Source of the DNA: Rhizobacter sp. SG703
GTDB taxonomy: Bacteria > Pseudomonadota > Gammaproteobacteria > Burkholderiales > Burkholderiaceae_C
Direction: 5' to 3'
Assembly: GCF_012275445.1 (NCBI RefSeq)
Contig: NZ_JAAZQK010000006.1
Coordinates: 1-64,000, forward strand
Length of the DNA: 64,000 nucleotides
Position 1 is the stretch's first letter. Every line of letters starts with the position of its first letter. Positions 1 to 64,000 of this stretch are shown in pieces. The notes beneath the pieces were generated by a model that was not told where the DNA came from, made no database searches, and was given only the letters and a program-made list of their open reading frames with translations. The translations under genes were made by a program, and so were the position numbers.

Positions 1-735
1 TCGATGCGGCTGGTGGTGTGGCTGAAGACGTACGAGCGCAGCACCGTCAGCACGCTCTCGAACAGCACCACCGCGATCAGGCCGACCACCAGCACATCGA
101 GCGTCGACACGCCCTTGTGCACCAGCACCTTGTCCATCACCACCTGGAAGAACAGCGGCGACACCAGCGCGAAGAGTTGCAGGAACAGCGAGATCAGCAG
201 CACCTCCGACAGCAGCCGGCGGTGCTTGACGATGCTCGGGATGAACCAGCTGAAGTCGAACCTGGACAGCTCGCCGGCGAGGCTCGCGCGGCTGGTGATC
301 AGGATCAGCCGGCCGCTCCACTGTTCAGCGAACACCGCGATCGGCTCGATGGTGGGGCGGGCGCTGTCGGTGCGAACGTCGCGGAACAGCACACGTTGTC
401 CGTCGCATTGCGCGAGGACGACGACGCGGCCGTCGTTCATCACCGCCAGCGCCGGCAGCGCGGCAAGTTCGATCCGCTCGATCGTGGTGGATGAGAGCTT
501 GGCCTTCAGGCCGAGGTGCTTCGCCGCGAGCAGCAGGTCGTCGGTGGAGACGGGCTCGCTCGGGCTTTTGCCCAGCTGGTGCAGCAGTGCCGCGGGGTCG
601 GCGGGCACCTGGTGGAGCCGGGCGACGAGGCACAGCGCGTGCAGCGCTGCTTCGCCGAGATGGCGGGCCTGCGGGGCCGCGGCAGGCTCGTCGTCTCCGC
701 TCGGCGAATGCGATTCCGCCTGCTCGATGGCCACT
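1..735 (-). CDS. Type I secretion permease/ATPase, N-terminal part (cut by window edge)
   Basis: This is the start of an HlyB-type ABC transporter, the inner-membrane engine that exports RTX-like proteins in one step through a type I secretion system. About 245 residues lie in the window. Residues about 20-140 form a C39-peptidase-like domain. The catalytic Cys/His pattern of a true bacteriocin peptidase is not seen, so it is probably the non-cleaving substrate-docking version. From about residue 175 the transmembrane domain begins (LLSEVLLISLFLQLFALVSP, then FFQVVMDKVLVHKGVSTLDV), typical of the family. The nucleotide-binding domain would lie beyond the window. The start taken is a GTG in frame; a GTG 18 bases further upstream is also possible. 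It lies outside the left attachment repeat, so it is probably chromosomal. Confidence 0.8.
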
Positions 736-797
736 GAATCTTTCAACCCCACTCCCGTTCGGTTTGATGTTCTTGTTGGGTGCGAGTCAGTCTAGCT
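735..797. repeat. Leader repeat, copy 1 (upstream of the secretion gene)
   Basis: About 63 bases immediately upstream of and overlapping the start of the type I secretion gene recur imperfectly at 19527-19590. Shared blocks include CTCCCGTTCGGTT, GATGTTCTTG and CAGTCTAGC. On the minus strand both copies read into a similar peptide (GLKDS...EAE). This is probably a duplicated promoter/leader region. The bases from 798 to 1021 hold no gene that I can support. Confidence 0.6.
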
Positions 798-1021
798 GAC
801 GGATGACAGATCCCTATCCCCCTCTTTGGGAGGAGTCGCGAATCGAAGCGGTGGCAGCGCCGATGGCCGAGGGACAGCCTGCTCGCATTCATCTTCTTCT
901 CCCTGGTCACGCGGGTTGCAGTTTCGAGCGCGCAGTCTCGTGAACCCACCCAGGCCGCGTCAGGTGAAAGATGTCCGGGTCGCATTCCCGAGATGGCGCG
1001 TTCTCGAAAAGCGATGGCCCC

Positions 1022-1086
1022 GTGCCCCCATGCACCCCCCAACGATGATCTCGTGCACGATCGCCATGGCCCACGGCTCATGGAGC
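1022..1086 (-). pseudogene. Remnant of a Mor-family activator gene
   Basis: The minus strand encodes HEPWAMAIVHEIIVG, which matches QEPWASAIAHEIVQG of the intact Mor-like gene at 19764-20120; the DNA is roughly 80% identical over about 42 bases. No start, no helix-turn-helix and no open frame of useful length remain. The remnant sits just outside the left attachment repeat. Together with the leader repeat at 735-797 it mirrors the order seen at 19527-19985. Confidence 0.5.
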
Positions 1087-1099
1087 TAATCTGAGGTTG

Positions 1100-1148
1100 T
1101 GGCGCACTGTGGCGCAGACCAGAAAGGGGTTCTGGTGCCTCGGGTCGG
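1100..1148. other. Left attachment site (distal att repeat)
   Basis: This 49-base block matches 42142-42190 with a single mismatch (G at 1126, A at 42168). In the right copy its last 16 bases are the 3' end of tRNA-Leu. Here the match stops 8 bases after CTCGGGTC and no tRNA follows. This is the footprint expected when a tyrosine integrase inserts an element at a tRNA 3' end and leaves a partial copy at the far boundary. Confidence 0.85.
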
Positions 1149-1498
1149 GGTCGGAATGACGCACCGGTGCTTGCTTGCAGCTGGTTTGGCGTAATTTCGG
1201 CGCACTCTCACACGTCTCAGCGAGAGAATCTCTCGTTCAGGGGCCTTGCCCGCGGCAATTTTGTGTCGTCGGTGACCGCCGCTTGAAAGCGTGGCACCTT
1301 GCCCACGCGCCTTCCTCTCGACCTACGGACCGGCGCGTTCGCGCATAACGTCCGGGCCTACGAGGCACCTCCATCGCCTCTCGAGTGCCTCTACTGCGGC
1401 ACATGGACTGTCGCGCGGGTCTCTCCAGGTGGGTCCATCGGCGAGCGCATCGAGTTCTCCAACGATCGGATCTAGCTACCCGCTTGCGGCGAGTTAAG
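1149..1498. other. Gene-free left end of the element
   Basis: There is no convincing coding region between the left attachment repeat and the first insertion sequence. At 1184-1205 there are TTTGGCGTA and CGGCGCACT words, related to the repeated TGGCGCA words beside the integrase. These may be integrase arm-type binding sites. Otherwise I see nothing. Confidence 0.5.
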
Positions 1499-1522
1499 TA
1501 GTCGGCCCTAAACAACTCCTTT

Positions 1523-2213
1523 TCAGCCAGCAGCCATTGAGGCATGGGCGGACGCGGGCGGCGAGAGCAACGCGAGGATGAACAGTGGCAGCCAAGCGAG
1601 CGCTGCCGCGAGGGGCCAGCCAAGTACCCGCAGGTACCTCAGGATCATTCTCAGGTTGTGGCCTGCGCCGCAGAGGATCGCGTGCATCGCATCGCCGAGT
1701 TCGCCGCGCAGCCAGTTCCTGACCAGCAGCCCGTCGGCCTTCATGTGCCCGATCATCGGCTCGACCACCTGCCGTCGCTTGAGCAGCTTCTTCAAGCGCT
1801 TGGGCAGGCGCCGCGTGTGACTGATCAACAGCCGTGCCCCGCTGCTCGGTTCGACGCCGCGGTAGCCGCGGTCGGCCAGCACGATCTTCGGTGCCTGTCC
1901 GCTGAGCACCTCGACCTGCTCGAGCTGGCTGTCCACCGTGTGCCCGTCGTACGAGTTGCCAGGCATCGAACGCATGCCCACCACCAGCCCCTCAGCGGCC
2001 GTCACCGCCACCGACACCTTCACGCCGAACTCGTACGGCGTTCTCACCTTCCCCTTGGCGATGCACTCCACCTCGGGCGCGTGCAGGGCGTACAACTTGT
2101 TCTTTGCCTCCCGCTTCTGCGCATGCAGCCGCTGCGCGGTTTCCATCTTCTGCTTGAGCTCGCCCGTGAGCTCGCCCGCCTTGCGCTGCACATCCCGGAT
2201 CACCCGGCCCAGC
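1523..2213 (-). pseudogene. IS5-type transposase, C-terminal fragment
   Basis: This is the C-terminal half of a DDE transposase split by the IS66 insertion at 2214. Recognisable pieces are LYALHAPEVECIAKGK, YEFGVKVSVAV, the aspartate motif VLADRGYRGVE, and PMIGHMKADGL with the distal glutamate. It joins in frame to the piece at 5044-5694: TWLG before the insertion and RVIRDVQRK after it, once one GGCCCAGC duplication is removed. It cannot be expressed as a functional enzyme. Confidence 0.85.
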
Positions 2214-2259
2214 GTATGCGTCCGGCGAAGTCATCTTGAAGTCGGGTTAGGAGCAAAGG

Positions 2260-2670
2260 ATGCTCGTGTCCACCTCAACTCTTGGTGGACACGTGGACAC
2301 TATCGAATCCAAGCCCGCTGCCGGTGGTCGGCGCCGGCGTCTGCATGGCGACGAGTTCAAGGCCGACGCCGTAGCTGCCGCAGCGCAGCCAGGCGTCTCG
2401 ATGGCGTCCGTGGCGCTGGCGCGTGGCATCAACGCAAACTTGCTGCGCCGCTGGGTGCGAGATGCGGAACTGGCGTCGGTCAGAGCACCGCTGAGCTGCA
2501 CGCCGGCCCCGGCACGGCCGACGTTCGTGCCCATGCAACTTCCCGAGCCGATCGCTTCGCCTCGCGACATCCGAGTTGAACTACGGCGCGGCGCGACGAC
2601 GATCGCAGTGACCTGGCCGATGGCCGCAGCCGCTGAGTGCGCGAGTTGGATGCGCGAGTTGCTGCGGTGA
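2260..2670 (+). CDS. tnpA: IS66 accessory protein TnpA
   Basis: A 136-residue first protein of the IS66 operon. Residues about 20-70 form the helix-turn-helix common to IS66 OrfA and related transposase accessory proteins (HGDEFKADAVAAA, then GVSMASVALARGINANLLRRW). The C-terminal part is the usual variable tail ending in a short beta-rich segment. It is required for transposition in characterised IS66 elements, though its exact role is not settled. The stop overlaps the probable GTG start of tnpB, implying translational coupling. It appears intact. Confidence 0.9.
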   Translation: MLVSTSTLGGHVDTIESKPAAGGRRRRLHGDEFKADAVAAAAQPGVSMASVALARGINANLLRRWVRDAELASVRAPLSCTPAPARPTFVPMQLPEPIASPRDIRVELRRGATTIAVTWPMAAAAECASWMRELLR

Positions 2671-2999
2671 TCCGCGTCGACTCCATGTGGCTGGCCGTGG
2701 AGCCCCTGGACATGCGCGCTGGCACAGAAGCCGCCTTGGCGCGCGTGGTTACGGTATTCGGCGCGGCCCGTCCTCACCATGCCTACCTGTTCGCCAATCG
2801 CCGTGCCAACCGCATGAAGGTGCTCGTGCACGACGGCATCGGGGTGTGGCTTGCCGCGCGACGCCTGAACAGCGGCAAGTTCGTCTGGCCGAAGGACGCG
2901 GCCGCGACGGCGTCACTCACGCGAGCGCAATTCGACGCCCTCGTGCTGGGCTTGCCGTGGCAGCGTGTTGGCGAGGCCGGAATCATTCGAGTGCTGTAG
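2667..2999 (+). CDS. tnpB: IS66 accessory protein TnpB
   Basis: The second IS66 gene, about 110 residues from the GTG at 2667, which overlaps the tnpA stop codon; the open frame extends upstream but within tnpA. Family signatures are present: VDSMWLAVEPLDMRAG near the start, HHAYLFANRRANRMKVLVHD in the middle, and the GIGVWLAARRLNSGKFVWP segment. This is the whole length expected for IS66 OrfB. It is essential for transposition in studied relatives and its biochemical role is unknown. It appears intact. Confidence 0.9.
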   Translation: MIRVDSMWLAVEPLDMRAGTEAALARVVTVFGAARPHHAYLFANRRANRMKVLVHDGIGVWLAARRLNSGKFVWPKDAAATASLTRAQFDALVLGLPWQRVGEAGIIRVL

Positions 3000-3026
3000 C
3001 GGGTCGCAATTCTCGAATCTGCTGAT

Positions 3027-4654
3027 GTGCATGGCACGTCACCCGCGGCACGATCACATCCTGTGATCGCCCCACAGCAATTCGACGCTCTCGATCCGCA
3101 GCAGATGCGCCAGGCACTGCTGACGCTGATGGCCGAGGTGGCGGCCAAGGATGAACTCCTCGAGCGGCAGCAGCGTGACGTGGCGTTCAAGCAGGCGCAG
3201 GTCGACAAGCTCACGCACGAGTTGGCGGTGCTGAAGCGGCTGAAGTTCGCCGCCACGAGCGAGAAGTTCTGTGCCGGCCTGAGCGCGCAGCAGAAGAGCC
3301 TGATCGAAGAGACGCTCGACGCCGACATCGCCGAAGCCGCCGCCGAGATCGACCGGGCCAACGTCGACAAGAAGAGCAAAGACAAGAGGGACAAGCAAAG
3401 CCCAAGCGCCAGGTGCTACCGCCGCATCTGCCGCGCCGCGACGTGCACCACGAGCCCGCAAGCACGGCATGCGCCTGCGGCTGCCAGATGAAGCGTATCG
3501 GCCAGGACATCTCCGAGAAGCTGGACTACGAGCCGGGTGTATTCACCGTCGAGCGGCACGTGCGCGGCAAGTGGGCCTGTGCGCATTGCCAGGAGCTCGT
3601 GCAGGCGCCGGTGGCCGCTCACATCATCGACAAGGGCATCCCCACTGCCGGCCTGCTGGCCCAGGTGCTGGTGGCGAAGTTCCTTGATCATCTGCCTTTG
3701 TACCGGCAGGAGCGCATCTTCGAGCGCGCGGGCATGGCAATCGCACGCTCGACGCTGGCGCAGTGGGTAGGCGAGTGTGGCGCGCAGTTGCAGCCGCTGG
3801 TGGATGCGCTGTCGGCTGAGCTGCTGCGCTACAACGTATTGCACGCCGACGAGACGCCGGTGGGCATGCTCAAGCCGGGCAACAAGAAGACCCACGAGGC
3901 CTACATCTGGACCTACTGCACGACCCGCTTCAACCCGACGAAGGCGGTGGTGTTCAACTTCGCTGAGACACGCAGCGGCGAGAACGTGCGCGAGTTCCTA
4001 GGCCAGAACGGCGAGCACCCGTGGAAGGGCAAGCTCGTGACCGACGGGTTCTCGGGCTACAAGGCCTCGTTTGAGCGCGGCGTCACCGAAGTTGGCTGCG
4101 TCGCTCACGCACGCCGCAAATTCCACGAACTGTGGGCCAACCACGGCAGCAAAGTCGGCGAGCAGGCGCTGAGGTACTTCCAACTGCTGTTCAGGATCGA
4201 GGACGACATCGCTAATTGCACGGCGGAGGAGCGACGACGAATACGGCAGCGCAAGTCACGCCGCGTGGCCGCTGCCCTGCACAAGTGGCTGCTGCGGCAG
4301 CGATGGCAGGTTCCCGATGGCACGGCCACCGCCAAAGCCATTGACTACAGCTTGAAGCGCTGGCAAGCCTTGACGCGCTATATCGGCGACGGCAACCTGC
4401 CGATCTCGAACAACTGGGTTGAGAATCAAATTCGCCCGATTGCCTTGGGGCAGGCGAACTGGTTATTCGCCGGCAGCCTGCGTGCGGGCAAGCGCGCCGC
4501 CGCGGTGATGAGTCTCGCGCACTCCGCTCGGATCAACGGGCATGATCCCTACGCCTACTTGAAGGACATCCTGACCCGACTGCCGACGCACCCGGCCAGC
4601 CGTGTCGATGAGTTGCTGCCGCATCGATGGGTGCCAGCGACAGCCGACGCTTGA
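3027..4654 (+). pseudogene. tnpC: IS66 transposase TnpC, frameshifted
   Basis: This is the DDE transposase of the IS66 element. The first part (3027 to about 3395) carries the N-terminal coiled coil (KDELLERQQRDVAFKQAQVD and LKRLKFAATSEKF). After KDKRDK the frame shifts by one base near 3392-3400. The rest continues in the frame of 3413-4654, with the zinc-finger-like CACGCQ...CAHC, LHADETPV (D), VTDGFSGYK (D) and NNWVENQIRPIA (E). All catalytic residues are present, so a one-base repair would restore a full protein. The shift lies beside short A and C runs, so a sequencing error or programmed slippage is possible. A start at GTG 3063 is also possible. Confidence 0.88.
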
Positions 4655-4687
4655 TCGACGTCACCGTATTCAAGCGAGCAGATTCGG

Positions 4688-4957
4688 TCAGTGCCTCGAT
4701 CTCATCCGGTGACCCGCAGCCACCAGTAGCAAACCAAGAACGATCAACACCGCGCCGACGAGCTTGAACGGATCTACGGACGTCTCTGGCGTCGAGGTCA
4801 CACGCATATAGAGGTGGGATGAACCATGCGACGTACCCGAAAGAAGCTGCTTCAGATGCACCCACAGTTCGAGAGGTAGCAGGTCCGCCAACGGCGTGCA
4901 CAGCAGCGCTCCGATTACCAGGCTGCCCCACCCGATGCGGGTCATCCAAACGACCAT
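4688..4957 (-). CDS. Small two-helix membrane protein, IS66 passenger gene
   Basis: An 89-residue protein encoded opposite to the transposase genes, between tnpC and the right inverted repeat, so it is carried by the IS66 element. It has two hydrophobic helices (about residues 10-26, GWGSLVIGALLCTPL, and 67-83, VGAVLIVLGLLLVAAG) separated by a polar loop rich in Ser/Thr. An AGAGG ribosome-binding site sits 8 bases before the ATG. I do not recognise the family. IS66 elements can carry accessory genes, but a function cannot be given from the sequence. Confidence 0.55.
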   Translation of the reverse strand: MVVWMTRIGWGSLVIGALLCTPLADLLPLELWVHLKQLLSGTSHGSSHLYMRVTSTPETSVDPFKLVGAVLIVLGLLLVAAGHRMRSRH

Positions 4958-5043
4958 CCTGAGTTCCTCTGGCGTACAACGCCGCCGTCATGGTACGACG
5001 GCTCGGCATGTCCAAATTCAAGATGGGTTCGCCGGACGCATAC

Positions 5044-5694
5044 GGCCCAGCCACGTGCGCAGCTTCCTGATCTCGCGCTGCATGCACGGGTACTGCCTGG
5101 CATGGGCGTAGCGCCCGGCTTGATGTTCGGCCGCCGGGCCCACTCGCGCGTTGCTCTGGCGCAGCTCGATCCCCGCATCCTTGGCCGCATCAACCAGTTG
5201 CTCGCGCGCCCGGTTCAACAACCGGCTGTCCGTCGGGTGCGCTATCGCCTTGGGCTGCACCGTTCAGGCTGCGCCGCTTGATCACGCCTGCGCTTCGGCC
5301 GCCTCGATCGTGTGTGCAGCAGCCACTCGCCGTCCGCTTCGCCGATGCGCGCTCGCCAGCGCACCAGGCTCGACGGGTCGCACGGCAGTTCGTGCCGGAA
5401 GTACTTCTCGCCGCTGAAGTGCTGCCAGTACGGGTTCTCGCACCAGCGCTCCACCACGTCCTCGTCGCTCAGCGCATAGGCGTGCTTGAGGTACAGCAGT
5501 GCGGCCATCAACCGCGTCGCCAGCGCAGGCCGCCCCGTCGTCGACACGAATTGGGGGCTCCACTCGTCGGCGAAGGCTTGCCAGTTGATCAGCTCCGCCA
5601 GCCGAACCAGCTCGTGCCGCAGGTCGATCAGGTTCACCAACTCCATGCGGAACAGGTCGTGCTCCGTCGTCTGCTGCGGCTTCTTCGGGCCCAT
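5044..5694 (-). pseudogene. IS5-type transposase, N-terminal fragment with frameshifts
   Basis: This is the N-terminal part of the transposase whose C-terminal part is at 1523-2213. The first 120 residues are clear (ELINWQAFADEW, TGRPALATRLMAALLYLKHA, WCENPYWQHFSGEKYF, DPSSLVRWRARIGE). Near 5300-5260 the frame changes and about 20 bases seem lost where a DTTVQPKAIAHPTDS-type segment is expected. Another frame then continues with QPKAIAHPTDSRLLNRAREQ and CMQREIRKLRTWLG up to the IS66 insertion point. The gene was therefore damaged independently of the IS66 insertion. Confidence 0.82.
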
Positions 5695-6136
5695 CTCGCT
5701 CCCCGTCCAATTTGCAAGGTTTCAATATCGATTCGACTCGAATCCTGCAATCTCCACCATCCGCATCGGCCCGCACAGCGAGTGTTCATGCGCCTTGCGG
5801 GGTTGTTCAGGCCGACTAATATCTCGATCAAGATGCAGCAGAGCACCATCGCGAAGGAGCGACGCAAGTAGCCTTCCAGTCCGGTTCCGAGCGTCCAGGT
5901 GCTAGAGCTCTCTGCGCTGCCATGCGTCCAGCCCCAAGCTCTGAGCCGCACCAGAGACTAAACTGCGAGTCGCGTACCGCTCGCATGTGGCGGTTCCCTC
6001 ACACCGTATTCCGGAGCGCCGCTATAGGCCGGCTTTCCCAAGAGGAACTGCGGCACTACCACATTCACCCATGCGATTTTTGAAACGCTGCACAGCCTTC
6101 ACAGTGGCTTCGCGATTTCGAGCGCATGCTCGGGGC

Positions 6137-6457
6137 ATGACCTACAGATTTTTTCCATCCACCCTCGATCGCTACCTGGCACTAATAGTTGCAGCTCTCT
6201 TCGGTGCCTCAACTACAGGATGTAGCGGCCCCTCTGATCTGCAGGTGGCAGAGGATTTTTCGAGGGAATATCCTCGGTGCACGCTAATGAAAGCCGATGG
6301 CGGCGAATCAGAGGGTGGCTACATATGGATAAAGGTATGGTTTCAATGCGCCGGCGACACCCAACAACACGGGAACTGGTTTCGATACATGGAGAAGGAT
6401 GGCGTGTGGATATTCGTTCCAAGCCGCTCTGTGACACATCCTGATCGCATCCGCTAG
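6137..6457 (+). CDS. Small predicted lipoprotein
   Basis: A 106-residue protein from the ATG at 6137 (the open frame begins at 5987, but the upstream residues look non-coding). A hydrophobic stretch (RYLALIVAALFGASTTG) is followed by Cys about residue 27, a weak lipobox, so it is probably an exported lipoprotein. The mature part has a few conserved-looking aromatic residues (GGYIWIKVWFQC, GNWFRYMEKDGVWIFV). I do not recognise the family. The stop codon TAG lies exactly at the left end of the following insertion sequence; without that element the codon would read TAA, so the protein end is unchanged. A start at 6071 is an alternative. Confidence 0.5.
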   Translation: MTYRFFPSTLDRYLALIVAALFGASTTGCSGPSDLQVAEDFSREYPRCTLMKADGGESEGGYIWIKVWFQCAGDTQQHGNWFRYMEKDGVWIFVPSRSVTHPDRIR

Positions 6458-7651
6458 GGATCCGCTGATCAATGATCGTTCTGGCGAGCGCCAACGAGTG
6501 GCTCCCACCAGACTGCAGACGAGATGCACCACAGCACATCGGCAACCACGCCGAGGCTCGTTTGAGGCATTCAGCCGGGCCGGTGGTGGCGTTCAAGAGG
6601 CACCTCGGGCATGGATATCGAGCAATCGCCTCTTGGCGATGACGATGTTGGCCAACCCGAACAGTCTGAACAGCTGCGCCTCGTTCTTCGCCAGCCCTTT
6701 GTAGCGAACCTTCTTGCGACGGAACAGGTTCTTGATCGCGTGGAACGAATGCTCGACCTTCGCGCGCACGCTCGCCTTGAACTGCGCGACCTCGTTCAGC
6801 AACTGCGCCCACCTGCGCGTGAGGTCTAGCTTGCGGCGCTTGCCAGGCTGCATCGCCACATGCCACTGCGGTCCTTGCGCCTCGGCGCGCTTGCCCACGC
6901 CCGGTAGTCCGCATCGCCGAACGCAATGCCTTCCTTGCCGTGCAGCAACGCACCGGCCTGCGTCACGTCGTTCACGTTGGCCGCCGTTCCCGCCAGCGAG
7001 TGCACCAGCCCCGACTCGGCATCCACCCCGATGTGCGCCTTCATTCCGAAGTGCCACTGGTTGCTCTTCTTCGCCTGGTGCATCTCGGGGTCTCGTGCCT
7101 TGTCTTCGTTCTTCGTAGAACTCGGCGCCGCGATGATCGTCGCGTCCACGATGGTGCCCGCGCGCATCAGCAAGCCCTTCTCGCCCAGATGCGCGTTGAT
7201 CTCGTCTAACAGCGCCCGCGTCAGGTTGTTGTCGTTGAGCAGCCGCCTGAACTTCAGCAGCGTCGTCGCATCCGGCACCGACTCGTGCGACAGGTCGATC
7301 CCTACGAAGTCTCGCAGCGCCTGGCTGTCGTACAGCGCGTCTTCCAGCGCCTCGTCGGCCAGCCCGTACCACTGCTGCAGGCAATACATCCGCAGCATCT
7401 TGGCCAAGCCCGTGGGCTGGCGCCCGACTCGACCGCTCGTCGGGTACAGCGGCTCGATCACCGCCATCAACCGAGCCCACGGCACGATCCGCTCCATCTC
7501 GCCCAGGAACTTCTCGCGCCTCGTCTGCTTCTTCTTCATCGCGTATTCGGTGCTTGCAAAGCTGCGTTGGCTCATCGGTCTTTGCCTCTCAGTTCGATGC
7601 CTTCTGGCATGCATACGGCGTGCTGGGTCGCGGGCTTTTGATCAGCGGTCC
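6458..7651 (-). mobile_element. IS5-type insertion sequence, about 1.2 kb
   Basis: The inverted ends are AGGGATCCGCTGATCAA at the left and, reading inward from the right, AGGGACCGCTGATCAA. They are flanked by CTAG on the left and CTAA on the right, matching the YTAR target preference of the IS5 group. The element contains one leftward transposase gene carrying a frameshift. It is unrelated in sequence to the element at 1499-5818. Edges may be off by two or three bases. Confidence 0.8.
6593..7575 (-). pseudogene. IS5-group transposase, frameshifted
   Basis: A DDE transposase of the IS5 group. The start is MSQRSFASTEYAMKKKQTRR at 7575. The N-terminal domain is complete (GRQPTGLAKMLRMYCLQQWY, DSQALRDFVGIDL, LLKFRRLLND). 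The first aspartate is in TIVDATIIAAPSS and the second in FGDADYR. Just after this (near 6900) a one-base shift moves the frame. The distal part (AKVEHSFHAIKNLFRRKKVR, with the catalytic Glu) continues to 6593. All three acidic residues exist in the DNA but not in a single open frame. A sequencing error would be the main alternative. Confidence 0.88.
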
Positions 7652-7705
7652 CTAACGCAATATCAGCGCAAGCAGTTGTCAAGCATTGCATCTCTACTTC
7701 AGAGC

Positions 7706-8605
7706 TTACTCCGCCAGATAGCACGCCGAAGAAATCGTCGCATTGCTTCTATATACATTGACTGCCTTCCCACCAGGAGAAGAGACCTCTACAAGGCGAT
7801 CACCCCTTGTTCCGACGACTATTGCCAGTAGCTTTTTCCCCGCAAGCCTAATATCCGCGAATAGCGGGCTTCCATCTTTCGGCGTAAAGCTGAGTGTACT
7901 CGCGCCGAAATAATTCAATCGAACATCCAGTGTGGCGCCCTCATTCCTCCTCAGGACGCTGACCCCGCCACGCGAATAAACAACAGATTGCAGGATATCC
8001 GGATGTATTGGCGATATACGTCGCGTTTCTTTTGTCTTAATGTTGTACTGAAGTAGAGCCGAGGCCTGGACCAATTCCAGAGTATCGGCCTCGATCGGCA
8101 CTAGCGAATTAACTTGACCAGCGCCCTCAAAGACAGTGGAGACATCACCAGATTGCCCAATATGAATCAACCCAAACCCCCATTCCTTCCTTTGATAGCT
8201 TGGGGCCGAATTAATTACCAAGAATGCTGATCCATCTGCGCGCGAGACGTACTTCCCACGCGCCTCTTCATTTGGGGCACCCACCAGTTTCACGATCAAA
8301 CGAGGCACTCCGACTCCCAATTCGATCTCAAATATTTCGCCGGCCGCGTTAAGATAAGTTATCTTTTTATTCGAGCACTCCAATATCTCTATTGGAGAAT
8401 TCGACCGAACGATGGCCGTACGCGCGCCGCGCCCAAACGGCCCTTTCACCAATTCGTAGCTGGCCCCACTCCCCTCACTCAGTGGCATCGCTTCAACAAA
8501 GACTGTGGGCAATGAGCTTGCCTTTGCGCCCGAAGCAATTGCGCAGAGGAGAATAGCAACAAAAACTCGGGGAACACCCCTTGCAAGGACAATACTCATT
8601 CGCAC
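7706..8605 (-). CDS. Secreted protein of unknown function, last gene of the RHS operon
   Basis: A 299-residue protein with a clear signal peptide (about residues 1-30, VPRVFVAILLCAIASGAKA). The rest is beta-rich without obvious catalytic motifs (RLIVKLVGAPNEEARG, ADGSAFLVINSAPS, YFGASTLSFTPKDGSPLFAD), possibly a propeller-like fold. It begins 26 bases after the stop of the RHS-core gene and is in the same operon. In RHS loci the gene directly after the variable toxin tail often encodes immunity, but immunity proteins are usually small and cytosolic, so this assignment is uncertain. Base composition is clearly more AT-rich than the flanking regions, suggesting separate acquisition. I do not recognise the family. 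Confidence 0.7.
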   Translation of the reverse strand: MRMSIVLARGVPRVFVAILLCAIASGAKASSLPTVFVEAMPLSEGSGASYELVKGPFGRGARTAIVRSNSPIEILECSNKKITYLNAAGEIFEIELGVGVPRLIVKLVGAPNEEARGKYVSRADGSAFLVINSAPSYQRKEWGFGLIHIGQSGDVSTVFEGAGQVNSLVPIEADTLELVQASALLQYNIKTKETRRISPIHPDILQSVVYSRGGVSVLRRNEGATLDVRLNYFGASTLSFTPKDGSPLFADIRLAGKKLLAIVVGTRGDRLVEVSSPGGKAVNVYRSNATISSACYLAE

Positions 8606-8631
8606 CCCATGCTCTATTAAGTCAACAAAGA

Positions 8632-10947
8632 TTACTTATTGTGGTACACCCGACACAGCCCGAGAACTCGCCCACCCCTATCTTGGCTTCTCTCGTAGAG
8701 TTTGGTTGAAAAGCTTTCGGACATATCATCCTCTTCGACCGACTCTCCTACCCGTGACCCAGTCTCATCCAAGACGACTTGATTTTTTCGCTCAGCCCAG
8801 CTCTTGCCGCATTCAGTGCAAGTCCGCTCAAATATAAGGTTTTTGTCGACGTACTGCATATGGACAGTAAATCTCTGTCGCGCATAATCGCAGACTAGCA
8901 GCGCCCCCTCCCCCTCGTCAACCTTCTTAACAAGCTTGTGCAGACCGCCCACCAATTTCCAAGGCCCCCAGTCTTCTAGGATATCTTTCGATCGGAACGT
9001 ATCTTCTCCGTAACCTATAGCAACCCACGGACTACACTTTGCGGCGAGACCTCGTGGATCGACATATGCAGTTGGCTGCCCTTCGGCATATGCGTATGTG
9101 TTCCAGCCACCGGCTAGCCCAACCGGATCCGACTGAATATACCTCCCGAGCGAAGGATCGTAAGTCCGAAAGTAGTTTTGAAACAACCCCGTCTCTACAT
9201 CCGCATACTGCCCGGGAAATCGGAGATTGAAGACAAACTCGCCCAAGCCATCTGGATTGGTCTCAGGAGCGGATGTTCCAAACGGCTCCGCCAACCAGCG
9301 CCAGCGACGACCTCCATTTTGATCAACTATTATTCTCGGAGTGTTCAGATGATCAGCATGAATAAAATATACCCACGGATTCGCGCTAGCATCACCACCA
9401 TTCGCTGTAAAAACCGCGATAGGCGTGGATCCTAGCCACACATATTCTTTAAGTGCATTTCCGGCCTGATCATATTCGCCCAAGACCTGACCATCGAGGT
9501 CGTACACGAATATTCGAGTGCTGGCTGAGCCCGCGCTAGTGAATTTACGGATGCGCCGACGCTCTGCATCATATTCAAAATTACTGACAACACCTGATTT
9601 GGTAACCGTCGATGCCAACCCCCGTATTCCGTAGGTAATCGCATAACCAGAGCCATCGGAAGTTATGTTACCAGCGCCATCGTATGTGAAGACCCGTGAT
9701 GGCCCCGACACGCTGGTCAGACGGTTGCTCGAGGCTTCGGTCGAAAATATACTCGACGCACCGTTCAAACTAACACTTGTACGGTTTCCATTTGCATCGT
9801 AAGCAATGCTCCAAGCCGCCGATGCCGTAACAACACCGGTTATTCTACCTTCCGGATCATAGGCAAAGCTTTGGTCCAGCGCTACCTGCGGAGTTCCATC
9901 ATTTGCAAGATAATGCTTGTAGCTAACCGCCCGGTCCGCTTCGTCGTACCCTATATCTCTATATACAGAGCCCAACCTATAGCGAATAATTCGCCCGGAC
10001 TGGTCGTAATAGCGCTGATGCGATACGATCCCGCTGCTCATGTTCCAGTTCCAGCTGCTCGCGCCACCAAAGGGTTCCCATTTGATATCGCTTATCAGCG
10101 GTGCGGCTACGCTGTTTGCATTCTTCGCAAGCGCCACGGCCACGACCTGCCCACCGCTATAGCTAATTTCAAGTTTCCGCCCGGAAGGGTATATTATGCT
10201 TGTTAGACGCCCAAGGGTATACCCATATTTTACCGTCGTTACGACCGTGGAGCTATTTGCTCCGGCAGAAGCATAGACCGCTTGCACGGCTTCCGTGACA
10301 CGTCCCTGCGGGTCATATTTAAATCGGGACGCACCGTTTGGGTGATCCGTTCGGCTCAAATGCCCCACTCCATTTGCATAGTCGGGCCCCACCAAGTCAT
10401 ATCCCCAACTGACCGACTGCGTTGACTGTCCAGATTGTGTATATATGGCCGAACTTAGTCGACCCATAGCATCATATGAGAAGGTCTCGACCACACCACG
10501 AGCATTCGCGCGTGTCGTTAAATTGCCAGATTCATCGTACGAAGAGGTCGTCACCCCTGAGTCCGGGCTGCTGAGTTTGACTATATCGCCAAAACCGTTT
10601 CTCGTATATTCCGTCAAATGATCCCGAGAGTCCACGACAGACAGGGGCTCGCCAGATCCGCTGTATGTGAATTTTGTCTTTGCCCCCGCCGGGCTTGTAA
10701 CATCACTACGCCGCTGCAGCGTGTCGTATGTAAACTTTGTCTCTAGACTAAGCCCCGTTACGCCAGGTGCTTGCGTCGATTTCGTTATATTGCCTTGCGC
10801 GTCGTACTCGTAGGTTGCCACCGGCACCTGCGACACGGGAAGCGAAGGCAATGTCTGAGCTGATATGACTACTGGTGCGAAGAGGCCAATAAATACGGCC
10901 GAAACACGAACGGACTTCCCGGTAATTCGATTGTATTGGATGAACAT
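8632..10947 (-). CDS. RHS-repeat protein with RHS-associated core and variable C-terminal tail
   Basis: A 771-residue protein. Residues 1-31 form a signal peptide (SAVFIGLFAPVVISAQT). Residues about 40-540 consist of YD/RHS repeats (FTYDTLQRRSDVTSP, YDESGNLTTRANARG, YDAMGRLSSAIY), which in known proteins build a closed beta-cocoon. The conserved core follows (FIHADHLNTPRIIVDQNG, ETGLFQNYFRTYDPSLGRY, SDPVGLAGGWNTYAYAEG), ending in DPRGL at about 630-634. The last 137 residues are unrelated to the repeats and include a CxxC pair (CTECGKSW); this is the position of the toxin domain in polymorphic RHS toxins. It lacks the N-terminal DUF6531-like segment that the three upstream proteins carry. GC is visibly lower than in its neighbours. 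Confidence 0.88.
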   Translation of the reverse strand: MFIQYNRITGKSVRVSAVFIGLFAPVVISAQTLPSLPVSQVPVATYEYDAQGNITKSTQAPGVTGLSLETKFTYDTLQRRSDVTSPAGAKTKFTYSGSGEPLSVVDSRDHLTEYTRNGFGDIVKLSSPDSGVTTSSYDESGNLTTRANARGVVETFSYDAMGRLSSAIYTQSGQSTQSVSWGYDLVGPDYANGVGHLSRTDHPNGASRFKYDPQGRVTEAVQAVYASAGANSSTVVTTVKYGYTLGRLTSIIYPSGRKLEISYSGGQVVAVALAKNANSVAAPLISDIKWEPFGGASSWNWNMSSGIVSHQRYYDQSGRIIRYRLGSVYRDIGYDEADRAVSYKHYLANDGTPQVALDQSFAYDPEGRITGVVTASAAWSIAYDANGNRTSVSLNGASSIFSTEASSNRLTSVSGPSRVFTYDGAGNITSDGSGYAITYGIRGLASTVTKSGVVSNFEYDAERRRIRKFTSAGSASTRIFVYDLDGQVLGEYDQAGNALKEYVWLGSTPIAVFTANGGDASANPWVYFIHADHLNTPRIIVDQNGGRRWRWLAEPFGTSAPETNPDGLGEFVFNLRFPGQYADVETGLFQNYFRTYDPSLGRYIQSDPVGLAGGWNTYAYAEGQPTAYVDPRGLAAKCSPWVAIGYGEDTFRSKDILEDWGPWKLVGGLHKLVKKVDEGEGALLVCDYARQRFTVHMQYVDKNLIFERTCTECGKSWAERKNQVVLDETGSRVGESVEEDDMSESFSTKLYERSQDRGGRVLGLCRVYHNK

Positions 10948-10953
10948 AGCCCC

Positions 10954-11286
10954 TCACTCCCTTCCAATTAGTTGTTGCACGTAACCCGCGGGCGATAAGG
11001 ACGGATATACCAGCCTTAGGCCGCCCGTCGAATTCGAAATCAGCACACCCTCATCCTCAGAATTTTCATTCGGCCACTTCATTTCATACGGCCACGCGTC
11101 CGTCATGCAATAGACGTGCGCGCTTTTTTTTGGCATTGCGTCAGCGAAATCGGCGAATAGGCCCAACACTCCAAGGCAAACGGTCTCACCCGTCCCCGCA
11201 ACCTGGCCTTGCTTTGGCATATCAACACCGCCTGCACGAGAACTCAGGTCTAACCTGACATTTCGCCAACAGAGAGACTGCGTCAT
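10954..11286 (-). CDS. Small protein between RHS genes, unknown
   Basis: A 110-residue frame wedged tightly between two RHS-operon genes. Its ATG at 11286 lies one base after the stop of the upstream 899-residue gene, and its stop lies 6 bases before the start of the RHS-core gene. A GGGAG ribosome-binding site overlaps the upstream stop. This spacing argues for a translated, coupled gene. The protein has no signal peptide and no recognised motif; the second half (DAWPYEMKWPNENSEDEG) is acidic. It could be a chaperone- or immunity-like partner of the RHS proteins, but that is only a guess from position. Confidence 0.5.
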   Translation of the reverse strand: MTQSLCWRNVRLDLSSRAGGVDMPKQGQVAGTGETVCLGVLGLFADFADAMPKKSAHVYCMTDAWPYEMKWPNENSEDEGVLISNSTGGLRLVYPSLSPAGYVQQLIGRE

Positions 11287-11287
11287 C

Positions 11288-13987
11288 TCACTCCCTCCCC
11301 GTGTTCTGTTGAATGCGCCCGAGCGCGTCCATCACACGACCTAGGCTCCTCTTGAGACTGCCAGTTGGATCCTTGACGCTCTCTCCAGTTGTGTTGCCCG
11401 CGTTGTCCAACTGATACTCAATGCGGTTGCCCAGGTTGTCCTTCACCGCCTTCTGGCGATGCGCATCGTCGTACTCGTAGCCCACCCAGCTGCCGTCCGC
11501 CTGTGTCACCTGCACGAGTTGACCTACCGGGTCGTACGCGTAGGTCGTGGTCTCGCCGGCCACGCTGCTGGTCAGCAGGTGCTGCCGGGCGTCGTAGGTG
11601 TTGATCGTCACGTTGCCATTCGGGTCGGTGCTTTGCAGCAGTTGCCCCAACTTGTTGTACTTGTTGTAGGTCGTCACCTTGCCGGCTGCGTTGGTGACCG
11701 TCATCAGATCACCCACTGTGTGATCCGCTGTGGTGTCGGTGTAGTAGGCGTACGTCGTCGTGTCGTTCACCGAAGTGCGCGGGCCCTTGGCGGTCAGCAC
11801 CTGGCCGTACGCGTTGTAGGTCCACATCGACACGCGGCTGGCCACACCACTCTGCAATGGCGCACTGAAGCCCAGGTGACCGTCGACGTCCGTTGTGCTC
11901 TGCTCCACCTTCTTGCACAGCACCGCGATCGGCTTGCCATCGGGTAGTAGCGCTGTCGCAGGCGCGCAGCTGGCCACAGCGTTGCCGTTGAACGGATCAG
12001 GCTGGCCGTTGTACACGCTCGTCGTGATGCGCCCCGGTGCTGCCACCTTTGTCTCGAGCTGCCAGTCCGGATGCCATTGCGTACTGGTCTTGCGGGCACC
12101 GGCCGGCAGGCTTGCATTCGCAGTGATCACCGCGCTGCAGGCCTGCGATAGACCGAGCCCCTTGGCGCGGCTTGTCTCCAGGTTGCGGGTCAAGTCGTAA
12201 GCTGAGCAACTCCTCGTGCCATTGAAGTCGTCCCGGCTCGCAACATTGCCATTCGCATCGTAGGTTTGTGCTCTGCTGGTCGCTGCGCAGCCAGCGCCGG
12301 CTGCCTGGCTTTGACCGGACAGATAGGATTTGCCGTTGACCGTCGTGGCGCTGAGGCTCGCGCTGGAGCCACTCGGTTCAGTCACGACAGTGCCCTGCGG
12401 GGCCACCCAGGCGTGCGTGCGCACCACCACTTGGCGGGTGGTGTCGTCCACTTCCGTTATGGCAATGCTCGGCGGAGTCGAGTAGCTGGCGGTGTACTTA
12501 TTGACACCGCCTGCGTACTCGGTGCCGATCGCGCGACCCGCGTCGTCGTAGCCGAACGTCGACTTGCGCACCGAGCGCTCGTCCACCATACCGGTCAGCG
12601 CCCACGGCAAGGCTGAGTTCTCGTACACATACGTACGACTGCGACCGTCGGGCCAGGCGACGCTGCTCAGGTTGTCTTGTGCGTCGTAGCCAATCGCAAT
12701 TGCCTGACCCGCAGCGTCTGTCACTTGAACCAATCGGCCAGCACTGTTGTAGCCGAATCCGATCTGGCGTCCGTCGTTGTCCTGAGCCGTCAGCAACAGC
12801 CCACCCTTGGGCACCGTGGAAGGCTGAACCGCCAACTGCTGACACGACTTGCCGATATTGGGCGCTGGGTCAGGTCCAAAGTATGCGCCGCTGCACGTAG
12901 CGGCCCCGCTTACAGGCAGGACGATCCAGCGTGTGTCCGCACCGTATCGAATGGTCTGGGTGCCGGTCACGCTGAACGACTGCCCTTCCGAGGCCACGGT
13001 CGACCAAGTCTCGGTGCTGTAGGTGAGGCTCACACTTCGGCCCGTGGCCAAGGTGATCGACGTGAGCAATCCGCTTGCGCCATAGATCTCCTGACTGCCG
13101 TCGACCATGTTCACGTAGCGGTAGCCACCGTTGGCGGAAAACAGCTTGTCTTGTCCATCCGCTGGCGTCGTGAAGCCCCCATTCCCATCGGCGGCAAAGC
13201 TCACGATGCGCCCGTCGCCGCGATCGGCAAGAACCGACTGCCCCCCAGCCTGCGCTTCTAGTTTGCGATGCAAGCTGCTAAACCACAATGCGCCGAGCGA
13301 ACCCGGTTCGATTTCCAGCTGCGCCCCGTCTTGCATCGGCGATTTGTTCGTGGTGTCGTACGTCAACCGCAGATTCAGATTGCCGACGCGCAGGCCCGTG
13401 TCGATGAACTCGCGCTTCACACCCCGCAGCGGATAGATCGGATTTCCCTTGGATGGATCACAATGCGGCGGGTTATGAGGCGGGTTCAGGTCAATGTCTG
13501 GCTTGCAAAGCGAGCCGTGAAGATAGGGCCGGTATTTGACGTTGCACACGCACTGGTCGGGCGTCGAGGATGCGTTTTCGGGGCATTGCGCCGGACCTCC
13601 GCGAAAGATGAGTCCGGAGAGAACCTCGCGTTCGTTGCTGTGCTGACACCAAGCACTGAATCCAGTGCTGTGATCGGGTTGCACGGCAGGATCAGGTTCC
13701 GCGATCATTTCGATGGACAGGCATTGCCCTGGGCTGGTCCAGTACGCCTTGAGAGCAGCCATCGTCGCTCCTACGCTGCTGCGGCAATCACCGGAAAAGG
13801 TGGAAGTCGTCCAGTTGGTCATATAGCAACCAGCATGGCTGGCTTGAAGCGGCGTCACCGTGCCGCTTGCGTGCGCTTCTTGCGCAACAAGTTGAAAAAG
13901 CACGATGAATGCTACCAATTTCAGCAAACACATTTTCGTGCGTTCGCCTATAGCCAAGGTCTCGAAACAATCCCGCAATTTATTCAC
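11288..13987 (-). CDS. Tandem YD-repeat protein 3 (DUF6531-like plus YD repeats, no core)
   Basis: An 899-residue protein starting at GTG 13987, 3 bases after the stop of the preceding paralogue, with a GGAAGGAG ribosome-binding site. A signal peptide ends near residue 40 (LLKLVAFIVLFQLVAQEAHA). Then comes a Cys-rich segment of about 140 residues and a DUF6531-like motif (CDPSKGNPIYPLRGVKREF, LTYDTTNKS). YD repeats run to the end (FGYNSAGRLVQVTDAAG, GYDAQDNLSSVAWPDG, YNKYNKLGQLLQSTDPNG). The protein stops at MDALGRIQQNTGRE without an RHS core or toxin tail. About 166 C-terminal codons are identical in DNA to the adjacent paralogue. Confidence 0.88.
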   Translation of the reverse strand: MNKLRDCFETLAIGERTKMCLLKLVAFIVLFQLVAQEAHASGTVTPLQASHAGCYMTNWTTSTFSGDCRSSVGATMAALKAYWTSPGQCLSIEMIAEPDPAVQPDHSTGFSAWCQHSNEREVLSGLIFRGGPAQCPENASSTPDQCVCNVKYRPYLHGSLCKPDIDLNPPHNPPHCDPSKGNPIYPLRGVKREFIDTGLRVGNLNLRLTYDTTNKSPMQDGAQLEIEPGSLGALWFSSLHRKLEAQAGGQSVLADRGDGRIVSFAADGNGGFTTPADGQDKLFSANGGYRYVNMVDGSQEIYGASGLLTSITLATGRSVSLTYSTETWSTVASEGQSFSVTGTQTIRYGADTRWIVLPVSGAATCSGAYFGPDPAPNIGKSCQQLAVQPSTVPKGGLLLTAQDNDGRQIGFGYNSAGRLVQVTDAAGQAIAIGYDAQDNLSSVAWPDGRSRTYVYENSALPWALTGMVDERSVRKSTFGYDDAGRAIGTEYAGGVNKYTASYSTPPSIAITEVDDTTRQVVVRTHAWVAPQGTVVTEPSGSSASLSATTVNGKSYLSGQSQAAGAGCAATSRAQTYDANGNVASRDDFNGTRSCSAYDLTRNLETSRAKGLGLSQACSAVITANASLPAGARKTSTQWHPDWQLETKVAAPGRITTSVYNGQPDPFNGNAVASCAPATALLPDGKPIAVLCKKVEQSTTDVDGHLGFSAPLQSGVASRVSMWTYNAYGQVLTAKGPRTSVNDTTTYAYYTDTTADHTVGDLMTVTNAAGKVTTYNKYNKLGQLLQSTDPNGNVTINTYDARQHLLTSSVAGETTTYAYDPVGQLVQVTQADGSWVGYEYDDAHRQKAVKDNLGNRIEYQLDNAGNTTGESVKDPTGSLKRSLGRVMDALGRIQQNTGRE
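11421..11919 (-). repeat. Identical 499-bp tract, copy A (in YD gene 3)
   Basis: By eye this tract is identical to 14124-14622 (offset 2703), ending at mismatches at 11420/14123 and 11920/14623. It codes for the YD repeats from about VLCKKVEQSTTD to NLGNRIEY. The corresponding part of YD gene 1 (about 16560-17060) is similar but has scattered substitutions. Confidence 0.85.
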
Positions 13988-13990
13988 GCC

Positions 13991-16420
13991 TCACTCCTTC
14001 CCAGTGTTCTGTTGAATGCGCCCGAGCGCGTCCATCACGCGCGCAAGACTTCGCTTTAGGCTGCCCGTCGGATCCTTGATGCTTTCGCCAGTCTTGCTGC
14101 CTGCGTTGTCCAGCTGGTACTCGATGCGGTTGCCCAGGTTGTCCTTCACCGCCTTCTGGCGATGCGCATCGTCGTACTCGTAGCCCACCCAGCTGCCGTC
14201 CGCCTGTGTCACCTGCACGAGTTGACCTACCGGGTCGTACGCGTAGGTCGTGGTCTCGCCGGCCACGCTGCTGGTCAGCAGGTGCTGCCGGGCGTCGTAG
14301 GTGTTGATCGTCACGTTGCCATTCGGGTCGGTGCTTTGCAGCAGTTGCCCCAACTTGTTGTACTTGTTGTAGGTCGTCACCTTGCCGGCTGCGTTGGTGA
14401 CCGTCATCAGATCACCCACTGTGTGATCCGCTGTGGTGTCGGTGTAGTAGGCGTACGTCGTCGTGTCGTTCACCGAAGTGCGCGGGCCCTTGGCGGTCAG
14501 CACCTGGCCGTACGCGTTGTAGGTCCACATCGACACGCGGCTGGCCACACCACTCTGCAATGGCGCACTGAAGCCCAGGTGACCGTCGACGTCCGTTGTG
14601 CTCTGCTCCACCTTCTTGCACAACACCGCGATCGGCTTGCCGCCGGGCAGCAGCGCGGTTGTCGGCGCACAGCTTGCGATGGCATTGCCATTGAACGGAT
14701 CAGGCTGGCCGTTGTAGACGCTCGTCGTGATGCGGCCCGGTTCCGCCAGCTTGGCGCTCACGCGCCAATCGGGATGCCATTGCGTACTGGTCTTGCGGGC
14801 ACCAGCGGGTACTGTCGCCGATGCACCCGCGCCTGGAGGTACCAGCGCCGCGCAGCTGGCCGTCTGCGCCAAACCATCGACGCGCGCGGTTTCCAAGTTG
14901 CGCCCGAGGTCATACGCGCGGCAGGACCGAACGCCATTGAAGTCATCGTGCTGACTCACGTTGCCATTCGCATCGAAGCTCTCGTTGCTTGTGCTCGCCG
15001 CACAACCAGCACCCGCCGGCTGGCTCTGGCTGGTCATGCGCGGTCGATCCGCTACCATGCCGACTCCGTACGCGACCGCATTGCCGTTGGGCGTCGTGGT
15101 GACCGGATCGACCGATGCGGACAGGCGGCGCGTGCGATGAAGCAGATTCGTCGCGCTGTCATAGGTTTCGCTCACCTGCATCACCGGTGCCTGCGTGTAG
15201 GTGACGCTGTAGTAGTCGACCCCACCAGCCAGGCTCGTCGAGATGGCGCGTCCCTTGTCGTCGTAGGCGATCGTGCCCCACACCGCCCCGTTCTCGTCGA
15301 CTACGCTGGTCAGCGCCCATGGAAACGTCGTGTTCTCGTAGTTCAGCTTGCGGACCTTCGTGTCCGGCCAGTGAATCTCGCGCAGCAGTCCCGCGGTGTC
15401 ATAGATCGGCACGATCTGCTGGCCGGCAGCATCCGTGATGTTGCTTGTGCGGCCCACACTGTCATATTGGAAGGACACGGTTCGCCCGAAGCGGTCAGCC
15501 ACACTGAGCAGATAGCCGACGCCAGGCGCAACAGACGCCGGTGTGCTGGCGGTACTGTAGGTGTACACGGCGGCGCTGCCGTCCGCACGGTCGATGCGCA
15601 GCAGTTGGCCCTGGCTGTCGTAGGTTTCTTGAGACCGCGCCGCTGGGTCGATGAGGCGATATCCGCCTGCAATGCTGACCAGGCGCTCGATCGTGCTGGC
15701 GTCTGTCGTGAACGTGCCGCTGCCATCGCCGCCGAACACGATGCTGTGCCCGCTGCCGCGCAGGGCGCGAGCGCCCCGATTTCCGGCGGTCACCACCAGC
15801 TTCTTTTGAAGACTGCTGATCCACAACGGCCCGAAATTGCCGCTCTCCGTATCGAACAGCCCGGTGTCCGGATCCTCCACCGGCAAACGGCGCAGCGTGT
15901 CGTAGACGATGCTCAACGACTGACCCGCAAAACGCAGGCCCAAATCCTGTTCGAATCGCTCGCTTCCCGTGATCGGATTGATGGGGTCGCCCACGCGCGG
16001 ACATGTTGGCGCTGGGGGCGGACCATCGGGCGGCGACGCCGGAACACACGCCGACCTCGCCGCGTACCAGACTTCATTGGCCGGGCAGCCACATCCAAGC
16101 GAAAGAGCATCCCAGGTCCTGGTCGGGATAGGCCCCTCCTGTCCCGACGGAGATCGAATCCACTTTATTTGGCATGCGAGCCCTTCGGGGATGGCCCGCA
16201 CTCGGGATGGAAGGGGATAGCTGCCGCAAGTAAACCCGCTCGGATCCCATCGGAGACAGTCAGTCACGAGGTTCTGCACTGCCACGCCTTGTGCCGCACA
16301 CTGAGCATTGAAGTCCGATACCTGTGCGGCCGTACATGCTCCCTGCGCTGAAGCCGATTCGACGCTAGCCAGCGCAATGAAGCAAGCCACACACCAATCC
16401 CGCCATGGACGAAAGTTCAT
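13991..16420 (-). CDS. Tandem YD-repeat protein 2 (DUF6531-like plus YD repeats, no core)
   Basis: An 809-residue paralogue in the middle of the operon. Its ATG overlaps the stop of the upstream gene (ATGA), so translation is coupled. The signal peptide is MNFRPWRDWCVACFIALASV to about residue 25. A Cys-rich region of about 110 residues unlike those of its neighbours follows, then a proline-rich joint and CPRVGDPINPITGSERFEQ (DUF6531-like). YD repeats run to MDALGRIQQNTGKE, with no core or toxin. The N-terminal half differs strongly from YD proteins 1 and 3, while the C-terminal third is nearly identical, which implies homogenisation of the 3' part only. Confidence 0.88.
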   Translation of the reverse strand: MNFRPWRDWCVACFIALASVESASAQGACTAAQVSDFNAQCAAQGVAVQNLVTDCLRWDPSGFTCGSYPLPSRVRAIPEGLACQIKWIRSPSGQEGPIPTRTWDALSLGCGCPANEVWYAARSACVPASPPDGPPPAPTCPRVGDPINPITGSERFEQDLGLRFAGQSLSIVYDTLRRLPVEDPDTGLFDTESGNFGPLWISSLQKKLVVTAGNRGARALRGSGHSIVFGGDGSGTFTTDASTIERLVSIAGGYRLIDPAARSQETYDSQGQLLRIDRADGSAAVYTYSTASTPASVAPGVGYLLSVADRFGRTVSFQYDSVGRTSNITDAAGQQIVPIYDTAGLLREIHWPDTKVRKLNYENTTFPWALTSVVDENGAVWGTIAYDDKGRAISTSLAGGVDYYSVTYTQAPVMQVSETYDSATNLLHRTRRLSASVDPVTTTPNGNAVAYGVGMVADRPRMTSQSQPAGAGCAASTSNESFDANGNVSQHDDFNGVRSCRAYDLGRNLETARVDGLAQTASCAALVPPGAGASATVPAGARKTSTQWHPDWRVSAKLAEPGRITTSVYNGQPDPFNGNAIASCAPTTALLPGGKPIAVLCKKVEQSTTDVDGHLGFSAPLQSGVASRVSMWTYNAYGQVLTAKGPRTSVNDTTTYAYYTDTTADHTVGDLMTVTNAAGKVTTYNKYNKLGQLLQSTDPNGNVTINTYDARQHLLTSSVAGETTTYAYDPVGQLVQVTQADGSWVGYEYDDAHRQKAVKDNLGNRIEYQLDNAGSKTGESIKDPTGSLKRSLARVMDALGRIQQNTGKE
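14124..14622 (-). repeat. Identical 499-bp tract, copy B (in YD gene 2)
   Basis: This is the partner of 11421-11919. The flanking coding sequence diverges at once at both ends (for example PDGKP against PGGKP just upstream in the protein), which is the pattern left by gene conversion or a very recent partial duplication. Confidence 0.85.
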
Positions 16421-19107
16421 TCCGAAGCCCCAGTACTCTGTTGTGTACGACCGAGTGCGTCCATCACGCGCGCGAGGCTTCGCTTCAGGCTGCCCGTCGG
16501 ATCCTTGACGCTCTCGCCGGTCTTGCTGCCCGCGTTGTTCAGCTGGTACTCGATGCGGTTGCCCAGGTTGTCCTTCACTGCTTTCTGGCGATGTGCGTCG
16601 TCGTACTCGTAGCCCACCCAGCTGCCGTCGGCCTGCGTCACCTGTACCAGTTGACCCACCGGGTCGTACGCGTAGGTCGTCGTCTCGCCCGCCACGCTGC
16701 TGGTCAGCAGCCGCTGACGCGCGTCGTAGGTGTTGACCGTCACGTTGCCGTTCGGGTCCGTGCTCTGCAGCAACTGACCCACCTTGTTGTACTTGTTGAA
16801 GGTCGTCACCTTGCCGGCAGCATTGGCGACCGTCATCAGATCACCCGCCGTGTGATCTGCCGTCGTGACGGTGTAGTAGGCGTACGTCGTCGTGTCGTTC
16901 ACCGTCGTGCGCGGGCCTTTGGCAGTCAACACCTGGCCATACTCGTTGTACGTCCACGTCGACACGCGATTAGCCACACCGCTCTGCAGTGACGCGCCTA
17001 AGCCCAGGTGACCGTCGACGTCCGTCGTGCTTTGCTCCACCTTCTTGCACAGCACTGCGATCGGCTTGCCATCCGGCAGCAGCGCAGTCGCAGGCGCACA
17101 GCTGGCCGCAGCATTGCCGTTGAAGGGATCCGGCTGCCCGTTGTAGACGCTCGTCGTGATGCGGCCTGGCCCCGATACCTTGGTCTCGAGGCGCCAGTCC
17201 GGGTGCCATTGCGTCGTGGTCTTGCGTGCATTGGCGGGCAGTGCCACGTTTTGCGCCGTCACTGTCGAGCAGGCCTGCGCCGTGCTCAAGCCTTCGATGC
17301 GCGTCGTTTCGAGGTTCCGCGATGGGTCGCTCACATGGCAGCTGCGCGTGCCGTTAAAGTCGTCTCGGCTCGCAACGTTCCCGTTGGCGTCGTACGTTTG
17401 CGCGCTGCTGCTTGCAGCACAGCCTGCTCCAGCCGGTTGGCTCTGCGCTGCGATGCGCGGCTGCCCATCGACGACGACGGCGTCGATCAAAGCAGCGCTG
17501 CCAGTCGGACCAACGATCGACGTCCCTTGCGGCGCCACCCACGTGTGGTCTCGCCGCGCGATACCGGTCGAGCTGTCAAACGTTTCAACAACGCTCCAGC
17601 GAGGTGGCACGGCATAGCTGACGCTATAGCGATTCGCACCGCCAGCCAGTTGCGTATCGACCACGCGCCCTTCGCTGTCATACCCATAGGTCGCCGAGCG
17701 ATGCTGGTTTTCATCGATCACTCCGGTCAGCGCCCAGTCGAAATCGCTTCTCTCGTGCAAGTACTGTCGGCCAGTTCCGTCTGGCCAGCTCACGCCCGAC
17801 AGATTTCCCGTCGCGTCATAGGTCAGCGTGAGGGTTTCCCCCGCCGCATCGATAACACGCACGATGCGGGGGTTGCCGACTACCGGCTGCTCATACTGGA
17901 ACTGCATCGAGCGCCCGAAATGGTCCAGCACACGAACGAGCAATCCAGGCGTCCGCGCCACGGCCGGAGACGTGCTTGCGTTGCTGTATTCATACGAGAG
18001 CCATCCGCCACTCGCGTAGGCGCTGCGAACCAGGCGCCCCTGGGGGTCATAGTCCTCATGCAGCCGTGCCCGCTGGTCCGTGTAACGGAAGCCGCTCTGT
18101 ACGGTCCGCAGCGTGTCCGAGATGCCTGGATCTGCGTCGTACGTTCCGGCTCCGTTCAGCAAGAAGCTGATCCAGCTGCCATTGCCTCGTGCGGCTTGAA
18201 TGCCGCGCTGTCCGGAGTCTTGGGCCACCAGTACCTTGTGCAGGTTGCTGAACCACACTTCATCGAATGCCGGGGCGGGCAATGCATTCAAGGGCATCGC
18301 CGTCCCACCCTGCGGAACTCTGCTTCGCGTGTCGTAAGTCGCTGTCAGTCCCAGGCCGCTGCTCACGGCTGGTACGAGCACTTCGCTTAAGACCTTGCTA
18401 CCCATCAGAGGGTAGATTGGATTGCCGATCGGGCACGCCTTCGGCGGCACGCCCCCTGCGTAGTTGTCGATCACCGGGATGCACGCGTGCTGCTGCTCCG
18501 ACCAGTTCGCGCCGTTGAAGCAATAGCACTGCGCGTCAGAGCCAATGCCAACGAGATTGCTGTTGCGACTGTCAGTACACATCCCAGTTCCGAGCTGCCA
18601 TCCACCAGAACCACCTTCCACGACAGCCCCATCCGAGTTCCGCTTAACGACAATTTCACCTTCAATCAAGAACGTGGTCCATTGGCCCGCAGTAGATGGC
18701 AGCGGCACCTCGACCTTCGGCGTACAAGTCGTAAAGGTTGCCGTGTATCCGGCGTTCGAATGAGCTTGCGCATAGATCTCGCAGCCATGTCTTAACGCGT
18801 CGGCAATATCACCCGGAGTGAGGTTGGAGTAGGCCTGCGCTCCGCCCATCCCATCGCTCGCCCAAAACAGGTCGAGACGATGCCGTGAAGCTGGATTGCA
18901 CCAGCTGTTAATGCATAACTGTGCTGCAGAAGGTTGAACGGCATGAACTTGGGCTGGCTGCGTGAGGCAGAGTACCGCCAAGACGAATGACACCACCAGT
19001 CGAAATGCACTTCCGATCTTGTCAGCAGTGGGGTTGATCCTCTGCGTGTTTGCTTGGCACCGACGCGAGACGACGCTCAATGGGTGCGTGACCCTGACTT
19101 CTTCCAT
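16417..19107 (-). CDS. Tandem YD-repeat protein 1 (DUF6531-like plus YD repeats, no core), first gene of the operon
   Basis: An 896-residue protein opening the RHS operon, with a GGGAGGAA ribosome-binding site 5 bases before the ATG. A signal peptide lies at about residues 33-56 (LVVSFVLAVLCLTQPAQVHA). The domain that follows, about 190 residues, has several Cys. Then come CPIGNPIYPLMGSKVLSEV (DUF6531-like) and TYDTRSRVP, followed by YD repeats to the end (MDALGRTQQSTGASE). Like YD proteins 2 and 3 it has no RHS core or C-terminal toxin domain. Its C-terminal third is related to theirs but more diverged. A surface or extracellular cage-forming role is inferred from the family. Confidence 0.88.
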   Translation of the reverse strand: MEEVRVTHPLSVVSRRCQANTQRINPTADKIGSAFRLVVSFVLAVLCLTQPAQVHAVQPSAAQLCINSWCNPASRHRLDLFWASDGMGGAQAYSNLTPGDIADALRHGCEIYAQAHSNAGYTATFTTCTPKVEVPLPSTAGQWTTFLIEGEIVVKRNSDGAVVEGGSGGWQLGTGMCTDSRNSNLVGIGSDAQCYCFNGANWSEQQHACIPVIDNYAGGVPPKACPIGNPIYPLMGSKVLSEVLVPAVSSGLGLTATYDTRSRVPQGGTAMPLNALPAPAFDEVWFSNLHKVLVAQDSGQRGIQAARGNGSWISFLLNGAGTYDADPGISDTLRTVQSGFRYTDQRARLHEDYDPQGRLVRSAYASGGWLSYEYSNASTSPAVARTPGLLVRVLDHFGRSMQFQYEQPVVGNPRIVRVIDAAGETLTLTYDATGNLSGVSWPDGTGRQYLHERSDFDWALTGVIDENQHRSATYGYDSEGRVVDTQLAGGANRYSVSYAVPPRWSVVETFDSSTGIARRDHTWVAPQGTSIVGPTGSAALIDAVVVDGQPRIAAQSQPAGAGCAASSSAQTYDANGNVASRDDFNGTRSCHVSDPSRNLETTRIEGLSTAQACSTVTAQNVALPANARKTTTQWHPDWRLETKVSGPGRITTSVYNGQPDPFNGNAAASCAPATALLPDGKPIAVLCKKVEQSTTDVDGHLGLGASLQSGVANRVSTWTYNEYGQVLTAKGPRTTVNDTTTYAYYTVTTADHTAGDLMTVANAAGKVTTFNKYNKVGQLLQSTDPNGNVTVNTYDARQRLLTSSVAGETTTYAYDPVGQLVQVTQADGSWVGYEYDDAHRQKAVKDNLGNRIEYQLNNAGSKTGESVKDPTGSLKRSLARVMDALGRTQQSTGASE

Positions 19108-19763
19108 CCGTTCCTCCCTCGATCTTTTCGGATGCGGCCAGTGCGGAAATCGGCCGCCGTATGCTTTGGTTCAGAGCGTCGCGCGCACTAGGTGACCGGC
19201 ATGGCACGCACCAGGTGCGTAGCGACGATAGCTGCGCTGGCCCCTCCGCCTGCCACTGAGCAAATCGACCTCGGCGACGCTTGCGGCGACTACTCCGTCA
19301 GCAAATGCAGGCGCCCATTTCCTTGAACGGGTCACCGATGGAATTGATGCGCTCGCAGGTACCAACGATGCGGAAACACAGTGCAGCGTTGCCGAGCTTT
19401 GATAGCTAGATTGCCAGGGGTGCGCCCGCCGAAATAGCGCCATCTTCTCGATGAAGAGATCGCTTGAGGAATGCGCGGGCGCCCTCCTTACCTGCAGGCG
19501 GAACTCCGCCTCTTGCGTGCTCGCTGAATCCTTCAAACCCGCTCCCGTTCGGTTCGATGTTCTTGCTTGTGCAGGCCAGTCTAGCCGACAGAATTCGGAC
19601 GTCAACATCCCTCTTTGGATGGGCGACACACGCCTGCAACAATCGTCGACTGTGGCGAGACGCCACGCCACAAGTCTGTCAAGAATGACGGCGGACGGCG
19701 AAACGGGCATGCGCGCTGACGCTGCCATGCGCCAGCCCCCGCATTCGCAGTCGCTCAGTGCAA
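19108..19763. other. Intergenic junction between the RHS operon and the phage module, with leader repeat copy 2
   Basis: There is no supported gene here. Positions 19527-19590 repeat the leader found at 735-797. Reading leftward, the stretch encodes a short peptide resembling the start of the type I secretion protein (GLKDSASTQEAE), then loses similarity. The promoter of the RHS operon should lie in the first few hundred bases upstream of 19107, but I cannot point to convincing -35 and -10 elements. Confidence 0.5.
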
Positions 19764-20120
19764 CTAAAACGTTCTGCCCTGACTCACGATCCGATAGACC
19801 GTTGAGCGTGCCAGGCCAAACAGCTGCATCAGCTCTTTGATGTTCCGCCCGTTGAACATCTCCCGCACGCGCTCATCGCGCGCCGACTTGTCCGGCGCCG
19901 GCACGTAGACATCGTCGCCACCGAACCGCGCCCGCATGCCCTGCACGATCTCGTGTGCGATGGCGCTGGCCCACGGCTCCTGGAAGGCCAGGTCATCGCG
20001 CAGGATCTCGGTCATGTCGAACACCCACTGCGTGGCGGCGTCGGCCTTGATCTCGTGGGCATCGGGACGGGGTTGCTGCTGGTGCTGGAAGGTTTGTTGG
20101 CTCACAGGCGGCTGCTCCAA
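19764..20120 (-). CDS. Mor-family transcription activator
   Basis: A 118-residue protein of the Mor/C activator family, known from phage Mu, which turns on middle or late promoters by binding as a dimer next to RNA polymerase. The dimerisation part includes FQEPWASAIAHEIVQGMRARFGG. The C-terminal helix-turn-helix is RVREMFNGRNIKELMQLFGL followed by ARSTVYRIV. Its start overlaps the 3' end of the terminase gene by 19 bases, so the two are cotranscribed. The late genes it would be expected to activate are absent here. A degraded homologue lies at about 1022-1086. Confidence 0.85.
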   Translation of the reverse strand: MEQPPVSQQTFQHQQQPRPDAHEIKADAATQWVFDMTEILRDDLAFQEPWASAIAHEIVQGMRARFGGDDVYVPAPDKSARDERVREMFNGRNIKELMQLFGLARSTVYRIVSQGRTF

Positions 20121-22234
20121 GAATCGCTGACGATGAAAGAGTTCGGGACAACGGGACGGACGGCGGGTGGACGAGCTCGAGGTAGCGGAGGTGGTGCCGC
20201 GGCCACTGCACTCGGTTGTGCAGACGTCTGCACTGGCGCCGGATCGCTTCCCGCATTCGGGGCGGGTACCCCGCCGCCGGCGAACAGGTCCGGCTCAAGC
20301 CCGGCTTCCAGCCGCGCCCACAGCTTGTCGCTGAGCGTGTGCAGCCCGAGCATCTGCGCGCAGAACAGCGCGTACACCGTGCAGTCCAGCTTCTCGTTGC
20401 GCTTGCCGGCCGGCTTCAGCCAGCGGTGCTCTTCTCCCCTGCCCGTCTTCACCAGCATCCGGCTCTCGGCCGTCAGCTGGTCGTAGAACTCGGCTGTCAG
20501 CTCACGCGCGAAGTGCACGTAGCCGGGCCCCGGCTGACTGACCTGCAGCCGGCCGTAGAGCAAGTCCTTCGCGGTGTCGGTGCCGACGTGCCACAGCCGC
20601 ACACCCTTGCGGATCGTCTTGCCACGCTCGTTCACGTCGACCAGCACGCTCGCGCTCTTGATCGGCCGGCCCAGCCGCGTCTCGCCCTTCACCGCGTACA
20701 GGTTCTGGTTCGGCCGGTTGCGCACGAAGACGTAGCACTGGTGGGTGAAGTGGCCGCCGGTGTCGATCGCCACCGCGTCGGCCGACATCTCGACGCCGCA
20801 CACGTGCCGGTAGGTCGCCTTGATCGCCGGATCCAGCTTCAGATCCCATTCCCGCTGGTCAGCCGGGTTGCCGTAGATGACCAGGTCATCCACCACCCAC
20901 ATCTCCTCGCCCCGACCGAAGCCCCACACCACCAGCTCCCAGCGGTCGCCCTGCACGTCCACGCCGATCGCGAGCTTCACCGCTCCGCGCGGCACCGTGC
21001 GGAGGTGGTGGCCGTGCTTGCCGCGCAGCGCGAGCTGGCTGGCGTCGGTCTTCTCCAGCTCCTGCTCATAGGTCTCGCCGCGCGTGGTGTTGATGAAGGT
21101 TTTGAGGTCGCTGTCGTCGCCGGCCTGCGCCTTCTTCGCGGCCGTCAGCCAGTCGCGCACGATGCTCACCCAGGTCGCCTGCGGGCTGTAGGCAGTCCAG
21201 CAGAAGAACGCCACGTGCTTCGGCGGGCTGACCTCCTCGTCCGCCGCGTTCCTGAAGCGCAGCTGGACCGGGTCGCGCTCATCGATCCACAGCCCATCCT
21301 TGGCCTTCCACCGACCACGCCATGCCGCCAGGTACTCGGCCTGGGTAATGCACGCGCCGCAATGCGGGCAGACGTGGTGCGCAGTCTCCGGGTCGCCGTC
21401 CGTCCACTTCATCCCGTGCCGGGCGTCCTTGCCGCCCCAGTCGAGCGCGTGCTCGTCATCGCAGTGCGGGCAGCGAATGAAGTACTGGAAGCGCGCGTCC
21501 GCCTGGTGCTCGCGGTCCTCGATCAGGCTGAAGCCCTTGAGCTTCGGCGTGCTTCCCGCCACCGACTTTGGGAAGGTCGCGCCCTCGATGCGCTTGTCGC
21601 CCAGCCGGAAGGCGCTGCCCTCCTTCTCGATGTCGCGGTCGAAGCCGTCGGTCTCGTCGTAGTAGACGCAGTCCACGGTGATGCGGCGGTAGTTCTTCGC
21701 GGCCTTGCCGCCGCGCAGGTGGAGCTGGCAGCCGAGGAACCGCTTCTTCTTGATCGTGTTGTCCTTGGACTTGCGGTTGAACTTCGGGAACACGCGACGC
21801 ATCACCTTCACGTCGCGCAGCATCGGCTCCAGCTCGGTGGTGACGAAGTCATCGCGGTCCTCGTCGGTGGGTTGGTACACCGCCTGGTTGCGCCGCTTGT
21901 GCTCCGCAAAGTAGCCGATGGCCGCGAGGAAGATCTTGGTGTAGCCGGTGCGCGCCGACTTCCGCCAGGTCACGTGCGTGATCTCGTCGTGGCCGATGCA
22001 GTCGGCAATGGCGACTTGGTACGGGTAGGCCTCCCAGCGGCCCTGCTCGTAGCTGCTCTCCTCCGACAGGTAGAAGTGCTCGGCCATCCACTGCGACAGC
22101 CGCATCGGCGTCGGAGCTTCGAGCGGGCGCAGACCGCGGCGCAGTGCCGCGTTGATCTCGTCGCGCTGCTCGGTGCCGAGGTCCATGAGCGACATCGGCC
22201 GCTCCAGCTCGACCACATAGTTCATGTCGTTCAA
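20102..22234 (-). CDS. Phage terminase large subunit, GpA family
   Basis: A 710-residue DNA-packaging motor and nuclease of the lambda GpA type. The adenine/Walker-like region is around residues 88-102 (VTWRKSARTGYTKIF) and the Walker B region is DCVYYDETDGFD. A zinc-binding pair (CPHCDDEH and CPHCGACI) lies in the middle. The nuclease domain begins near LAIGVDVQGDRWELVVWGFG. It is full length compared with lambda gpA (641 residues), with a longer C-terminus. It overlaps the small subunit by 4 bases. In a complete phage portal and capsid genes follow; here only a Mor gene does. Confidence 0.93.
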   Translation of the reverse strand: MNDMNYVVELERPMSLMDLGTEQRDEINAALRRGLRPLEAPTPMRLSQWMAEHFYLSEESSYEQGRWEAYPYQVAIADCIGHDEITHVTWRKSARTGYTKIFLAAIGYFAEHKRRNQAVYQPTDEDRDDFVTTELEPMLRDVKVMRRVFPKFNRKSKDNTIKKKRFLGCQLHLRGGKAAKNYRRITVDCVYYDETDGFDRDIEKEGSAFRLGDKRIEGATFPKSVAGSTPKLKGFSLIEDREHQADARFQYFIRCPHCDDEHALDWGGKDARHGMKWTDGDPETAHHVCPHCGACITQAEYLAAWRGRWKAKDGLWIDERDPVQLRFRNAADEEVSPPKHVAFFCWTAYSPQATWVSIVRDWLTAAKKAQAGDDSDLKTFINTTRGETYEQELEKTDASQLALRGKHGHHLRTVPRGAVKLAIGVDVQGDRWELVVWGFGRGEEMWVVDDLVIYGNPADQREWDLKLDPAIKATYRHVCGVEMSADAVAIDTGGHFTHQCYVFVRNRPNQNLYAVKGETRLGRPIKSASVLVDVNERGKTIRKGVRLWHVGTDTAKDLLYGRLQVSQPGPGYVHFARELTAEFYDQLTAESRMLVKTGRGEEHRWLKPAGKRNEKLDCTVYALFCAQMLGLHTLSDKLWARLEAGLEPDLFAGGGVPAPNAGSDPAPVQTSAQPSAVAAAPPPLPRARPPAVRPVVPNSFIVSDSWSSRL

Positions 22235-22737
22235 GCTTCGTCCTCCTCTTCGGGTTCTTCTTCTGCGTCCGCCAGCGTCATCGCCGCGGCGCGATTGCGA
22301 GCCTTCGTGACCTCCTCATCGAGGATGCGAAGCGCCTCGCCGGGCAGGTCCACGCGTCGGCGCACGCGCGGCACGAGGCCCTGCAGCAAGCTGCCCACGT
22401 CGCCGGCCATCTTGGCGAGCACCAGCTCGAGCACCGACACCGGCGCCAACTCGCGCCGGTTCACGGCGTTGTCCATCGCGACGCGGTCGGCCTGTTCACG
22501 CGCCAGACGTGCACGCTCGCGCGCCAGCTCGCCGTCGGCACCGCGGCCCGCTGCCTGCTCGCGCAGGTGCTTCGTGTAAGCGCGCAGCCAGGTCGCCGCC
22601 GGCTGGCCGGCCAGCAAGATGCCGCGCGCGAGCAGATCGCTGACGACTGGCTGGCTCACGCCGACCAGGTCGCCGAACTGTTCCTGCGTGACAGGGTGCG
22701 TGAGCGGCAAAGACAGCATGTCCTGTGGGTCTCCCAT
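22231..22737 (-). CDS. Terminase small subunit, Nu1-like
   Basis: A 168-residue DNA-recognition subunit of the packaging enzyme. The N-terminal winged helix-turn-helix is visible (VTQEQFGDLVGVSQPVVSDL, then LLARGIL), followed by a helical Arg/Glu-rich linker (ELARERARLAREQADRVAMD) typical of Nu1 proteins. The C-terminal tail is acidic (EEEPEEEDEA) and probably contacts the large subunit. I chose the ATG at 22737 because AAGGGGG lies 8 bases upstream; a longer frame from 22767 has no such site. It overlaps the large-subunit gene by 4 bases. Confidence 0.9.
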   Translation of the reverse strand: MGDPQDMLSLPLTHPVTQEQFGDLVGVSQPVVSDLLARGILLAGQPAATWLRAYTKHLREQAAGRGADGELARERARLAREQADRVAMDNAVNRRELAPVSVLELVLAKMAGDVGSLLQGLVPRVRRRVDLPGEALRILDEEVTKARNRAAAMTLADAEEEPEEEDEA

Positions 22738-22750
22738 GGATATAACCCCC

Positions 22751-22879
22751 TTAGGAACGCCCCGCAACTGCGGTGCAAACGGGGTTCGAATTACCCTTGA
22801 CCGAGGCCTCCAGGGAGGACCCGACTAGGGGGGTGGGGGGTGGGGTCGAGGCCTCGACCGCGTGCAGTTCGAACGTCAT
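22751..22879 (-). CDS. Possible 42-residue leader or linker peptide
   Basis: A short frame starting with an ATGA overlap on the stop of the tail-like gene (MTFELHAVEASTPPPTPLVG...) and ending 13 bases before the terminase small subunit start. The overlap and the filling of the gap suggest it may be translated, but its low-complexity proline-rich composition gives no family. It could equally be non-coding. Confidence 0.3.
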   Translation of the reverse strand: MTFELHAVEASTPPPTPLVGSSLEASVKGNSNPVCTAVAGRS

Positions 22880-23673
22880 GCGCCCTGCCCTCCCGCGTCG
22901 AGCCCGAGCTTCGCGAGCTGTCGTTGCATGCGCTGCTCGTACAGCGGCTTGAAGCGCGTGTCGATGACGCGCTGCGCCGTGCCCACGAAGTCGAAGCGCT
23001 TGCCGTACCGCGTGCCGTTGACGAAGAGGAGCACCGGCTTGACCGCGCTGCCCGAGCTGAAGCGGTGCCGTGCCCACACGCCACGAGGCAGGTGCTGCAC
23101 CTTGTCGCCGCGCTTCCACGATCCACGCCCCTGTCTCGACTCGCCGCCGTGCGCGACGAAGTACTCGACCTTGCTGCGCTTCGCCTTCGAGCGCTTGCTG
23201 TTCGTCGCGTTGGCATCGAAGCCCGCGAGGCTGAAGGCCTGCAGCTGGCTGAGGATCTGCACGATCTGGCCACGCCCCATGTTGCCGTATGCGTCGAGCT
23301 TGGCGCCCGGGCCGGGTACCGCGCGTTCGTTGCTGCGCATCAGGCCGGCGCGCACGAGGATCTCCTCGAAGCGCTTCAGCGGTCGGTTGCCGCCCTCGAT
23401 CTGCGGCAGCAGGTAGTGCGCCCGCGTCGCGCCGTCCTTCAGCCAGACCGTCGCCTGCAGGGTGTTGCGGTTCGCGAAGCGGGTGTTCAGCGCCCGCAAC
23501 GTGAAGGCCGTCGGGTTGTCGAAGCTCGACCGCATCGCGGCCACCTGCGCCTCGCGCACCTCCCGCGTCGTGTCGTTGATGGCCTGCGCCATCACGTTCG
23601 GGTGCTCCTGCTGCAGCTCGCCGAAGCTCTTGGCGATCTGGCTCGCATCGAAGCGGATGTTCATCTTGAGCAT
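22876..23673 (-). CDS. Phage minor tail protein-like (Z type, tentative)
   Basis: A 265-residue protein. The first half (MNIRFDASQIAKSFGELQQE, VMAQAINDTTREVREAQVAA, MRSSFDNPTAFTLRALNTRF) resembles phage tail-completion or minor tail Z proteins, in which a paired-helix N-terminus precedes an Arg-rich beta domain. The second half is basic (NSKRSKAKRSKVEYFV). The start MLKMNI at 23673 is preceded by GAGGGAGACG. It sits between the helicase and terminase genes, an unusual place for a tail gene, and is the only structural-type gene seen. The frame extends upstream through the helicase gene, but that part is a shadow. Confidence 0.6.
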   Translation of the reverse strand: MLKMNIRFDASQIAKSFGELQQEHPNVMAQAINDTTREVREAQVAAMRSSFDNPTAFTLRALNTRFANRNTLQATVWLKDGATRAHYLLPQIEGGNRPLKRFEEILVRAGLMRSNERAVPGPGAKLDAYGNMGRGQIVQILSQLQAFSLAGFDANATNSKRSKAKRSKVEYFVAHGGESRQGRGSWKRGDKVQHLPRGVWARHRFSSGSAVKPVLLFVNGTRYGKRFDFVGTAQRVIDTRFKPLYEQRMQRQLAKLGLDAGGQGA

Positions 23674-23699
23674 GTCGTCTCCCTCGGATTGCTCGCCGT

Positions 23700-25076
23700 T
23701 CAGTCCAAGCCGCCGCCGCGCTGCACCCGGCCGATGCTCTTGGCCGGAGCCGGACCCTCCCAGTCCGTGAAGCGCTGGTACGCGCCATCGAAGGTGAAGT
23801 TCAGCGTGTCGGTCGGCCCGTTCTTGTGCTTGACCACGTGTAGCTCGGCGTGCATCTTGTTGGCCTCGGTCGGGTTGCGCCGGTGCTCTCGGTGCAGCAG
23901 CCCGATGAGGTCGGCCGCGCCCTCGATGTCGCCGCTGTCGCGCAGGTCGCTCATCTGCGGCGGACCGGTGCGCTTGTCCGCCTCGCGGTTCATCTGCGAC
24001 AGCAGGATGATCCAGACGCCGAATTCCTTGGCCGCCCGCTTCAGGCCGTTGGCGATCTTGCCCAGCTCCTGGTTGCGGTTGCTGCCGTCGCCTTCCATCA
24101 GCTGCAGGTAGTCGATGACGACCATGCTCAGCTTCTTGTGCCGGCGCTTCACCTGCTGGATCTTGCGGCGCACGTCCATGATGGAGAGTGCCGCCTGGTC
24201 GTCCATCGCGATGTGCAGCTTCCCGAGTGCCTCGACGCCTTCGGTCACGCCCTCCCACATGCTCTCCGGTGCGCGCTGCGGGTTGCGCAGGTCGGCGAGG
24301 TTCACACGCCCTGCCGCTGCCACGTGCCGGGCCGTCAGCGAGTTCAGGCTGTCTTCCTGGGTCAGCATCAGCACCTGGTGCTTGCGGCCCACGTTGCGGC
24401 TGAGCGTCAGGACCATGCCGGTCTTGCCCATGCTCGGCCGAGCGCCGATCACCCACAGCTCGCCCGGCCTGCCGCCGCCCGCGGTGCAGTGGTCCAGGTC
24501 CTTCAGCCCGGTCTGGATGGAGGTGGTCTTGCCCTCGTAGCGCTCGATCAGGTCGTCGACGAAGTTCACGACCAGCTCGCTGATGTCGCGCGGCTCGTTG
24601 CGCTCGGCCACCGCGTTCAGCGCCAGCAGCTTCGTGATCATCTGGTCGATCACCTCGTCGACCGGGCGCGGCTTGCCGTCGGCAGCGTGGGCACCACGCG
24701 AGATCTCGTCGGCGACAGCCGAGCCCAGGCGCATGACTTCCCGCTCGCGCCAGCGCTCGACGAGCAGCTCGGCGTGGCGTTGCGCCGCCCGGCCGCTCGC
24801 CACGCAGGACAGCAGCTGGTTCAGGTACACCATGCTGTGGTCGCCCTTGTCGTGGACGGTCACGAGGTCGGCCAGCTTGCCGGCGATCAGCAGCTCGCTG
24901 ATGGTCTCGTAGATCGCGCGGTGGTCGGCCTGGTAGAAGTGCTCGGGCTTGAGGATCGTGCTGACCGTCTCGAAGGCCTGGTTGTCAAAGAGCAAGGCGC
25001 CCAGCACCGCGTGCTCGGCCTCCTCGCTGTGGGGTGCGCTGTGCGGGACGTTGAACGGGGCGGGACGGCGGCTCAT
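23700..25076 (-). CDS. Replicative DNA helicase, DnaB family (phage-encoded)
   Basis: A 458-residue hexameric helicase. The N-terminal domain (about 15-115) starts SEEAEHAVLGALLFDNQAFE. The RecA-like domain carries Walker A GARPSMGKTG at 211-220 and the motif VVIDYLQLMEG, followed by QELGKIANGLKRAAKEFG and ILLSQMNREAD, typical of DnaB. Its ATG overlaps the stop of the initiator gene (ATGA). Initiator followed by its own DnaB-type helicase is the P22 arrangement (genes 18 and 12), in contrast to lambda, which borrows the host helicase through P. It should load at the iteron array in the preceding gene. Confidence 0.94.
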   Translation of the reverse strand: MSRRPAPFNVPHSAPHSEEAEHAVLGALLFDNQAFETVSTILKPEHFYQADHRAIYETISELLIAGKLADLVTVHDKGDHSMVYLNQLLSCVASGRAAQRHAELLVERWREREVMRLGSAVADEISRGAHAADGKPRPVDEVIDQMITKLLALNAVAERNEPRDISELVVNFVDDLIERYEGKTTSIQTGLKDLDHCTAGGGRPGELWVIGARPSMGKTGMVLTLSRNVGRKHQVLMLTQEDSLNSLTARHVAAAGRVNLADLRNPQRAPESMWEGVTEGVEALGKLHIAMDDQAALSIMDVRRKIQQVKRRHKKLSMVVIDYLQLMEGDGSNRNQELGKIANGLKRAAKEFGVWIILLSQMNREADKRTGPPQMSDLRDSGDIEGAADLIGLLHREHRRNPTEANKMHAELHVVKHKNGPTDTLNFTFDGAYQRFTDWEGPAPAKSIGRVQRGGGLD

Positions 25077-26143
25077 GCGGGGGCTCCGGGATGGTGGTGG
25101 TCGTCGTGGCCCTGGTGGGCTCGGTCGGCCTGCTGGCTCTGCTCGCGCTGCATCACGGCCAGCGCCTGCAGTCCCTGGGTCGTGAGCTGGGCGCCCTCGC
25201 CCGGCTTGAGGAACCACAGCCGGAACCAGTTGTCGCGGACGCTATTGCGGAACGTCTGGCGCCAGTCGCGCTGCCGCTTGCCCTCGGCACGTCGGGTCTT
25301 GAACTCGCGCCAGTGCAGCAGCAGGATGTCGCGGTCGATGCCGACGGTCTGGCAGTAGTCGAAGACCGGGTCGGTGTCGGGTATCGGACGCTCGCTCTTC
25401 CGCCGGCACTCGGCGATGAAGGTGGCCAGGCTCACCAACGGCTTCTGCCTCGACTGCCGGGTTTCGTCCGGACCATCGATCCCGAGGTCTTCAGCCCCTT
25501 CAGGGGGTTGGGGGTTAGTCTTTTGTAGAGGTTCTCTTATGGTTAGGGGGCACGACGTGCCGGTCTGACCGGCATCTGGTGCCGGTTGGGGGGCACGTGG
25601 TGCCGGTTGGGCGGCATATGGTGCCGGTTGGGCGGCATATGGTGCCGGGCCGAATGCACCTCTCGCATGCACCTGGGCGGCACCTCGTGCCGGTTGACCT
25701 GCACCACGTGCCGCTTGACCGGCACCAGGTGCCGCCTTGGGGTGGATTCCGGGGGCTTCGGGAGCTTGTGGAAAGCCCGCGAAGGCGGCACGTGGTGCCG
25801 GTTGGTGCCCGGGGGTCCACCGAGGGCCGCGAGCAGGCGCCACAGGTGTTGCTTCGCCGTCCTCGACGGCATGGATGTCCTGCGGTGCGTAGTGGCCCGG
25901 CGTGAGCGTGTAGACGTTCGAGCGCATCTCGCCGGGGCTCACGCGCAGCAGTCGAGCCTCCTCCAGCCAGCGGATGGCGTTGCGCACCGCACGCTCGCTC
26001 AGGCACGTGCGCAACGCGATCGTCTCGACCTTGGGCCAGCAGAAGCCCTGATCGTTGGCCTGGTCGGCCAAGCTGATCAGGACCGCCTTCGGTGTCGGCG
26101 GCATGCGCAGTGGCCAGCAGTCGGCCATCAGGCGCGTACTCAT
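25073..26143 (-). CDS. Phage replication initiator, O-like winged-helix protein
   Basis: A 356-residue protein. Residues about 10-85 form a winged helix (TPKAVLISLADQANDQGFCW, LSERAVRNAIRWLEEARLLR) like phage replication O/DnaD-type N-termini. The middle (about 100-200) is low complexity with a seven-residue periodicity (PAPYAAQ, PAPRAPQ, PAPDAGQ), encoded by the 21-bp iterons. The C-terminal part (about 240-330, RPIPDTDPVFDYCQTVGIDR, WREFKTRRAEGKRQRDWRQT) is the conserved domain found in such initiators. A His/Ala tail ends it. The start has GGAAGGG upstream. It is followed by the helicase with an overlapping stop. The DNA of the gene probably contains the origin. Confidence 0.8.
   Translation of the reverse strand: MSTRLMADCWPLRMPPTPKAVLISLADQANDQGFCWPKVETIALRTCLSERAVRNAIRWLEEARLLRVSPGEMRSNVYTLTPGHYAPQDIHAVEDGEATPVAPARGPRWTPGHQPAPRAAFAGFPQAPEAPGIHPKAAPGAGQAARGAGQPARGAAQVHARGAFGPAPYAAQPAPYAAQPAPRAPQPAPDAGQTGTSCPLTIREPLQKTNPQPPEGAEDLGIDGPDETRQSRQKPLVSLATFIAECRRKSERPIPDTDPVFDYCQTVGIDRDILLLHWREFKTRRAEGKRQRDWRQTFRNSVRDNWFRLWFLKPGEGAQLTTQGLQALAVMQREQSQQADRAHQGHDDHHHPGAPA
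25549..25803. repeat. Iteron array, candidate replication origin
   Basis: Palindromic units of the form GGCAYNNNGTGCCGGTT occur at 25549, 25571, 25592, 25613, 25634, 25679, 25700, 25721 and 25787, with a degenerate one near 25655. Spacing is exactly 21 bp from 25571 to 25634 and from 25679 to 25721, so the units face the same side of the helix. An AT-richer stretch (25514-25548, including CTTTTGTAGAGGTTCTCTTA) flanks the array. The position inside an O-like gene matches the lambda origin design. Confidence 0.7.
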
Positions 26144-26214
26144 CGGGCAACACCCTTCCCTTGCAGCCGTTTGGGCCGCAATGCGTTTTGTCGGTTCATG
26201 TGGAGGTGCGGGCG

Positions 26215-26508
26215 TCAGGCCCGCAGGTTGGAGGCGTGAGAGAGGCGGCCCACGCGTTGGGCGTGGTCGCTCTGGCAGTCGGGATCGCAGTAGCGAGCGG
26301 CGGGGTCGCAGCCCGAGTCGCAGTTGGCGCAGGTGCCGAGCGGCGCGCGGACCAAGTTCAGCGCCTGAGCCTCCTGCTGGGCGCGCAGTCGGTGGCGGAC
26401 CAGGGCGGCCTGCAGGTACGCCGCTTCGCTGACGCTGACCAGGTCGTCTTCGCTCGCACGCTCCAGCGTGTCGCGGCCATCGTGGACGGTGATCGTGCCC
26501 GCGTTCAT
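26215..26508 (-). CDS. Small zinc-ribbon-like phage protein
   Basis: A 97-residue protein whose start overlaps the stop of the CII-like gene by one base (TGATG), so it is translationally coupled. The second half holds six Cys and a His (CANCDSGCDPAARYCDPDC, then QSDH), a pattern suited to binding zinc. The first half is an acidic helix (EDDLVSVSEAAYLQAALVRH). Such small zinc proteins are common in the early operons of betaproteobacterial prophages. Its function is unknown. Confidence 0.65.
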   Translation of the reverse strand: MNAGTITVHDGRDTLERASEDDLVSVSEAAYLQAALVRHRLRAQQEAQALNLVRAPLGTCANCDSGCDPAARYCDPDCQSDHAQRVGRLSHASNLRA

Positions 26509-26981
26509 CAGCAGACCTCCCGGAAGGTCTTCGGGCGGCTGGCCTCGTTGCGCAGCCTCAGGGTGGTGAGCACCGCCTGGATGGCAGACACCAGCTCAGT
26601 AGCCTCGCGCTCGACACGGCGCAGCTCGTTGTCGGAGACCGCACCATCGGCCATCACCTCACCGACTTGGCTGATCAGCTCGGCGAACTCGCGCGCCACC
26701 CGCGTCACGCTCTTGAAGGTGTTGTCGTCGCTGTCGTCAGGGCACGGCGGCAGCGGTAGCACCATGCAGTGGCAAGCCATTGCGAAGGCGTTGAGGATCG
26801 CGTGGTTCTTCGTCAGCAGCGTGAGCTTGAGCGCGTCGGCCAGGCCGAGCTTGGCGGTCGCGTAGTTGGGATCGACTTCGTGGTTCAGCGTCGACGTGCT
26901 CTTGCCGAGCAGCGGTGCGAGCGCCGACGTGCCGCCGGGATGGTCGTGCACGAGGTTGAAGGCGGCGGTTTGGACATTCAT
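26508..26981 (-). CDS. Phage regulatory protein, CII/CP76 family
   Basis: A 157-residue early regulator. The N-terminal DNA-binding half (AAFNLVHDHPGGTSALAPLL, GKSTSTLNHEVDPNY, LGLADALKLTLLTKN) matches the family known as phage regulatory protein CII in P2-like and related prophages. The C-terminal half is helical (FKSVTRVAREFAELISQVGE) and probably mediates oligomerisation. As the first gene of the leftward early operon it is placed to influence the lysogeny decision or early transcription. Confidence 0.82.
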   Translation of the reverse strand: MNVQTAAFNLVHDHPGGTSALAPLLGKSTSTLNHEVDPNYATAKLGLADALKLTLLTKNHAILNAFAMACHCMVLPLPPCPDDSDDNTFKSVTRVAREFAELISQVGEVMADGAVSDNELRRVEREATELVSAIQAVLTTLRLRNEASRPKTFREVC

Positions 26982-27065
26982 GGCATGGGCCTGTGAAAGA
27001 GGCTATGGATGGACCGCGCACTGGTAGCCATACTGCGCACCAATGAGCGCACGAGAAAGAAACTG

Positions 27066-27317
27066 ATGAGCGAGAAGAAGACGGAGGGGATGAGCGTCGA
27101 AATGGTGTTTGCGCAGGTGGGCGTCGAGTTCACCGAGATCGCGTCGCCGATGGGACCGATGGGCGCGCTGCAGGTGACGCTGACTGCACCAGCAGGCCAA
27201 CCCCCTGCCACACTGGTACTCGGCGTACCGGCTGCGCGCCAGCTCGTAGCAGCGCTGCGAGAAGCGCTGTCTCTTCACACTGCCCGGCCGCCCTCGCGGC
27301 CTGAAGCACTGCAGTAG
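27066..27317 (+). CDS. Small phage protein, unknown
   Basis: An 83-residue protein, MSEKKTEGMSVEMVFAQVGV to EALQ. The start at 27066 has a weak purine-rich ribosome-binding site (AAAGAAAC); the frame opens at 27009. A short beta-rich region (EFTEIASPMGPMGALQVTLT) is followed by an amphipathic helix (ARQLVAALREALS). It converges on cro from the left. Both strands are open here; this frame looks more protein-like than the minus-strand alternatives. No family recognised. Confidence 0.5.
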   Translation: MSEKKTEGMSVEMVFAQVGVEFTEIASPMGPMGALQVTLTAPAGQPPATLVLGVPAARQLVAALREALSLHTARPPSRPEALQ

Positions 27318-27329
27318 CTTCGGTGTGGG

Positions 27330-27569
27330 TCAGCATTTCGACGCCCCCGCTTCCGACGTACGAACGATGTCGGTGCAGTTCGCGTCAAGCGGCTGGGCGG
27401 ACGCAGCAAACCAGTCCGGCTTCAAGCAACGAAGTTGCCAAATGCGGGCTTGCGGCAGCACCTCTCTCCACTGGCTGACCGCAGACGGCGAGATGCCAAA
27501 GATCTCTGCGAGGGGTTTCACCCCGCGGGCCAGTCGGATGGCCGCTGACTTAGTGAGTTGAGCTTCCAT
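27330..27569 (-). CDS. Cro-like repressor
   Basis: A 79-residue DNA-binding protein from the ATG at 27569 (a longer frame from 27611 runs into the operator region). The helix-turn-helix is SAAIRLARGVKPLAEIFGIS followed by PSAVSQWREVLPQARIWQL, the layout of P22-type Cro, where a short helical domain ends in a basic recognition segment. It is divergently transcribed from the CI-like gene at 27659, the usual switch arrangement, and should start the leftward early operon containing the CII-like, initiator, helicase and terminase genes. Confidence 0.78.
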   Translation of the reverse strand: MEAQLTKSAAIRLARGVKPLAEIFGISPSAVSQWREVLPQARIWQLRCLKPDWFAASAQPLDANCTDIVRTSEAGASKC

Positions 27570-27658
27570 AGCGCAATAGCTTAGCACACTGATCTTTTGC
27601 TCAGCAAGCACGCTAAGTGAACTGTGTGCGCTAATCCTGCTTAACTATCGAACTGCCG
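27570..27658. promoter_or_regulatory. cro/cI switch region with repeated operator half-sites
   Basis: The 89 bases between the divergent genes hold three copies of a shared half-site: GCTTAGCAC (27579-27587), GCACGCTAAG (27608-27617) and GTGCGCTAA (27626-27634). A further CTTAGTGAG lies at 27549 inside cro. The same word recurs at 28521-28565. These are the natural candidates for CI and Cro operators. Overlapping divergent promoters must lie here, but no strong -35/-10 pair can be singled out. Confidence 0.65.
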
Positions 27659-28369
27659 ATGAGCACCCTCGCCGAACGGATCAAGGAAGCCATGGAAGGC
27701 GCATCCCTGCGCCCCGCGGACCTTGCGCGCGCCACGAAAAAGACCTCGGGCGCGGTGACCATGTGGCTCGGCGGAGGCATCAAGAGCCTAAAGGCTGAGA
27801 GCGCAGCGGCACTGGAAGCGGTGACGGGATACAGCGCCGAGTGGATCGTCACCGGGAAGCTTCCGAAGAAGCGGCCGCAGACCGGAATCACAGAAGCGGC
27901 GTTCAATCGGGTCATGTGGGACATCGTCGATGAGGGCAACACTGCCGAGGACGATCTCCACAATTCGAAGGTCCGAGTGCCCGTGGTTGCCACCGTTCAA
28001 ATGGGAGAAGAGGGGCTCTACGAAGAGCTGGCCTATCCTCTCGGGCGACCCGATGGATACATCGAGGGATACAGCCGCGATCCGAACGCTTACGCGCTGC
28101 GCATTCGTGGGGATGGTCTGCACCCAGCAATCCGGGATGGGCAGTACGTTGTCGTTGAGCCCACCGCGGCATGCGAACCTGGCGAGTACGTGGTCATCGC
28201 CCTCGATGAAGGCCATCGAATGATCAAAGAGTTCATGTTCGAGCGCGGTGGCATCGTGACCGTTCTCAGCGTGAATACTGGCAAGCGCTCCACGTTCGAT
28301 CGGGCCGGCATCCCGGTCATGCATCCCATCGTCGCAGTGGTATCCGCAAGGCGCTGGCACCCCAACTGA
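27659..28369 (+). CDS. CI-like prophage repressor with degenerate S24 peptidase domain
   Basis: A 236-residue repressor that should maintain lysogeny. The N-terminal helix-turn-helix is TLAERIKEAMEGASLRPADL with KTSGAVTMWLGGG. The C-terminal LexA/CI-like domain spans about 105-235 (VPVVATVQMGEEGLYEELAY onward). In cleavable repressors the nucleophile is Ser in a GDSM motif; here the motif is RGDGLHPAIRDG, with Gly153 in that place. The general-base Lys is kept (HRMIKEF, Lys190). RecA-stimulated self-cleavage is therefore not expected, and induction would need an antirepressor or another route. Confidence 0.85.
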   Translation: MSTLAERIKEAMEGASLRPADLARATKKTSGAVTMWLGGGIKSLKAESAAALEAVTGYSAEWIVTGKLPKKRPQTGITEAAFNRVMWDIVDEGNTAEDDLHNSKVRVPVVATVQMGEEGLYEELAYPLGRPDGYIEGYSRDPNAYALRIRGDGLHPAIRDGQYVVVEPTAACEPGEYVVIALDEGHRMIKEFMFERGGIVTVLSVNTGKRSTFDRAGIPVMHPIVAVVSARRWHPN

Positions 28370-28509
28370 TGCCGCTTCGGCTCGCGTTCTCGCGGCTCAA
28401 GTGACGTATCTGCAGACCCCTGACACGAACGTCCTGGCTGTTCGGCGAGCTCGGCCCCAGCACACATAACAGCCTCACGCGCGAGTACCGCCTCGGTGCT
28501 CACCCCTCC

Positions 28510-28566
28510 GATTAGTTGACTGCACTAAGTGGTTTACTTAGCGCATCGAGCTTAGTGCGCTAAGCT
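28510..28566 (+). promoter_or_regulatory. Rightward early promoter region with operators
   Basis: A -35-like TTGACT (28516-28521) is followed by operator half-sites TGCACTAAG (28521-28529), CTTAGCGCA (28537-28545) and the palindrome GCTTAGTGCGCTAAGC (28550-28565). The same half-site occurs between cro and cI. The block lies just before the run of rightward genes from 28594. A matching -10 is not obvious. The interval 28370-28509 shows nothing. Confidence 0.6.
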
Positions 28567-28593
28567 TGCATCCGAATCAACACCGGACATGCA

Positions 28594-28860
28594 ATGCGCC
28601 AACTCGCTCAACTCCATCGCCGCTCGTACGGCAGCAGCCGAACGTCGAACCCCGTCCTCCATCGCGAAACATCGTTGCGCAGCTACCGCTGCCACTTCCA
28701 CCCCGCGGACCGGAGCGGCTTCCCGGCCGCCTGCGACACGGGCGTCCTGCCATTCGTGCAGGTGAAGGCACGCGACGCTGAGCACGCGCAGCGCGTCGCC
28801 CATCAACTGACCGGCTGCTCCATCAGCAACGTCGAGCGCCTCGACGAGGTCGCTGCATGA
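28594..28860 (+). CDS. Small phage early protein, unknown
   Basis: An 88-residue protein, first gene of the rightward operon, directly after the operator cluster. The central and C-terminal part looks conserved: SYRCHFHPADRSGFPAACDT, VLPFVQVKARDAEHAQRVAH and QLTGCSISNVERLDE. Similar short proteins occur in betaproteobacterial prophage early operons, but no function is known to me. Its stop overlaps the next start (ATGA). Confidence 0.6.
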   Translation: MRQLAQLHRRSYGSSRTSNPVLHRETSLRSYRCHFHPADRSGFPAACDTGVLPFVQVKARDAEHAQRVAHQLTGCSISNVERLDEVAA

Positions 28861-28991
28861 GTGCGACCCACACGCACTTCCCCCTCGAAGCCTGGGCCGA
28901 CCGCAATCCGCGCTTGCGCTGGCCCCTCGTGTACCTGCTGCTGCTCCTGCTCTGGGGCCTCGGCGGCTGGATCGCGCCCATCGACTTCTGA
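28857..28991 (+). CDS. 44-residue single-span membrane peptide
   Basis: MSATHTHFPLEAWADRNPRL followed by a hydrophobic helix (LVYLLLLLLWGLGGWIA). The start overlaps the previous stop as ATGA, so it is probably translated by coupling. Size and a single membrane span are compatible with a superinfection-exclusion or other small membrane effector, but that is speculation. Confidence 0.55.
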   Translation: MSATHTHFPLEAWADRNPRLRWPLVYLLLLLLWGLGGWIAPIDF

Positions 28992-29029
28992 GCCCGCGCC
29001 TGCGCAGGCTCCCATCACCGGAGACGTCC

Positions 29030-29413
29030 ATGAATTCCATCGCACAGACGGAGTCCACTCTCGCCGTGCCCGCAGCACCGCTCATTGAGCCATGCTCCGC
29101 CCCTGCCGCTGACGCGCCGCGTGCGCCGCTCGGTGGCTTTCCTGACCCTGCCGCCGCACAGCGCCAGGCGGATCGCGCAGCCGCTGCCCGGCTGGCCGCA
29201 CTCATCCCCAAGCAGCGGCTGGAAGACCTGAAGAAACACATCGTCGCCCACGCGCTCGATGAGGCACGCGAAGCGATCCTGGCCGCGGCCGTTGCGGGAC
29301 GCCGCGCCAGCTTCTGGTCGGGCTGGCGCCATGGTCTCGTTTGGGGCATCCCGATCGGCAGCCTCGCGATCGTCGCAGCAGCAGCCGCCGGCCTGCACTG
29401 GGCTGCAGCATGA
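29030..29413 (+). CDS. Phage membrane-anchored protein, unknown
   Basis: A 127-residue protein with an Ala/Pro-rich N-terminus, a helical middle (AAARLAALIPKQRLEDLKKH, ALDEAREAILAAAVAGRRA) and one C-terminal transmembrane helix (GLVWGIPIGSLAIVAAAAAG). It begins 38 bases after the preceding small gene and its stop overlaps the next start (ATGA), placing it in the rightward early operon. No family recognised. Confidence 0.6.
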   Translation: MNSIAQTESTLAVPAAPLIEPCSAPAADAPRAPLGGFPDPAAAQRQADRAAAARLAALIPKQRLEDLKKHIVAHALDEAREAILAAAVAGRRASFWSGWRHGLVWGIPIGSLAIVAAAAAGLHWAAA

Positions 29414-29619
29414 AGCCCGCCGAAAGCTGGATCCAAGTTCCGCCGCTGCGCGGTTGCGTGCTGTGCCGCCATGGTGCGTTCGATGCTGCCGGAGCCCGCA
29501 TCTGCACCTGCACCGAAGCAGGCCTGCGCGAGCCCACACCGGTGGAACTGATGCGCGATGCGCGCGGCCGCTGCGGTCCTGATGCTCGCTACCTCGACTT
29601 CGCCGGCCTGCGCTGCTGA
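29410..29619 (+). CDS. Small Cys-rich phage protein
   Basis: A 69-residue protein translated from an ATG overlapping the stop of the preceding gene. It contains CVLCRHG and ARICTCTEAG, two CxxC/CxC pairs that could bind zinc, and ends in DARYLDFAGLRC. Similar Cys-rich peptides accompany prophage early genes. Function unknown. Confidence 0.55.
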   Translation: MKPAESWIQVPPLRGCVLCRHGAFDAAGARICTCTEAGLREPTPVELMRDARGRCGPDARYLDFAGLRC

Positions 29620-29654
29620 CGACCACCCCCTAGTTCACTCACCCAAGAGCCCCC

Positions 29655-30254
29655 ATGAGCTGGATCACCACTGCCACCGGCGCCGAGGTCTCGCTGCAGC
29701 ATCCGCAGCCCGGCGCCATCAACCTGCGCACGATCGCGCATCACCTCAGCCTCATCAACCGCTTCACCGGCGCCACCTGCCGCCCGTACAGCGTCGCCGA
29801 GCACTCGCTGCTCGTCTGCAAGATCGCCGAGCGTGAATTCAACCTCGACGTGCACGGCCAGTTCGCCGCGCTGATGCACGACGCCCACGAAGCCTTTGTC
29901 AACGATCTCGCCTCGCCAGTGAAAGACGAAGTCGGGGCGCCCTGGCACACGCTGGAGAGCCGCTTCGCTCGCGTCATCCGCAACGGCTTCGCGCTCAACG
30001 TCGCCAACGCCACGCACGCCAAGGCGATCAAGCAGGCCGACTTGATGGCGCTGGCTACCGAGCGCGCCCAGCTGTTGCCCGCATCCACCACGCCGTGGCC
30101 GGTACTCGTCGGAGTGCAACCCGTCACCTGGGTGAACCTGATGTCGCCCGCCTGTCGCGACACACCCTGGAGCGCCTGGCGCAATGCCTTCATCGAGCGC
30201 GCCGACTCCCTCGACTTCCAACGCCAGCAGCTGGCACGCCAGCTCGGCCGCTGA
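29655..30254 (+). CDS. HD-domain phosphohydrolase (YfbR-like)
   Basis: A 199-residue metal-dependent hydrolase of the HD superfamily. Visible metal ligands are the His of SVAEHSLLVC (near 57) and the HD pair of AALMHDAHEAFVNDLASPVK. The overall layout resembles YfbR-type nucleotidases and phage-encoded HD proteins that act on nucleoside monophosphates. In phages such enzymes may adjust nucleotide pools during replication. It lies in the rightward early operon just before the ParB-like gene. Confidence 0.82.
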   Translation: MSWITTATGAEVSLQHPQPGAINLRTIAHHLSLINRFTGATCRPYSVAEHSLLVCKIAEREFNLDVHGQFAALMHDAHEAFVNDLASPVKDEVGAPWHTLESRFARVIRNGFALNVANATHAKAIKQADLMALATERAQLLPASTTPWPVLVGVQPVTWVNLMSPACRDTPWSAWRNAFIERADSLDFQRQQLARQLGR

Positions 30255-30267
30255 GCATCAAACCCCG

Positions 30268-31770
30268 ATGAAAACCATGGAAACCATCCACGCGCTAGCT
30301 CTCGACCAGTTGCACGAGAGTCCCTTCAATCCGCGCCGCACCTTCACCGGCATCGACGCCCTCGCGGCGAACATCCTGGCCGAGGGCCGCATTCATCAGC
30401 CGATCCTGGTTCGTCCCCGGCCAGACGGCGTCGGCCTGGAGATCGTCTTCGGGCATCGCCGCGTGCGCGCCGCTCGCTTCGCCAACCTCGATACGGCTCC
30501 CTGCATGGTGCGGGACATGACCGATGCGGAAGCCCGCAGCGCCCAGGTGGTCGAGAACCTGCAGCGCACCGACGTGCATCCGCTCGAAGAGGCTGAGGGA
30601 TTCATGTCGATGATCCAGAACGACGGCCTGACCATCGAGGATCTGGTCGTGAAGTTCGGCAAGAGCCGCACCTTCATCTACAACCGGTTCAAGCTGCTCG
30701 ACGCGTGCCCGGCGCTGCGCGACGCCTACCTGGCCGACGAACTCGGCACCGAGGCAACGCAGCTCATCGCGCGCCTGCCATCGACTGCCCTGCAAGAGAA
30801 GGCGTTGGATTGCATCCGGCAAGACGCCCAGGCTCGCCTCGACAACGGCGGCAAGGTCAGCTATCGCCGCATCCACGCCCTGCTCAGCGATCGGTTCTCG
30901 CTGGAACTGAGCGCAGCCATCTTCGACATCACCGACGCAGACTTGCTGCCCGAGGTCGGGAACTGTGTCGACTGCTGGAAGCGCTCCGGCAACGCACCCG
31001 ATTTCTCGGACGTCGCCCACCTCGGCAGCAACGCTGGCGGCCAAGCTGCAGGCTCGACGCGTGGCAGTGCAGACGTCTGCACTGATCCGGACTGCTTCGC
31101 CGAGAAGAAAAAGGTTCACCTGATGCGGGTCGTTCCGCGCGCGCCGGCTGCCGCTGCACCCACCGAGCAGGCCACGCCCGATCGCGAACCGGCGCCGCAC
31201 GTCGAGGCGGTTGTGACTGAGGACATCCCGTCAAATACGCACGAGCACAAGCCGGCGGAATCGACCGTAGAGCCGGCCGCCAACGGCACCGACGCAGATC
31301 ACGATCCGCCAGCCGCAACGCCAATGCCCAAGCCCGTCCGCAACCAACGGCGGAAGGCGATCGACGAGAACGTCACGCCTGCCACTCTCGCAAGCCGCAG
31401 CCGGCTCGACCTGCTAAAGCGCGTCCGCGAGCGAGCCCTCGCCACCGAGCGCAGCGCGTTCGATCTGCGGCTGGTCGCCAAGTTCGTCTGCGAGTCCATC
31501 GCATGGCGTCACCGCGCCACCCTTGAAGGCTTGTACGACTGTGGCATCGGGAACCTGGCATCGCGCATCGACGAGATGCACCCCTCGGCGGTCGCACTCT
31601 TCCTTCTTGACTGCGCGCTCGCGGCCAACGTGATGGTCGGACCTGACGACGCAGAAGAGCAACCGACCCATCTGCTCGCGGCAGCCGAGCACTATCAAAT
31701 CGGCACACCGCTACTTCCGCGCGACGCCGACAAGAAAACACAGAATCAGACGATCAAAGGGAACTTCTAA
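30268..31770 (+). CDS. ParB/RepB/Spo0J-like protein
   Basis: A 500-residue protein from the ATG at 30268. The N-terminal ParB domain contains SPFNPRR, the nucleotide-binding motif GHRRVRAARF (62-71) and ENLQRTDVHPLEEAEGF. A helix-turn-helix follows (TIEDLVVKFGKSRTFIYNRF). The centre has a Cys cluster (NCVDCWKRSG, DVCTDPDCFAEKK), and an Ala/Pro/Glu-rich linker leads to a C-terminal helical domain (SRLDLLKRVRERALATERSA). There is no ParA partner in the window. Phage-borne ParB-like proteins of this size can act as DNA-binding regulators or nucleases rather than partition factors. Confidence 0.85.
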   Translation: MKTMETIHALALDQLHESPFNPRRTFTGIDALAANILAEGRIHQPILVRPRPDGVGLEIVFGHRRVRAARFANLDTAPCMVRDMTDAEARSAQVVENLQRTDVHPLEEAEGFMSMIQNDGLTIEDLVVKFGKSRTFIYNRFKLLDACPALRDAYLADELGTEATQLIARLPSTALQEKALDCIRQDAQARLDNGGKVSYRRIHALLSDRFSLELSAAIFDITDADLLPEVGNCVDCWKRSGNAPDFSDVAHLGSNAGGQAAGSTRGSADVCTDPDCFAEKKKVHLMRVVPRAPAAAAPTEQATPDREPAPHVEAVVTEDIPSNTHEHKPAESTVEPAANGTDADHDPPAATPMPKPVRNQRRKAIDENVTPATLASRSRLDLLKRVRERALATERSAFDLRLVAKFVCESIAWRHRATLEGLYDCGIGNLASRIDEMHPSAVALFLLDCALAANVMVGPDDAEEQPTHLLAAAEHYQIGTPLLPRDADKKTQNQTIKGNF

Positions 31771-31771
31771 G

Positions 31772-32023
31772 ATGGAAGGAAATATCGAACAGATCACCGA
31801 CATCCTCAAGCGCCTCATGGACGTGCGAACACTCGACGCGCGCCTGTGGGATACCGCCGACGTAGCGACCTATTTGAAGTTGAACGTCGCGCACGTACGA
31901 CGCTCTCTCCTTACTCGCTCCGACTTCCCGAGCGCTGTCGACTTGCCTGGAGCGGGCAGTGAACCCATCAGACGTTTCAGGCCAGACGACGTCCGAGACT
32001 GGGCGGAGAAATTTCGCAGATAG
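31772..32023 (+). CDS. AlpA/excisionase-like helix-turn-helix protein
   Basis: An 83-residue protein starting one base after the ParB-like stop. The motif LWDTADVATYLKLNVAHVRR with FRPDDVRDWAEKFRR is the short winged-helix pattern of AlpA/MerR-type excisionases, which bind arm sites and steer the integrase toward excision. The integrase is 9 kb away, beyond the cargo genes. The alternative is a simple transcription regulator. Confidence 0.7.
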   Translation: MEGNIEQITDILKRLMDVRTLDARLWDTADVATYLKLNVAHVRRSLLTRSDFPSAVDLPGAGSEPIRRFRPDDVRDWAEKFRR

Positions 32024-32261
32024 TCCGACAACTCTCGATGTCCGCCGTCAGCCTCGGCGCAGCATATCCGCAGCCAGCGCGAACCGAACGTCGGCTTTGC
32101 CACGACAGCAATGCTTCCCGTTGATCGCTAAGATCTACCGGACGCACCAAGTGAAAATCGCAATCAAAACCGGTGCGTAGAAGATGTTTGAAATCTACTT
32201 CGAACTTTCAGACTCTCTATCGCCCCGTATGATCTGCCCCACCAAATCAATAGGAGAACAT

Positions 32262-32633
32262 ATGGCGAAGTCCCTCGATCAGCTGAGAAGAGAAGCAGAG
32301 AAGCTTCAAAAGCAGATTGCCTTTCTCGAGCAATCAGAGAACAAGATTGTCGAGTACGTCGCACAAATGCGGCAGGCAATCAAAGAGGCCGGATTCGATG
32401 TTGCCGATGTGATCAAGCACCTGCAGGAAAAGAAGACTCGTGCGCCTCGTGGCACTGCAGAAAAGAAGGTGCCTGAGAGCCAAGACACCAATGGCGCGAA
32501 GCCTGAAGCTGGCGTCACATACAAGCACTCGTCATGGCCTGAGCCTTGGACCTCCGCCGGAAAACGCGCGCCCAAGTACGTGATTGCAACGATCAAGTCC
32601 GGGAAGACTTGGAAGCAGTTGGTCCAGAGATAA
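32262..32633 (+). CDS. H-NS family nucleoid protein
   Basis: A 123-residue protein from the ATG at 32262, with TAGGAGAACAT just upstream. The first 60 residues form the coiled-coil dimerisation domain (LDQLRREAEKLQKQIAFLEQ). A basic linker follows (EKKTRAPRGTAEKK). The DNA-binding domain is of the H-NS type but altered: YKHSSWPEPWTSAGKRAPKY in place of the usual TWTGRGRAPKWL-like core. Such proteins silence AT-rich foreign DNA. Its place at the edge of the cargo block suggests that it controls this element's own genes or host genes. Confidence 0.85.
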   Translation: MAKSLDQLRREAEKLQKQIAFLEQSENKIVEYVAQMRQAIKEAGFDVADVIKHLQEKKTRAPRGTAEKKVPESQDTNGAKPEAGVTYKHSSWPEPWTSAGKRAPKYVIATIKSGKTWKQLVQR

Positions 32634-33063
32634 CCCGGGGCGGCATCCGAAGGCAGCCTCGGTCTGAAGCCGTGGGGAACTCTCGGGCGTTAGTTTTGCA
32701 GCGGATGCAGACTATCGCTTCGAACCACCCACCGACTGCTTGCTGCCTTAACGCGGACGTTGCGGCGCTCCGGAGGCAGCCAAGCGATCGGTCAAGCGGG
32801 CTGAACGTGAGGACGCTCGTCAACGTGTCGCGCCCCTGTGGAGCCAGGATGGGTTGACGTGCGCTCTGCAACTGCGCGAACTGAAGCAATCGAGCCAGAA
32901 GCAACATCCACCTTCCGGATCTCGCAGTCTCGAAGCGGACCGTCGGGCTGGTGCGATCTGCGGGGATCCGGTGAAGCCGGCGTCTCCATAGCGCGTTCAT
33001 CCACTTCGCCGAAGGCCAGCATCTAACCCTGATTGCTGCCAAAGTTGGCTTCCCGATTCTGGC
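32634..33063. other. Gene-free gap between H-NS and the cargo block
   Basis: About 430 bases with no supported gene; open frames on both strands lack protein-like composition and good starts. It may mark the join between the phage module and later-acquired cargo. No terminator-like hairpin with a T run is evident. Confidence 0.45.
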
Positions 33064-36000
33064 TCAGAGGTCTTCTCCTTGCACAGGATCCACGTGCTGG
33101 ACAGGCGGCTCCACCGGGTCCTTCGCCTCCCCGTCGAAAGTGAGATATGGAGTCCGCATGCACTTCAACGCACGTAGCTTGATTGATCGTCGACGCGGCG
33201 GTGAGAAGGCAAGCTTTGCGGCGGCTTCAACCTCCTCCCCAAGAGCCTTGGCGTAGACCTTCATGCGCTGCTGTCGGTGGCCCTCAACAGCGGCATACGG
33301 GATGAGGATGCCGTTGCTCTTGCGGGCCATATCGCTAGCAAAGTCAACGGCGGCCCTCAAGAGTGCCTCTTGATTGCAGTGAGGGTGGCGCAGGCTTGCT
33401 TCGACGATGTGCCCCAAGAGCTCCGCGAACGCCTTGAACTGAGTGGGTTGCCGCGCCTGCAGTTCGAGGAACTCGAACGCAACGGATACCGCGGACACCA
33501 GTTCGGTGGAACTGGAGGCCAGGTAGTCCTTGAACCGCTGAAGCCCCTCGGTAAGCGCGCAGCCTCCTTGCAGGCACATAAACACCAGGTCATAGGAGCC
33601 TAGCGAGACGAAGTTGCGATTCCGCAGGAACATGCGGACGACAGCAAATGTGTACTGTAGATGCGTCAGCGCCCCTCGCTCTCCGGCGTACCGAAGCACC
33701 TCTTGTGGCCACACCGACTTGACCTTCGCGGCGATAAAGCCGAACTGCGCGAGTCGTCCGTCCACGGTAAACAGAGTCGCGTTCTTCTCCGCGGTCAGGA
33801 GCAGCGCCGCGTGTTCCTCGTCCTCGAGAACGTCTTGCGCTCGCTCCAGGTCTGCTGGAAGCTCCTCCGGGCCGTAGGCAGGAACCATCACACAGTGCTG
33901 GCGAACCGCGTCAACCATGCTTTGAATGAGCGCCTTCTGCCGCTCTCTATCCTGATTCGTGTACTCGACGAATCGCATGGCGTTGTGATCGAACATATGT
34001 CCGCCTGAGCGTTCGAGCTTCGCCTCTTCGAGTCGAGCTTCAAGAATCTCAACGGCCTTCGTTGAGATGTAGACGCGAGGTAGGGACGCCAGGGCGGCAA
34101 GGCAGTCAAGTGACGCCAGCTCGGCAATGGTCGCGGCATCAACCACATATTCGGCGTCTGCCCGCTTGAGCAGCTCGACAGTTGCCTCCCGTTGCTCCTT
34201 GGTACCAGCACAAACGAACAATGGAGGTGCGTCAGATGGCCACCCCAAGACCATGTCGACCACGCTTCGCCCGAGCAGATTACCCAGGATCCCCAGGGTA
34301 ATCGGACTATCTGCGTACCCTTGAAGAGCTCGTCGAGAGTGCTCTGACTGCCGCTTCAGCATGGCGTGCACGTGGCTGAAGTCGACGCCCTTGTCTGTCT
34401 TCGGAACCGGCACCGACATGACAGGTAGCTTAGAAGCAAGGGGCGAGTTCACCCGCGCCTGCGCGACGTGAAGCAAACGCCGGAACGTGGTCGTCACCTC
34501 TGCAACAACATAGCGGAGTTCGGTTCCGAAGGGGCCAGGCAGAGAGACTTGCTCGCCCACGGAAACACCCATAAGGCTGCGCGCTATGTCACCTGTAGGA
34601 GCGACCATGCCTTCGCGGGCCGGGAGGTCCGGCAGTCCCTCCGGGTCTATTGAGAGTGTCACCGTCCCGCCCAGCTCGTTCTTGAGCGTCACGGCTGAAC
34701 CCGGCTGAACTTTCGTCAGTTCCTCTTCCATAAAAGGAAGGTCTTGCGGCCCAGCCACAATGGCAATGAAGTACGCGGATGCGGCATCTACATCGTCGAG
34801 GTTGCGACGAAACATGCCATACAGCCGTAGCATGCCCGTCTCCTTGCGCTCAAAGCGAAGCTCAAGAGACGCAATCTGCGTGAGAAGTCGTGACGGCCCG
34901 GAAAGCTCGGAAGGAACCGACTCGAGTGCACGGTGGAACCGAGCCATCTTGCGCATCTTGAGGTCGAGCGCGAGACGCAGCAACCAGCCGCCAGCCTCAT
35001 GCGGCCGCCGCTCCACATTCAGCTCGGCGAGGGGCACCAGAAACTGCCAGTCCGAGGCTTGTTGCCCCAGGTCAATCGCCAGACTCAGCGCCCGCTCGTC
35101 ACTTGTCCAGGTGTCTGGGAACGATAGAACTAGTTCCTTCGCTTTGCGCAGTGCGCCAGTTCGCACATAGCAGCGAAGCAGCCGGTTGTGGAGTTCTGAG
35201 TGCTTGCCCCGTGGGGCGAGCAGCTCGTACTGACGGGCAGCAAGCTCCAGCTTGTCCGTGGCGAAGAGAAGGTCCGCGAGTAAGAGGCGCTCGGTTGGAG
35301 CTGTGTCTCTAGACACCAGAGTGCAGGCCTTTTCAATTGCTGCATCGGCTGCCGCCTCGTCCTTACCCGCATACAGTATCCGAGCGCCGCCACAAATGAT
35401 GGCGAGGCTGTCGGAGCTCGCAATATCTGCTGCCTTGACCTCCGTCAGTGCTTGCCGCTTGCCGGTGCCTGAACGCCAGAGGGCTACCCACCGCATAGCG
35501 CGCAGCAGGTGCGGCACATCGTTCTGCTGGAAGCCCTTTTGCGCGACCATTGCCTGCACGGCCTCGACCAGTTGGAAATCGCCCACATCGGCAGCGTTCT
35601 CCGCGAGCAAAATCAGAGCCTCTTCCTCGAGGTCATCGATCCATTCGCGGCCACGCTGGACCAGTTCGTCTAGCCGCTCCAACCGACGATAGGCTTCCAA
35701 AGCGACGCGTCTCAAGCGGGGGGTCAAAGCGCCGCTGTGTAGGGCCTCTTCCACGAGCACGAGAGTCTCTTCGGGCATGCCCAGCACAAGGTAGCTGTAG
35801 CCGAGGTGCACCAGCGTGTCTTCGACTGAGCCCGGCGATTGCACCGACCAAACGCGGTCTTTCCGCGGGGTTAGCGTCTCGACGGCCTGCTGGAGCGCGG
35901 CAATTGCCGCTTCGCTCACCAAACCATGAGCAACCTTGACAGGGTCACTGGCAGCCACCTCGAGCGCCAGCACCAACGCCGTGTTCCGCACAAAGAACCC

Positions 36001-37086
36001 AGCATCGGGTTTGGCGAGTGCCCTGGCGCTCAGCTCAACGGCACCTGCGAGGTCTCCGGCCTTCTTTCGTGCCCACGCCAATAGCTGCAGCACATCGCAG
36101 TCGTCGCGCATCGCAGCGGGAGCGTCGGCAGGCGCAAGGTGGAGGCCCTTGACCATCCTGGCATTTGCGTGGGCAATCCAGACATGGACCGAGGCGGGAA
36201 ACCTTGCGAGCGCCTCTTGCCCAGCGGTCAGTGCCTCGTCAACTCGGTCTTGAAATAGCAGCCCTCGAACCCAAGCGGCAGCAATCTTCTCGTCGTCCGG
36301 ATATAGCTCGGCGGCGCGGAGGAAGTCGGGTGCGGCAGCAGCGTCGCTTTCCAGATGCCACGTGCACACGCCACGTTGCACGTACCAGCGTGCCTGCTGG
36401 TGGGCGTCGAAGAGCGCCATGTCCGTGCCGATGCGCTGCAGGTCCTCAAGAGCGTCCTTGAACCTCGCCGCCCGAAGTACGTCGTTGATGGCGTCGAGCT
36501 GCGACGAGAGGTACTTGTTGACGGAATCTGGGCGACCACCCGGGAGCGCTGCCAAGACCTCGAGCTTGGAGTTGATGCTGAGGAGGTTCGCCTGGAGCCC
36601 TGCACTCTGTTCGTCCAATCGGTGAAAGACGGCACCAGGCGCGTTTGGTGCGTAGTCATTCTGCAGCTTGGGGCTGCCGCGAATGTGCCGGCAGAGATCC
36701 TGCCAGAACTCAATCTTGACGGGATACTGCCCTTTCGCGACCCGCGCATCTGAAAGGTCCTGAACCTCTCTAAGAAGGACCGCATCGCTAGTAGCTGTAG
36801 TAGCGACGACAAGGCGAACGATAGGAGTGTTCGCCAGGTCGGCTTCGGAGACTTCGTGTGCTACGTGTTTGAGCTTCAGCGCTCCGTCCGCATATCTCTT
36901 GCACTGAACGCCGAGACGGCCTTCTGGCGCGTCAATGAAAACGTCGATGCCGCCTTGCTTCTGGCCGCGGCGTCCGTTCGTCTGCGGCAACGGGTCGTTG
37001 AAAACTGTCCCGTAGATTCGGGCACACATGTCTTCGAACTCGCCATCGCCTACGGGCTTCGAAATCTCGAACTGCACGTTGTGCAT
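33064..37086 (-). CDS. 1340-residue Mrr-like nuclease, helical repeats, GreA/B-C-like and PIN-like protein
   Basis: A very large multidomain protein. Residues 1-130 form a PD-(D/E)XK (Mrr-like) nuclease: Glu18, GGIDVF with Asp48 and GVQCKRY with Gln61/Lys63. About 200-780 is a helical, TPR-like array (QQARWYVQRGVCTWHLESDA, YPDDEKIAAAWVRGLLFQDR, VHLGYSYLVLGMPEETL). About 790-875 resembles the GreA/GreB C-terminal domain (VTLKNELGGTVTL, PTGDIARSLMGVSVGEQVSL), which in Gre factors binds RNA polymerase. About 950-1140 is PIN-like (AEYVVDAATIAELASL, LLTAEKNATLFTVDGRLAQF). The start has GGGAGGAAG before ATG. No transmembrane segment. Domain assignments are by eye. Combining two nuclease-type domains with a polymerase-binding-like module suggests a conflict or abortive-infection effector. 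Confidence 0.75.
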   Translation of the reverse strand: MHNVQFEISKPVGDGEFEDMCARIYGTVFNDPLPQTNGRRGQKQGGIDVFIDAPEGRLGVQCKRYADGALKLKHVAHEVSEADLANTPIVRLVVATTATSDAVLLREVQDLSDARVAKGQYPVKIEFWQDLCRHIRGSPKLQNDYAPNAPGAVFHRLDEQSAGLQANLLSINSKLEVLAALPGGRPDSVNKYLSSQLDAINDVLRAARFKDALEDLQRIGTDMALFDAHQQARWYVQRGVCTWHLESDAAAAPDFLRAAELYPDDEKIAAAWVRGLLFQDRVDEALTAGQEALARFPASVHVWIAHANARMVKGLHLAPADAPAAMRDDCDVLQLLAWARKKAGDLAGAVELSARALAKPDAGFFVRNTALVLALEVAASDPVKVAHGLVSEAAIAALQQAVETLTPRKDRVWSVQSPGSVEDTLVHLGYSYLVLGMPEETLVLVEEALHSGALTPRLRRVALEAYRRLERLDELVQRGREWIDDLEEEALILLAENAADVGDFQLVEAVQAMVAQKGFQQNDVPHLLRAMRWVALWRSGTGKRQALTEVKAADIASSDSLAIICGGARILYAGKDEAAADAAIEKACTLVSRDTAPTERLLLADLLFATDKLELAARQYELLAPRGKHSELHNRLLRCYVRTGALRKAKELVLSFPDTWTSDERALSLAIDLGQQASDWQFLVPLAELNVERRPHEAGGWLLRLALDLKMRKMARFHRALESVPSELSGPSRLLTQIASLELRFERKETGMLRLYGMFRRNLDDVDAASAYFIAIVAGPQDLPFMEEELTKVQPGSAVTLKNELGGTVTLSIDPEGLPDLPAREGMVAPTGDIARSLMGVSVGEQVSLPGPFGTELRYVVAEVTTTFRRLLHVAQARVNSPLASKLPVMSVPVPKTDKGVDFSHVHAMLKRQSEHSRRALQGYADSPITLGILGNLLGRSVVDMVLGWPSDAPPLFVCAGTKEQREATVELLKRADAEYVVDAATIAELASLDCLAALASLPRVYISTKAVEILEARLEEAKLERSGGHMFDHNAMRFVEYTNQDRERQKALIQSMVDAVRQHCVMVPAYGPEELPADLERAQDVLEDEEHAALLLTAEKNATLFTVDGRLAQFGFIAAKVKSVWPQEVLRYAGERGALTHLQYTFAVVRMFLRNRNFVSLGSYDLVFMCLQGGCALTEGLQRFKDYLASSSTELVSAVSVAFEFLELQARQPTQFKAFAELLGHIVEASLRHPHCNQEALLRAAVDFASDMARKSNGILIPYAAVEGHRQQRMKVYAKALGEEVEAAAKLAFSPPRRRSIKLRALKCMRTPYLTFDGEAKDPVEPPVQHVDPVQGEDL

Positions 37087-37357
37087 CTTCCTCCCAGCGG
37101 GCGTGCCGACAGGTTCAACCAGGACCAGTCAGCGAGCAGATGTTGGGCATCTTACGAGGCAAGCCGCACGGACCCCAAAGCTGTCCGAGTCCGCACCTGT
37201 GCGGTGCGCCCTGGTAAGTGGGGCGGGGGGCATACTCCTTTAGTGCGACCCTTCGTCGACGTCATGCGACGGCATTGCTTCGCGACTTGGCTGCATCCGC
37301 CTCGTGAGGCAATACTGTGAGGCTGTGAGGAAGTCGTTTCAAAGGAGACCGAGATCT

Positions 37358-37759
37358 ATGGCACTCTTATCCTGCATCGGACGTGACGGTGTCTCTCGTG
37401 CGTTCGATTACACGCATTCGACAAACATCAGCGGCGAGCTCACCTTCCGCGCAAGAACAATTCCGCCCCCGTCGTCCGGAGACTTCTTCGAACTGACACT
37501 GGAAGAAGTCAATCCGAGCACTGTCCGAGTTGTCATGGCCAACCACTTCTCACGCATTGAGTACGCGGCAATGGGAATACCAGAGGCTCTTCTTCCTGAA
37601 GTCAAGCGGGTACTCGGCCGCGAAGTGGAGTCGAGCCCATCAAGTGGGGCGACTGCCAACATTCGTCGGTCTCCGGAAGCAACAAAGTACTGGGATCGCT
37701 TGGTTCTGCTAGGAGGTGCGATGTACGACGCTAGCCGAGATGTCTACTCAGTGCTGTAG
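37358..37759 (+). CDS. 133-residue protein beside the large nuclease gene, unknown
   Basis: The ATG at 37358 has an AAAGGAG ribosome-binding site. It is transcribed away from the 1340-residue gene across a 271-base divergent region, so the two could share control. The protein is mixed alpha/beta (SGDFFELTLEEVNPSTVRVV, YAAMGIPEALLPEVKRVLG) without a recognised family. A C-terminal stretch (ATKYWDRLVLLGGAMYDASR) looks helical. It could be a partner or regulator of the large protein; only the position supports that. Confidence 0.6.
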   Translation: MALLSCIGRDGVSRAFDYTHSTNISGELTFRARTIPPPSSGDFFELTLEEVNPSTVRVVMANHFSRIEYAAMGIPEALLPEVKRVLGREVESSPSSGATANIRRSPEATKYWDRLVLLGGAMYDASRDVYSVL

Positions 37760-38328
37760 CTCTGCAGTCGTTGAGCGAGCAAATTGGCTGCGATTCAGTC
37801 GCAACCGGATGGACGTGGTCGAGAAGGCTATGAGCGCGGCGCTCGCGCGCGTTGAGTGAACCAATGTCCAGTCTTGCGCGAACGGCCGACTTCCTCTCGC
37901 AGGTAGCGAAGTGAAGGACAGGTCGAGGCCGGCAGATGGGTAAACGACGGCCAACTTGGGGTCGATAACCGCGCCTCGCGGCTCACATCAGCCATTCGGC
38001 CAAGTCAGCCGGGTCGCTGCGGCGCCCCCCCCACTCGGCCGTCACTGAGCCGATCTAAGGCGGTACGTAACGAGAGTCTCCTTGGGGTCCGAGCAGGCGT
38101 TCAGTGCCTAAATCTGACCGATCGCACGCAGTCTGACGTGGCCTCCCAACAGCGGGTCGACCGTTTTGCAGCTGAAGCTGACTTTGGCTCGCTCGCTGTC
38201 ACTGTCGGCTCTGCCGCCGATTGCAGTCCTTCGCCCTAGCTCAACTAGACAGCTAGAAGAGCAAGCGACCATCAGCTCTGCCGCGGGCTGCCTATCATGC
38301 ACAGCCCACCCAACTAGCGACCAGCAAC
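37760..38328. other. Gene-free stretch in the cargo block
   Basis: About 570 bases without a supported coding region; frames on either strand are short and non-protein-like. No inverted repeats of an insertion sequence were noticed. The end nearest 38329 should hold the promoter for the next gene. Confidence 0.4.
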
Positions 38329-39348
38329 GTGCCAATCGATCTGTTTCGTCCGCAAGTACCACCCGAACGTCAGCACATGATCTTTCGCCGGCTGATGGAA
38401 GATGAATACGCGCCCGAGCGCGCTGTGCTAGAGAACTGGGCTAAAGGGTTCGAGGATCGTGACGGCAAGTTCGTGCAAGAGCTGCAGCTGACATTCGAGT
38501 CGAGCTTTTGGGAGCTCTACCTGAATGCCGCGCTCAGAACGTGGGGGCTCGTACCGGACATGGCATTCACGTCTCCGGACTTTGTGATCCCACAGCCGAC
38601 ATGGTTGACGATGGAAGCCACCATCGCGGCCCCGCCGAAAGGCGGCGCGCCAGCATTCGGGTACGACGTCCGAGACATACCGGGCGACTTCTCGAAGTTC
38701 AATGCAGATGCAGCGGTCCGCATCTGCAACAGCTTCGACGCCAAGGCGCGCCGCTATCGAAACTACTACTCTGCACTGCCTCACGTTTCCGGGGCGCCTT
38801 TCGTCATAGCGATCGCAGCCTTTGATCGGCCACTTGCTCACTTCGCGGCCAGCCGTCCAGTCATCGCTGCTATCTACGGGCTGTATCACGACGAGGCGGC
38901 GACGTTACGCGACGCGGAGAGAGTCGCGAGCTACAACGTGGCAACCGCAGCCAAGTCGGAGACCGTTGATATTCCTGTGGGCCTATTCTGCGACGACAGC
39001 TACTCGGAGGTCTCAGCGGTCATCTACAGCTCACTCGCGACCTGGGGCAAAATGCGCGCTCTTGCAGACAATCCAACGGCCCTCACCATCTACAGATCCT
39101 TCCATCCGAAGGAAGGGAGCCTGTTCCCTGAGGTTCGAACGGCGCAAAAGTGCGACTACCAAGAGAACTTGATGGATGGCCTCTGGGTGCTGCATAACCC
39201 GTTTGCAAAGCATCCGATTGCCGACGGCGTTTTGTCTCATCCGAGGGTTGCGGAAGTACGTGTAGCGCAAGACGGTGAGCTGCAAATCACGGCGCCCGAC
39301 GACTTCCTCCTGCTCCGCATGCTCATGTCCGTCACGCCGAAGCCATAA
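38329..39348 (+). CDS. PD-(D/E)XK-like protein of unknown function
   Basis: A 339-residue protein. The GTG start at 38329 is chosen because the first residues (MPIDLFRPQVPPERQHMIF) fit the start that I recall for this family, although the ribosome-binding site is poor. Residues about 50-95 contain QELQLTFESSFWELYLNAAL, SPDFVI and LTMEATIA: the order E, PD, ExT is what remains of a PD-(D/E)XK nuclease core. I recall homologues carrying the label glycosaminoglycan attachment, which is almost certainly misleading. It converges with the SEFIR gene. A nuclease role is inferred, not shown. Confidence 0.65.
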   Translation: MPIDLFRPQVPPERQHMIFRRLMEDEYAPERAVLENWAKGFEDRDGKFVQELQLTFESSFWELYLNAALRTWGLVPDMAFTSPDFVIPQPTWLTMEATIAAPPKGGAPAFGYDVRDIPGDFSKFNADAAVRICNSFDAKARRYRNYYSALPHVSGAPFVIAIAAFDRPLAHFAASRPVIAAIYGLYHDEAATLRDAERVASYNVATAAKSETVDIPVGLFCDDSYSEVSAVIYSSLATWGKMRALADNPTALTIYRSFHPKEGSLFPEVRTAQKCDYQENLMDGLWVLHNPFAKHPIADGVLSHPRVAEVRVAQDGELQITAPDDFLLLRMLMSVTPKP

Positions 39349-39368
39349 GTTTTGCGGTCATGGCGCGA

Positions 39369-40835
39369 TCACTTCGTCAGTACCTGCAGATTCACAGCCT
39401 CAGCAAAGTTGAACCGAGGGAAGCGTCCAAGGGAGAGTTGTTTGAAGTCATCGAGCAATGGGCGAGCAGCGTCGACTTTGCTCAACAGGTCGGCACCCGA
39501 TGCTGCGCCTATGGCAGTGTGAATGCCCTGTCGAATCTCGTCGTCCACCGCCTTTTGGAAGAGCGGTAGCCTTTGCGATGTCGATAGGTAGACAGCGGTG
39601 CGCGGCGCCCAAAACGGGTACATAGCGTCGACCACGCCGGCCTTGGCGTGCGCCACGCCATGGAGAGCCATGAAGACGTCGGCCTGAGCCAGTTCCAGGA
39701 ACGATGTGTGGTCGACCGAGCAGCGCTCCTTCAGCATGTCCGCAGTCATTGATGCTCTATTCGCACGCAGGCGATTGTTCCGGTGCTCATCCATTGACGC
39801 GATGTACGAGTCGAACGAGGTGATGTCGGAGGTTCGTACATTTCTGGATTCGGTCCTGATGAGATAGGGATAGCTCAGCAGGCGACGCAGGGACTTCCAA
39901 CGTTCGAATCGAATGAGTGCCGCGACAAGGATGAGCGTCACTTCGAGCGAGAAGAATCGGAAAGTGTCAGCCCAGACCTCCATGAACTGACTTTGATCGA
40001 GGGGCGGACCGAACTGCTGGCCCAGTTGCTCGAGCAAGTGAAACGAGGCCTTCAGGCATCTCGGGTCATCGCCCGAGAATCCAGCGACTGCGTCGGCATA
40101 GTCGGACAGCTGGTCGCGCAAGGCCTTGGTCTTAAGAATGGCCTGATAGATCTCCTCGTCGTAGCCGCTCTTGCTGGCGTCTGGCTTCACGTAAAGCCTT
40201 GACATCTCGGCGAGCAGGCTGCGAATGAACAGCATCTCCAATCCATCGCGGTTGGGCTTGCCTTCTCGTATAGCGCGAACAGCCGACAGGAACTCCTTTG
40301 CCGCGGGCAGTCCAACCCCTTCGTCCTTGAGAAAGGTTGGAGCCTCGCCGAGCTGCGGTTCTGGATAGAGCGGGCGATCGAAGATCTGGCGCAGGATCTC
40401 GTCCAAGCCCTCGCCGAACCTCTCGGCCGACGACATGTCGACGTAGATGCGCCCCTTCATGAAGACGGGAAGGAACGCCTCCCCGTCATCGCCACGCTCA
40501 CAGACGACCGGGATGAACTTTGTCTGATGCACCTTGGCGTAGAGCTCTTGCGAGATGATCTGGCTCTCGGTCCCTACGCCACCGGCGCGTGCGTCCGCCT
40601 TCTCCTGATACTTGCGGTCGCACAGAACTAGTACCTTGACCACGGTGACATCAGTCACCATCGACTCCATGAACACGTACTTGTCTTGACCTGGCTTCAG
40701 ATGCCACTTGTCGAGGATAGCGTCGACGCCGTGTGTTCTTAGGGCGGTGGCTAGATCCATCACGAGCTGCTCGTGCTCGGCGCCCGACCAGCTGTACGAA
40801 ATGAAGACCTTCGGATGTTCCTTGGCTGCACTCAC
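39369..40835 (-). CDS. SEFIR (TIR-like) domain protein
   Basis: A 488-residue protein with a GTG start at 40835 preceded by GGGAG. Residues about 8-150 form a SEFIR/TIR-like domain: KVFISYSWSGAEHEQLVMDL, then GVDAILDKWHLKPGQDKYVF and VKVLVLCDRKYQEKADA. Bacterial TIR and SEFIR proteins act in immunity, in many cases by consuming or modifying NAD. Residues about 190-488 are helical and probably sense or oligomerise (LIRFERWKSLRRLLSYPYLI, ADVFMALHGVAHAKAGVV). No transmembrane segment is clear. The neighbours are the PD-(D/E)XK-like gene and the integrase, so it is probably defence cargo. Confidence 0.82.
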   Translation of the reverse strand: MSAAKEHPKVFISYSWSGAEHEQLVMDLATALRTHGVDAILDKWHLKPGQDKYVFMESMVTDVTVVKVLVLCDRKYQEKADARAGGVGTESQIISQELYAKVHQTKFIPVVCERGDDGEAFLPVFMKGRIYVDMSSAERFGEGLDEILRQIFDRPLYPEPQLGEAPTFLKDEGVGLPAAKEFLSAVRAIREGKPNRDGLEMLFIRSLLAEMSRLYVKPDASKSGYDEEIYQAILKTKALRDQLSDYADAVAGFSGDDPRCLKASFHLLEQLGQQFGPPLDQSQFMEVWADTFRFFSLEVTLILVAALIRFERWKSLRRLLSYPYLIRTESRNVRTSDITSFDSYIASMDEHRNNRLRANRASMTADMLKERCSVDHTSFLELAQADVFMALHGVAHAKAGVVDAMYPFWAPRTAVYLSTSQRLPLFQKAVDDEIRQGIHTAIGAASGADLLSKVDAARPLLDDFKQLSLGRFPRFNFAEAVNLQVLTK

Positions 40836-41030
40836 TTCTTGCTCCCTTGGGCCCAGATTCTAGGACTGGCCATGCCGAAGGAGGGTATGGGGGCAGTCGA
40901 AACAGACGGTCGCGGCCGGACGAGTGACAGCTCATGCCAGCAGCGGTCATTGACCGGCTTGGCTTCGACAACCGGCAACCAGCCTCAAGCCGACCGACGG
41001 AACCGCAGGAGGAATGGCAAGGGAAGTGCC

Positions 41031-42104
41031 CTAGTCAAGTTTCGCCGCAATGTCCGCAGCCGTCGCGTTGAAGTACCGAAGCGCCATCTTCATGTCGGTC
41101 CAGCCAAACATTCGACAGAGCTCGAAGGGCGTCAACTTTCCAGAGCTACCGAGCCGAGTCGCTGCCGTATGCCGCGACGCATGAAATGTGATGTCCCCGA
41201 GCTCCTTCGGCCGGTACTTCCGATACAGCGCATCTGCGCTGCTCGCCGAAGGTCCGAACGCCAGCTCACCGCCGGCCGACAATTCCAAGATCTCGATCGC
41301 TCGTCGACTCAGAGGAACGTTGCGCGCCTGACCATTCTTCGTCAGCGGAAGATGTGCAACCCGATTCTTGTTGTCGACGTTGCTAGCACGCAGGCCGAAG
41401 ATCTCGCCAGCGCGCATGCCGGTCTCCAGCGCAAAGAGAAGCCCCAACGCTACCCGCTGTGATTGGGTCGTTGGCGCGCCATCGGTATACCCGAGCGCCG
41501 CACACAAGGCCTTCACCTCCTTGGGCGACATCACGCGCTCCTTGCCCGGCGGCGGCGCAGGACTCTTGACGCGAGTCAGCACGTTGACCTTGAGCCAGCC
41601 CCACTCATCGAGCGCAATCCGGTACATGGCCCGGATTACGTTGAAGTCGCGCGCGATCGAACCTGGTGCGAGAGGCTTGCGGTCGACGCTTCCCGCCGCG
41701 AGCGAATCGCGCCAGGCGGACCACTCGTCCGATGTGATGTCCGCGAGCGGCTTGTCGATGAACGGAATCGTCGCCTTGAACTTCGCGATCCGGATACCCT
41801 CGGCACGCCATCCGCGCTTCTTGCTCGTCTCGGTTTCCTCGTATCGTTCGAAGGCCTGTCGAAGGGTCCTGCGAGGCACCTTGCCCACGCGACCGTCCTC
41901 GATCTCGGCCTCGCGTTCAGCGGCCCAACGGGTGGCCTCCGCCTTGGTCCGGAAGTTCTCCGAAGCACTCACTCCACGCTTGCGGACCTCGGCCCTCCAG
42001 CGCTCTCCCACCTTGCGAATCGTTGCCCTGCCTTGGCGCAAATTTGGCGCAATGGGGTGCAACTGAGGCTGCTTTCTGATCCGTTTTGATTCAGCTGCCG
42101 GCAC
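41031..42104 (-). CDS. int: Tyrosine-recombinase integrase of the element
   Basis: A 357-residue site-specific recombinase. The N-terminal part has an arm-type DNA-binding segment (WRAEVRKRGVSASENFRTKA) and a SAM-like core-binding domain (about 80-180). The catalytic residues are all visible: Arg231 (TGMRAGEIFGLR), His308 and Arg311 (HASRHTAATRL), Trp335 and the nucleophile Tyr344 (LRYFNATA). The start is GTG at 42104. It lies 71 bases inside the tRNA-Leu end of the element, the classic place for an integrase that uses the tRNA 3' end. It looks intact, so excision may still be possible. Confidence 0.93.
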   Translation of the reverse strand: MPAAESKRIRKQPQLHPIAPNLRQGRATIRKVGERWRAEVRKRGVSASENFRTKAEATRWAAEREAEIEDGRVGKVPRRTLRQAFERYEETETSKKRGWRAEGIRIAKFKATIPFIDKPLADITSDEWSAWRDSLAAGSVDRKPLAPGSIARDFNVIRAMYRIALDEWGWLKVNVLTRVKSPAPPPGKERVMSPKEVKALCAALGYTDGAPTTQSQRVALGLLFALETGMRAGEIFGLRASNVDNKNRVAHLPLTKNGQARNVPLSRRAIEILELSAGGELAFGPSASSADALYRKYRPKELGDITFHASRHTAATRLGSSGKLTPFELCRMFGWTDMKMALRYFNATAADIAAKLD

Positions 42105-42141
42105 CCGTACTGCGAGGATCGGCGCGGATTATCGAAGGTTT

Positions 42142-42190
42142 TGGCGCACTGTGGCGCAGACCAGAAAAGGGTTCTGGTGCCTCGGGTCGG
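42142..42190. other. Right attachment site overlapping tRNA-Leu
   Basis: This 49-base repeat matches 1100-1148 with one mismatch. Its last 16 bases (42175-42190) are the 3' end of the tRNA, including CCA; the first 33 lie just downstream of the tRNA. TGGCGCA words occur twice within it and again at 42035-42055 beside the integrase gene, likely integrase contacts. Confidence 0.88.
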
Positions 42191-42259
42191 AATCGAACCG
42201 ACACTCCTTGCGGAACGGGATTTTGAGTCCCGCGCGTCTACCAATTTCGCCACCGAGGC
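42175..42259 (-). tRNA. tRNA-Leu (anticodon CAA)
   Basis: Eighty-five bases with CCA encoded. The acceptor stem pairs GCCTCGG with CCGAGGC. The anticodon loop is CTCAAAA between CGGGA and TCCCG, giving anticodon CAA (reads UUG). The long variable arm of a class II tRNA is present and the T arm reads GGTTCGATTCC. The gene is complete and restored by the element's right end, so insertion should not have damaged it. Confidence 0.95.
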
Positions 42260-42349
42260 CGGTGCAAGGGGTGAGAGTTTGCCACAGCCTTTCGGGGACA
42301 AGCCCAAACCGGGTACGCTTGGCGCCCCATCCCTTGCCGCGGACCTTGC

Positions 42350-42940
42350 ATGCCTTCGTTGCCGCCCGTCACCCAGGCCCTGATCCTCATCAATGTGGGC
42401 ATGTATTGCCTGCAGTTCGTGTTCGGCTTCGTCGTCGACCGCTTCCTCGCGCTGTGGCCGGTCGGCGGGGGCTTCCTGCCCTGGCAGATCGTGAGCTACG
42501 GCTTTCTGCACGGCGGAGTCGACCACCTGATCTTCAACATGCTCGGCCTGTGGATGTTCGGGTCCGAGCTCGAACGCCTCTGGGGACAGAAGCGCTTCCT
42601 GCAGTTCTACATGGCCAGCGTCGTGGCCGCGGCCGGCTTCCAGATGGTGGTGGCGTTCGTCATGGGCGCGACCTATCCCACGGTGGGCGCATCCGGCGGG
42701 ATCTTCGGCTTGCTGCTCGGCTTCGCGATGATGTTCCCGAACCGCGTCATCGTGCCGCTGATCCCGCCGATCCCGATGAAGGCCAAGACCTTCGTGCTGG
42801 TCTACGGCGCGCTGGAGTTGCTGTTCGGTCTCAAGGGCTGGCTGCCCGGCGTCGCCCACTTCGCCCACCTCGGCGGCATCTTCGGCGGCTGGCTGATGAT
42901 CCGCTACTGGCGCGGCCAGCCGCCGTTCGGCCGGCGCTGA
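42350..42940 (+). CDS. Rhomboid-family intramembrane serine protease
   Basis: A 196-residue polytopic membrane protein. The catalytic Ser lies in TVGASGGIFGLLLGF and the catalytic His in GVAHFAHLGGIFGGW. The conserved helix-1/loop region (FLPWQIVSYGFLHGGVDHLI, FNMLGLWMFGSELERLWG) contains the HGGxxHLxxNM pattern. Six transmembrane helices are apparent. Rhomboids cut substrates within the membrane; the substrates here are unknown. It is the first chromosomal gene beyond the tRNA. Confidence 0.92.
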   Translation: MPSLPPVTQALILINVGMYCLQFVFGFVVDRFLALWPVGGGFLPWQIVSYGFLHGGVDHLIFNMLGLWMFGSELERLWGQKRFLQFYMASVVAAAGFQMVVAFVMGATYPTVGASGGIFGLLLGFAMMFPNRVIVPLIPPIPMKAKTFVLVYGALELLFGLKGWLPGVAHFAHLGGIFGGWLMIRYWRGQPPFGRR

Positions 42941-43047
42941 TCCACCGACGCGGCGTTGATTTCACGCCGCGGAAAGCCCCCGCCTCGCCAAGGGCGCGCC
43001 GAAACGCTCATGCTCGTCCGCACGACTGGTCTTGTCCGGAGGGCCTC

Positions 43048-44124
43048 ATGAACGTCATCGACGCCCGGCTTCATGCACTGCGCGGTGCCCTGCACCGATG
43101 GGCCATGGGTTGCCTGCTTGCCACCTCGTGCGCCTGCGGAGCGGCCCTCGCAGCCCCACCATCCGGCGATGACGAAGCCACGCTGAAGGAACAAGGCGAG
43201 CTGCTGGCCCGCGCCGCGGCCGCGGTGGTCGGCGTGCAGGTTCAGGCGCTCGGCCACGCCACGTCGGCCGAGACGCTCGGCAAGCTGCGCCTCGGCTCGG
43301 GCGTCGTGATCGGCACCGACGGCCTGGTCCTGACCATCGGCTACCTGATCCTCGAAGCCGACCAGGTCGACCTGCAGCTGGATTCGTCGCGCGTCGTGCC
43401 GGCGCGGGTCGTCGCCTACGACCAGGCCACCGGCTTCGGACTGCTGCAACCGCTGACGCCGCTGCGGCTGCCGCCGGTGCCGCTCGGCGACACCAGCCAG
43501 CTCGCGCCCGACGAGCCGGTGATGATCGTCAGCGGCAGCTCGCCGGTCGGCCAGGGCGAGCTGAGCCTCGCGCGGGTGGTGTCGCGGCGCGCGTTCTCCG
43601 GCTACTGGGAATACCACATCGACGGCGCGCTGTTCACCGCGCCGCCACGGGCCGACCACAGCGGCGCCGCGCTCTTCAACACCAACGGCGAGCTGCTGGG
43701 CATCGGCTCGCTGATCGTTGCCGACGCAGGCGGCGACGACGCACCGCGCCTGCCCGGCAACATGTTCGTGCCGATCGACCTGCTGAAGCCGATCCTGAAG
43801 GAGATGCGCGAGAGCGGCAGCACCGCGCTGAGCCATCGGCCATGGCTGGGGCTGAACTGCGTCGAATCGGACGGTCGCGTGCGGGTCGTCAAGGTCAATC
43901 GCGGCAGCCCGGCCGAGGCCGCGGGGCTGCAGGCCGGCGACCTGATCCTGCGCATCGACGGTGTCGCGGTCGGCGGGCTGGAGCGCTTCTACAAGACGCT
44001 GTGGGGCGGCGGCACGGCCGAGCGCGAGGTCACGCTCGAGGTGCAGCGCGGCGACGAGACGCAGACGCTGAAGGCGCGTGCGACGGATCGAATGAAGACC
44101 TTGACGCAGTCGCTCGGCGTGTAA
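43048..44124 (+). CDS. HtrA/DegP-like PDZ protein with incomplete catalytic triad
   Basis: A 358-residue exported protein (GGAGG before the ATG at 43048; signal peptide to about residue 36). The trypsin-like domain is visible, but the usual catalytic His motif reads LTIGYLILEAD, with Tyr99 at the His position. The Asp is probably Asp125 (AYDQATGFGLLQ) and the Ser is Ser205 (RADHSGAALFN). A PDZ domain follows at about 250-345 (NRGSPAEAAGLQAGDLILRI). Without His it is probably not a working protease and may act as a binding or chaperone-like protein in the periplasm. Confidence 0.82.
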   Translation: MNVIDARLHALRGALHRWAMGCLLATSCACGAALAAPPSGDDEATLKEQGELLARAAAAVVGVQVQALGHATSAETLGKLRLGSGVVIGTDGLVLTIGYLILEADQVDLQLDSSRVVPARVVAYDQATGFGLLQPLTPLRLPPVPLGDTSQLAPDEPVMIVSGSSPVGQGELSLARVVSRRAFSGYWEYHIDGALFTAPPRADHSGAALFNTNGELLGIGSLIVADAGGDDAPRLPGNMFVPIDLLKPILKEMRESGSTALSHRPWLGLNCVESDGRVRVVKVNRGSPAEAAGLQAGDLILRIDGVAVGGLERFYKTLWGGGTAEREVTLEVQRGDETQTLKARATDRMKTLTQSLGV

Positions 44125-44176
44125 TCCGGATGCCAACCCGCGGATTCACGGTCACGATCCCGGATCAGCATCCGGG

Positions 44177-45073
44177 CTACAGGCCGTCGCGCACCGTGGG
44201 GTAGCGCAGCCGCAGGCGCAGCTCTTCGCGCAGCCGGCGGTTGTCGAGGCGGCGCGATTCCGACAGGAACGACATCTGCATCGCCGGCAGCTGCTGCCGG
44301 GCCTCGTCGCGCGTGATGCGCGGCGGGCGCGGCAGGCCGCACAGGTCGGCCGCCAGGTCGAAGTAGTCGCCCATCTTCAGCTCGGTGTCATCGCTCGCAT
44401 GCACGATGCGCTGCGGCAGCCCGCGGTGCAGCGCCGCGATGCAGGCGCGCGCCAGGTCGTCGGCATGGATGTGGTTGGTGTACACGTCGTCCTCCGCGCG
44501 CAGCACCGGCGTGCCGCGCGCGACGCGCTCGCGCGGGTGCCCGCCCGGCCGGTCGGGGGCGTAGATGCCAGGGATGCGCAGGATCGTCACCGCGACGCCG
44601 AAGCGCCTGCCGTGCAGCCGCAGCCGCGCCTCGGCATCGACGCGCCGGCGTGCGCGGTCGCTGGCCGGCGCGGCAGCACGCGTCTCGTCGAAGCGCGCAC
44701 CACCGGCATCGCCGTACACGCCGCTGGTGCTGCCGTAGACGATGCGCCGCACGCGCGGCGAGCGGGCCAGCGCCGCCAGCAGCGCCGCGGTGCGCGGATC
44801 GTTTTCGCCCTGGCCGGGCGGCGGTGCCAGGTGCAGCACCGCATCGGCCAGGCCGGCCAGCCGGCCGAGCGTCGCCGCCTCGTCGAGGTTGCCCACCAGC
44901 GGCCGCACGCCGAGCGCGCGCAGCGCCGGCGCGCGCGCCGGCGACGACGTGAGGGCCAGCACCCGCCAGCGCCCTTGCAACAGCCGCACGACGCGCTGGC
45001 CGACATCGCCGCAGCCGACGATCAACAGGGTGGGGCGCTTGAAGCGGGTCGGCAGGTCGGGGCGGAAGGGCAT
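44177..45073 (-). CDS. NAD-dependent epimerase/dehydratase (SDR) family protein
   Basis: A 298-residue protein from the ATG at 45073; the frame extends further upstream across the opposite-strand reductase gene, but that part is a shadow. A Rossmann motif is near the start (LLIVGCGDVGQRVVRLLQG), followed by DAVLHLAPPPGQGEN and RRIVYGSTSGVYGDAGGARF. DDVYTNHIHADDLARACIAA is the substrate-domain signature of extended SDR proteins. A usual YxxxK motif is not obvious, so it may bind NAD for a non-classical role. The substrate is unknown. Confidence 0.82.
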   Translation of the reverse strand: MPFRPDLPTRFKRPTLLIVGCGDVGQRVVRLLQGRWRVLALTSSPARAPALRALGVRPLVGNLDEAATLGRLAGLADAVLHLAPPPGQGENDPRTAALLAALARSPRVRRIVYGSTSGVYGDAGGARFDETRAAAPASDRARRRVDAEARLRLHGRRFGVAVTILRIPGIYAPDRPGGHPRERVARGTPVLRAEDDVYTNHIHADDLARACIAALHRGLPQRIVHASDDTELKMGDYFDLAADLCGLPRPPRITRDEARQQLPAMQMSFLSESRRLDNRRLREELRLRLRYPTVRDGL

Positions 45074-45115
45074 TGGATCGCGGGCAGAATCGGTGGCTGA
45101 TTTCGAGGTTACCCC

Positions 45116-46153
45116 ATGACTTTCACCGCGACCGTGCAGCCCAGCGGCACGAGTTTCCAGGTCGATCGCGACGAGCCGATCCTCGCGGCGGCGATCCGCC
45201 AGGGCGTCGGCCTGCCGTATGGCTGCAAGGACGGCGCCTGCGGCTCCTGCAAATGCAGGCTGCTCGAAGGCCGCGTGATCCACGGCGCCCACCAGGCCAA
45301 GGCCCTGAGCGACGCCGAAGAAGAGGCCGGCTTCGTGCTGACCTGCTGCGCCGCGCCGCAGACCGACGTGGTGCTGGAAGCCCGCACCGTCGCCGGCGCC
45401 GGCGAGTTCCCGGTGCGCAAGATGCCATGCCGCGTCAACCGCATCGAGCGGCCGGCCGGCGACGTGGCCGTGCTGCACCTGCAGCTGCCGGCCAACGACC
45501 GCCTGCGTTACCACGCCGGCCAGTACGTCGAATTCGTGCTGCGCGACGGCAGCCGTCGCAGCTACAGCATGGCGAACGCGCCGCACACGCAGGAGCAGCA
45601 CCCCGGCATCGAGCTGCACATCCGGCACATGCCGGGCGGCAAGTTCACCGACCATGTGTTCGGCGCGATGAAGGAGAAAGAGATCCTGCGCCTCGAGGGC
45701 CCGTTCGGCAGCTTCTTCCTGCGCGAGGATTCGGCCAAGCCGATGGTGCTGCTGGCCAGCGGCACCGGCTTCGCGCCGATCAAGGCGATCATCGAGCACC
45801 TGCGCTTCAAGGACAACGCGCGCCCCGCCGTCGTCTACTGGGGCTGCCGCAGCCGCGCCGACCTGTACCTGCACGACTGGATGCTGCGGGCCGCGAGCGA
45901 GCTGCCGTGGCTGCGCTACGTGCCGGTGCTGTCCGAGCCGAAGCCCGACGACGGCTGGACCGGCCGCACCGGCTTCGTCCACCTGGAACTGATGGCCGAC
46001 CTGCCCGACCTGTCCGGCCACCAGGTGTATGCCTGCGGCGCGCCGGTGATGGTGGAATCGGCACAGCGCGACCTGGTCGCCCGCTGCGGCCTGCCCGCCG
46101 ACGAGTTCTACGCCGATTCATTCACGTCCGAAGCCGACAAGCACCCTGCCTGA
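45116..46153 (+). CDS. 2Fe-2S/FAD oxidoreductase, CDP-6-deoxy-delta-3,4-glucoseen reductase-like
   Basis: A 345-residue electron-transfer flavoprotein. The N-terminal plant-type ferredoxin domain binds a 2Fe-2S cluster through CKDGACGSCKC and a distal LTCC. Then come the FAD-binding barrel (RRSYSMANAP) and the NAD(P)H-binding domain (MVLLASGTGFAPIKAIIEHL, YACGAPVMVESAQRDL). The order ferredoxin-FAD-NAD matches AscD-type and oxygenase reductase proteins. In betaproteobacteria this gene is often named for the glucoseen reductase, but the true partner is usually unknown. Confidence 0.9.
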   Translation: MTFTATVQPSGTSFQVDRDEPILAAAIRQGVGLPYGCKDGACGSCKCRLLEGRVIHGAHQAKALSDAEEEAGFVLTCCAAPQTDVVLEARTVAGAGEFPVRKMPCRVNRIERPAGDVAVLHLQLPANDRLRYHAGQYVEFVLRDGSRRSYSMANAPHTQEQHPGIELHIRHMPGGKFTDHVFGAMKEKEILRLEGPFGSFFLREDSAKPMVLLASGTGFAPIKAIIEHLRFKDNARPAVVYWGCRSRADLYLHDWMLRAASELPWLRYVPVLSEPKPDDGWTGRTGFVHLELMADLPDLSGHQVYACGAPVMVESAQRDLVARCGLPADEFYADSFTSEADKHPA

Positions 46154-46163
46154 GACCCCCTCG

Positions 46164-47147
46164 ATGCAACGCAGACACCTTCTCTCCCTGGCCGGCGCCG
46201 CCGCACTGCCCTCCCTCACGACCCTGGCTTCGGCCCAGGCCAGCAAGCCGATCCGGCTGGTCGTGCCCTACTCACCCGGCGGCCCGCTGGACGTGATCGC
46301 CCGCGCGCTGGCCGACAAGGTCAAGGACAGCCTCGGCCTGGTGATCGTCGACAACAAGGCCGGTGCCGGCGGCAACATCGGCGCCGATGCGGTCGCCAAG
46401 TCGGCCCCCGACGGCCTGACCATCGTGATGGGTGCGGTCGCGACGCATGCGATCAACCCATGGCTGTATGCCCGCATCCCGTACGACCCGATCCGCGACT
46501 TCACGCCGATCACCGGCGTCGCGCAGGTTCCCAACGTGCTGGTGATGAACACCGAGACCGCGGCTCGGCTCGGCATCCGCAACGTCGCCGACCTGGTCGC
46601 GTACGCGAAGAAGAACCCCGGCAAGCTGAACTACGGCTCGGGCGGCAACGGCAGTGCCGGCCACCTGGCCGGCGAGATGTTCAAGGCGCAGGCCGGCGTG
46701 TTCATGGTCCACATCCCGTACTCGGGCGGCAACCCGGCGCAGCTGGCGCTGCTGTCCGGTCAGGTCGACCTGAACTTCGACAACCTGGCGACCGCGTCGA
46801 CCAACATCAAGGCCGGCAAGCTGCGCGCCCTGGCCGTCACGACCACGACGCGTTCGAGCGCAATGCCCGAGGTGCCGACGATCGCCGAAGCCGGCGGCGG
46901 GCTCGCGCGCTTCGACGTCAACACCTGGTTCGGCCTGTTCGGCCCGGCCGGCCTGCCGGCCGACGTGACGCGCAAGCTGAACAAGGCATTCACCGACGCG
47001 CTCGCGACGCCCGACATCAAGGCGCGCTTCGCGACGCTGATGGCCGAACCGATGCCGAGCACGCCGGAGCAGTTCGCCGCGTTCGTCAAGCGCGAACGCG
47101 CGAAGTACGAAACCGTCGTGAAAGCGTCGGGCGCGAAAGTCGACTGA
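46164..47147 (+). CDS. Bug/TctC-family periplasmic solute-binding protein
   Basis: A 327-residue receptor of the tripartite tricarboxylate transporter type. The signal peptide is MQRRHLLSLAGAAALPSLTT to about residue 26. The family signatures are clear: IRLVVPYSPGGPLDVIARAL, VIVDNKAGAGGNIGADAVAK and KLNYGSGGNGSAGHLAGEMF. It starts 10 bases after the reductase gene stop. TctA/TctB membrane partners are not nearby, which is common for these expanded families in Burkholderiales. Confidence 0.94.
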   Translation: MQRRHLLSLAGAAALPSLTTLASAQASKPIRLVVPYSPGGPLDVIARALADKVKDSLGLVIVDNKAGAGGNIGADAVAKSAPDGLTIVMGAVATHAINPWLYARIPYDPIRDFTPITGVAQVPNVLVMNTETAARLGIRNVADLVAYAKKNPGKLNYGSGGNGSAGHLAGEMFKAQAGVFMVHIPYSGGNPAQLALLSGQVDLNFDNLATASTNIKAGKLRALAVTTTTRSSAMPEVPTIAEAGGGLARFDVNTWFGLFGPAGLPADVTRKLNKAFTDALATPDIKARFATLMAEPMPSTPEQFAAFVKRERAKYETVVKASGAKVD

Positions 47148-47148
47148 C

Positions 47149-48006
47149 TTATTTCTTTTTGGTCGGAGCCTGCGGCTGCGATGCCGGCGTCGTGCCGCCA
47201 TCCACGCCCAGGCGGCCGCCGGTGCCCAGGCCGCCCTTGACGGTCTGCGCCTTGTAGTTGCGCAGCGACTTCACCATCTGGTTGAACGAGTCGGCGAACG
47301 CGGTGACGACCACCTTGCCCTGCGGCGTGTTCGCATAGCCGCCGCCACCGCCGACCAGCCCGCCGGTGAAGGCGGCACCGAACATGCCGAAGTCGAAGTT
47401 CTTCGCGGTGCCTTCGGCGGCCGAGATCTGCACGCCCGAGCGGTTGTCGATCAGCAGCAGCGTCGTCGACGCTTCATTGCGGCTGACGTTGCCGGCCACC
47501 GCGCCCAGCAGGCCCAGCCCGCCGCCGCCGAGGAAGCCCCCGCCGCCGCCGGTCTTGCCCGAGAACTGGATCGCCGGACTCATCGTGTAGTCGGCCGAGA
47601 CCATCTGGCCCTTGCCGAAGTTGCTGTTGGCGCGCATCTCGCCGCTCTGTTCGAGCGAACGCTCCTTCATCATGTTGTTCATCGCGCCGCCGCGCTCGAC
47701 GATCACGAAGCAGTTGCTCTGCTGCACCATCAGGCGCAGCACCGGGATGGTCGAGCCGAGCTGGTGCTGGCGCAGCTGGTAGTACCAGGGCGCGGTGGTG
47801 TCTTCCTGCACCGCCAGCGTGCCCAGCGATTCGCTGCATTTCTCGAGCTGGCTGTTGTTGTTCTCGGCGGTGCTGCCGCCGGCAGCGCCCGACACGGTGC
47901 CCTTGTTGTCGCCCATCGTCGGCATGGTGGAACCGCAGGCGCCGAGCAGCGCGGCAGCGGCGATGACGGCCAGGCTCAGGCCCGACGTGCGCAGGGAAGC
48001 ATTCAT
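47149..48006 (-). CDS. CsgG-like outer-membrane lipoprotein
   Basis: A 285-residue lipoprotein with an AGGAG ribosome-binding site before the ATG at 48006. The lipobox LLGACGS puts the acylated Cys at about residue 24. A CsgG/HfaB-like core follows (IPVLRLMVQQSNCFVIVERG, FGKGQMVSADYTMSPAIQFS, STTLLLIDNRSGVQISAAEG), interrupted by glycine-rich loops. CsgG proteins form secretion pores, but related lipoproteins with this Gly-rich form are of unknown role. It ends convergently, 1 base from the TctC-type gene. Confidence 0.8.
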   Translation of the reverse strand: MNASLRTSGLSLAVIAAAALLGACGSTMPTMGDNKGTVSGAAGGSTAENNNSQLEKCSESLGTLAVQEDTTAPWYYQLRQHQLGSTIPVLRLMVQQSNCFVIVERGGAMNNMMKERSLEQSGEMRANSNFGKGQMVSADYTMSPAIQFSGKTGGGGGFLGGGGLGLLGAVAGNVSRNEASTTLLLIDNRSGVQISAAEGTAKNFDFGMFGAAFTGGLVGGGGGYANTPQGKVVVTAFADSFNQMVKSLRNYKAQTVKGGLGTGGRLGVDGGTTPASQPQAPTKKK

Positions 48007-48120
48007 GGGAACTCCTAGGGGTTGTTCGTCGCGGCCCTGTCTCGAGCCGTCTTCGCGACGAAGTATAGGAATGCATCGCAGCGGCGAGAACCACCCAAGC
48101 GGGTGGTCCCGATCAAGCAA

Positions 48121-48178
48121 CGCGCCGGGGAACCGGCTTTGCCGGGCCCCTGGCGTGGCGCCCCTTGGGGGCCGTCGC
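48121..48178. repeat. Dispersed intergenic repeat, copy 1
   Basis: GGAACCGGCTTTGCCGGGCC followed by CTGG and a CCCCTTGGGGG block; the same modules occur at 56351-56498. Such GC-rich hairpin-forming units are scattered between genes in many Burkholderiales genomes. It lies just after livF and could act as a transcript-end hairpin. Confidence 0.55.
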
Positions 48179-48892
48179 TCACTCCCCGAGGTAGGCGGCC
48201 CGCACTTTCGGGTCGTCCAGCAGCGCCTTCGCGTCGCCGTCCATCGTGACCTCTCCCGACTCCATCACGTAGCCGCGGTTGGCCAGCTGCAGCGCGCGGC
48301 TCGCGTTCTGCTCGACCAGCAGCACCGTGGTGCCGCGGCTGTGGATGTCGGCGACGACCTCGAAGATCTTGTCGACCATGATCGGCGACAGCCCCATCGA
48401 CGGCTCGTCGAGCAGCAGCACCTTGGGCTTGGCCATCAGCGCGCGGCCCATCGCGAGCATCTGCTGCTCGCCGCCCGACATCGTGCCCGCCAACTGGTTG
48501 CGGCGTTCCTTCAAGCGCGGAAAGATCGCGAACACCTTCTCGATGTCGGCGTCGATCTCCTTGTCGTTGCGCACGAAGGCGCCCATCTGCAGGTTCTCGG
48601 TGATCGTCATCCGCGTGAAGGTGCCGCGGCCCTCGGGCACCATCACCAGCCCCTGCTTGACCAGGTCCCACGGCCCCTGCCCCTTGATCGGCTTGCCGAG
48701 GAATTCGATCTCGCCGGCGGCCACCGGCTGCAGGCCGGTCACGGCCTTCAGCGTGGTGGTCTTGCCCGCGCCGTTGGCGCCGATCAGGCTGACCAGCTCC
48801 CCTTCGTGCACTTCGAACGACACACCCTTCACGGCCTGGATGCCGCCATACGCGACCCGCAGGCCGCCGACCTTCAACAACGTTGCTGCCAT
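48179..48892 (-). CDS. livF: Branched-chain amino acid ABC transporter ATP-binding protein LivF
   Basis: A 237-residue ATPase, last gene of the liv operon. Walker A is IGANGAGKTTT, the signature is MSGGEQQMLAMGRALM and Walker B is KVLLLDEPSMGLSP. VMVPEGRGTFTRMTITENL is characteristic of LivF. With LivG it powers uptake through LivH/LivM of leucine, isoleucine, valine or related amides. No periplasmic binding protein is encoded within the operon here, so the substrate is uncertain. Confidence 0.94.
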   Translation of the reverse strand: MAATLLKVGGLRVAYGGIQAVKGVSFEVHEGELVSLIGANGAGKTTTLKAVTGLQPVAAGEIEFLGKPIKGQGPWDLVKQGLVMVPEGRGTFTRMTITENLQMGAFVRNDKEIDADIEKVFAIFPRLKERRNQLAGTMSGGEQQMLAMGRALMAKPKVLLLDEPSMGLSPIMVDKIFEVVADIHSRGTTVLLVEQNASRALQLANRGYVMESGEVTMDGDAKALLDDPKVRAAYLGE

Positions 48893-48903
48893 GTGGGGCG
48901 TCC

Positions 48904-49680
48904 TCAGTGTGTCTTGTGTCCGGCGCCGAGGTAAGCCTCGATCACCTTTTCGTTGCGTTGCACGTCGGCCGGCGTGCCTTCGGCGATCTGCTTGCCGTAG
49001 TCGAGCACGGTGACGCGGTCGCACAGGCCCATCACCAGCTTCACGTCGTGCTCGATCAGCAGGATCGTGCGGCCGTCGTTGCGGATGCGGTCGATCAGCT
49101 CGCGCAGCACGACCTTCTCGGTCGCGTTCATGCCGGCGGCCGGCTCGTCGAGCGCGATCAGCTTCGGATCGGTGGCGAGCGCGCGCGCGATCTCGAGCCG
49201 GCGCTGGTCGCCGTAGCTCAGCGTGCGGGCCTTGAACTCGGCGTACTTGCCGATGCCGACGTAGTCGAGCAGTTCCTGCGCGCGCTTGGCGATCGCCGCC
49301 TCTTCGGCCTTGAAGCCGCTGGTGCGGAACACCGCGCCGATCAGGCCCGAGCTGGTGCGCACGTGGCGGCCCACCATCACGTTCTCGAGCGCCGTCATCT
49401 CGGCGAACAGCCGGATGTTCTGGAAGGTGCGCGCGATGCCCGCCTTGGCCACCTCGTGCACCGCGGTCGGCTGGTACGGCTTGCCGCCCAGTTCGAAGCT
49501 GCCGGAGTCGGGCGAGTACAGCCCGGTCAGCACGTTGAAGAAGGTCGTCTTGCCGGCGCCGTTCGGGCCGATCAGGCCATACACCTGGCCGGCTTCGATC
49601 GCGATGCCGACATCGGAGAGGGCTTGCAGGCCGCCGAAGCGCTTGGAGACGCCACTGACCTTGAGAACAGTTTCTGCCAT
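48904..49680 (-). CDS. livG: Branched-chain amino acid ABC transporter ATP-binding protein LivG
   Basis: A 258-residue ATPase. Walker A is IGPNGAGKTTFFNVLTGLY, the signature is LSYGDQRRLEIARALA and Walker B is LIALDEPAAGMN. AKAGIARTFQNIRLFAEMTA and NDGRTILLIEHDVKLVMGLC are LivG hallmarks. It lies between livM and livF with short gaps (16 and 11 bases), so it is one transcript with them. Confidence 0.94.
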   Translation of the reverse strand: MAETVLKVSGVSKRFGGLQALSDVGIAIEAGQVYGLIGPNGAGKTTFFNVLTGLYSPDSGSFELGGKPYQPTAVHEVAKAGIARTFQNIRLFAEMTALENVMVGRHVRTSSGLIGAVFRTSGFKAEEAAIAKRAQELLDYVGIGKYAEFKARTLSYGDQRRLEIARALATDPKLIALDEPAAGMNATEKVVLRELIDRIRNDGRTILLIEHDVKLVMGLCDRVTVLDYGKQIAEGTPADVQRNEKVIEAYLGAGHKTH

Positions 49681-49696
49681 GCGGGGCTCCTTGTTG

Positions 49697-50788
49697 TTAT
49701 TTGGTCGGGACAGGAGCGGCCTTGCCGTGCTCCGGCGACGGCCACAGGCCCCGCGGGCGCGACAACATGATGGCGATCATCGCCAGCGCGATCAGCAGCT
49801 GGCGCAGGATGGCGGCGTCGAGCCGCCCATCGGTCATGTTCTGCAGCGGGCCGGCCACGTAGCGCAGCACCTCGGGCAGGGCCGACAGCAGCAGCGCGCC
49901 GAGGATCACGCCCGGAATGTGGCCGATGCCGCCCAGCACCACCATCGCGACGATCATCACCGACTCCTGCAGGCTGAACGATTCCGGCGAGATGAAGCCC
50001 TGGAAGGTCGAGAACAGCACGCCCGACACGCCGCCGAAGGTGGCGCCCATGCCGAAGGCCAGCAGCTTCAGGTTGCGGGTGTTGATGCCCATCGCCTTGG
50101 CCGCGATTTCGTCCTCGCGGATCGCCATCCACGCACGGCCGATGCGCGAGCGCTCGAGCCGGTAGCAGATCAGCACGCTGAAGATCACCAGCGCGAGGAA
50201 CACGAAGTAGTAGCTGGTGACCGGCGGCAGGTCGACGAGGCCGAACAGGCTGTGGCGCTTGCCGAGGTCGTAGCCGAACAGGTTGAACGAATCGATCTGC
50301 GCGAGGCCCTTCGGCCCGTTGGTGATGTTGACCGGCGCGTCCAGGTTGTTCATGAACACGCGGATGATTTCGCCGAAGCCGAGCGTGACGATCGCGAGGT
50401 AGTCGCCGCGCAGCTTCAGCGTCGGCGCGCCGAGCACCACGCCGAAGATGCCGGCCACCAGCGCCCCGATCGGGATCGCGAGCCACCACGGCGTGTGCAG
50501 CCCGCCCGGGAAGATCTCGGCGATGCGCGGGAAGGTGTCGGCCAGCTGCGGCGATGCGAGCAGGCCGAACAGGTAGGCGCCGACCGCGTAGAACGCGACG
50601 TAGCCCAGGTCGAGCAGGCCGGCGTAGCCGACCACGATGTTCAGGCCGAGCGCGAGCAGCACGTACAGCAGCGCGATGTCGAGGATGCGCACCCAGGCGT
50701 TGCCGAAGTACTGCGCGATGAAGGGCGCGATCGCCAGCACGATGGCCGCGGCGATCCAGGTCCCGAGCTTGTTGTCTCTGAGGTTCAT
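49697..50788 (-). CDS. livM: Branched-chain amino acid ABC transporter permease LivM
   Basis: A 363-residue permease with about ten transmembrane helices. The family region is IALLYVLLALGLNIVVGYAG followed by LLDLGYVAFYAVGAYLFGLL; the coupling segment with the ATPases includes SRIGRAWMAIREDEIAAKAM and GINTRNLKLLAFGMGATFGG. It forms a heterodimer with LivH. There is a gap of 18 bases from livH. Confidence 0.94.
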   Translation of the reverse strand: MNLRDNKLGTWIAAAIVLAIAPFIAQYFGNAWVRILDIALLYVLLALGLNIVVGYAGLLDLGYVAFYAVGAYLFGLLASPQLADTFPRIAEIFPGGLHTPWWLAIPIGALVAGIFGVVLGAPTLKLRGDYLAIVTLGFGEIIRVFMNNLDAPVNITNGPKGLAQIDSFNLFGYDLGKRHSLFGLVDLPPVTSYYFVFLALVIFSVLICYRLERSRIGRAWMAIREDEIAAKAMGINTRNLKLLAFGMGATFGGVSGVLFSTFQGFISPESFSLQESVMIVAMVVLGGIGHIPGVILGALLLSALPEVLRYVAGPLQNMTDGRLDAAILRQLLIALAMIAIMLSRPRGLWPSPEHGKAAPVPTK

Positions 50789-50806
50789 GGTGGGGTTCCT
50801 TGTGCG

Positions 50807-51730
50807 TCAGGCGCGGTCTGCGACACGCTCGCCCAGCAGGCCCTTCGGGCGCAGCGTCAGCACGAGGATCAGCACGATGAAGGCGAAGATGTCCTGGTAG
50901 TGGCTGCCCAGCACGTCGCCGGTCAGGTCGCCGATGTAGCCGGCGCCGAGCGACTCGATCACGCCGAGCGCCACGCCGCCGACCATCGCGCCGGCCAGGT
51001 TGCCGATGCCGCCGAACACCGCGGCGGTGAAGGCCTTCAGCCCCGGCAGGAAGCCCATCGAGTGCTGCACCGAGCCGTAGTTGGCGGCGTACATCACGCC
51101 GGCCAGCGCCGCGAGCGCCGCGCCGATGATGAAGGTGGCCGAGATCACCGTGTCGGGCTTGACGCCCATCAGGCTCGCGACGCGCGGGTTCTCGGCGGTG
51201 GCGCGCATCGCGCGGCCCAGCTTGGTGCGGTTCACCAGGTACATCAGCCCGGCCAGCGTGATCGCGGTGACGACCAGGATCAGGATCTGCACGGTGTTGA
51301 TGACCGCGCCGCCGATGAAGAAGGGCTCGCTCGGCAGCAGGATCGGGTACGACTTGTAGTTCGGCTTCCAGATGATCATCGCGAGCGTCTGCAGCAGCAG
51401 CGACATGCCCATCGCGGTGATCAGCGGCGCGAGCCGCGGCGCGGTGCGCAGCGGCCGGTAGGCGACCTTCTCGATCGTGTAGTTGAGGGCCGAGCACACC
51501 ACGATCGCGGCGATCAGCGAGATCAGCATCAGCAGCCAGCCCGGCAGGCCGGAGCCGGCGAGCGCGGTGACGACCGTCCAACTGGTGAGCGCACCCACCA
51601 TCAGCACCTCGCCGTGCGCGAAATTGATCAGGTTGATGATGCCGTAGACCATCGTGTAGCCCAGTGCGACCAGCGCATACACGCTGCCCAGCACCAGACC
51701 GTTGATGATCTGCTGGATGAAGGTATCCAT
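50807..51730 (-). CDS. livH: Branched-chain amino acid ABC transporter permease LivH
   Basis: A 307-residue permease and first gene of the liv operon. The start MDTFIQQIINGLVLGSVYAL at 51730 is the usual LivH beginning; the upstream extension of the frame has no family similarity. Other marks are GYTMVYGIINLINFAHGEVL, LGRAMRATAENPRVASLMGV and KAFTAAVFGGIGNLAGAMVG. The promoter should lie in the 240 bases before it, which contain no gene. Confidence 0.94.
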   Translation of the reverse strand: MDTFIQQIINGLVLGSVYALVALGYTMVYGIINLINFAHGEVLMVGALTSWTVVTALAGSGLPGWLLMLISLIAAIVVCSALNYTIEKVAYRPLRTAPRLAPLITAMGMSLLLQTLAMIIWKPNYKSYPILLPSEPFFIGGAVINTVQILILVVTAITLAGLMYLVNRTKLGRAMRATAENPRVASLMGVKPDTVISATFIIGAALAALAGVMYAANYGSVQHSMGFLPGLKAFTAAVFGGIGNLAGAMVGGVALGVIESLGAGYIGDLTGDVLGSHYQDIFAFIVLILVLTLRPKGLLGERVADRA

Positions 51731-51969
51731 GTGAAAAGTCTCCTGCGGAAATCCAAGGCGGCAGCCTTGTCGAATCAAGGAACAGCTGCCGCGCGAAGCC
51801 AGCCACCGTTCCTGTAGCAAAAAGCCCGCCGTCGTTATCTGGCGGGCTGCGCTGCACCCTGCTGCACCCAAATGAGGCGGTGGCGGCGGATTCTAGAGGG
51901 CGGCCACCGCGAAAACAGGCCTCGGTTACCCGGGCGGAACAGAACAAGTCTCGGCGTTTACCCGGATCG

Positions 51970-53289
51970 TCAGCGTTTCCTGCTGGACTCCTCGTTCAGC
52001 CGACGCAGTTCCTGCAGGCGCTCGCCGATACGCAGTTCCAGCCCGCGCGGCACGGGCTGGTAGAAGCGAGGCGTTTCCATATCGTCGGGCCAGTAGCGCT
52101 CGCCGGCCGCGAACCCGCCCTCTTCGTCGTGGGCGTAGCGGTACTCGCGACCGTAGTCGAGGTCCTTCATGAGCTTTGTCGGTGCGTTGCGCAGGTGCAG
52201 CGGCACCGGGCGGGTGCCGTCCTGCTGGATGAAGCTGCGCACCGCCTTGTACGCGCTGTAGACGGCGTTCGACTTCGGGGCCATCGCGAGGAACACCACC
52301 GCCTGCGCCAGCGCCAGCTCGCCTTCGGGCGAGCCCAGGCGCTCGTAGGTCTCGGCCGCGTCGAGCGCCATGCGCAGCGCGCGCGGGTCGGCCAAGCCGA
52401 TGTCCTCGCTGGCCATGCGCACCAGGCGGCGGGCCGCATAGCGCGGGTCGACGCCGCCGTCGAGCATGCGCACGAACCAGTAGAGCGAGGCATCGGGATC
52501 GCTGCCGCGCACGGATTTGTGCAGCGCCGAGATGGTGTCGTAGAACTGCTCGCCGCCCTTGTCGTAGCGGCGCAGCTGCTCGCCGAGCGATTTCTCGAGC
52601 TGGGCTTCGTCGATCTCGGCCGCGCTGCCCACCATGCGCACCAGGTTCTCGTAGGCGTTCAGCAGGCGCCGGGCATCGCCATCGGCATAGCCGATCAGGC
52701 GCTTCGCGGCCGGCTCGGTCATCGGCGGCGCGGCCAGCAGCGCGCGGGCGCGCTCCAGCAGCGTCGCCATGTCGGCATCGTCCAGGCTCTTCAGCACGTG
52801 CACCGTCGCGCGCGACAGCAGCGCCGAATTGACCTCGAACGACGGGTTCTCGGTGGTCGCGCCGATGAAGGTGAACAGGCCCGACTCGACGTGCGGCAGG
52901 AAGGCGTCCTGCTGCGCCTTGTTGAAGCGGTGCACCTCGTCGACGAAGACGACGGTCTTGCGACCGGAGGTGCGGGCTGCGTTGGCGCGTTCGACCGCCT
53001 CGCGGATGTCCTTCACGCCGCCGAGCACCGCCGAGATCGCGATGAACTGCGCATCGAACGCATCGGACATCAGCCGCGCCAGCGTCGTCTTGCCGACGCC
53101 CGGCGGGCCCCACAGGATCATCGAATGCAGCCGGCCCGATTCGAACGCGACGCGCAGCGGCTTGCCCTCGCCCAGCAACTGCTGCTGGCCGATCACCTCG
53201 TTCAGCGTGCGCGGGCGAAGCCGCTCGGCGAGGGGGGCCTGGCGATCGGCCTCAGCTTCATCGAAGAAGGGCAGTTGCGGCTCGGCCAT
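51970..53289 (-). CDS. rarA: Replication-associated recombination protein A (RarA/MgsA)
   Basis: A 439-residue AAA+ ATPase that acts at stalled replication forks and single-strand gaps. Walker A is LWGPPGVGKTTLARLM, Walker B is KTVVFVDEVHRFNKAQQDAF, and sensor 1 is FTFIGATTENPSFEVNSALL. The C-terminal tetramerisation region includes DPDASLYWFVRMLDGGVDP and ASEDIGLADPRAL. Its stop precedes the next operon by 240 bases. It lies 6 bases downstream of lolA, in the order ftsK-lolA-rarA common in proteobacteria. Confidence 0.95.
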   Translation of the reverse strand: MAEPQLPFFDEAEADRQAPLAERLRPRTLNEVIGQQQLLGEGKPLRVAFESGRLHSMILWGPPGVGKTTLARLMSDAFDAQFIAISAVLGGVKDIREAVERANAARTSGRKTVVFVDEVHRFNKAQQDAFLPHVESGLFTFIGATTENPSFEVNSALLSRATVHVLKSLDDADMATLLERARALLAAPPMTEPAAKRLIGYADGDARRLLNAYENLVRMVGSAAEIDEAQLEKSLGEQLRRYDKGGEQFYDTISALHKSVRGSDPDASLYWFVRMLDGGVDPRYAARRLVRMASEDIGLADPRALRMALDAAETYERLGSPEGELALAQAVVFLAMAPKSNAVYSAYKAVRSFIQQDGTRPVPLHLRNAPTKLMKDLDYGREYRYAHDEEGGFAAGERYWPDDMETPRFYQPVPRGLELRIGERLQELRRLNEESSRKR

Positions 53290-53295
53290 TCACGC

Positions 53296-53910
53296 TCACT
53301 GTTCGATGAGGTCCGCACCCTTCGGCACGGTGAACACGAAGCTGTCGGGTGCGATCGCCGCATTCGCCGCGAAGCCGCTGAACAGCAGCAGCGAGCGCTG
53401 GCCGAAGCCGTCGGTGATCTCGATCGCCGCGAGCTCCTTCGCCTTGAAGCCGACGCGCACCGCCTGGAACGCGCTGTCCTTGGCCTTCGGCGTCGCCTGC
53501 ACCCACGACAGGCCGTCCTTGTCGGGCAGCGGCGCGAGTTCGAAATCCTTCTCGAGCGAGCCGCCGGCCAGCAGCGCGGCCGGCGTCGCGCCGAGTGCCT
53601 GCGTCAGCTTGCGCGAGCTGGCCTGGTTCAGGTCGGCGTCGTAGATCCAGACCTTCTGGCCGTCGGCGACGATCAGCTGGTTGACCGGCTTCGCGTAGGC
53701 GAAGCGGAAGCGGTTCGGCCGCGCGAACTCGAACGTGCCGCTGGAGTTCTTCTTCTTGACGCCGTCGGGCGCCGTGACGGTCTGCGTGAACGCCGCCTTG
53801 CCGCTCTTCACGTCGCGCACGAACTCGCGCAGCGTGTCGACCGCATCGGCGTGGGCCGCGGCGGCAGCGGTGGCAAGCAGCAGCGCTGCCAGCGAGCGGA
53901 GGGTCTTCAT
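53296..53910 (-). CDS. lolA: Outer-membrane lipoprotein carrier protein LolA
   Basis: A 204-residue periplasmic chaperone that ferries lipoproteins from LolCDE to LolB. The start MKTLRSLAALLLATAAAAAH at 53910 gives a normal signal peptide; a longer frame exists but overlaps ftsK. The mature part shows the LolA pattern (SGKAAFTQTVTAPDG, SSGTFEFARPNRFRFAYAKP, VNQLIVADGQKVWIYDADLN). It lies between ftsK and rarA, probably in one transcript. Confidence 0.92.
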   Translation of the reverse strand: MKTLRSLAALLLATAAAAAHADAVDTLREFVRDVKSGKAAFTQTVTAPDGVKKKNSSGTFEFARPNRFRFAYAKPVNQLIVADGQKVWIYDADLNQASSRKLTQALGATPAALLAGGSLEKDFELAPLPDKDGLSWVQATPKAKDSAFQAVRVGFKAKELAAIEITDGFGQRSLLLFSGFAANAAIAPDSFVFTVPKGADLIEQ

Positions 53911-53923
53911 GCGGGGGAACCGA

Positions 53924-56314
53924 TCATTCATCACGATTGGGCACGACGATGTCGCGGTTGCCGTTGGTGGACATGGCGGTTACGAGCCCGGATTTCTCCA
54001 TTTGTTCCAGCAGGCGGGCCGCGCGGTTGTAGCCGATGCGCAGGTGGCGCTGCACCAGCGAGATCGATGCGCGCCGGTGCTGCAGCACGATGCCGACCGC
54101 CTGGTCGTACATCGGGTCGGCCTCGCCTCCTCCCTCGCCCGCCGCACCCGGAGCGGCCTCGCCGCCTTCGGTGTCGAGCGTGCCGCCCTCGAGGATGCCC
54201 TCGATGTAGTTCGGCTCGCCCTGCTCCTTCAGGTACTTGACGACGCGGTGCACCTCTTCGTCGCTGACGTAGGCGCCGTGCACGCGGATCGGCAGTCCGG
54301 TGCCGGAGGGCATGTACAGCATGTCGCCCATGCCCAGCAACGCTTCGGCACCCATCTGGTCGAGGATGGTGCGGCTGTCGATCTTGCTGCTGACCTGGAA
54401 CGACAGGCGGGTCGGGATGTTGGCCTTGATCAGGCCGGTGATCACGTCGACGCTCGGCCGCTGCGTCGCGAGGATCAGGTGGATGCCAGCCGCGCGCGCC
54501 TTCTGCGCCAGGCGGGCGATCAGCTCCTCGATCTTCTTGCCGACCACCATCATCAGGTCGGCCAGCTCGTCGATCACGACGACGACGAAGGGCAGGCGCT
54601 CCAGCGGCTCGGGCTGCTCCGGCGTCAGGCTGAACGGGTTGCCGAGGATCTCGCCGCGCTCGGCGGCATCGGCGATCTTCTTGTTGTAGCCGCTCAGGTT
54701 GCGCACGCCCAGCTTGCTCATCAGCTTGTAGCGCCGCTCCATCTCGCCGACACACCAGTTCAGCGCATTGGCCGCGTGCTTCATGTCGGTGACGACCGGC
54801 GCCAGCAGGTGCGGGATGCCCTCGTAGACGCTCATTTCGAGCATCTTCGGGTCGATCAGGATCAGCCGCACGTCGCGTGCCTCGGCCTTGTAGAGCAGGC
54901 TCAGGATCATCGCGTTGATGCCGACCGACTTGCCCGAGCCGGTGGTGCCGGCCACCAGGCAGTGCGGCATCTTCGCGAGGTCGGCCACCACCGGGCCGCC
55001 GACAATGTCCTTGCCCAGGCCCATCGTCAGCTGCGACGACGCGTCGTTGTAGACCTGCGAGCCGAGGATCTCCGACAGGCGGATCGTCTGCCGCTTCGCG
55101 TTCGGCAGCTCGAGCGCCATGTAGTTCTTGCCGGGGATCGTCTCGACGACCCGGATGCTGACGAGGCTCAGCGAACGCGCCAGGTCCTTCGCGAGGTTGA
55201 CGACCTGCGAGCCCTTCACGCCGGTGGCCGGTTCGATCTCGTAGCGCGTGATCACCGGCCCCGGCGACGCGGCCACCACGCGCACCTCGACGCCGAAGTC
55301 CTTCAGCTTCTTCTCGATCAGCCGCGAGGTCATCTCCAGCGTCTCGGGCGTCACCGTCTCCATGCGACCGGGCGCGGCGTCGAGCAGGTCGACCTGCGGC
55401 AGCCGGGTGTCGGTGAGCTCGGTGAAAAGCGGCTTCTGGCGCTCCTTGACGACCCGCTCCGACTTCGGCACCTCGACCACCGGCGTCTCGATGACGATCG
55501 GCGCGTGGTCTTCGGCCAGCTGGTGCTCGACCTCGACGACATGCTCACGCTCGCGCAGCGCCTGTTCGCCGAGGCGGTGGTCTTCGGCGCGCTCGATGCG
55601 CTCGACGCGGCGCTCGCGCAGCGAATCGATCCAGGCGCCGATGCGCTCGGCCAGGCGCACCCAGGAGAAACCAAATGCAAGTGCGCTGCCGGCCACCAGC
55701 ATCGCGATCCACAACACGCCGGAGCCGGCGAAGCCGAGCAGCTTCATGCTGGCCGGGCCGAGCAGGTAGCCGAGCACGCCGCCGGCGTGGCCGCCGGCGA
55801 CGAAGCTTTCCCATTGGTAGAGCCGCGTCCATTCGAGCGCAGTGCTCGCCACCATCAGCAGCAGCACGCCGACCCAGAAGGCCCACAGCGGGCGGCGCTT
55901 GTCGCGCGGGCCCGCATGCTCTTCGCCGTGGCGCAGCAGCCGGGCCAGCGCCGAGAGCCACGCGCGCGCGGCGATCGCCACCAGCCACCAGGCCGAGTAG
56001 CCGAACACGACGAACGCGATGTCGGAGAACCAGGCGCCCAGCGAACCGGCCTTGTTCAACGCGGCAGCGGCGGACCCGGAGGTGGAGAACGCACTGTCGG
56101 CCGCCTGGTGCGTGGCCAGCGCCAGCACCGCCAGCAGCCACAGCACGCCGCCGATCAGCACCGCGAGCTGCGTGCGCAGGCCGGCGCGGTCGACGTCGGC
56201 ATCACCGCCGCCGGTGGCGGAGCGAGTGTAGGTGCCGCCGGCGTGGGCCGGGGCGGCATGGTTCGGTGCGGCAGCGCCGCCGTCGGCACGAAGCGATCCG
56301 AGCGGAAAAGTCAT
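53924..56314 (-). CDS. ftsK: DNA translocase FtsK
   Basis: A 796-residue septal DNA pump. Four N-terminal transmembrane helices lie at about 45-230, followed by a short acidic linker. The motor has Walker [21 protein letters not shown] and Walker [21 protein letters not shown]. The C-terminal gamma winged helix ([20 protein letters not shown]) recognises KOPS and contacts XerD. It is shorter than the E. coli protein because the linker is short, normal for this class. Confidence 0.95.
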
Positions 56315-56350
56315 CCAGGCATTGTGGCCGATCGAGCCAGATCATCCAGC

Positions 56351-56498
56351 GGCCGCCGCGGAACCGGCTTCGCCGGGCCGCTGGCGGCGCCAACCACCAG
56401 AGTTGGTTGGGTCTCGTGCCGTCCAAGTCCGCGCAGGCGGCCTTGGAGCCGCGGCACTCGGCCCCTTGAGGGGAAGGCGCGCAGCGCCCTCGGGGTGG
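56351..56498. repeat. Dispersed intergenic repeat, copy 2
   Basis: GGAACCGGCTTCGCCGGGCC near the left and CGGCCCCTTGAGGGGAAGGC then GCGCAGCGCC near the right, separated by a CCAACCACC/GGTTGG inverted pair. It shares modules with 48121-48178. It fills the space between ftsK and the Crp/Fnr gene and shows no coding signal. Confidence 0.55.
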
Positions 56499-57167
56499 TC
56501 AACCACTTGTCAGGCGCTCCTTGATGATCACCGAGCCGTTCTCCTGCGTCTCGACGATGCCGCGGTCTTCGAGGTCCTTCATCACGCGGCTGACCATCTC
56601 GCGCGAGGCGCCGACGATCTTCGCCAGGTCCTGGCGCGACACCTTGTTGCGGATGATCTTCACCTCGCCGTCCATCTCGGACATGTCGAGCAGCGATCGC
56701 GCGACGCGGCCGTAGACGTCGAGCAGCGCGAGCGATTCGATCTGGCGGTCGGCGCTGCGCAGCCGCGACACCAGGCCGCGCATGATCGCGTACGACAGGC
56801 TCGAATTCTCCGGCAGGCAACGCGCGAACTCGGCGCGGCCGAGGATCAGCATGTCGGTCTGCACCTCGGCGCGGACGGTGGCGGAGTGGGGTTCGTTGTC
56901 GATCAGGCTCATCTCGCCGACATAGTCGCCCGGCTGCAGCACCGCGAGGATGACCTCTCGGCCGCGCGAATCGGACGTGAGCACGCGGGCCCGGCCGGTC
57001 AGCAGGATGAAGAGGGCATTCGACTTCTTGCCATGCTCCACGACGATTTCACCGCGACGGAAGCGGCGCTTGACCACGCTGTCGGCGATCGCCGTCGCCT
57101 GCTCGTTGGTGAGCATCGAGAACAGCGGTACGCGCCGAATGAGGTCAAGATTGGACAACATGGCCAT
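56499..57167 (-). CDS. Crp/Fnr-family transcription regulator
   Basis: A 222-residue regulator. Residues about 10-125 form the cyclic-nucleotide-binding fold (FRRGEIVVEHGKKSNALFIL, GDYVGEMSLIDNEPHSATVR). A dimer helix is at about 130-155. The C-terminal winged helix is SRQDLAKIVGASREMVSRVM with KDLEDRGIVETQENGSVII. The N-terminal Cys cluster of Fnr is absent, so it is not an oxygen-sensing FeS protein; the ligand may be cAMP, c-di-GMP or none. It is divergent from trxB. Confidence 0.9.
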   Translation of the reverse strand: MAMLSNLDLIRRVPLFSMLTNEQATAIADSVVKRRFRRGEIVVEHGKKSNALFILLTGRARVLTSDSRGREVILAVLQPGDYVGEMSLIDNEPHSATVRAEVQTDMLILGRAEFARCLPENSSLSYAIMRGLVSRLRSADRQIESLALLDVYGRVARSLLDMSEMDGEVKIIRNKVSRQDLAKIVGASREMVSRVMKDLEDRGIVETQENGSVIIKERLTSG

Positions 57168-57257
57168 CGAACTTCCTCCTGTTTGGGGTGGTTGCCGGCA
57201 AACGTGAAAAACTCACAGTTCCTACAATTTCGCTATTGTCACCATTACGCAGATTGA

Positions 57258-58328
<1,071 letters not shown>

Positions 58329-58330
58329 AC

Positions 58331-58359
58331 TGGCACCTGGCCAAAAAGCTGGCTATAAT
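58331..58359 (+). promoter_or_regulatory. Probable promoter of rpmB-rpmG
   Basis: A perfect -10 box TATAAT lies at 58354-58359. The -35 position (about 58331-58336, TGGCAC) is weak. The transcript would have a leader of about 170 bases before rpmB, long enough for autoregulation, though no specific structure was identified. Confidence 0.5.
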
Positions 58360-58540
58360 CGCGGTCTTTGCCGAAAGCGGCAGGCCGTTCAGTGAAGTTC
58401 AATGAAGGGTCTGGAACGCGCTTTCGAAGAGGCATCCACCAAGCCACAACGGTCACGTCGACTCCGGAAACCCCGGCCCAGACGATCTGAAGCCTGCTCT
58501 GGGTGCCACTCCTGAAACGAGATTCAAGTGGAGAAGCGTC

Positions 58541-58792
58541 ATGGCACGCGTCTGTGAAGTAACGGGTAAGGGCCCGATGACGGGAAACAATGTTTCCCAC
58601 GCCAACAACCGTACCAAGCGTCGTTTCCTGCCGAATCTGCAGTACCGCCGCTTCTGGGTCGAAAGCGAGAACCGTTGGGTTCGTCTGCGCGTTTCAGCCG
58701 CAGGTCTGCGCCTGATCGACAAGCATGGCATCGAGAAGGTGCTGGCTGACAAGCAGATCGCCGACAAGCAACAAGCCGCCGGCAAACACTGA
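58541..58792 (+). CDS. rpmB: Ribosomal protein bL28
   Basis: An 83-residue large-subunit protein ([60 protein letters not shown]). It is slightly longer than the usual 77-78 residues owing to a Lys/Gln-rich tail. It is followed 14 bases later by rpmG, the normal pair in proteobacteria. Confidence 0.96.
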
Positions 58793-58806
58793 TTTAGGAG
58801 CTGATC

Positions 58807-58974
58807 ATGGCAAAAGGTGGACGCGAAAAGATCAAGCTGGAATCGTCAGCCGGCACCGGTCACTTCTACACGACCGACAAGAACAAGAAGACGACGCCCG
58901 AGAAGATCGAGATCATGAAGTTCGATCCGAAGGCTCGCAAGCACGTGATGTACAAGGAAACGAAGCTGAAGTAA
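58807..58974 (+). CDS. rpmG: Ribosomal protein bL33
   Basis: A 55-residue large-subunit protein ([20 protein letters not shown], then [19 protein letters not shown]). AGGAG lies upstream. It contains no Cys, so it is the zinc-independent form. It ends just before a strong hairpin terminator. Confidence 0.96.
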
Positions 58975-58988
58975 TTCGGTTGCGCTTC

Positions 58989-59025
58989 ACCAGAAACCCG
59001 CCCGGCGCATCGCCCGGCGGGTTTT
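58989..59025 (+). terminator. Rho-independent terminator of rpmB-rpmG
   Basis: AACCCGCC and GGCGGGTT arms enclose a GC-rich loop and run into TTTTTTG, 15 bases after the rpmG stop. Confidence 0.85.
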
Positions 59026-59141
59026 TTGTTGACCAGAACCGATCGAGCAAGACCCATAGCCCGCATGCCAATCCGGGACGCCCCTGACTGGAGCTCCCGC
59101 CCGATCCGCACACCCCGATCAGACAACGCCCCGGCAGACGT

Positions 59142-59169
59142 AAAAAAGCCCGCTCGAAGCGGGCCTTTT
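59142..59169 (-). terminator. Terminator of the desaturase gene (possibly bidirectional)
   Basis: AAAAAAGCCCGCT and AGCGGGCCTTTT arms with a CGA loop; on the minus strand the stem ends in a T run, 20 bases beyond the desaturase stop. It also ends in Ts on the plus strand. Confidence 0.8.
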
Positions 59170-59189
59170 CGACAGGAGGCAGAGAAGCC

Positions 59190-60419
59190 TCAGGCGTGCG
59201 CAGCGCGCAGCTTGACCGCAAACTCCTGCAGCGCGGCAATCCCGCTCTCTTCGGCCTTCTTGCACCAAGCCTGCAGATCGGCCACCAGCTGTTCTGCCGA
59301 CACGTTGGTGCGGGTCCAGAGCTGGCGCAGTTCTTCGCGCATCGTCACCAGTTTCGACAGCGCCGGGCTGTCGGCACAGACGCTGGCCACCTGGGCCTTC
59401 ACGTGCGCCGGGATCTTGTCCTCGTCGCGGTGCAGCCAGCGGCGCGCCAGGCGCATGTTGGCCAGCTTGGCGCTGCCGGCGGCGACACCTTCGGCCTTCA
59501 GGCGCTTGACCTCGGCCCGGCATGCATCGCGCAGCCCGCCGGCGTACTTGGCCATCACCTCGTAGCGGTTGGCGATGATCGCCTCGAGCGTCTTCGAATC
59601 GGCGACCGGCCTGACGTCGCCCAGGCGCAGCATCGGCGGCGTCTTGCGGACCTTGGCCAGGCCGAGCATCTCCAGGCCGCGGATGTAGGCCCAGCCGATG
59701 TCGAACTCGTATTTCTTGACCGACAGCTTGGCCGAGGTCGGGTAGGTGTGGTGGTTGTTGTGCAACTCCTCGCCGCCGATGATGATGCCCCATGGCGAGA
59801 TGTTGGTGCTGGCGTCGACCGCCTCGAAATTGCGGTAACCCCACCAGTGGCCCAGGCCGTTGATGATGCCGGCTGCGGTGATCGGGATCCACGCCATCTG
59901 GATCGCCCAGATCGTGGCGCCGATCGCACCGAACAGCGCCAGGTCGATGATCAGCATCACGCCGACGCCCTGCCAGCTGTAGCGGGTGTAGAGGTTGCGT
60001 TCGATCCAGTCGTCCGGCGTGTTGTGGCCGTACTTCGACAGCGTTTCCTGGTTCTTGGCTTCGGCGCGGTACAGCTCGCTGCCGGTCAGCAGGACCGTCT
60101 TGATGCCGTGCGCGACCGGGCTGTGCGGATCATCTTGCGTCTCGCATTTGGCGTGGTGCTTGCGGTGGATCGCGACCCACTCCTTGGTCACCATGCCGGT
60201 CGTCAGCCACAGCCAGAGCCGGAAGAAATGCGACGGCACCGCATGCAGGTCGAGCGCGCGGTGAGCCTGCGAGCGGTGCAGAAAGATCGTGACCGATGCA
60301 ATCGTGATGTGGGTCAGAACCAGCGCGATGATGACAATTTGCCACCACGTGGTTTCGACCAGGCCGTTCGCCAGCCAGTTCACCAGAGCATCCCAGACCG
60401 TCATCAACAGGTTCATCAA
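59190..60419 (-). CDS. Fatty acid (acyl) desaturase
   Basis: A 409-residue membrane di-iron desaturase. The three His boxes are HRSQAH, HRKHH and HNNHH, in the order of delta-9 acyl-CoA/acyl-lipid desaturases. Transmembrane helices flank the first (WWQIVIIALVLTHITIASVT) and lie before the third (LIIDLALFGAIGATIWAIQM). The C-terminal 100 residues are soluble and helical, an extension seen in this betaproteobacterial subfamily. It introduces a double bond in membrane lipids, often in response to cold. Confidence 0.93.
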   Translation of the reverse strand: MMNLLMTVWDALVNWLANGLVETTWWQIVIIALVLTHITIASVTIFLHRSQAHRALDLHAVPSHFFRLWLWLTTGMVTKEWVAIHRKHHAKCETQDDPHSPVAHGIKTVLLTGSELYRAEAKNQETLSKYGHNTPDDWIERNLYTRYSWQGVGVMLIIDLALFGAIGATIWAIQMAWIPITAAGIINGLGHWWGYRNFEAVDASTNISPWGIIIGGEELHNNHHTYPTSAKLSVKKYEFDIGWAYIRGLEMLGLAKVRKTPPMLRLGDVRPVADSKTLEAIIANRYEVMAKYAGGLRDACRAEVKRLKAEGVAAGSAKLANMRLARRWLHRDEDKIPAHVKAQVASVCADSPALSKLVTMREELRQLWTRTNVSAEQLVADLQAWCKKAEESGIAALQEFAVKLRAAHA

Positions 60420-60590
60420 ATCGCCTTTGCACCGTCACACAAGAAACGGGTCCCGCATTGTAGGGGGACCCCTCCACAAACAACCCGCAGAAAGAGCGGG
60501 GTTTGCACCATCCAGTTCCGCAGATGACCGCCGGCTGACCGAAATCAAGCCCACCATGTTGGCGCTCACTGACTAATTTCGTCAGGCAGC

Positions 60591-61850
60591 TCAGCGGCGT
60601 TCCCAGACGGCGGCGAAGAACCCGTCGGTCTGATGCCGGTTCGGCCAGAGACGTACGAAACCGTTGGTGACGAGTTCGGCCGGCGTGCCGGCATGCGCCT
60701 TCTCCAGCACGGCCGCGGCGTCCAGCGGGGCGAACTCCCGGGCATGCGATTCGGCGAACGCCTGGGCGATGTCCTCGTTTTCGGCCGCCAGCAGGCTGCA
60801 GGTCGCGTAGACGAGCCGGCCGCCGGGCTTCAGCAGACGGGCAGCGCTGTCGAGGATCGCCGTCTGCTTGACCCGCAGTTCCTCGACCGATTCCGGCGAC
60901 TGGCGCCATTTCAGGTCGGGATTGCGGCGCAGCGTGCCCAGGCCGGAGCACGGCGCGTCGACCAGCACGCGGTCGATCTTGCCGGCCAGCCGCTTGATGC
61001 GATCGTCGCGCTCGTGCGCGATCTGCACCGGGTAGACGTTCGAAAGCCCGCTGCGCGCCAGCCGCGGCTTCAGCGCCGCCAGCCGGTGCCCCGAGGTGTC
61101 GAAGGCGTAGAGCCGCCCGGTGTTGCGCATCGAAGCGCCGAGCGCCAGCGTCTTGCCGCCCGCGCCGGCGCAGAAGTCCACCACCATTTCGCCGCGCTTC
61201 GCATCGGTGATCAGCGCGAGCAGCTGGCTGCCCTCGTCCTGCACCTCCACGTCGCCCGCCGTGAAGACCTCGAGCTTGTTGACCGCCGGCTTGCCCTGGA
61301 TGCGCAGTCCCCAGGGCGAGAACGGCGTCGGCTGCGCGTCGATGCCCTTGGCCGCCAGCGCGGCCTGCACGTCCTCGCGCTTGGCCTTGAAGGTGTTGAC
61401 GCGCAGGTCCAGCGGCGCGCCCTCGTTCAGGCTGTTCACCAGCGGCCAGAATTCCTCGCCGAGCGCGGCCTGCAGCCGCTCGGCCAGCCAGTCGGGCAGG
61501 TTATGGCGCAGCTTGTCGGGCAGGGCCGCGGTATCGACCGCCTGCACCTTCGGCAGCCAGTGCTGCTCGAAATCGTTCATCGCGGCGCGCAGGAAGCCGT
61601 CGTTGCCCTGCCAGCCCAGCAGCGCCAGCCGGCGCTCCATCTCGCCCTTGCCCGACTGGGCCAGGTGCTGGAACAGCAACCGCTTGCGCAGCACGGTGTA
61701 GGTGGTCTCGGCCAGCGAGTGGCGCTCGCGGGCACCGAGTTCGCGGTGCTCCTTGAAGAAGGCCGACACGACGCTGTCGGCAGGGGTGTCGAATCGAAGC
61801 ACGCGGTGCAACAGTTCGGTGGCGTGTTCGAGCAGGGCGTTGGGATGCAT
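60591..61850 (-). CDS. rsmB: 16S rRNA m5C methyltransferase RsmB-like
   Basis: A 419-residue RNA methyltransferase. An N-terminal helical RNA-binding region (ATELLHRVLRFDTPADSVVS) precedes the Rossmann domain: VVDFCAGAGGKTLALGASM binds SAM, and the two Cys are in VDAPCSGLGTLRRNPDLKW and VYATCSLLAAEN. It lacks the complete NusB-like domain length of E. coli RsmB, so another NOL1/NOP2/Sun-family member (RsmF-like) is possible. The ATG at 61850 is chosen because the upstream extension overlaps the divergent gene. Confidence 0.85.
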   Translation of the reverse strand: MHPNALLEHATELLHRVLRFDTPADSVVSAFFKEHRELGARERHSLAETTYTVLRKRLLFQHLAQSGKGEMERRLALLGWQGNDGFLRAAMNDFEQHWLPKVQAVDTAALPDKLRHNLPDWLAERLQAALGEEFWPLVNSLNEGAPLDLRVNTFKAKREDVQAALAAKGIDAQPTPFSPWGLRIQGKPAVNKLEVFTAGDVEVQDEGSQLLALITDAKRGEMVVDFCAGAGGKTLALGASMRNTGRLYAFDTSGHRLAALKPRLARSGLSNVYPVQIAHERDDRIKRLAGKIDRVLVDAPCSGLGTLRRNPDLKWRQSPESVEELRVKQTAILDSAARLLKPGGRLVYATCSLLAAENEDIAQAFAESHAREFAPLDAAAVLEKAHAGTPAELVTNGFVRLWPNRHQTDGFFAAVWERR

Positions 61851-61871
61851 CCCCCGATTATCCTTGCCGCC

Positions 61872-62114
61872 ATGACCGAGCCCGACCTGCCGCCCCTGCC
61901 CACCCTGCCCCTGGGCCTCTACCGCCACTACAAAGGCGGCGAGTACGAGGTGATCGGCGTCGCGCGGCACAGCGAATCGCTGGCGCCGATGGTGGTCTAC
62001 CGGCCGCTGTACAACGACACCGGATGGTGGGTGCGGCCGTTCGAGATGTTCGTGGGGACGGTCGAGATCGATGGTGTCGTGCGCCGGCGCTTCGAGCCGA
62101 TGCCCGCGCCATGA
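61872..62114 (+). CDS. DUF1653 family protein
   Basis: An 80-residue protein with the family core GLYRHYKGGEYEVIGVARHS, PMVVYRPLYNDTGWWVRPFE and MFVGTVEIDG. Small SH3-like proteins of this family are widespread and of unknown function. Its stop overlaps the start of the following membrane protein (ATGA). Confidence 0.85.
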   Translation: MTEPDLPPLPTLPLGLYRHYKGGEYEVIGVARHSESLAPMVVYRPLYNDTGWWVRPFEMFVGTVEIDGVVRRRFEPMPAP

Positions 62115-62770
62115 GGACACTGATCGCGCAGCTTCGCGCCCGCCCGCACCTGCTGCTGTCGGCCGGCGTCGGCGTGCTGGTCGCGGCGCTGGCGCCCTTG
62201 CCCGGCCATGCTGCACCCGACCTGCTGCTCGGCTGGAACGTCGCCATGTGGCTGTACCTCGCCCAGGCGTTCTGGATCATGTCGCGGGCCGACCACCACC
62301 ATCTGCGCCGCACCGCGGTCGCGCAGGCCGAAGGGCATGGCGCGGTGCTGGTGGCGGTGATCGCGGCCGCGGCCGCGAGCCTCGCCGCGATCGGCGTCGA
62401 ACTGTCGAGCGCCAAGGGCGCCGCGCCGCAGCAGGCGCTGCCGCACATCGCGTTCGCGCTCGTCACGGTGATCGGCGCCTGGCTGCTGCTGCCCACGCTG
62501 TTCGCACTGAGCTATGCCAGCACCTATTTCGCGCACGACGCCGGGCCGGCCGACTGCGGGCTGGTGTTCCCCGGCGACCCGAAGGCGCCGCGCCACTACT
62601 GGGATTTCCTGTACTTCTCGTTCACGATCGCGGTCGCGTCGCAAACCGCCGACGTCGCGATCACGCACAGCGCGATGCGCCGCACGGTGCTGATTCAATC
62701 GTTGCTGTCGTTCGCGTTCAACACCGCGATCCTCGCGCTGGCGATCAACATCGCCGCCGGCCTGATCTGA
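62111..62770 (+). CDS. DUF1345 family membrane protein
   Basis: A 219-residue integral membrane protein with about five helices. Family features include [20 protein letters not shown] and [20 protein letters not shown] near the end, with [15 protein letters not shown] between. Function unknown. Translationally coupled to the DUF1653 gene. Confidence 0.85.
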
Positions 62771-62791
62771 CGCTGTATCTCGAAGCGCGGC

Positions 62792-63415
62792 CTACAGCAG
62801 CTGCGACTCGCCCGCCGTGTGCGTGACGACATCGCCGTCGACCCGCAGCAGGTCCTGCACCAGCCAGCGCACCGCGCGCGGGTACATCACGTGTTCGCGC
62901 GCCAGCACGCGGGCCGACAGGCTGGCCTCGGTGTCGCCCGGCAGCACCGGCACGGCGGCCTGCGCGATGATCGGCCCGTGGTCCAGCGCCGGCGTCACGA
63001 AATGCACCGTCGCACCGGCCAGCTTGCAGCCCGCTTCGATGGCACGGCGGTGCGTGTGCAGCCCCGGGAATGCCGGCAGCAGCGACGGGTGCACGTTGAT
63101 CATCCGGCCGGCGAAACGCGCGACGAAGCCATCGCCGAGGATGCGCATGAAGCCGGCCAGCACCAGCACGTCGGGCGCGAAGCCGTCGATCACCGCGGCC
63201 AGCTCGGCGTCGAAGGCCTCGCGGTCGTCGAAACGCTTGTGGTCCACCGCCACCGCGGCGATACCGCGCTCGCGCGCGAATGCGAGCCCCGCGGCATCGG
63301 GCCGGTTGCTGATCACCGCCGCCACCTGCGCCGGCCAGCCTTCGGCGGCACAAGCCTGCACGATGGCTTCCATGTTGGAGCCCCGGCCGGAGATCAGGAT
63401 CACGATGCGTTTCAT
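62792..63415 (-). CDS. purN: Phosphoribosylglycinamide formyltransferase
   Basis: A 207-residue enzyme of purine synthesis that transfers formyl from 10-formyl-THF to GAR. Signatures: [20 protein letters not shown] at the start (GAR binding), [20 protein letters not shown] with catalytic Asn/His, and [20 protein letters not shown] with the catalytic Asp. The ATG at 63415 gives the normal length. It is divergent from trpS. Confidence 0.94.
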
Positions 63416-63455
63416 CGGCCGGCAGTGTATTACCCCACCTACAATGCGCCGCACC

Positions 63456-64000
63456 ATGACGCAACGCGTGCTCACCGGCATCACGACGACCGGTACCCCC
63501 CACCTCGGCAACTACGTCGGCGCGATCCGCCCCGCCATCGCGGCCAGCCGCGAACCCGGCGTCGAGAGCTTCTTCTTCCTGGCCGACTACCACGCGCTGA
63601 TCAAGTGCGACGAGCCCGACCGCATCGAGCGTTCGCGCCTGGAGATCGCCGCCACCTGGCTGGCCGCCGGGCTCGACCCCGAGCGCGTCACGTTCTACCG
63701 CCAGAGCGACATCCCCGAGACGCCCGAGCTCACCTGGCTGCTCACCTGCGTGACGGCCAAGGGCCAGATGAACCGCGCCCACGCCTACAAGGCCGCGACC
63801 GACGCCAATGAAGCGCAGGGCAAGGACGCCGACGACGGCATCACGATGGGCCTGTTCAGCTACCCGATCCTGATGGCCGCCGACATCCTGCTGTTCAACG
63901 CCCACCGGGTGCCGGTCGGGCGAGACCAGGTGCAGCACATCGAGATGGCGCGCGACGTCGCGCAGCGCTTCAACCACCTGTTCGGCCGGCAGCGCGAGCT
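63456..64000 (+). CDS. trpS: Tryptophanyl-tRNA synthetase, N-terminal part (cut by window edge)
   Basis: The first 181 residues of a class I aminoacyl-tRNA synthetase. The HIGH-like motif is [15 protein letters not shown]. Further TrpS marks are [53 protein letters not shown] and [20 protein letters not shown]. The ATG at 63444, in frame, is an alternative start. The KMSKS motif would lie beyond the window. Confidence 0.94.

Follow-up and report, generated by a model that had tools for sequence, protein, structure and literature searches.

Proteins of the TPR-GreA/B-C-PIN architecture have been predicted to serve as an immune system in bacteria (Kaur et al. 2021, eLife 10:e70394, PMC8195603). 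The available part of that paper already predicts an REase variant among the N-terminal heads and proposes docking onto RNA polymerase to cut transcripts. We recognized no experimental study of this family in the literature searched, which covered few subscription papers. Herein, we describe a gene of Rhizobacter sp. SG703, found in a stretch of 64,000 nucleotides (the window), whose product by its sequence belongs to this already predicted kind. The original prediction for this DNA suspected that related TPR/Gre/PIN combinations had been proposed before, which was right (PMC8195603). A new domain combination is ruled out, as the available text names the same core and places REase among the heads. 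The interpretation offered at that time, in which a transcription-docked sensor cleaves nucleic acids or shuts down the cell, found partial support; it is not new, because the published prediction closely matches it. The gene and the parts of its product are as follows.

33064..37086, minus strand: whole gene, TPR-GreA/B-C-PIN protein with Mrr-like head, 1340 residues plus stop (Pfam, dN/dS)
36667..37086, minus strand: probable Mrr-like PD-(D/E)XK head, residues about 1-140, with E18, D48 and Q61-x-K63 (marginal Mrr_cat match, conserved residues)
34777..36531, minus strand: TPR superhelix, residues about 186-770 (Pfam, model, Foldseek, family profile)
34492..34716, minus strand: GreA/GreB C-terminal-type domain, residues 791-865 (PF01272, hhalign, profile search, Foldseek)
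33739..34146, minus strand: PIN domain, residues 981-1116, with D983, E989 and D1109 (PF20698, Foldseek, PDB-sequence matches)
33067..33666, minus strand: helical C-terminal tail, residues 1141-1340 (model)

The minus-strand open frame of 1340 residues was confirmed at exactly the coordinates first given for it, and the segment boundaries proposed with it were about right. The longest open frame among 50 random 64-kb sequences of equal G+C had 454 codons. The gene is under purifying selection, with a dN/dS of about 0.12 (0.128 and 0.115 against the full-length relatives L001 and L002, which share 83% and 85% identity, respectively). A chance or misread frame was ruled out by these two results. 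No PADLOC model matched the 1340-residue protein, and the BFVD fold search returned nothing at E 0.001. The domain reading of the original prediction stood for three parts, TPR, Gre-like and PIN, which were supported by profile, alignment and fold matches; the REase head is likely, with a model pLDDT of 32-46 across residues 1-70. The structure models rested on no more than 8 and 5 usable rows, and their quality remained poor in the head. The C-terminal tail was the fastest or near-fastest changing part of the protein.

The long helical scaffold noted earlier proved to be a TPR superhelix. Pfam TPR matches on the whole protein were weak, none exceeding its own cut-off. The region was modeled as a helical repeat (pLDDT mostly 86-96 at residues 241-650), the Foldseek matches listed for it were TPR or helical-repeat proteins, and consensus TPR structures were matched by the family profile. 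Model, fold and sequence matches all place it before the Gre domain, as in TPR-GreA/B-C-PIN proteins. For the Gre-like part, the whole-protein Pfam match to PF01272 (GreA_GreB C-term) at residues 791-865 had an E of 1.7e-4 and 21.9 bits, under the cut-off of 26.9; the match reached 27.3 bits, above the cut-off, in the nucleotide search of the gene's own genome. hhalign aligned this part with both GreA and GreB of the host itself (P 2e-6 in either case); among 120 control ORFs taken from a set of 147, the highest probability was 3.8%. When 369 genomes of the class were searched with the whole-family profile, 51 of the 80 match rows fell on positions 774-895, and five of seven opened loci among such matches carried a GreA/GreB-like ORF by eye. 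A chance match, which the sub-cut-off Pfam score might suggest, was ruled out by the class-wide search and by hhalign with its control ORFs. GreA/GreB-type structures were also the first Foldseek matches. Hhalign, the class-wide profile and, marginally, Pfam place a GreA/B-C domain after TPR and before PIN, and the Gre-like domain first read from the sequence was borne out.

The protein lacks the N-terminal coiled coil of Gre, which bears the catalytic acids; only the part equivalent to GreA 85-155 aligns, and TPR helices precede it. Ala829 and Gly832 stand where GreA has Ser121 and Ser124, and serine occurs at these positions in only 7/17 and 9/17 rows. The loss of these serines is weak evidence against docking, because a GreA S124L variant retained polymerase binding, according to the available part of that report (PMC7527559).

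Both putative nuclease sites, in the PIN domain and in the Mrr-like head, are conserved. The PIN-like domain of the original prediction was confirmed by fold matches and by PF20698, which matched residues 981-1116 with an E of 1e-18 (68.3 bits against a cut-off of 27.8). Pfam names this family "PIN domain associated with the TPR-GreAB-C-PIN system". Foldseek and the PDB-sequence search both matched PIN proteins, VapC and RNA-free RNase P among the likenesses. Among 29 members, D983 and D1109 were invariant (29/29 each); E989 was kept in only 19/29 and an acid at position 1090 in 18/29. At the other end of the protein, Mrr_cat matched the first 180 residues alone with an E of 4.7e-4 and 20.7 bits, just below the cut-off of 21. 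The Glu18, Asp48, Gln61 and Lys63 residues pointed out earlier are present, and 16 to 18 of the 18 members with an Mrr-like head keep them (D48 18, Q61 18, K63 17, E18 16). The marginal profile matches and this conserved E/D/Q-x-K set make the REase reading of the head likely.

The gene occurs sporadically: of 399 genomes of the family, 11 gave a match that spanned most of the core. Relatives lie on plasmids, and the window copy lies in a prophage-like element. None of 50,697 phage records matched at E 1e-5; among viral contigs, the single-protein query found no relatives and the alignment query found two. We distinguished four head types among the 29 members, with three changes on the core tree. 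This was a quick tree of 29 rows, with L042 and L048 on long branches, and its starred branches split the Mrr label. Judged from these sequence comparisons, close relatives have a core in common on which the head has been replaced. Some relatives, one of them of the same genus, pair this core with another head, and they provide a natural comparison of head and core.

The gene is cargo in an att-bounded, prophage-like element, near PD-T7-5 and bSEFIR homologues. The element contains att-like repeats, an integrase, a terminase and a repressor, and the following features were located.

1094..1148: second copy of the att-like repeat (96% over 55 bases)
38329..39348, plus strand: PD-T7-5 defense homologue (PADLOC E 3e-101)
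39369..40835, minus strand: bSEFIR defense homologue (PADLOC E 2.7e-93; Pfam SEFIR E 3.8e-17)
41031..42104, minus strand: tyrosine integrase of the carrying element (Phage_integrase E 3.9e-18)
42136..42190: att-like repeat, overlapping the 3' end of tRNA-Leu(CAA) at 42175-42259

Among five window neighbors, bSEFIR alone recurred (2 of 33 other loci), and the gene was mostly standalone. A bSEFIR gene preceded it, upstream and in the same orientation, in 3 of 34 loci, which is not often enough to call the partnership fixed. A divergent small ORF lies beside the gene (37304-37759, or from an ATG at 37358); it was dropped as a partner because it had no family match and no relative in the 33 other loci (28 plus 6 further, one duplicate). 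The survey of gene neighborhoods proposed in the original prediction found defense-type genes at the gene's own locus and beside relatives, with none by eye beside L001 and L002. The genomic setting is compatible with a conflict role.

We consider it reasonably probable that the protein is a TPR-GreA/B-C-PIN conflict member with an exchangeable Mrr-like N-terminal effector, carried as prophage-like cargo that most likely defends the lysogen against other phages or mobile elements. The observations behind this reading are the anatomy, the conserved nuclease residues, purifying selection, head exchange and the mobile setting with defense homologues. Counting against it are the missing Gre coiled coil, the Mrr_cat score just under its cut-off, the partial retention of E989, the lack of a matching PADLOC model, and the surroundings of L001 and L002, in which no defense gene was seen by eye. 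The TPR superhelix would hold the chain inactive and sense an infection cue. The Gre-like domain would anchor the protein on RNA polymerase, at the rim of its secondary channel, and there or close by the PIN domain would cleave RNA. The Mrr-like head may then cut DNA as a second or final strike, leaving the infected cell dead or arrested. The nuclease activity and phage defense of the protein are predicted, and so is the docking of a chain that does not have the Gre catalytic coiled coil. A more speculative extension, which we think unlikely, is transcription-coupled restriction: one polymerase-parked chain would cut the transcript with PIN and the transcribed DNA with the Mrr-like head, polymerase on invader genes would serve as the targeting device, and the DNA-cutting head would be swapped among relatives to escape phage inhibitors.

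The protein could instead be an abortive-infection nuclease of the same family, whose Gre-like domain is merely structural or protein-binding; the TPR part would sense, and PIN would act in solution, independently of transcription, by cutting tRNA or bulk RNA. The missing coiled coil and GreA helix serines agree with this somewhat unlikely reading, as does the dN/dS of the Gre-like part, the highest or next-highest among the parts. So does the resemblance of the PIN domain to VapC and RNA-free RNase P proteins, families with tRNA substrates. However, the family keeps the Gre fold, its profile finds GreA/GreB proteins blind, and we know of no other role for a Gre-like domain.

A restriction-like defense, with the Mrr-like head as main effector on invader DNA and TPR-Gre-PIN mainly sensing or regulating, appears improbable to us. 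The head is the most constrained part of the protein (dN/dS 0.04-0.05), a DDL...QxK motif is present in the commonest alternative head as well (9/9), and 48 plasmid records have head relatives with most of the core missing, all of which would suit it. Against this, D983 and D1109 are invariant whatever the head, and L042 carries no recognized nuclease head. It is very improbable that the protein is non-immune and serves the prophage or host in regulation or RNA processing. That view has no direct support; the lack of a defense neighbor by eye beside L001 and L002 would agree with it. It is opposed by the sporadic distribution, the occurrence on plasmids and in a prophage-like element, the exchanged heads and the defense homologues nearby.

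If the preferred reading, a conflict protein docked on polymerase, is true, this is an immune protein using host RNA polymerase as its docking site. The window copy is a convenient test case, being complete and under selection with both nuclease sites intact and two relatives at 83-85%. Beyond the published prediction, our analysis adds head replacement on a shared core, conservation of both nuclease sites, and the att-bounded, prophage-like setting beside PD-T7-5 and bSEFIR homologues.

The Gre-like part is homologous to the C-terminal globular domain of GreA, GreB and Gfh1. These proteins differ in having the N-terminal coiled coil; without it, the present protein cannot, as Gre can, induce the polymerase to cleave, and it does not count as a Gre factor. 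The PIN fold and its aspartates are shared with VapC-type PIN toxins and RNA-free RNase P, whereas here PIN lies inside a 1340-residue chain, and no antitoxin-like partner was recognized adjoining the gene. With Mrr-type restriction endonucleases it has in common the marginal Mrr_cat match and the E/D/Q-x-K residues; unlike them, it had no Mrr_N match among those listed by Pfam for the whole protein and its first 180 residues, and the family has several exchangeable heads, of which this domain is one. DefensePredictor DS-3 and DS-5 are one- or two-protein systems in which a PIN RNase is required for defense (PMC13092281); they are likened by description only, and the available part of that paper mentions no Gre-like domain. 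The TPR-GreA/B-C-PIN system, as the available text of its prediction describes it, has its parts in the same order, with the PF20698 PIN and with GreA/B-C flanked by TPR and PIN; its N-terminal effector varies, REase being among those listed, and the gene is mostly standalone. Nothing excludes membership in it, and this locus is distinguished by its prophage-like carrier and by bSEFIR upstream in 3/34 loci.

The giant gene (33064-37086, minus strand) encodes 1340 residues, a frame far longer than the longest (454 codons) found among 50 random sequences that matched the window in length and G+C. A GGGAGG stretch lies 3 bases 5' of its ATG. We calculated the dN/dS against the two nearest relatives, at loci L001 (a Burkholderiales MAG, 83% identity) and L002 (a Rhodoferax MAG, 85% identity). 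The whole-gene values were 0.128 and 0.115, respectively; frame length and dN/dS both indicate a real gene. The values for the separate parts were as follows.

dN/dS of the parts of the giant gene against L001 and L002
Head: 0.04-0.05
Linker and TPR: 0.09-0.11
Gre-like part: 0.24-0.29
Residues 881-970: 0.04-0.08
PIN: 0.13-0.18
Tail: 0.18-0.26

Selection maintains every part of the giant protein, with the most rapid change in the Gre-like part and the tail. Elsewhere, the relative at locus L079 (7716-11718, genome G965) is split into two pieces in different frames, so at least one family copy looks broken.

Pfam placed PF20698, "PIN domain associated with the TPR-GreAB-C-PIN system", on residues 981-1116 (E 1e-18), and the giant protein is almost certainly a member of the TPR-GreA/B-C-PIN family. 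Asp983 and Asp1109 were invariant in 29 aligned members; Glu989 was kept in 19/29 and an acid at 1090 in 18/29, the distant rows being aligned uncertainly. A model built from 8 sequences gave a PIN pLDDT mostly of 82-94, except for an insert at about 1020-1049. Foldseek matches included PAE2754 (E 4.3e-3) and, weakly, VapC4 and RNA-free RNase P (E 0.1-0.6). RNA-free RNase P sequences also matched the family profile (E 3.6e-4). The PIN-like domain of the original prediction was thereby confirmed.

Since the Pfam Gre match was marginal (21.9 bits against a cut-off of 26.9 for the protein; 27.3 bits in a nucleotide search of the genome), we took residues 770-880 from 16 of the 17 A1 family rows and compared them by hhalign with GreA and GreB of the same genome. 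Each of the two was matched (P 2e-6, about 89% probability). The best of 120 control ORFs (147 eligible) reached 3.8% probability, and the PIN, TPR and tail slices stayed below 1%. The full family profile, searched over 369 genomes of the class, matched 77 genomes in 80 rows, of which 51 lay wholly on profile positions 774-895 and 8 on 1109-1163 (hand count). By eye, five of seven inspected Gre-range loci held a GreA/GreB-like ORF, two being unlocated, and the one inspected PIN-range locus held a PIN-like protein. Foldseek ranked GreA/GreB and Gfh1 first for the Gre-like part, one of these at E <0.001. These three lines of evidence show that the Gre-like domain, as first proposed, shares ancestry with the C-terminal domain of the Gre factors. 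The alignment takes in only GreA 85-155 and GreB 103-180, and the Gre coiled coil is missing from the giant protein. GreA Ser121 and Ser124 align with Ala829 and Gly832 (serine in 7/17 and 9/17 rows). PMC7527559 describes mutation of both serines and reports that S124L retained polymerase binding, so their absence here weighs little against docking. Putative docking of the Gre-like domain on RNA polymerase has an even chance of being right.

The first 180 residues matched Mrr_cat just below the cut-off (E 4.7e-4; 20.7 bits against 21). Among the heads of relatives, L003 exceeded the Mrr_cat cut-off and L044 that of Mrr_cat_2; L055 scored below, and the Pfam scan of L014 gave no match. AlphaFold2, from 5 sequences only, gave a pLDDT of 32-46 for residues 1-70 and 38-73 for 71-140. 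The PD-(D/E)XK residues read originally are well kept in the 18 members with an Mrr-like head (Asp48 and Gln61 in 18, Lys63 in 17, Glu18 in 16). DNA cutting by the head is predicted, with somewhat better than even prospects. Relatives of the head alone lay on 48 plasmid records, many enterobacterial, against 9 of 72,556 for the core, indicating that the head is common to other systems.

In some members the common core, beginning near residue 180, follows a different head. Nine (L004, L005, L012, L013, L051-L054 and L062) have a head of about 290 residues, with no Pfam match in the four scanned. All nine contain TDDL...Q[MV]K, a pattern that recalls PD-(D/E)XK nucleases, and this head may resemble DUF4297. 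The L048 head matched DUF4365 (E 1.7e-11); its PIN, scanned alone, scored 25.8 bits, just under the cut-off. The L042 head had no Pfam match, and its GGDK stretch recalls EAD-type adaptors. On a core tree of 29 rows, made by a quick method with head columns excluded, three changes are required to account for the four head labels. The Mrr label falls into two parts separated by starred branches; the DDL-head members form one group amid Mrr rows with weak support (64). The places of L042 and L048 are unsure because of long branches. L051 (genome G677) belongs to the window's own genus. Together, the core tree and the exchanged heads point to at least one replacement of the head between fairly closely related members, with the PIN aspartates staying fixed.

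The giant gene is sporadic across genomes. PF20698 was found at E 0.001 in 5/300 genomes of the order and 14/398 of the phylum, and above its cut-off in 4/300 and 10/398, own genome counted. Among 399 genomes of the taxonomic family, the window protein had any match in 17 and a match to most of the core in 11 (hand count). Phage records gave no match to it; two viral contigs carry relatives. In the window, the gene clusters with two defence homologues beside an integrase, within a repeat-bounded stretch.

1094-1148 and 42136-42190: two copies of an att-like direct repeat (55 bases, 96% identical), bounding about 41 kb
2260-4654 and 5242-7614: ORFs for IS66-like and IS5-like transposases, identified by eye, close to the left repeat
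8632-19107 (-): four long ORFs inside the repeats, all phrog_10385, with YD-repeat/RHS-like sequence in at least one by eye
20176-20263 (+): possibly false tRNA-Cys call (ARAGORN), within the terminase ORF on the opposite strand
37304-37759 (+): small ORF, pointing away from the giant gene
38329-39348 (+): PD-T7-5 homologue (E 3e-101), by the integrase
39369-40835 (-): bSEFIR homologue (E 2.7e-93), by the integrase

The right repeat extends into the 3' end of tRNA-Leu(CAA) and adjoins the tyrosine integrase; between the repeats lie a terminase large subunit, a replication initiator, a CI-like repressor and a ParB-like protein. The stretch is a prophage-like integrated element. Given the YD-repeat-like and transposase-like ORFs on its left side (partly by eye), it is a mosaic and may not be one intact prophage.

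A bSEFIR gene lay upstream on the same strand in 3/34 loci (L052, 5396-6844; L004, 3136-4359; and the window, where PD-T7-5 and the small ORF intervene). The small ORF had no family match and no relative at the loci examined. Other relatives adjoin Dsr1/SIR2 (L012), an FRG-domain PDC-S15 gene (L051), an abortive-infection annotation (L013) and Shedu (L017). This setting fits a conflict role, which is very probable for the giant protein, but two results count against it. L001 and L002 had no recognised defence neighbour by eye, and PADLOC, run on ten neighbours, left seven without a match; for six, all but one at L050 or L003, it gave nothing beyond the defence genes named. Just upstream of the L050 relative, three large co-directional ORFs (471-8416; 537, 1370 and 736 aa), the 1370 aa one with a weak ResIII match and the set without a PADLOC match, are a possible undescribed defence operon.

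Kaur et al. 2021 (PMC8195603) predict action on virus-hijacked RNA polymerase complexes, the PIN cutting transcripts and the N-terminal effector forming a second line. The functional idea of the original prediction matches theirs and was therefore already in print. The literature searched, which covered few subscription papers, showed no experiment on the system. Most likely, the giant protein would be an autoinhibited single-protein immune nuclease. The TPR would act as sensor and scaffold, and the Gre-like domain would tether the chain to the polymerase; the PIN would be the constant RNase and the Mrr-like head the exchangeable DNase.

DefensePredictor (PMC13092281) validates PIN proteins for which its available part mentions no Gre-like domain, whereas the giant protein has one. 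The PIN of the giant protein resembles in fold the PIN protein PAE2754 and, more weakly, VapC4 and RNA-free RNase P. With GreA and GreB the giant protein has the C-terminal domain in common, but not the coiled coil.
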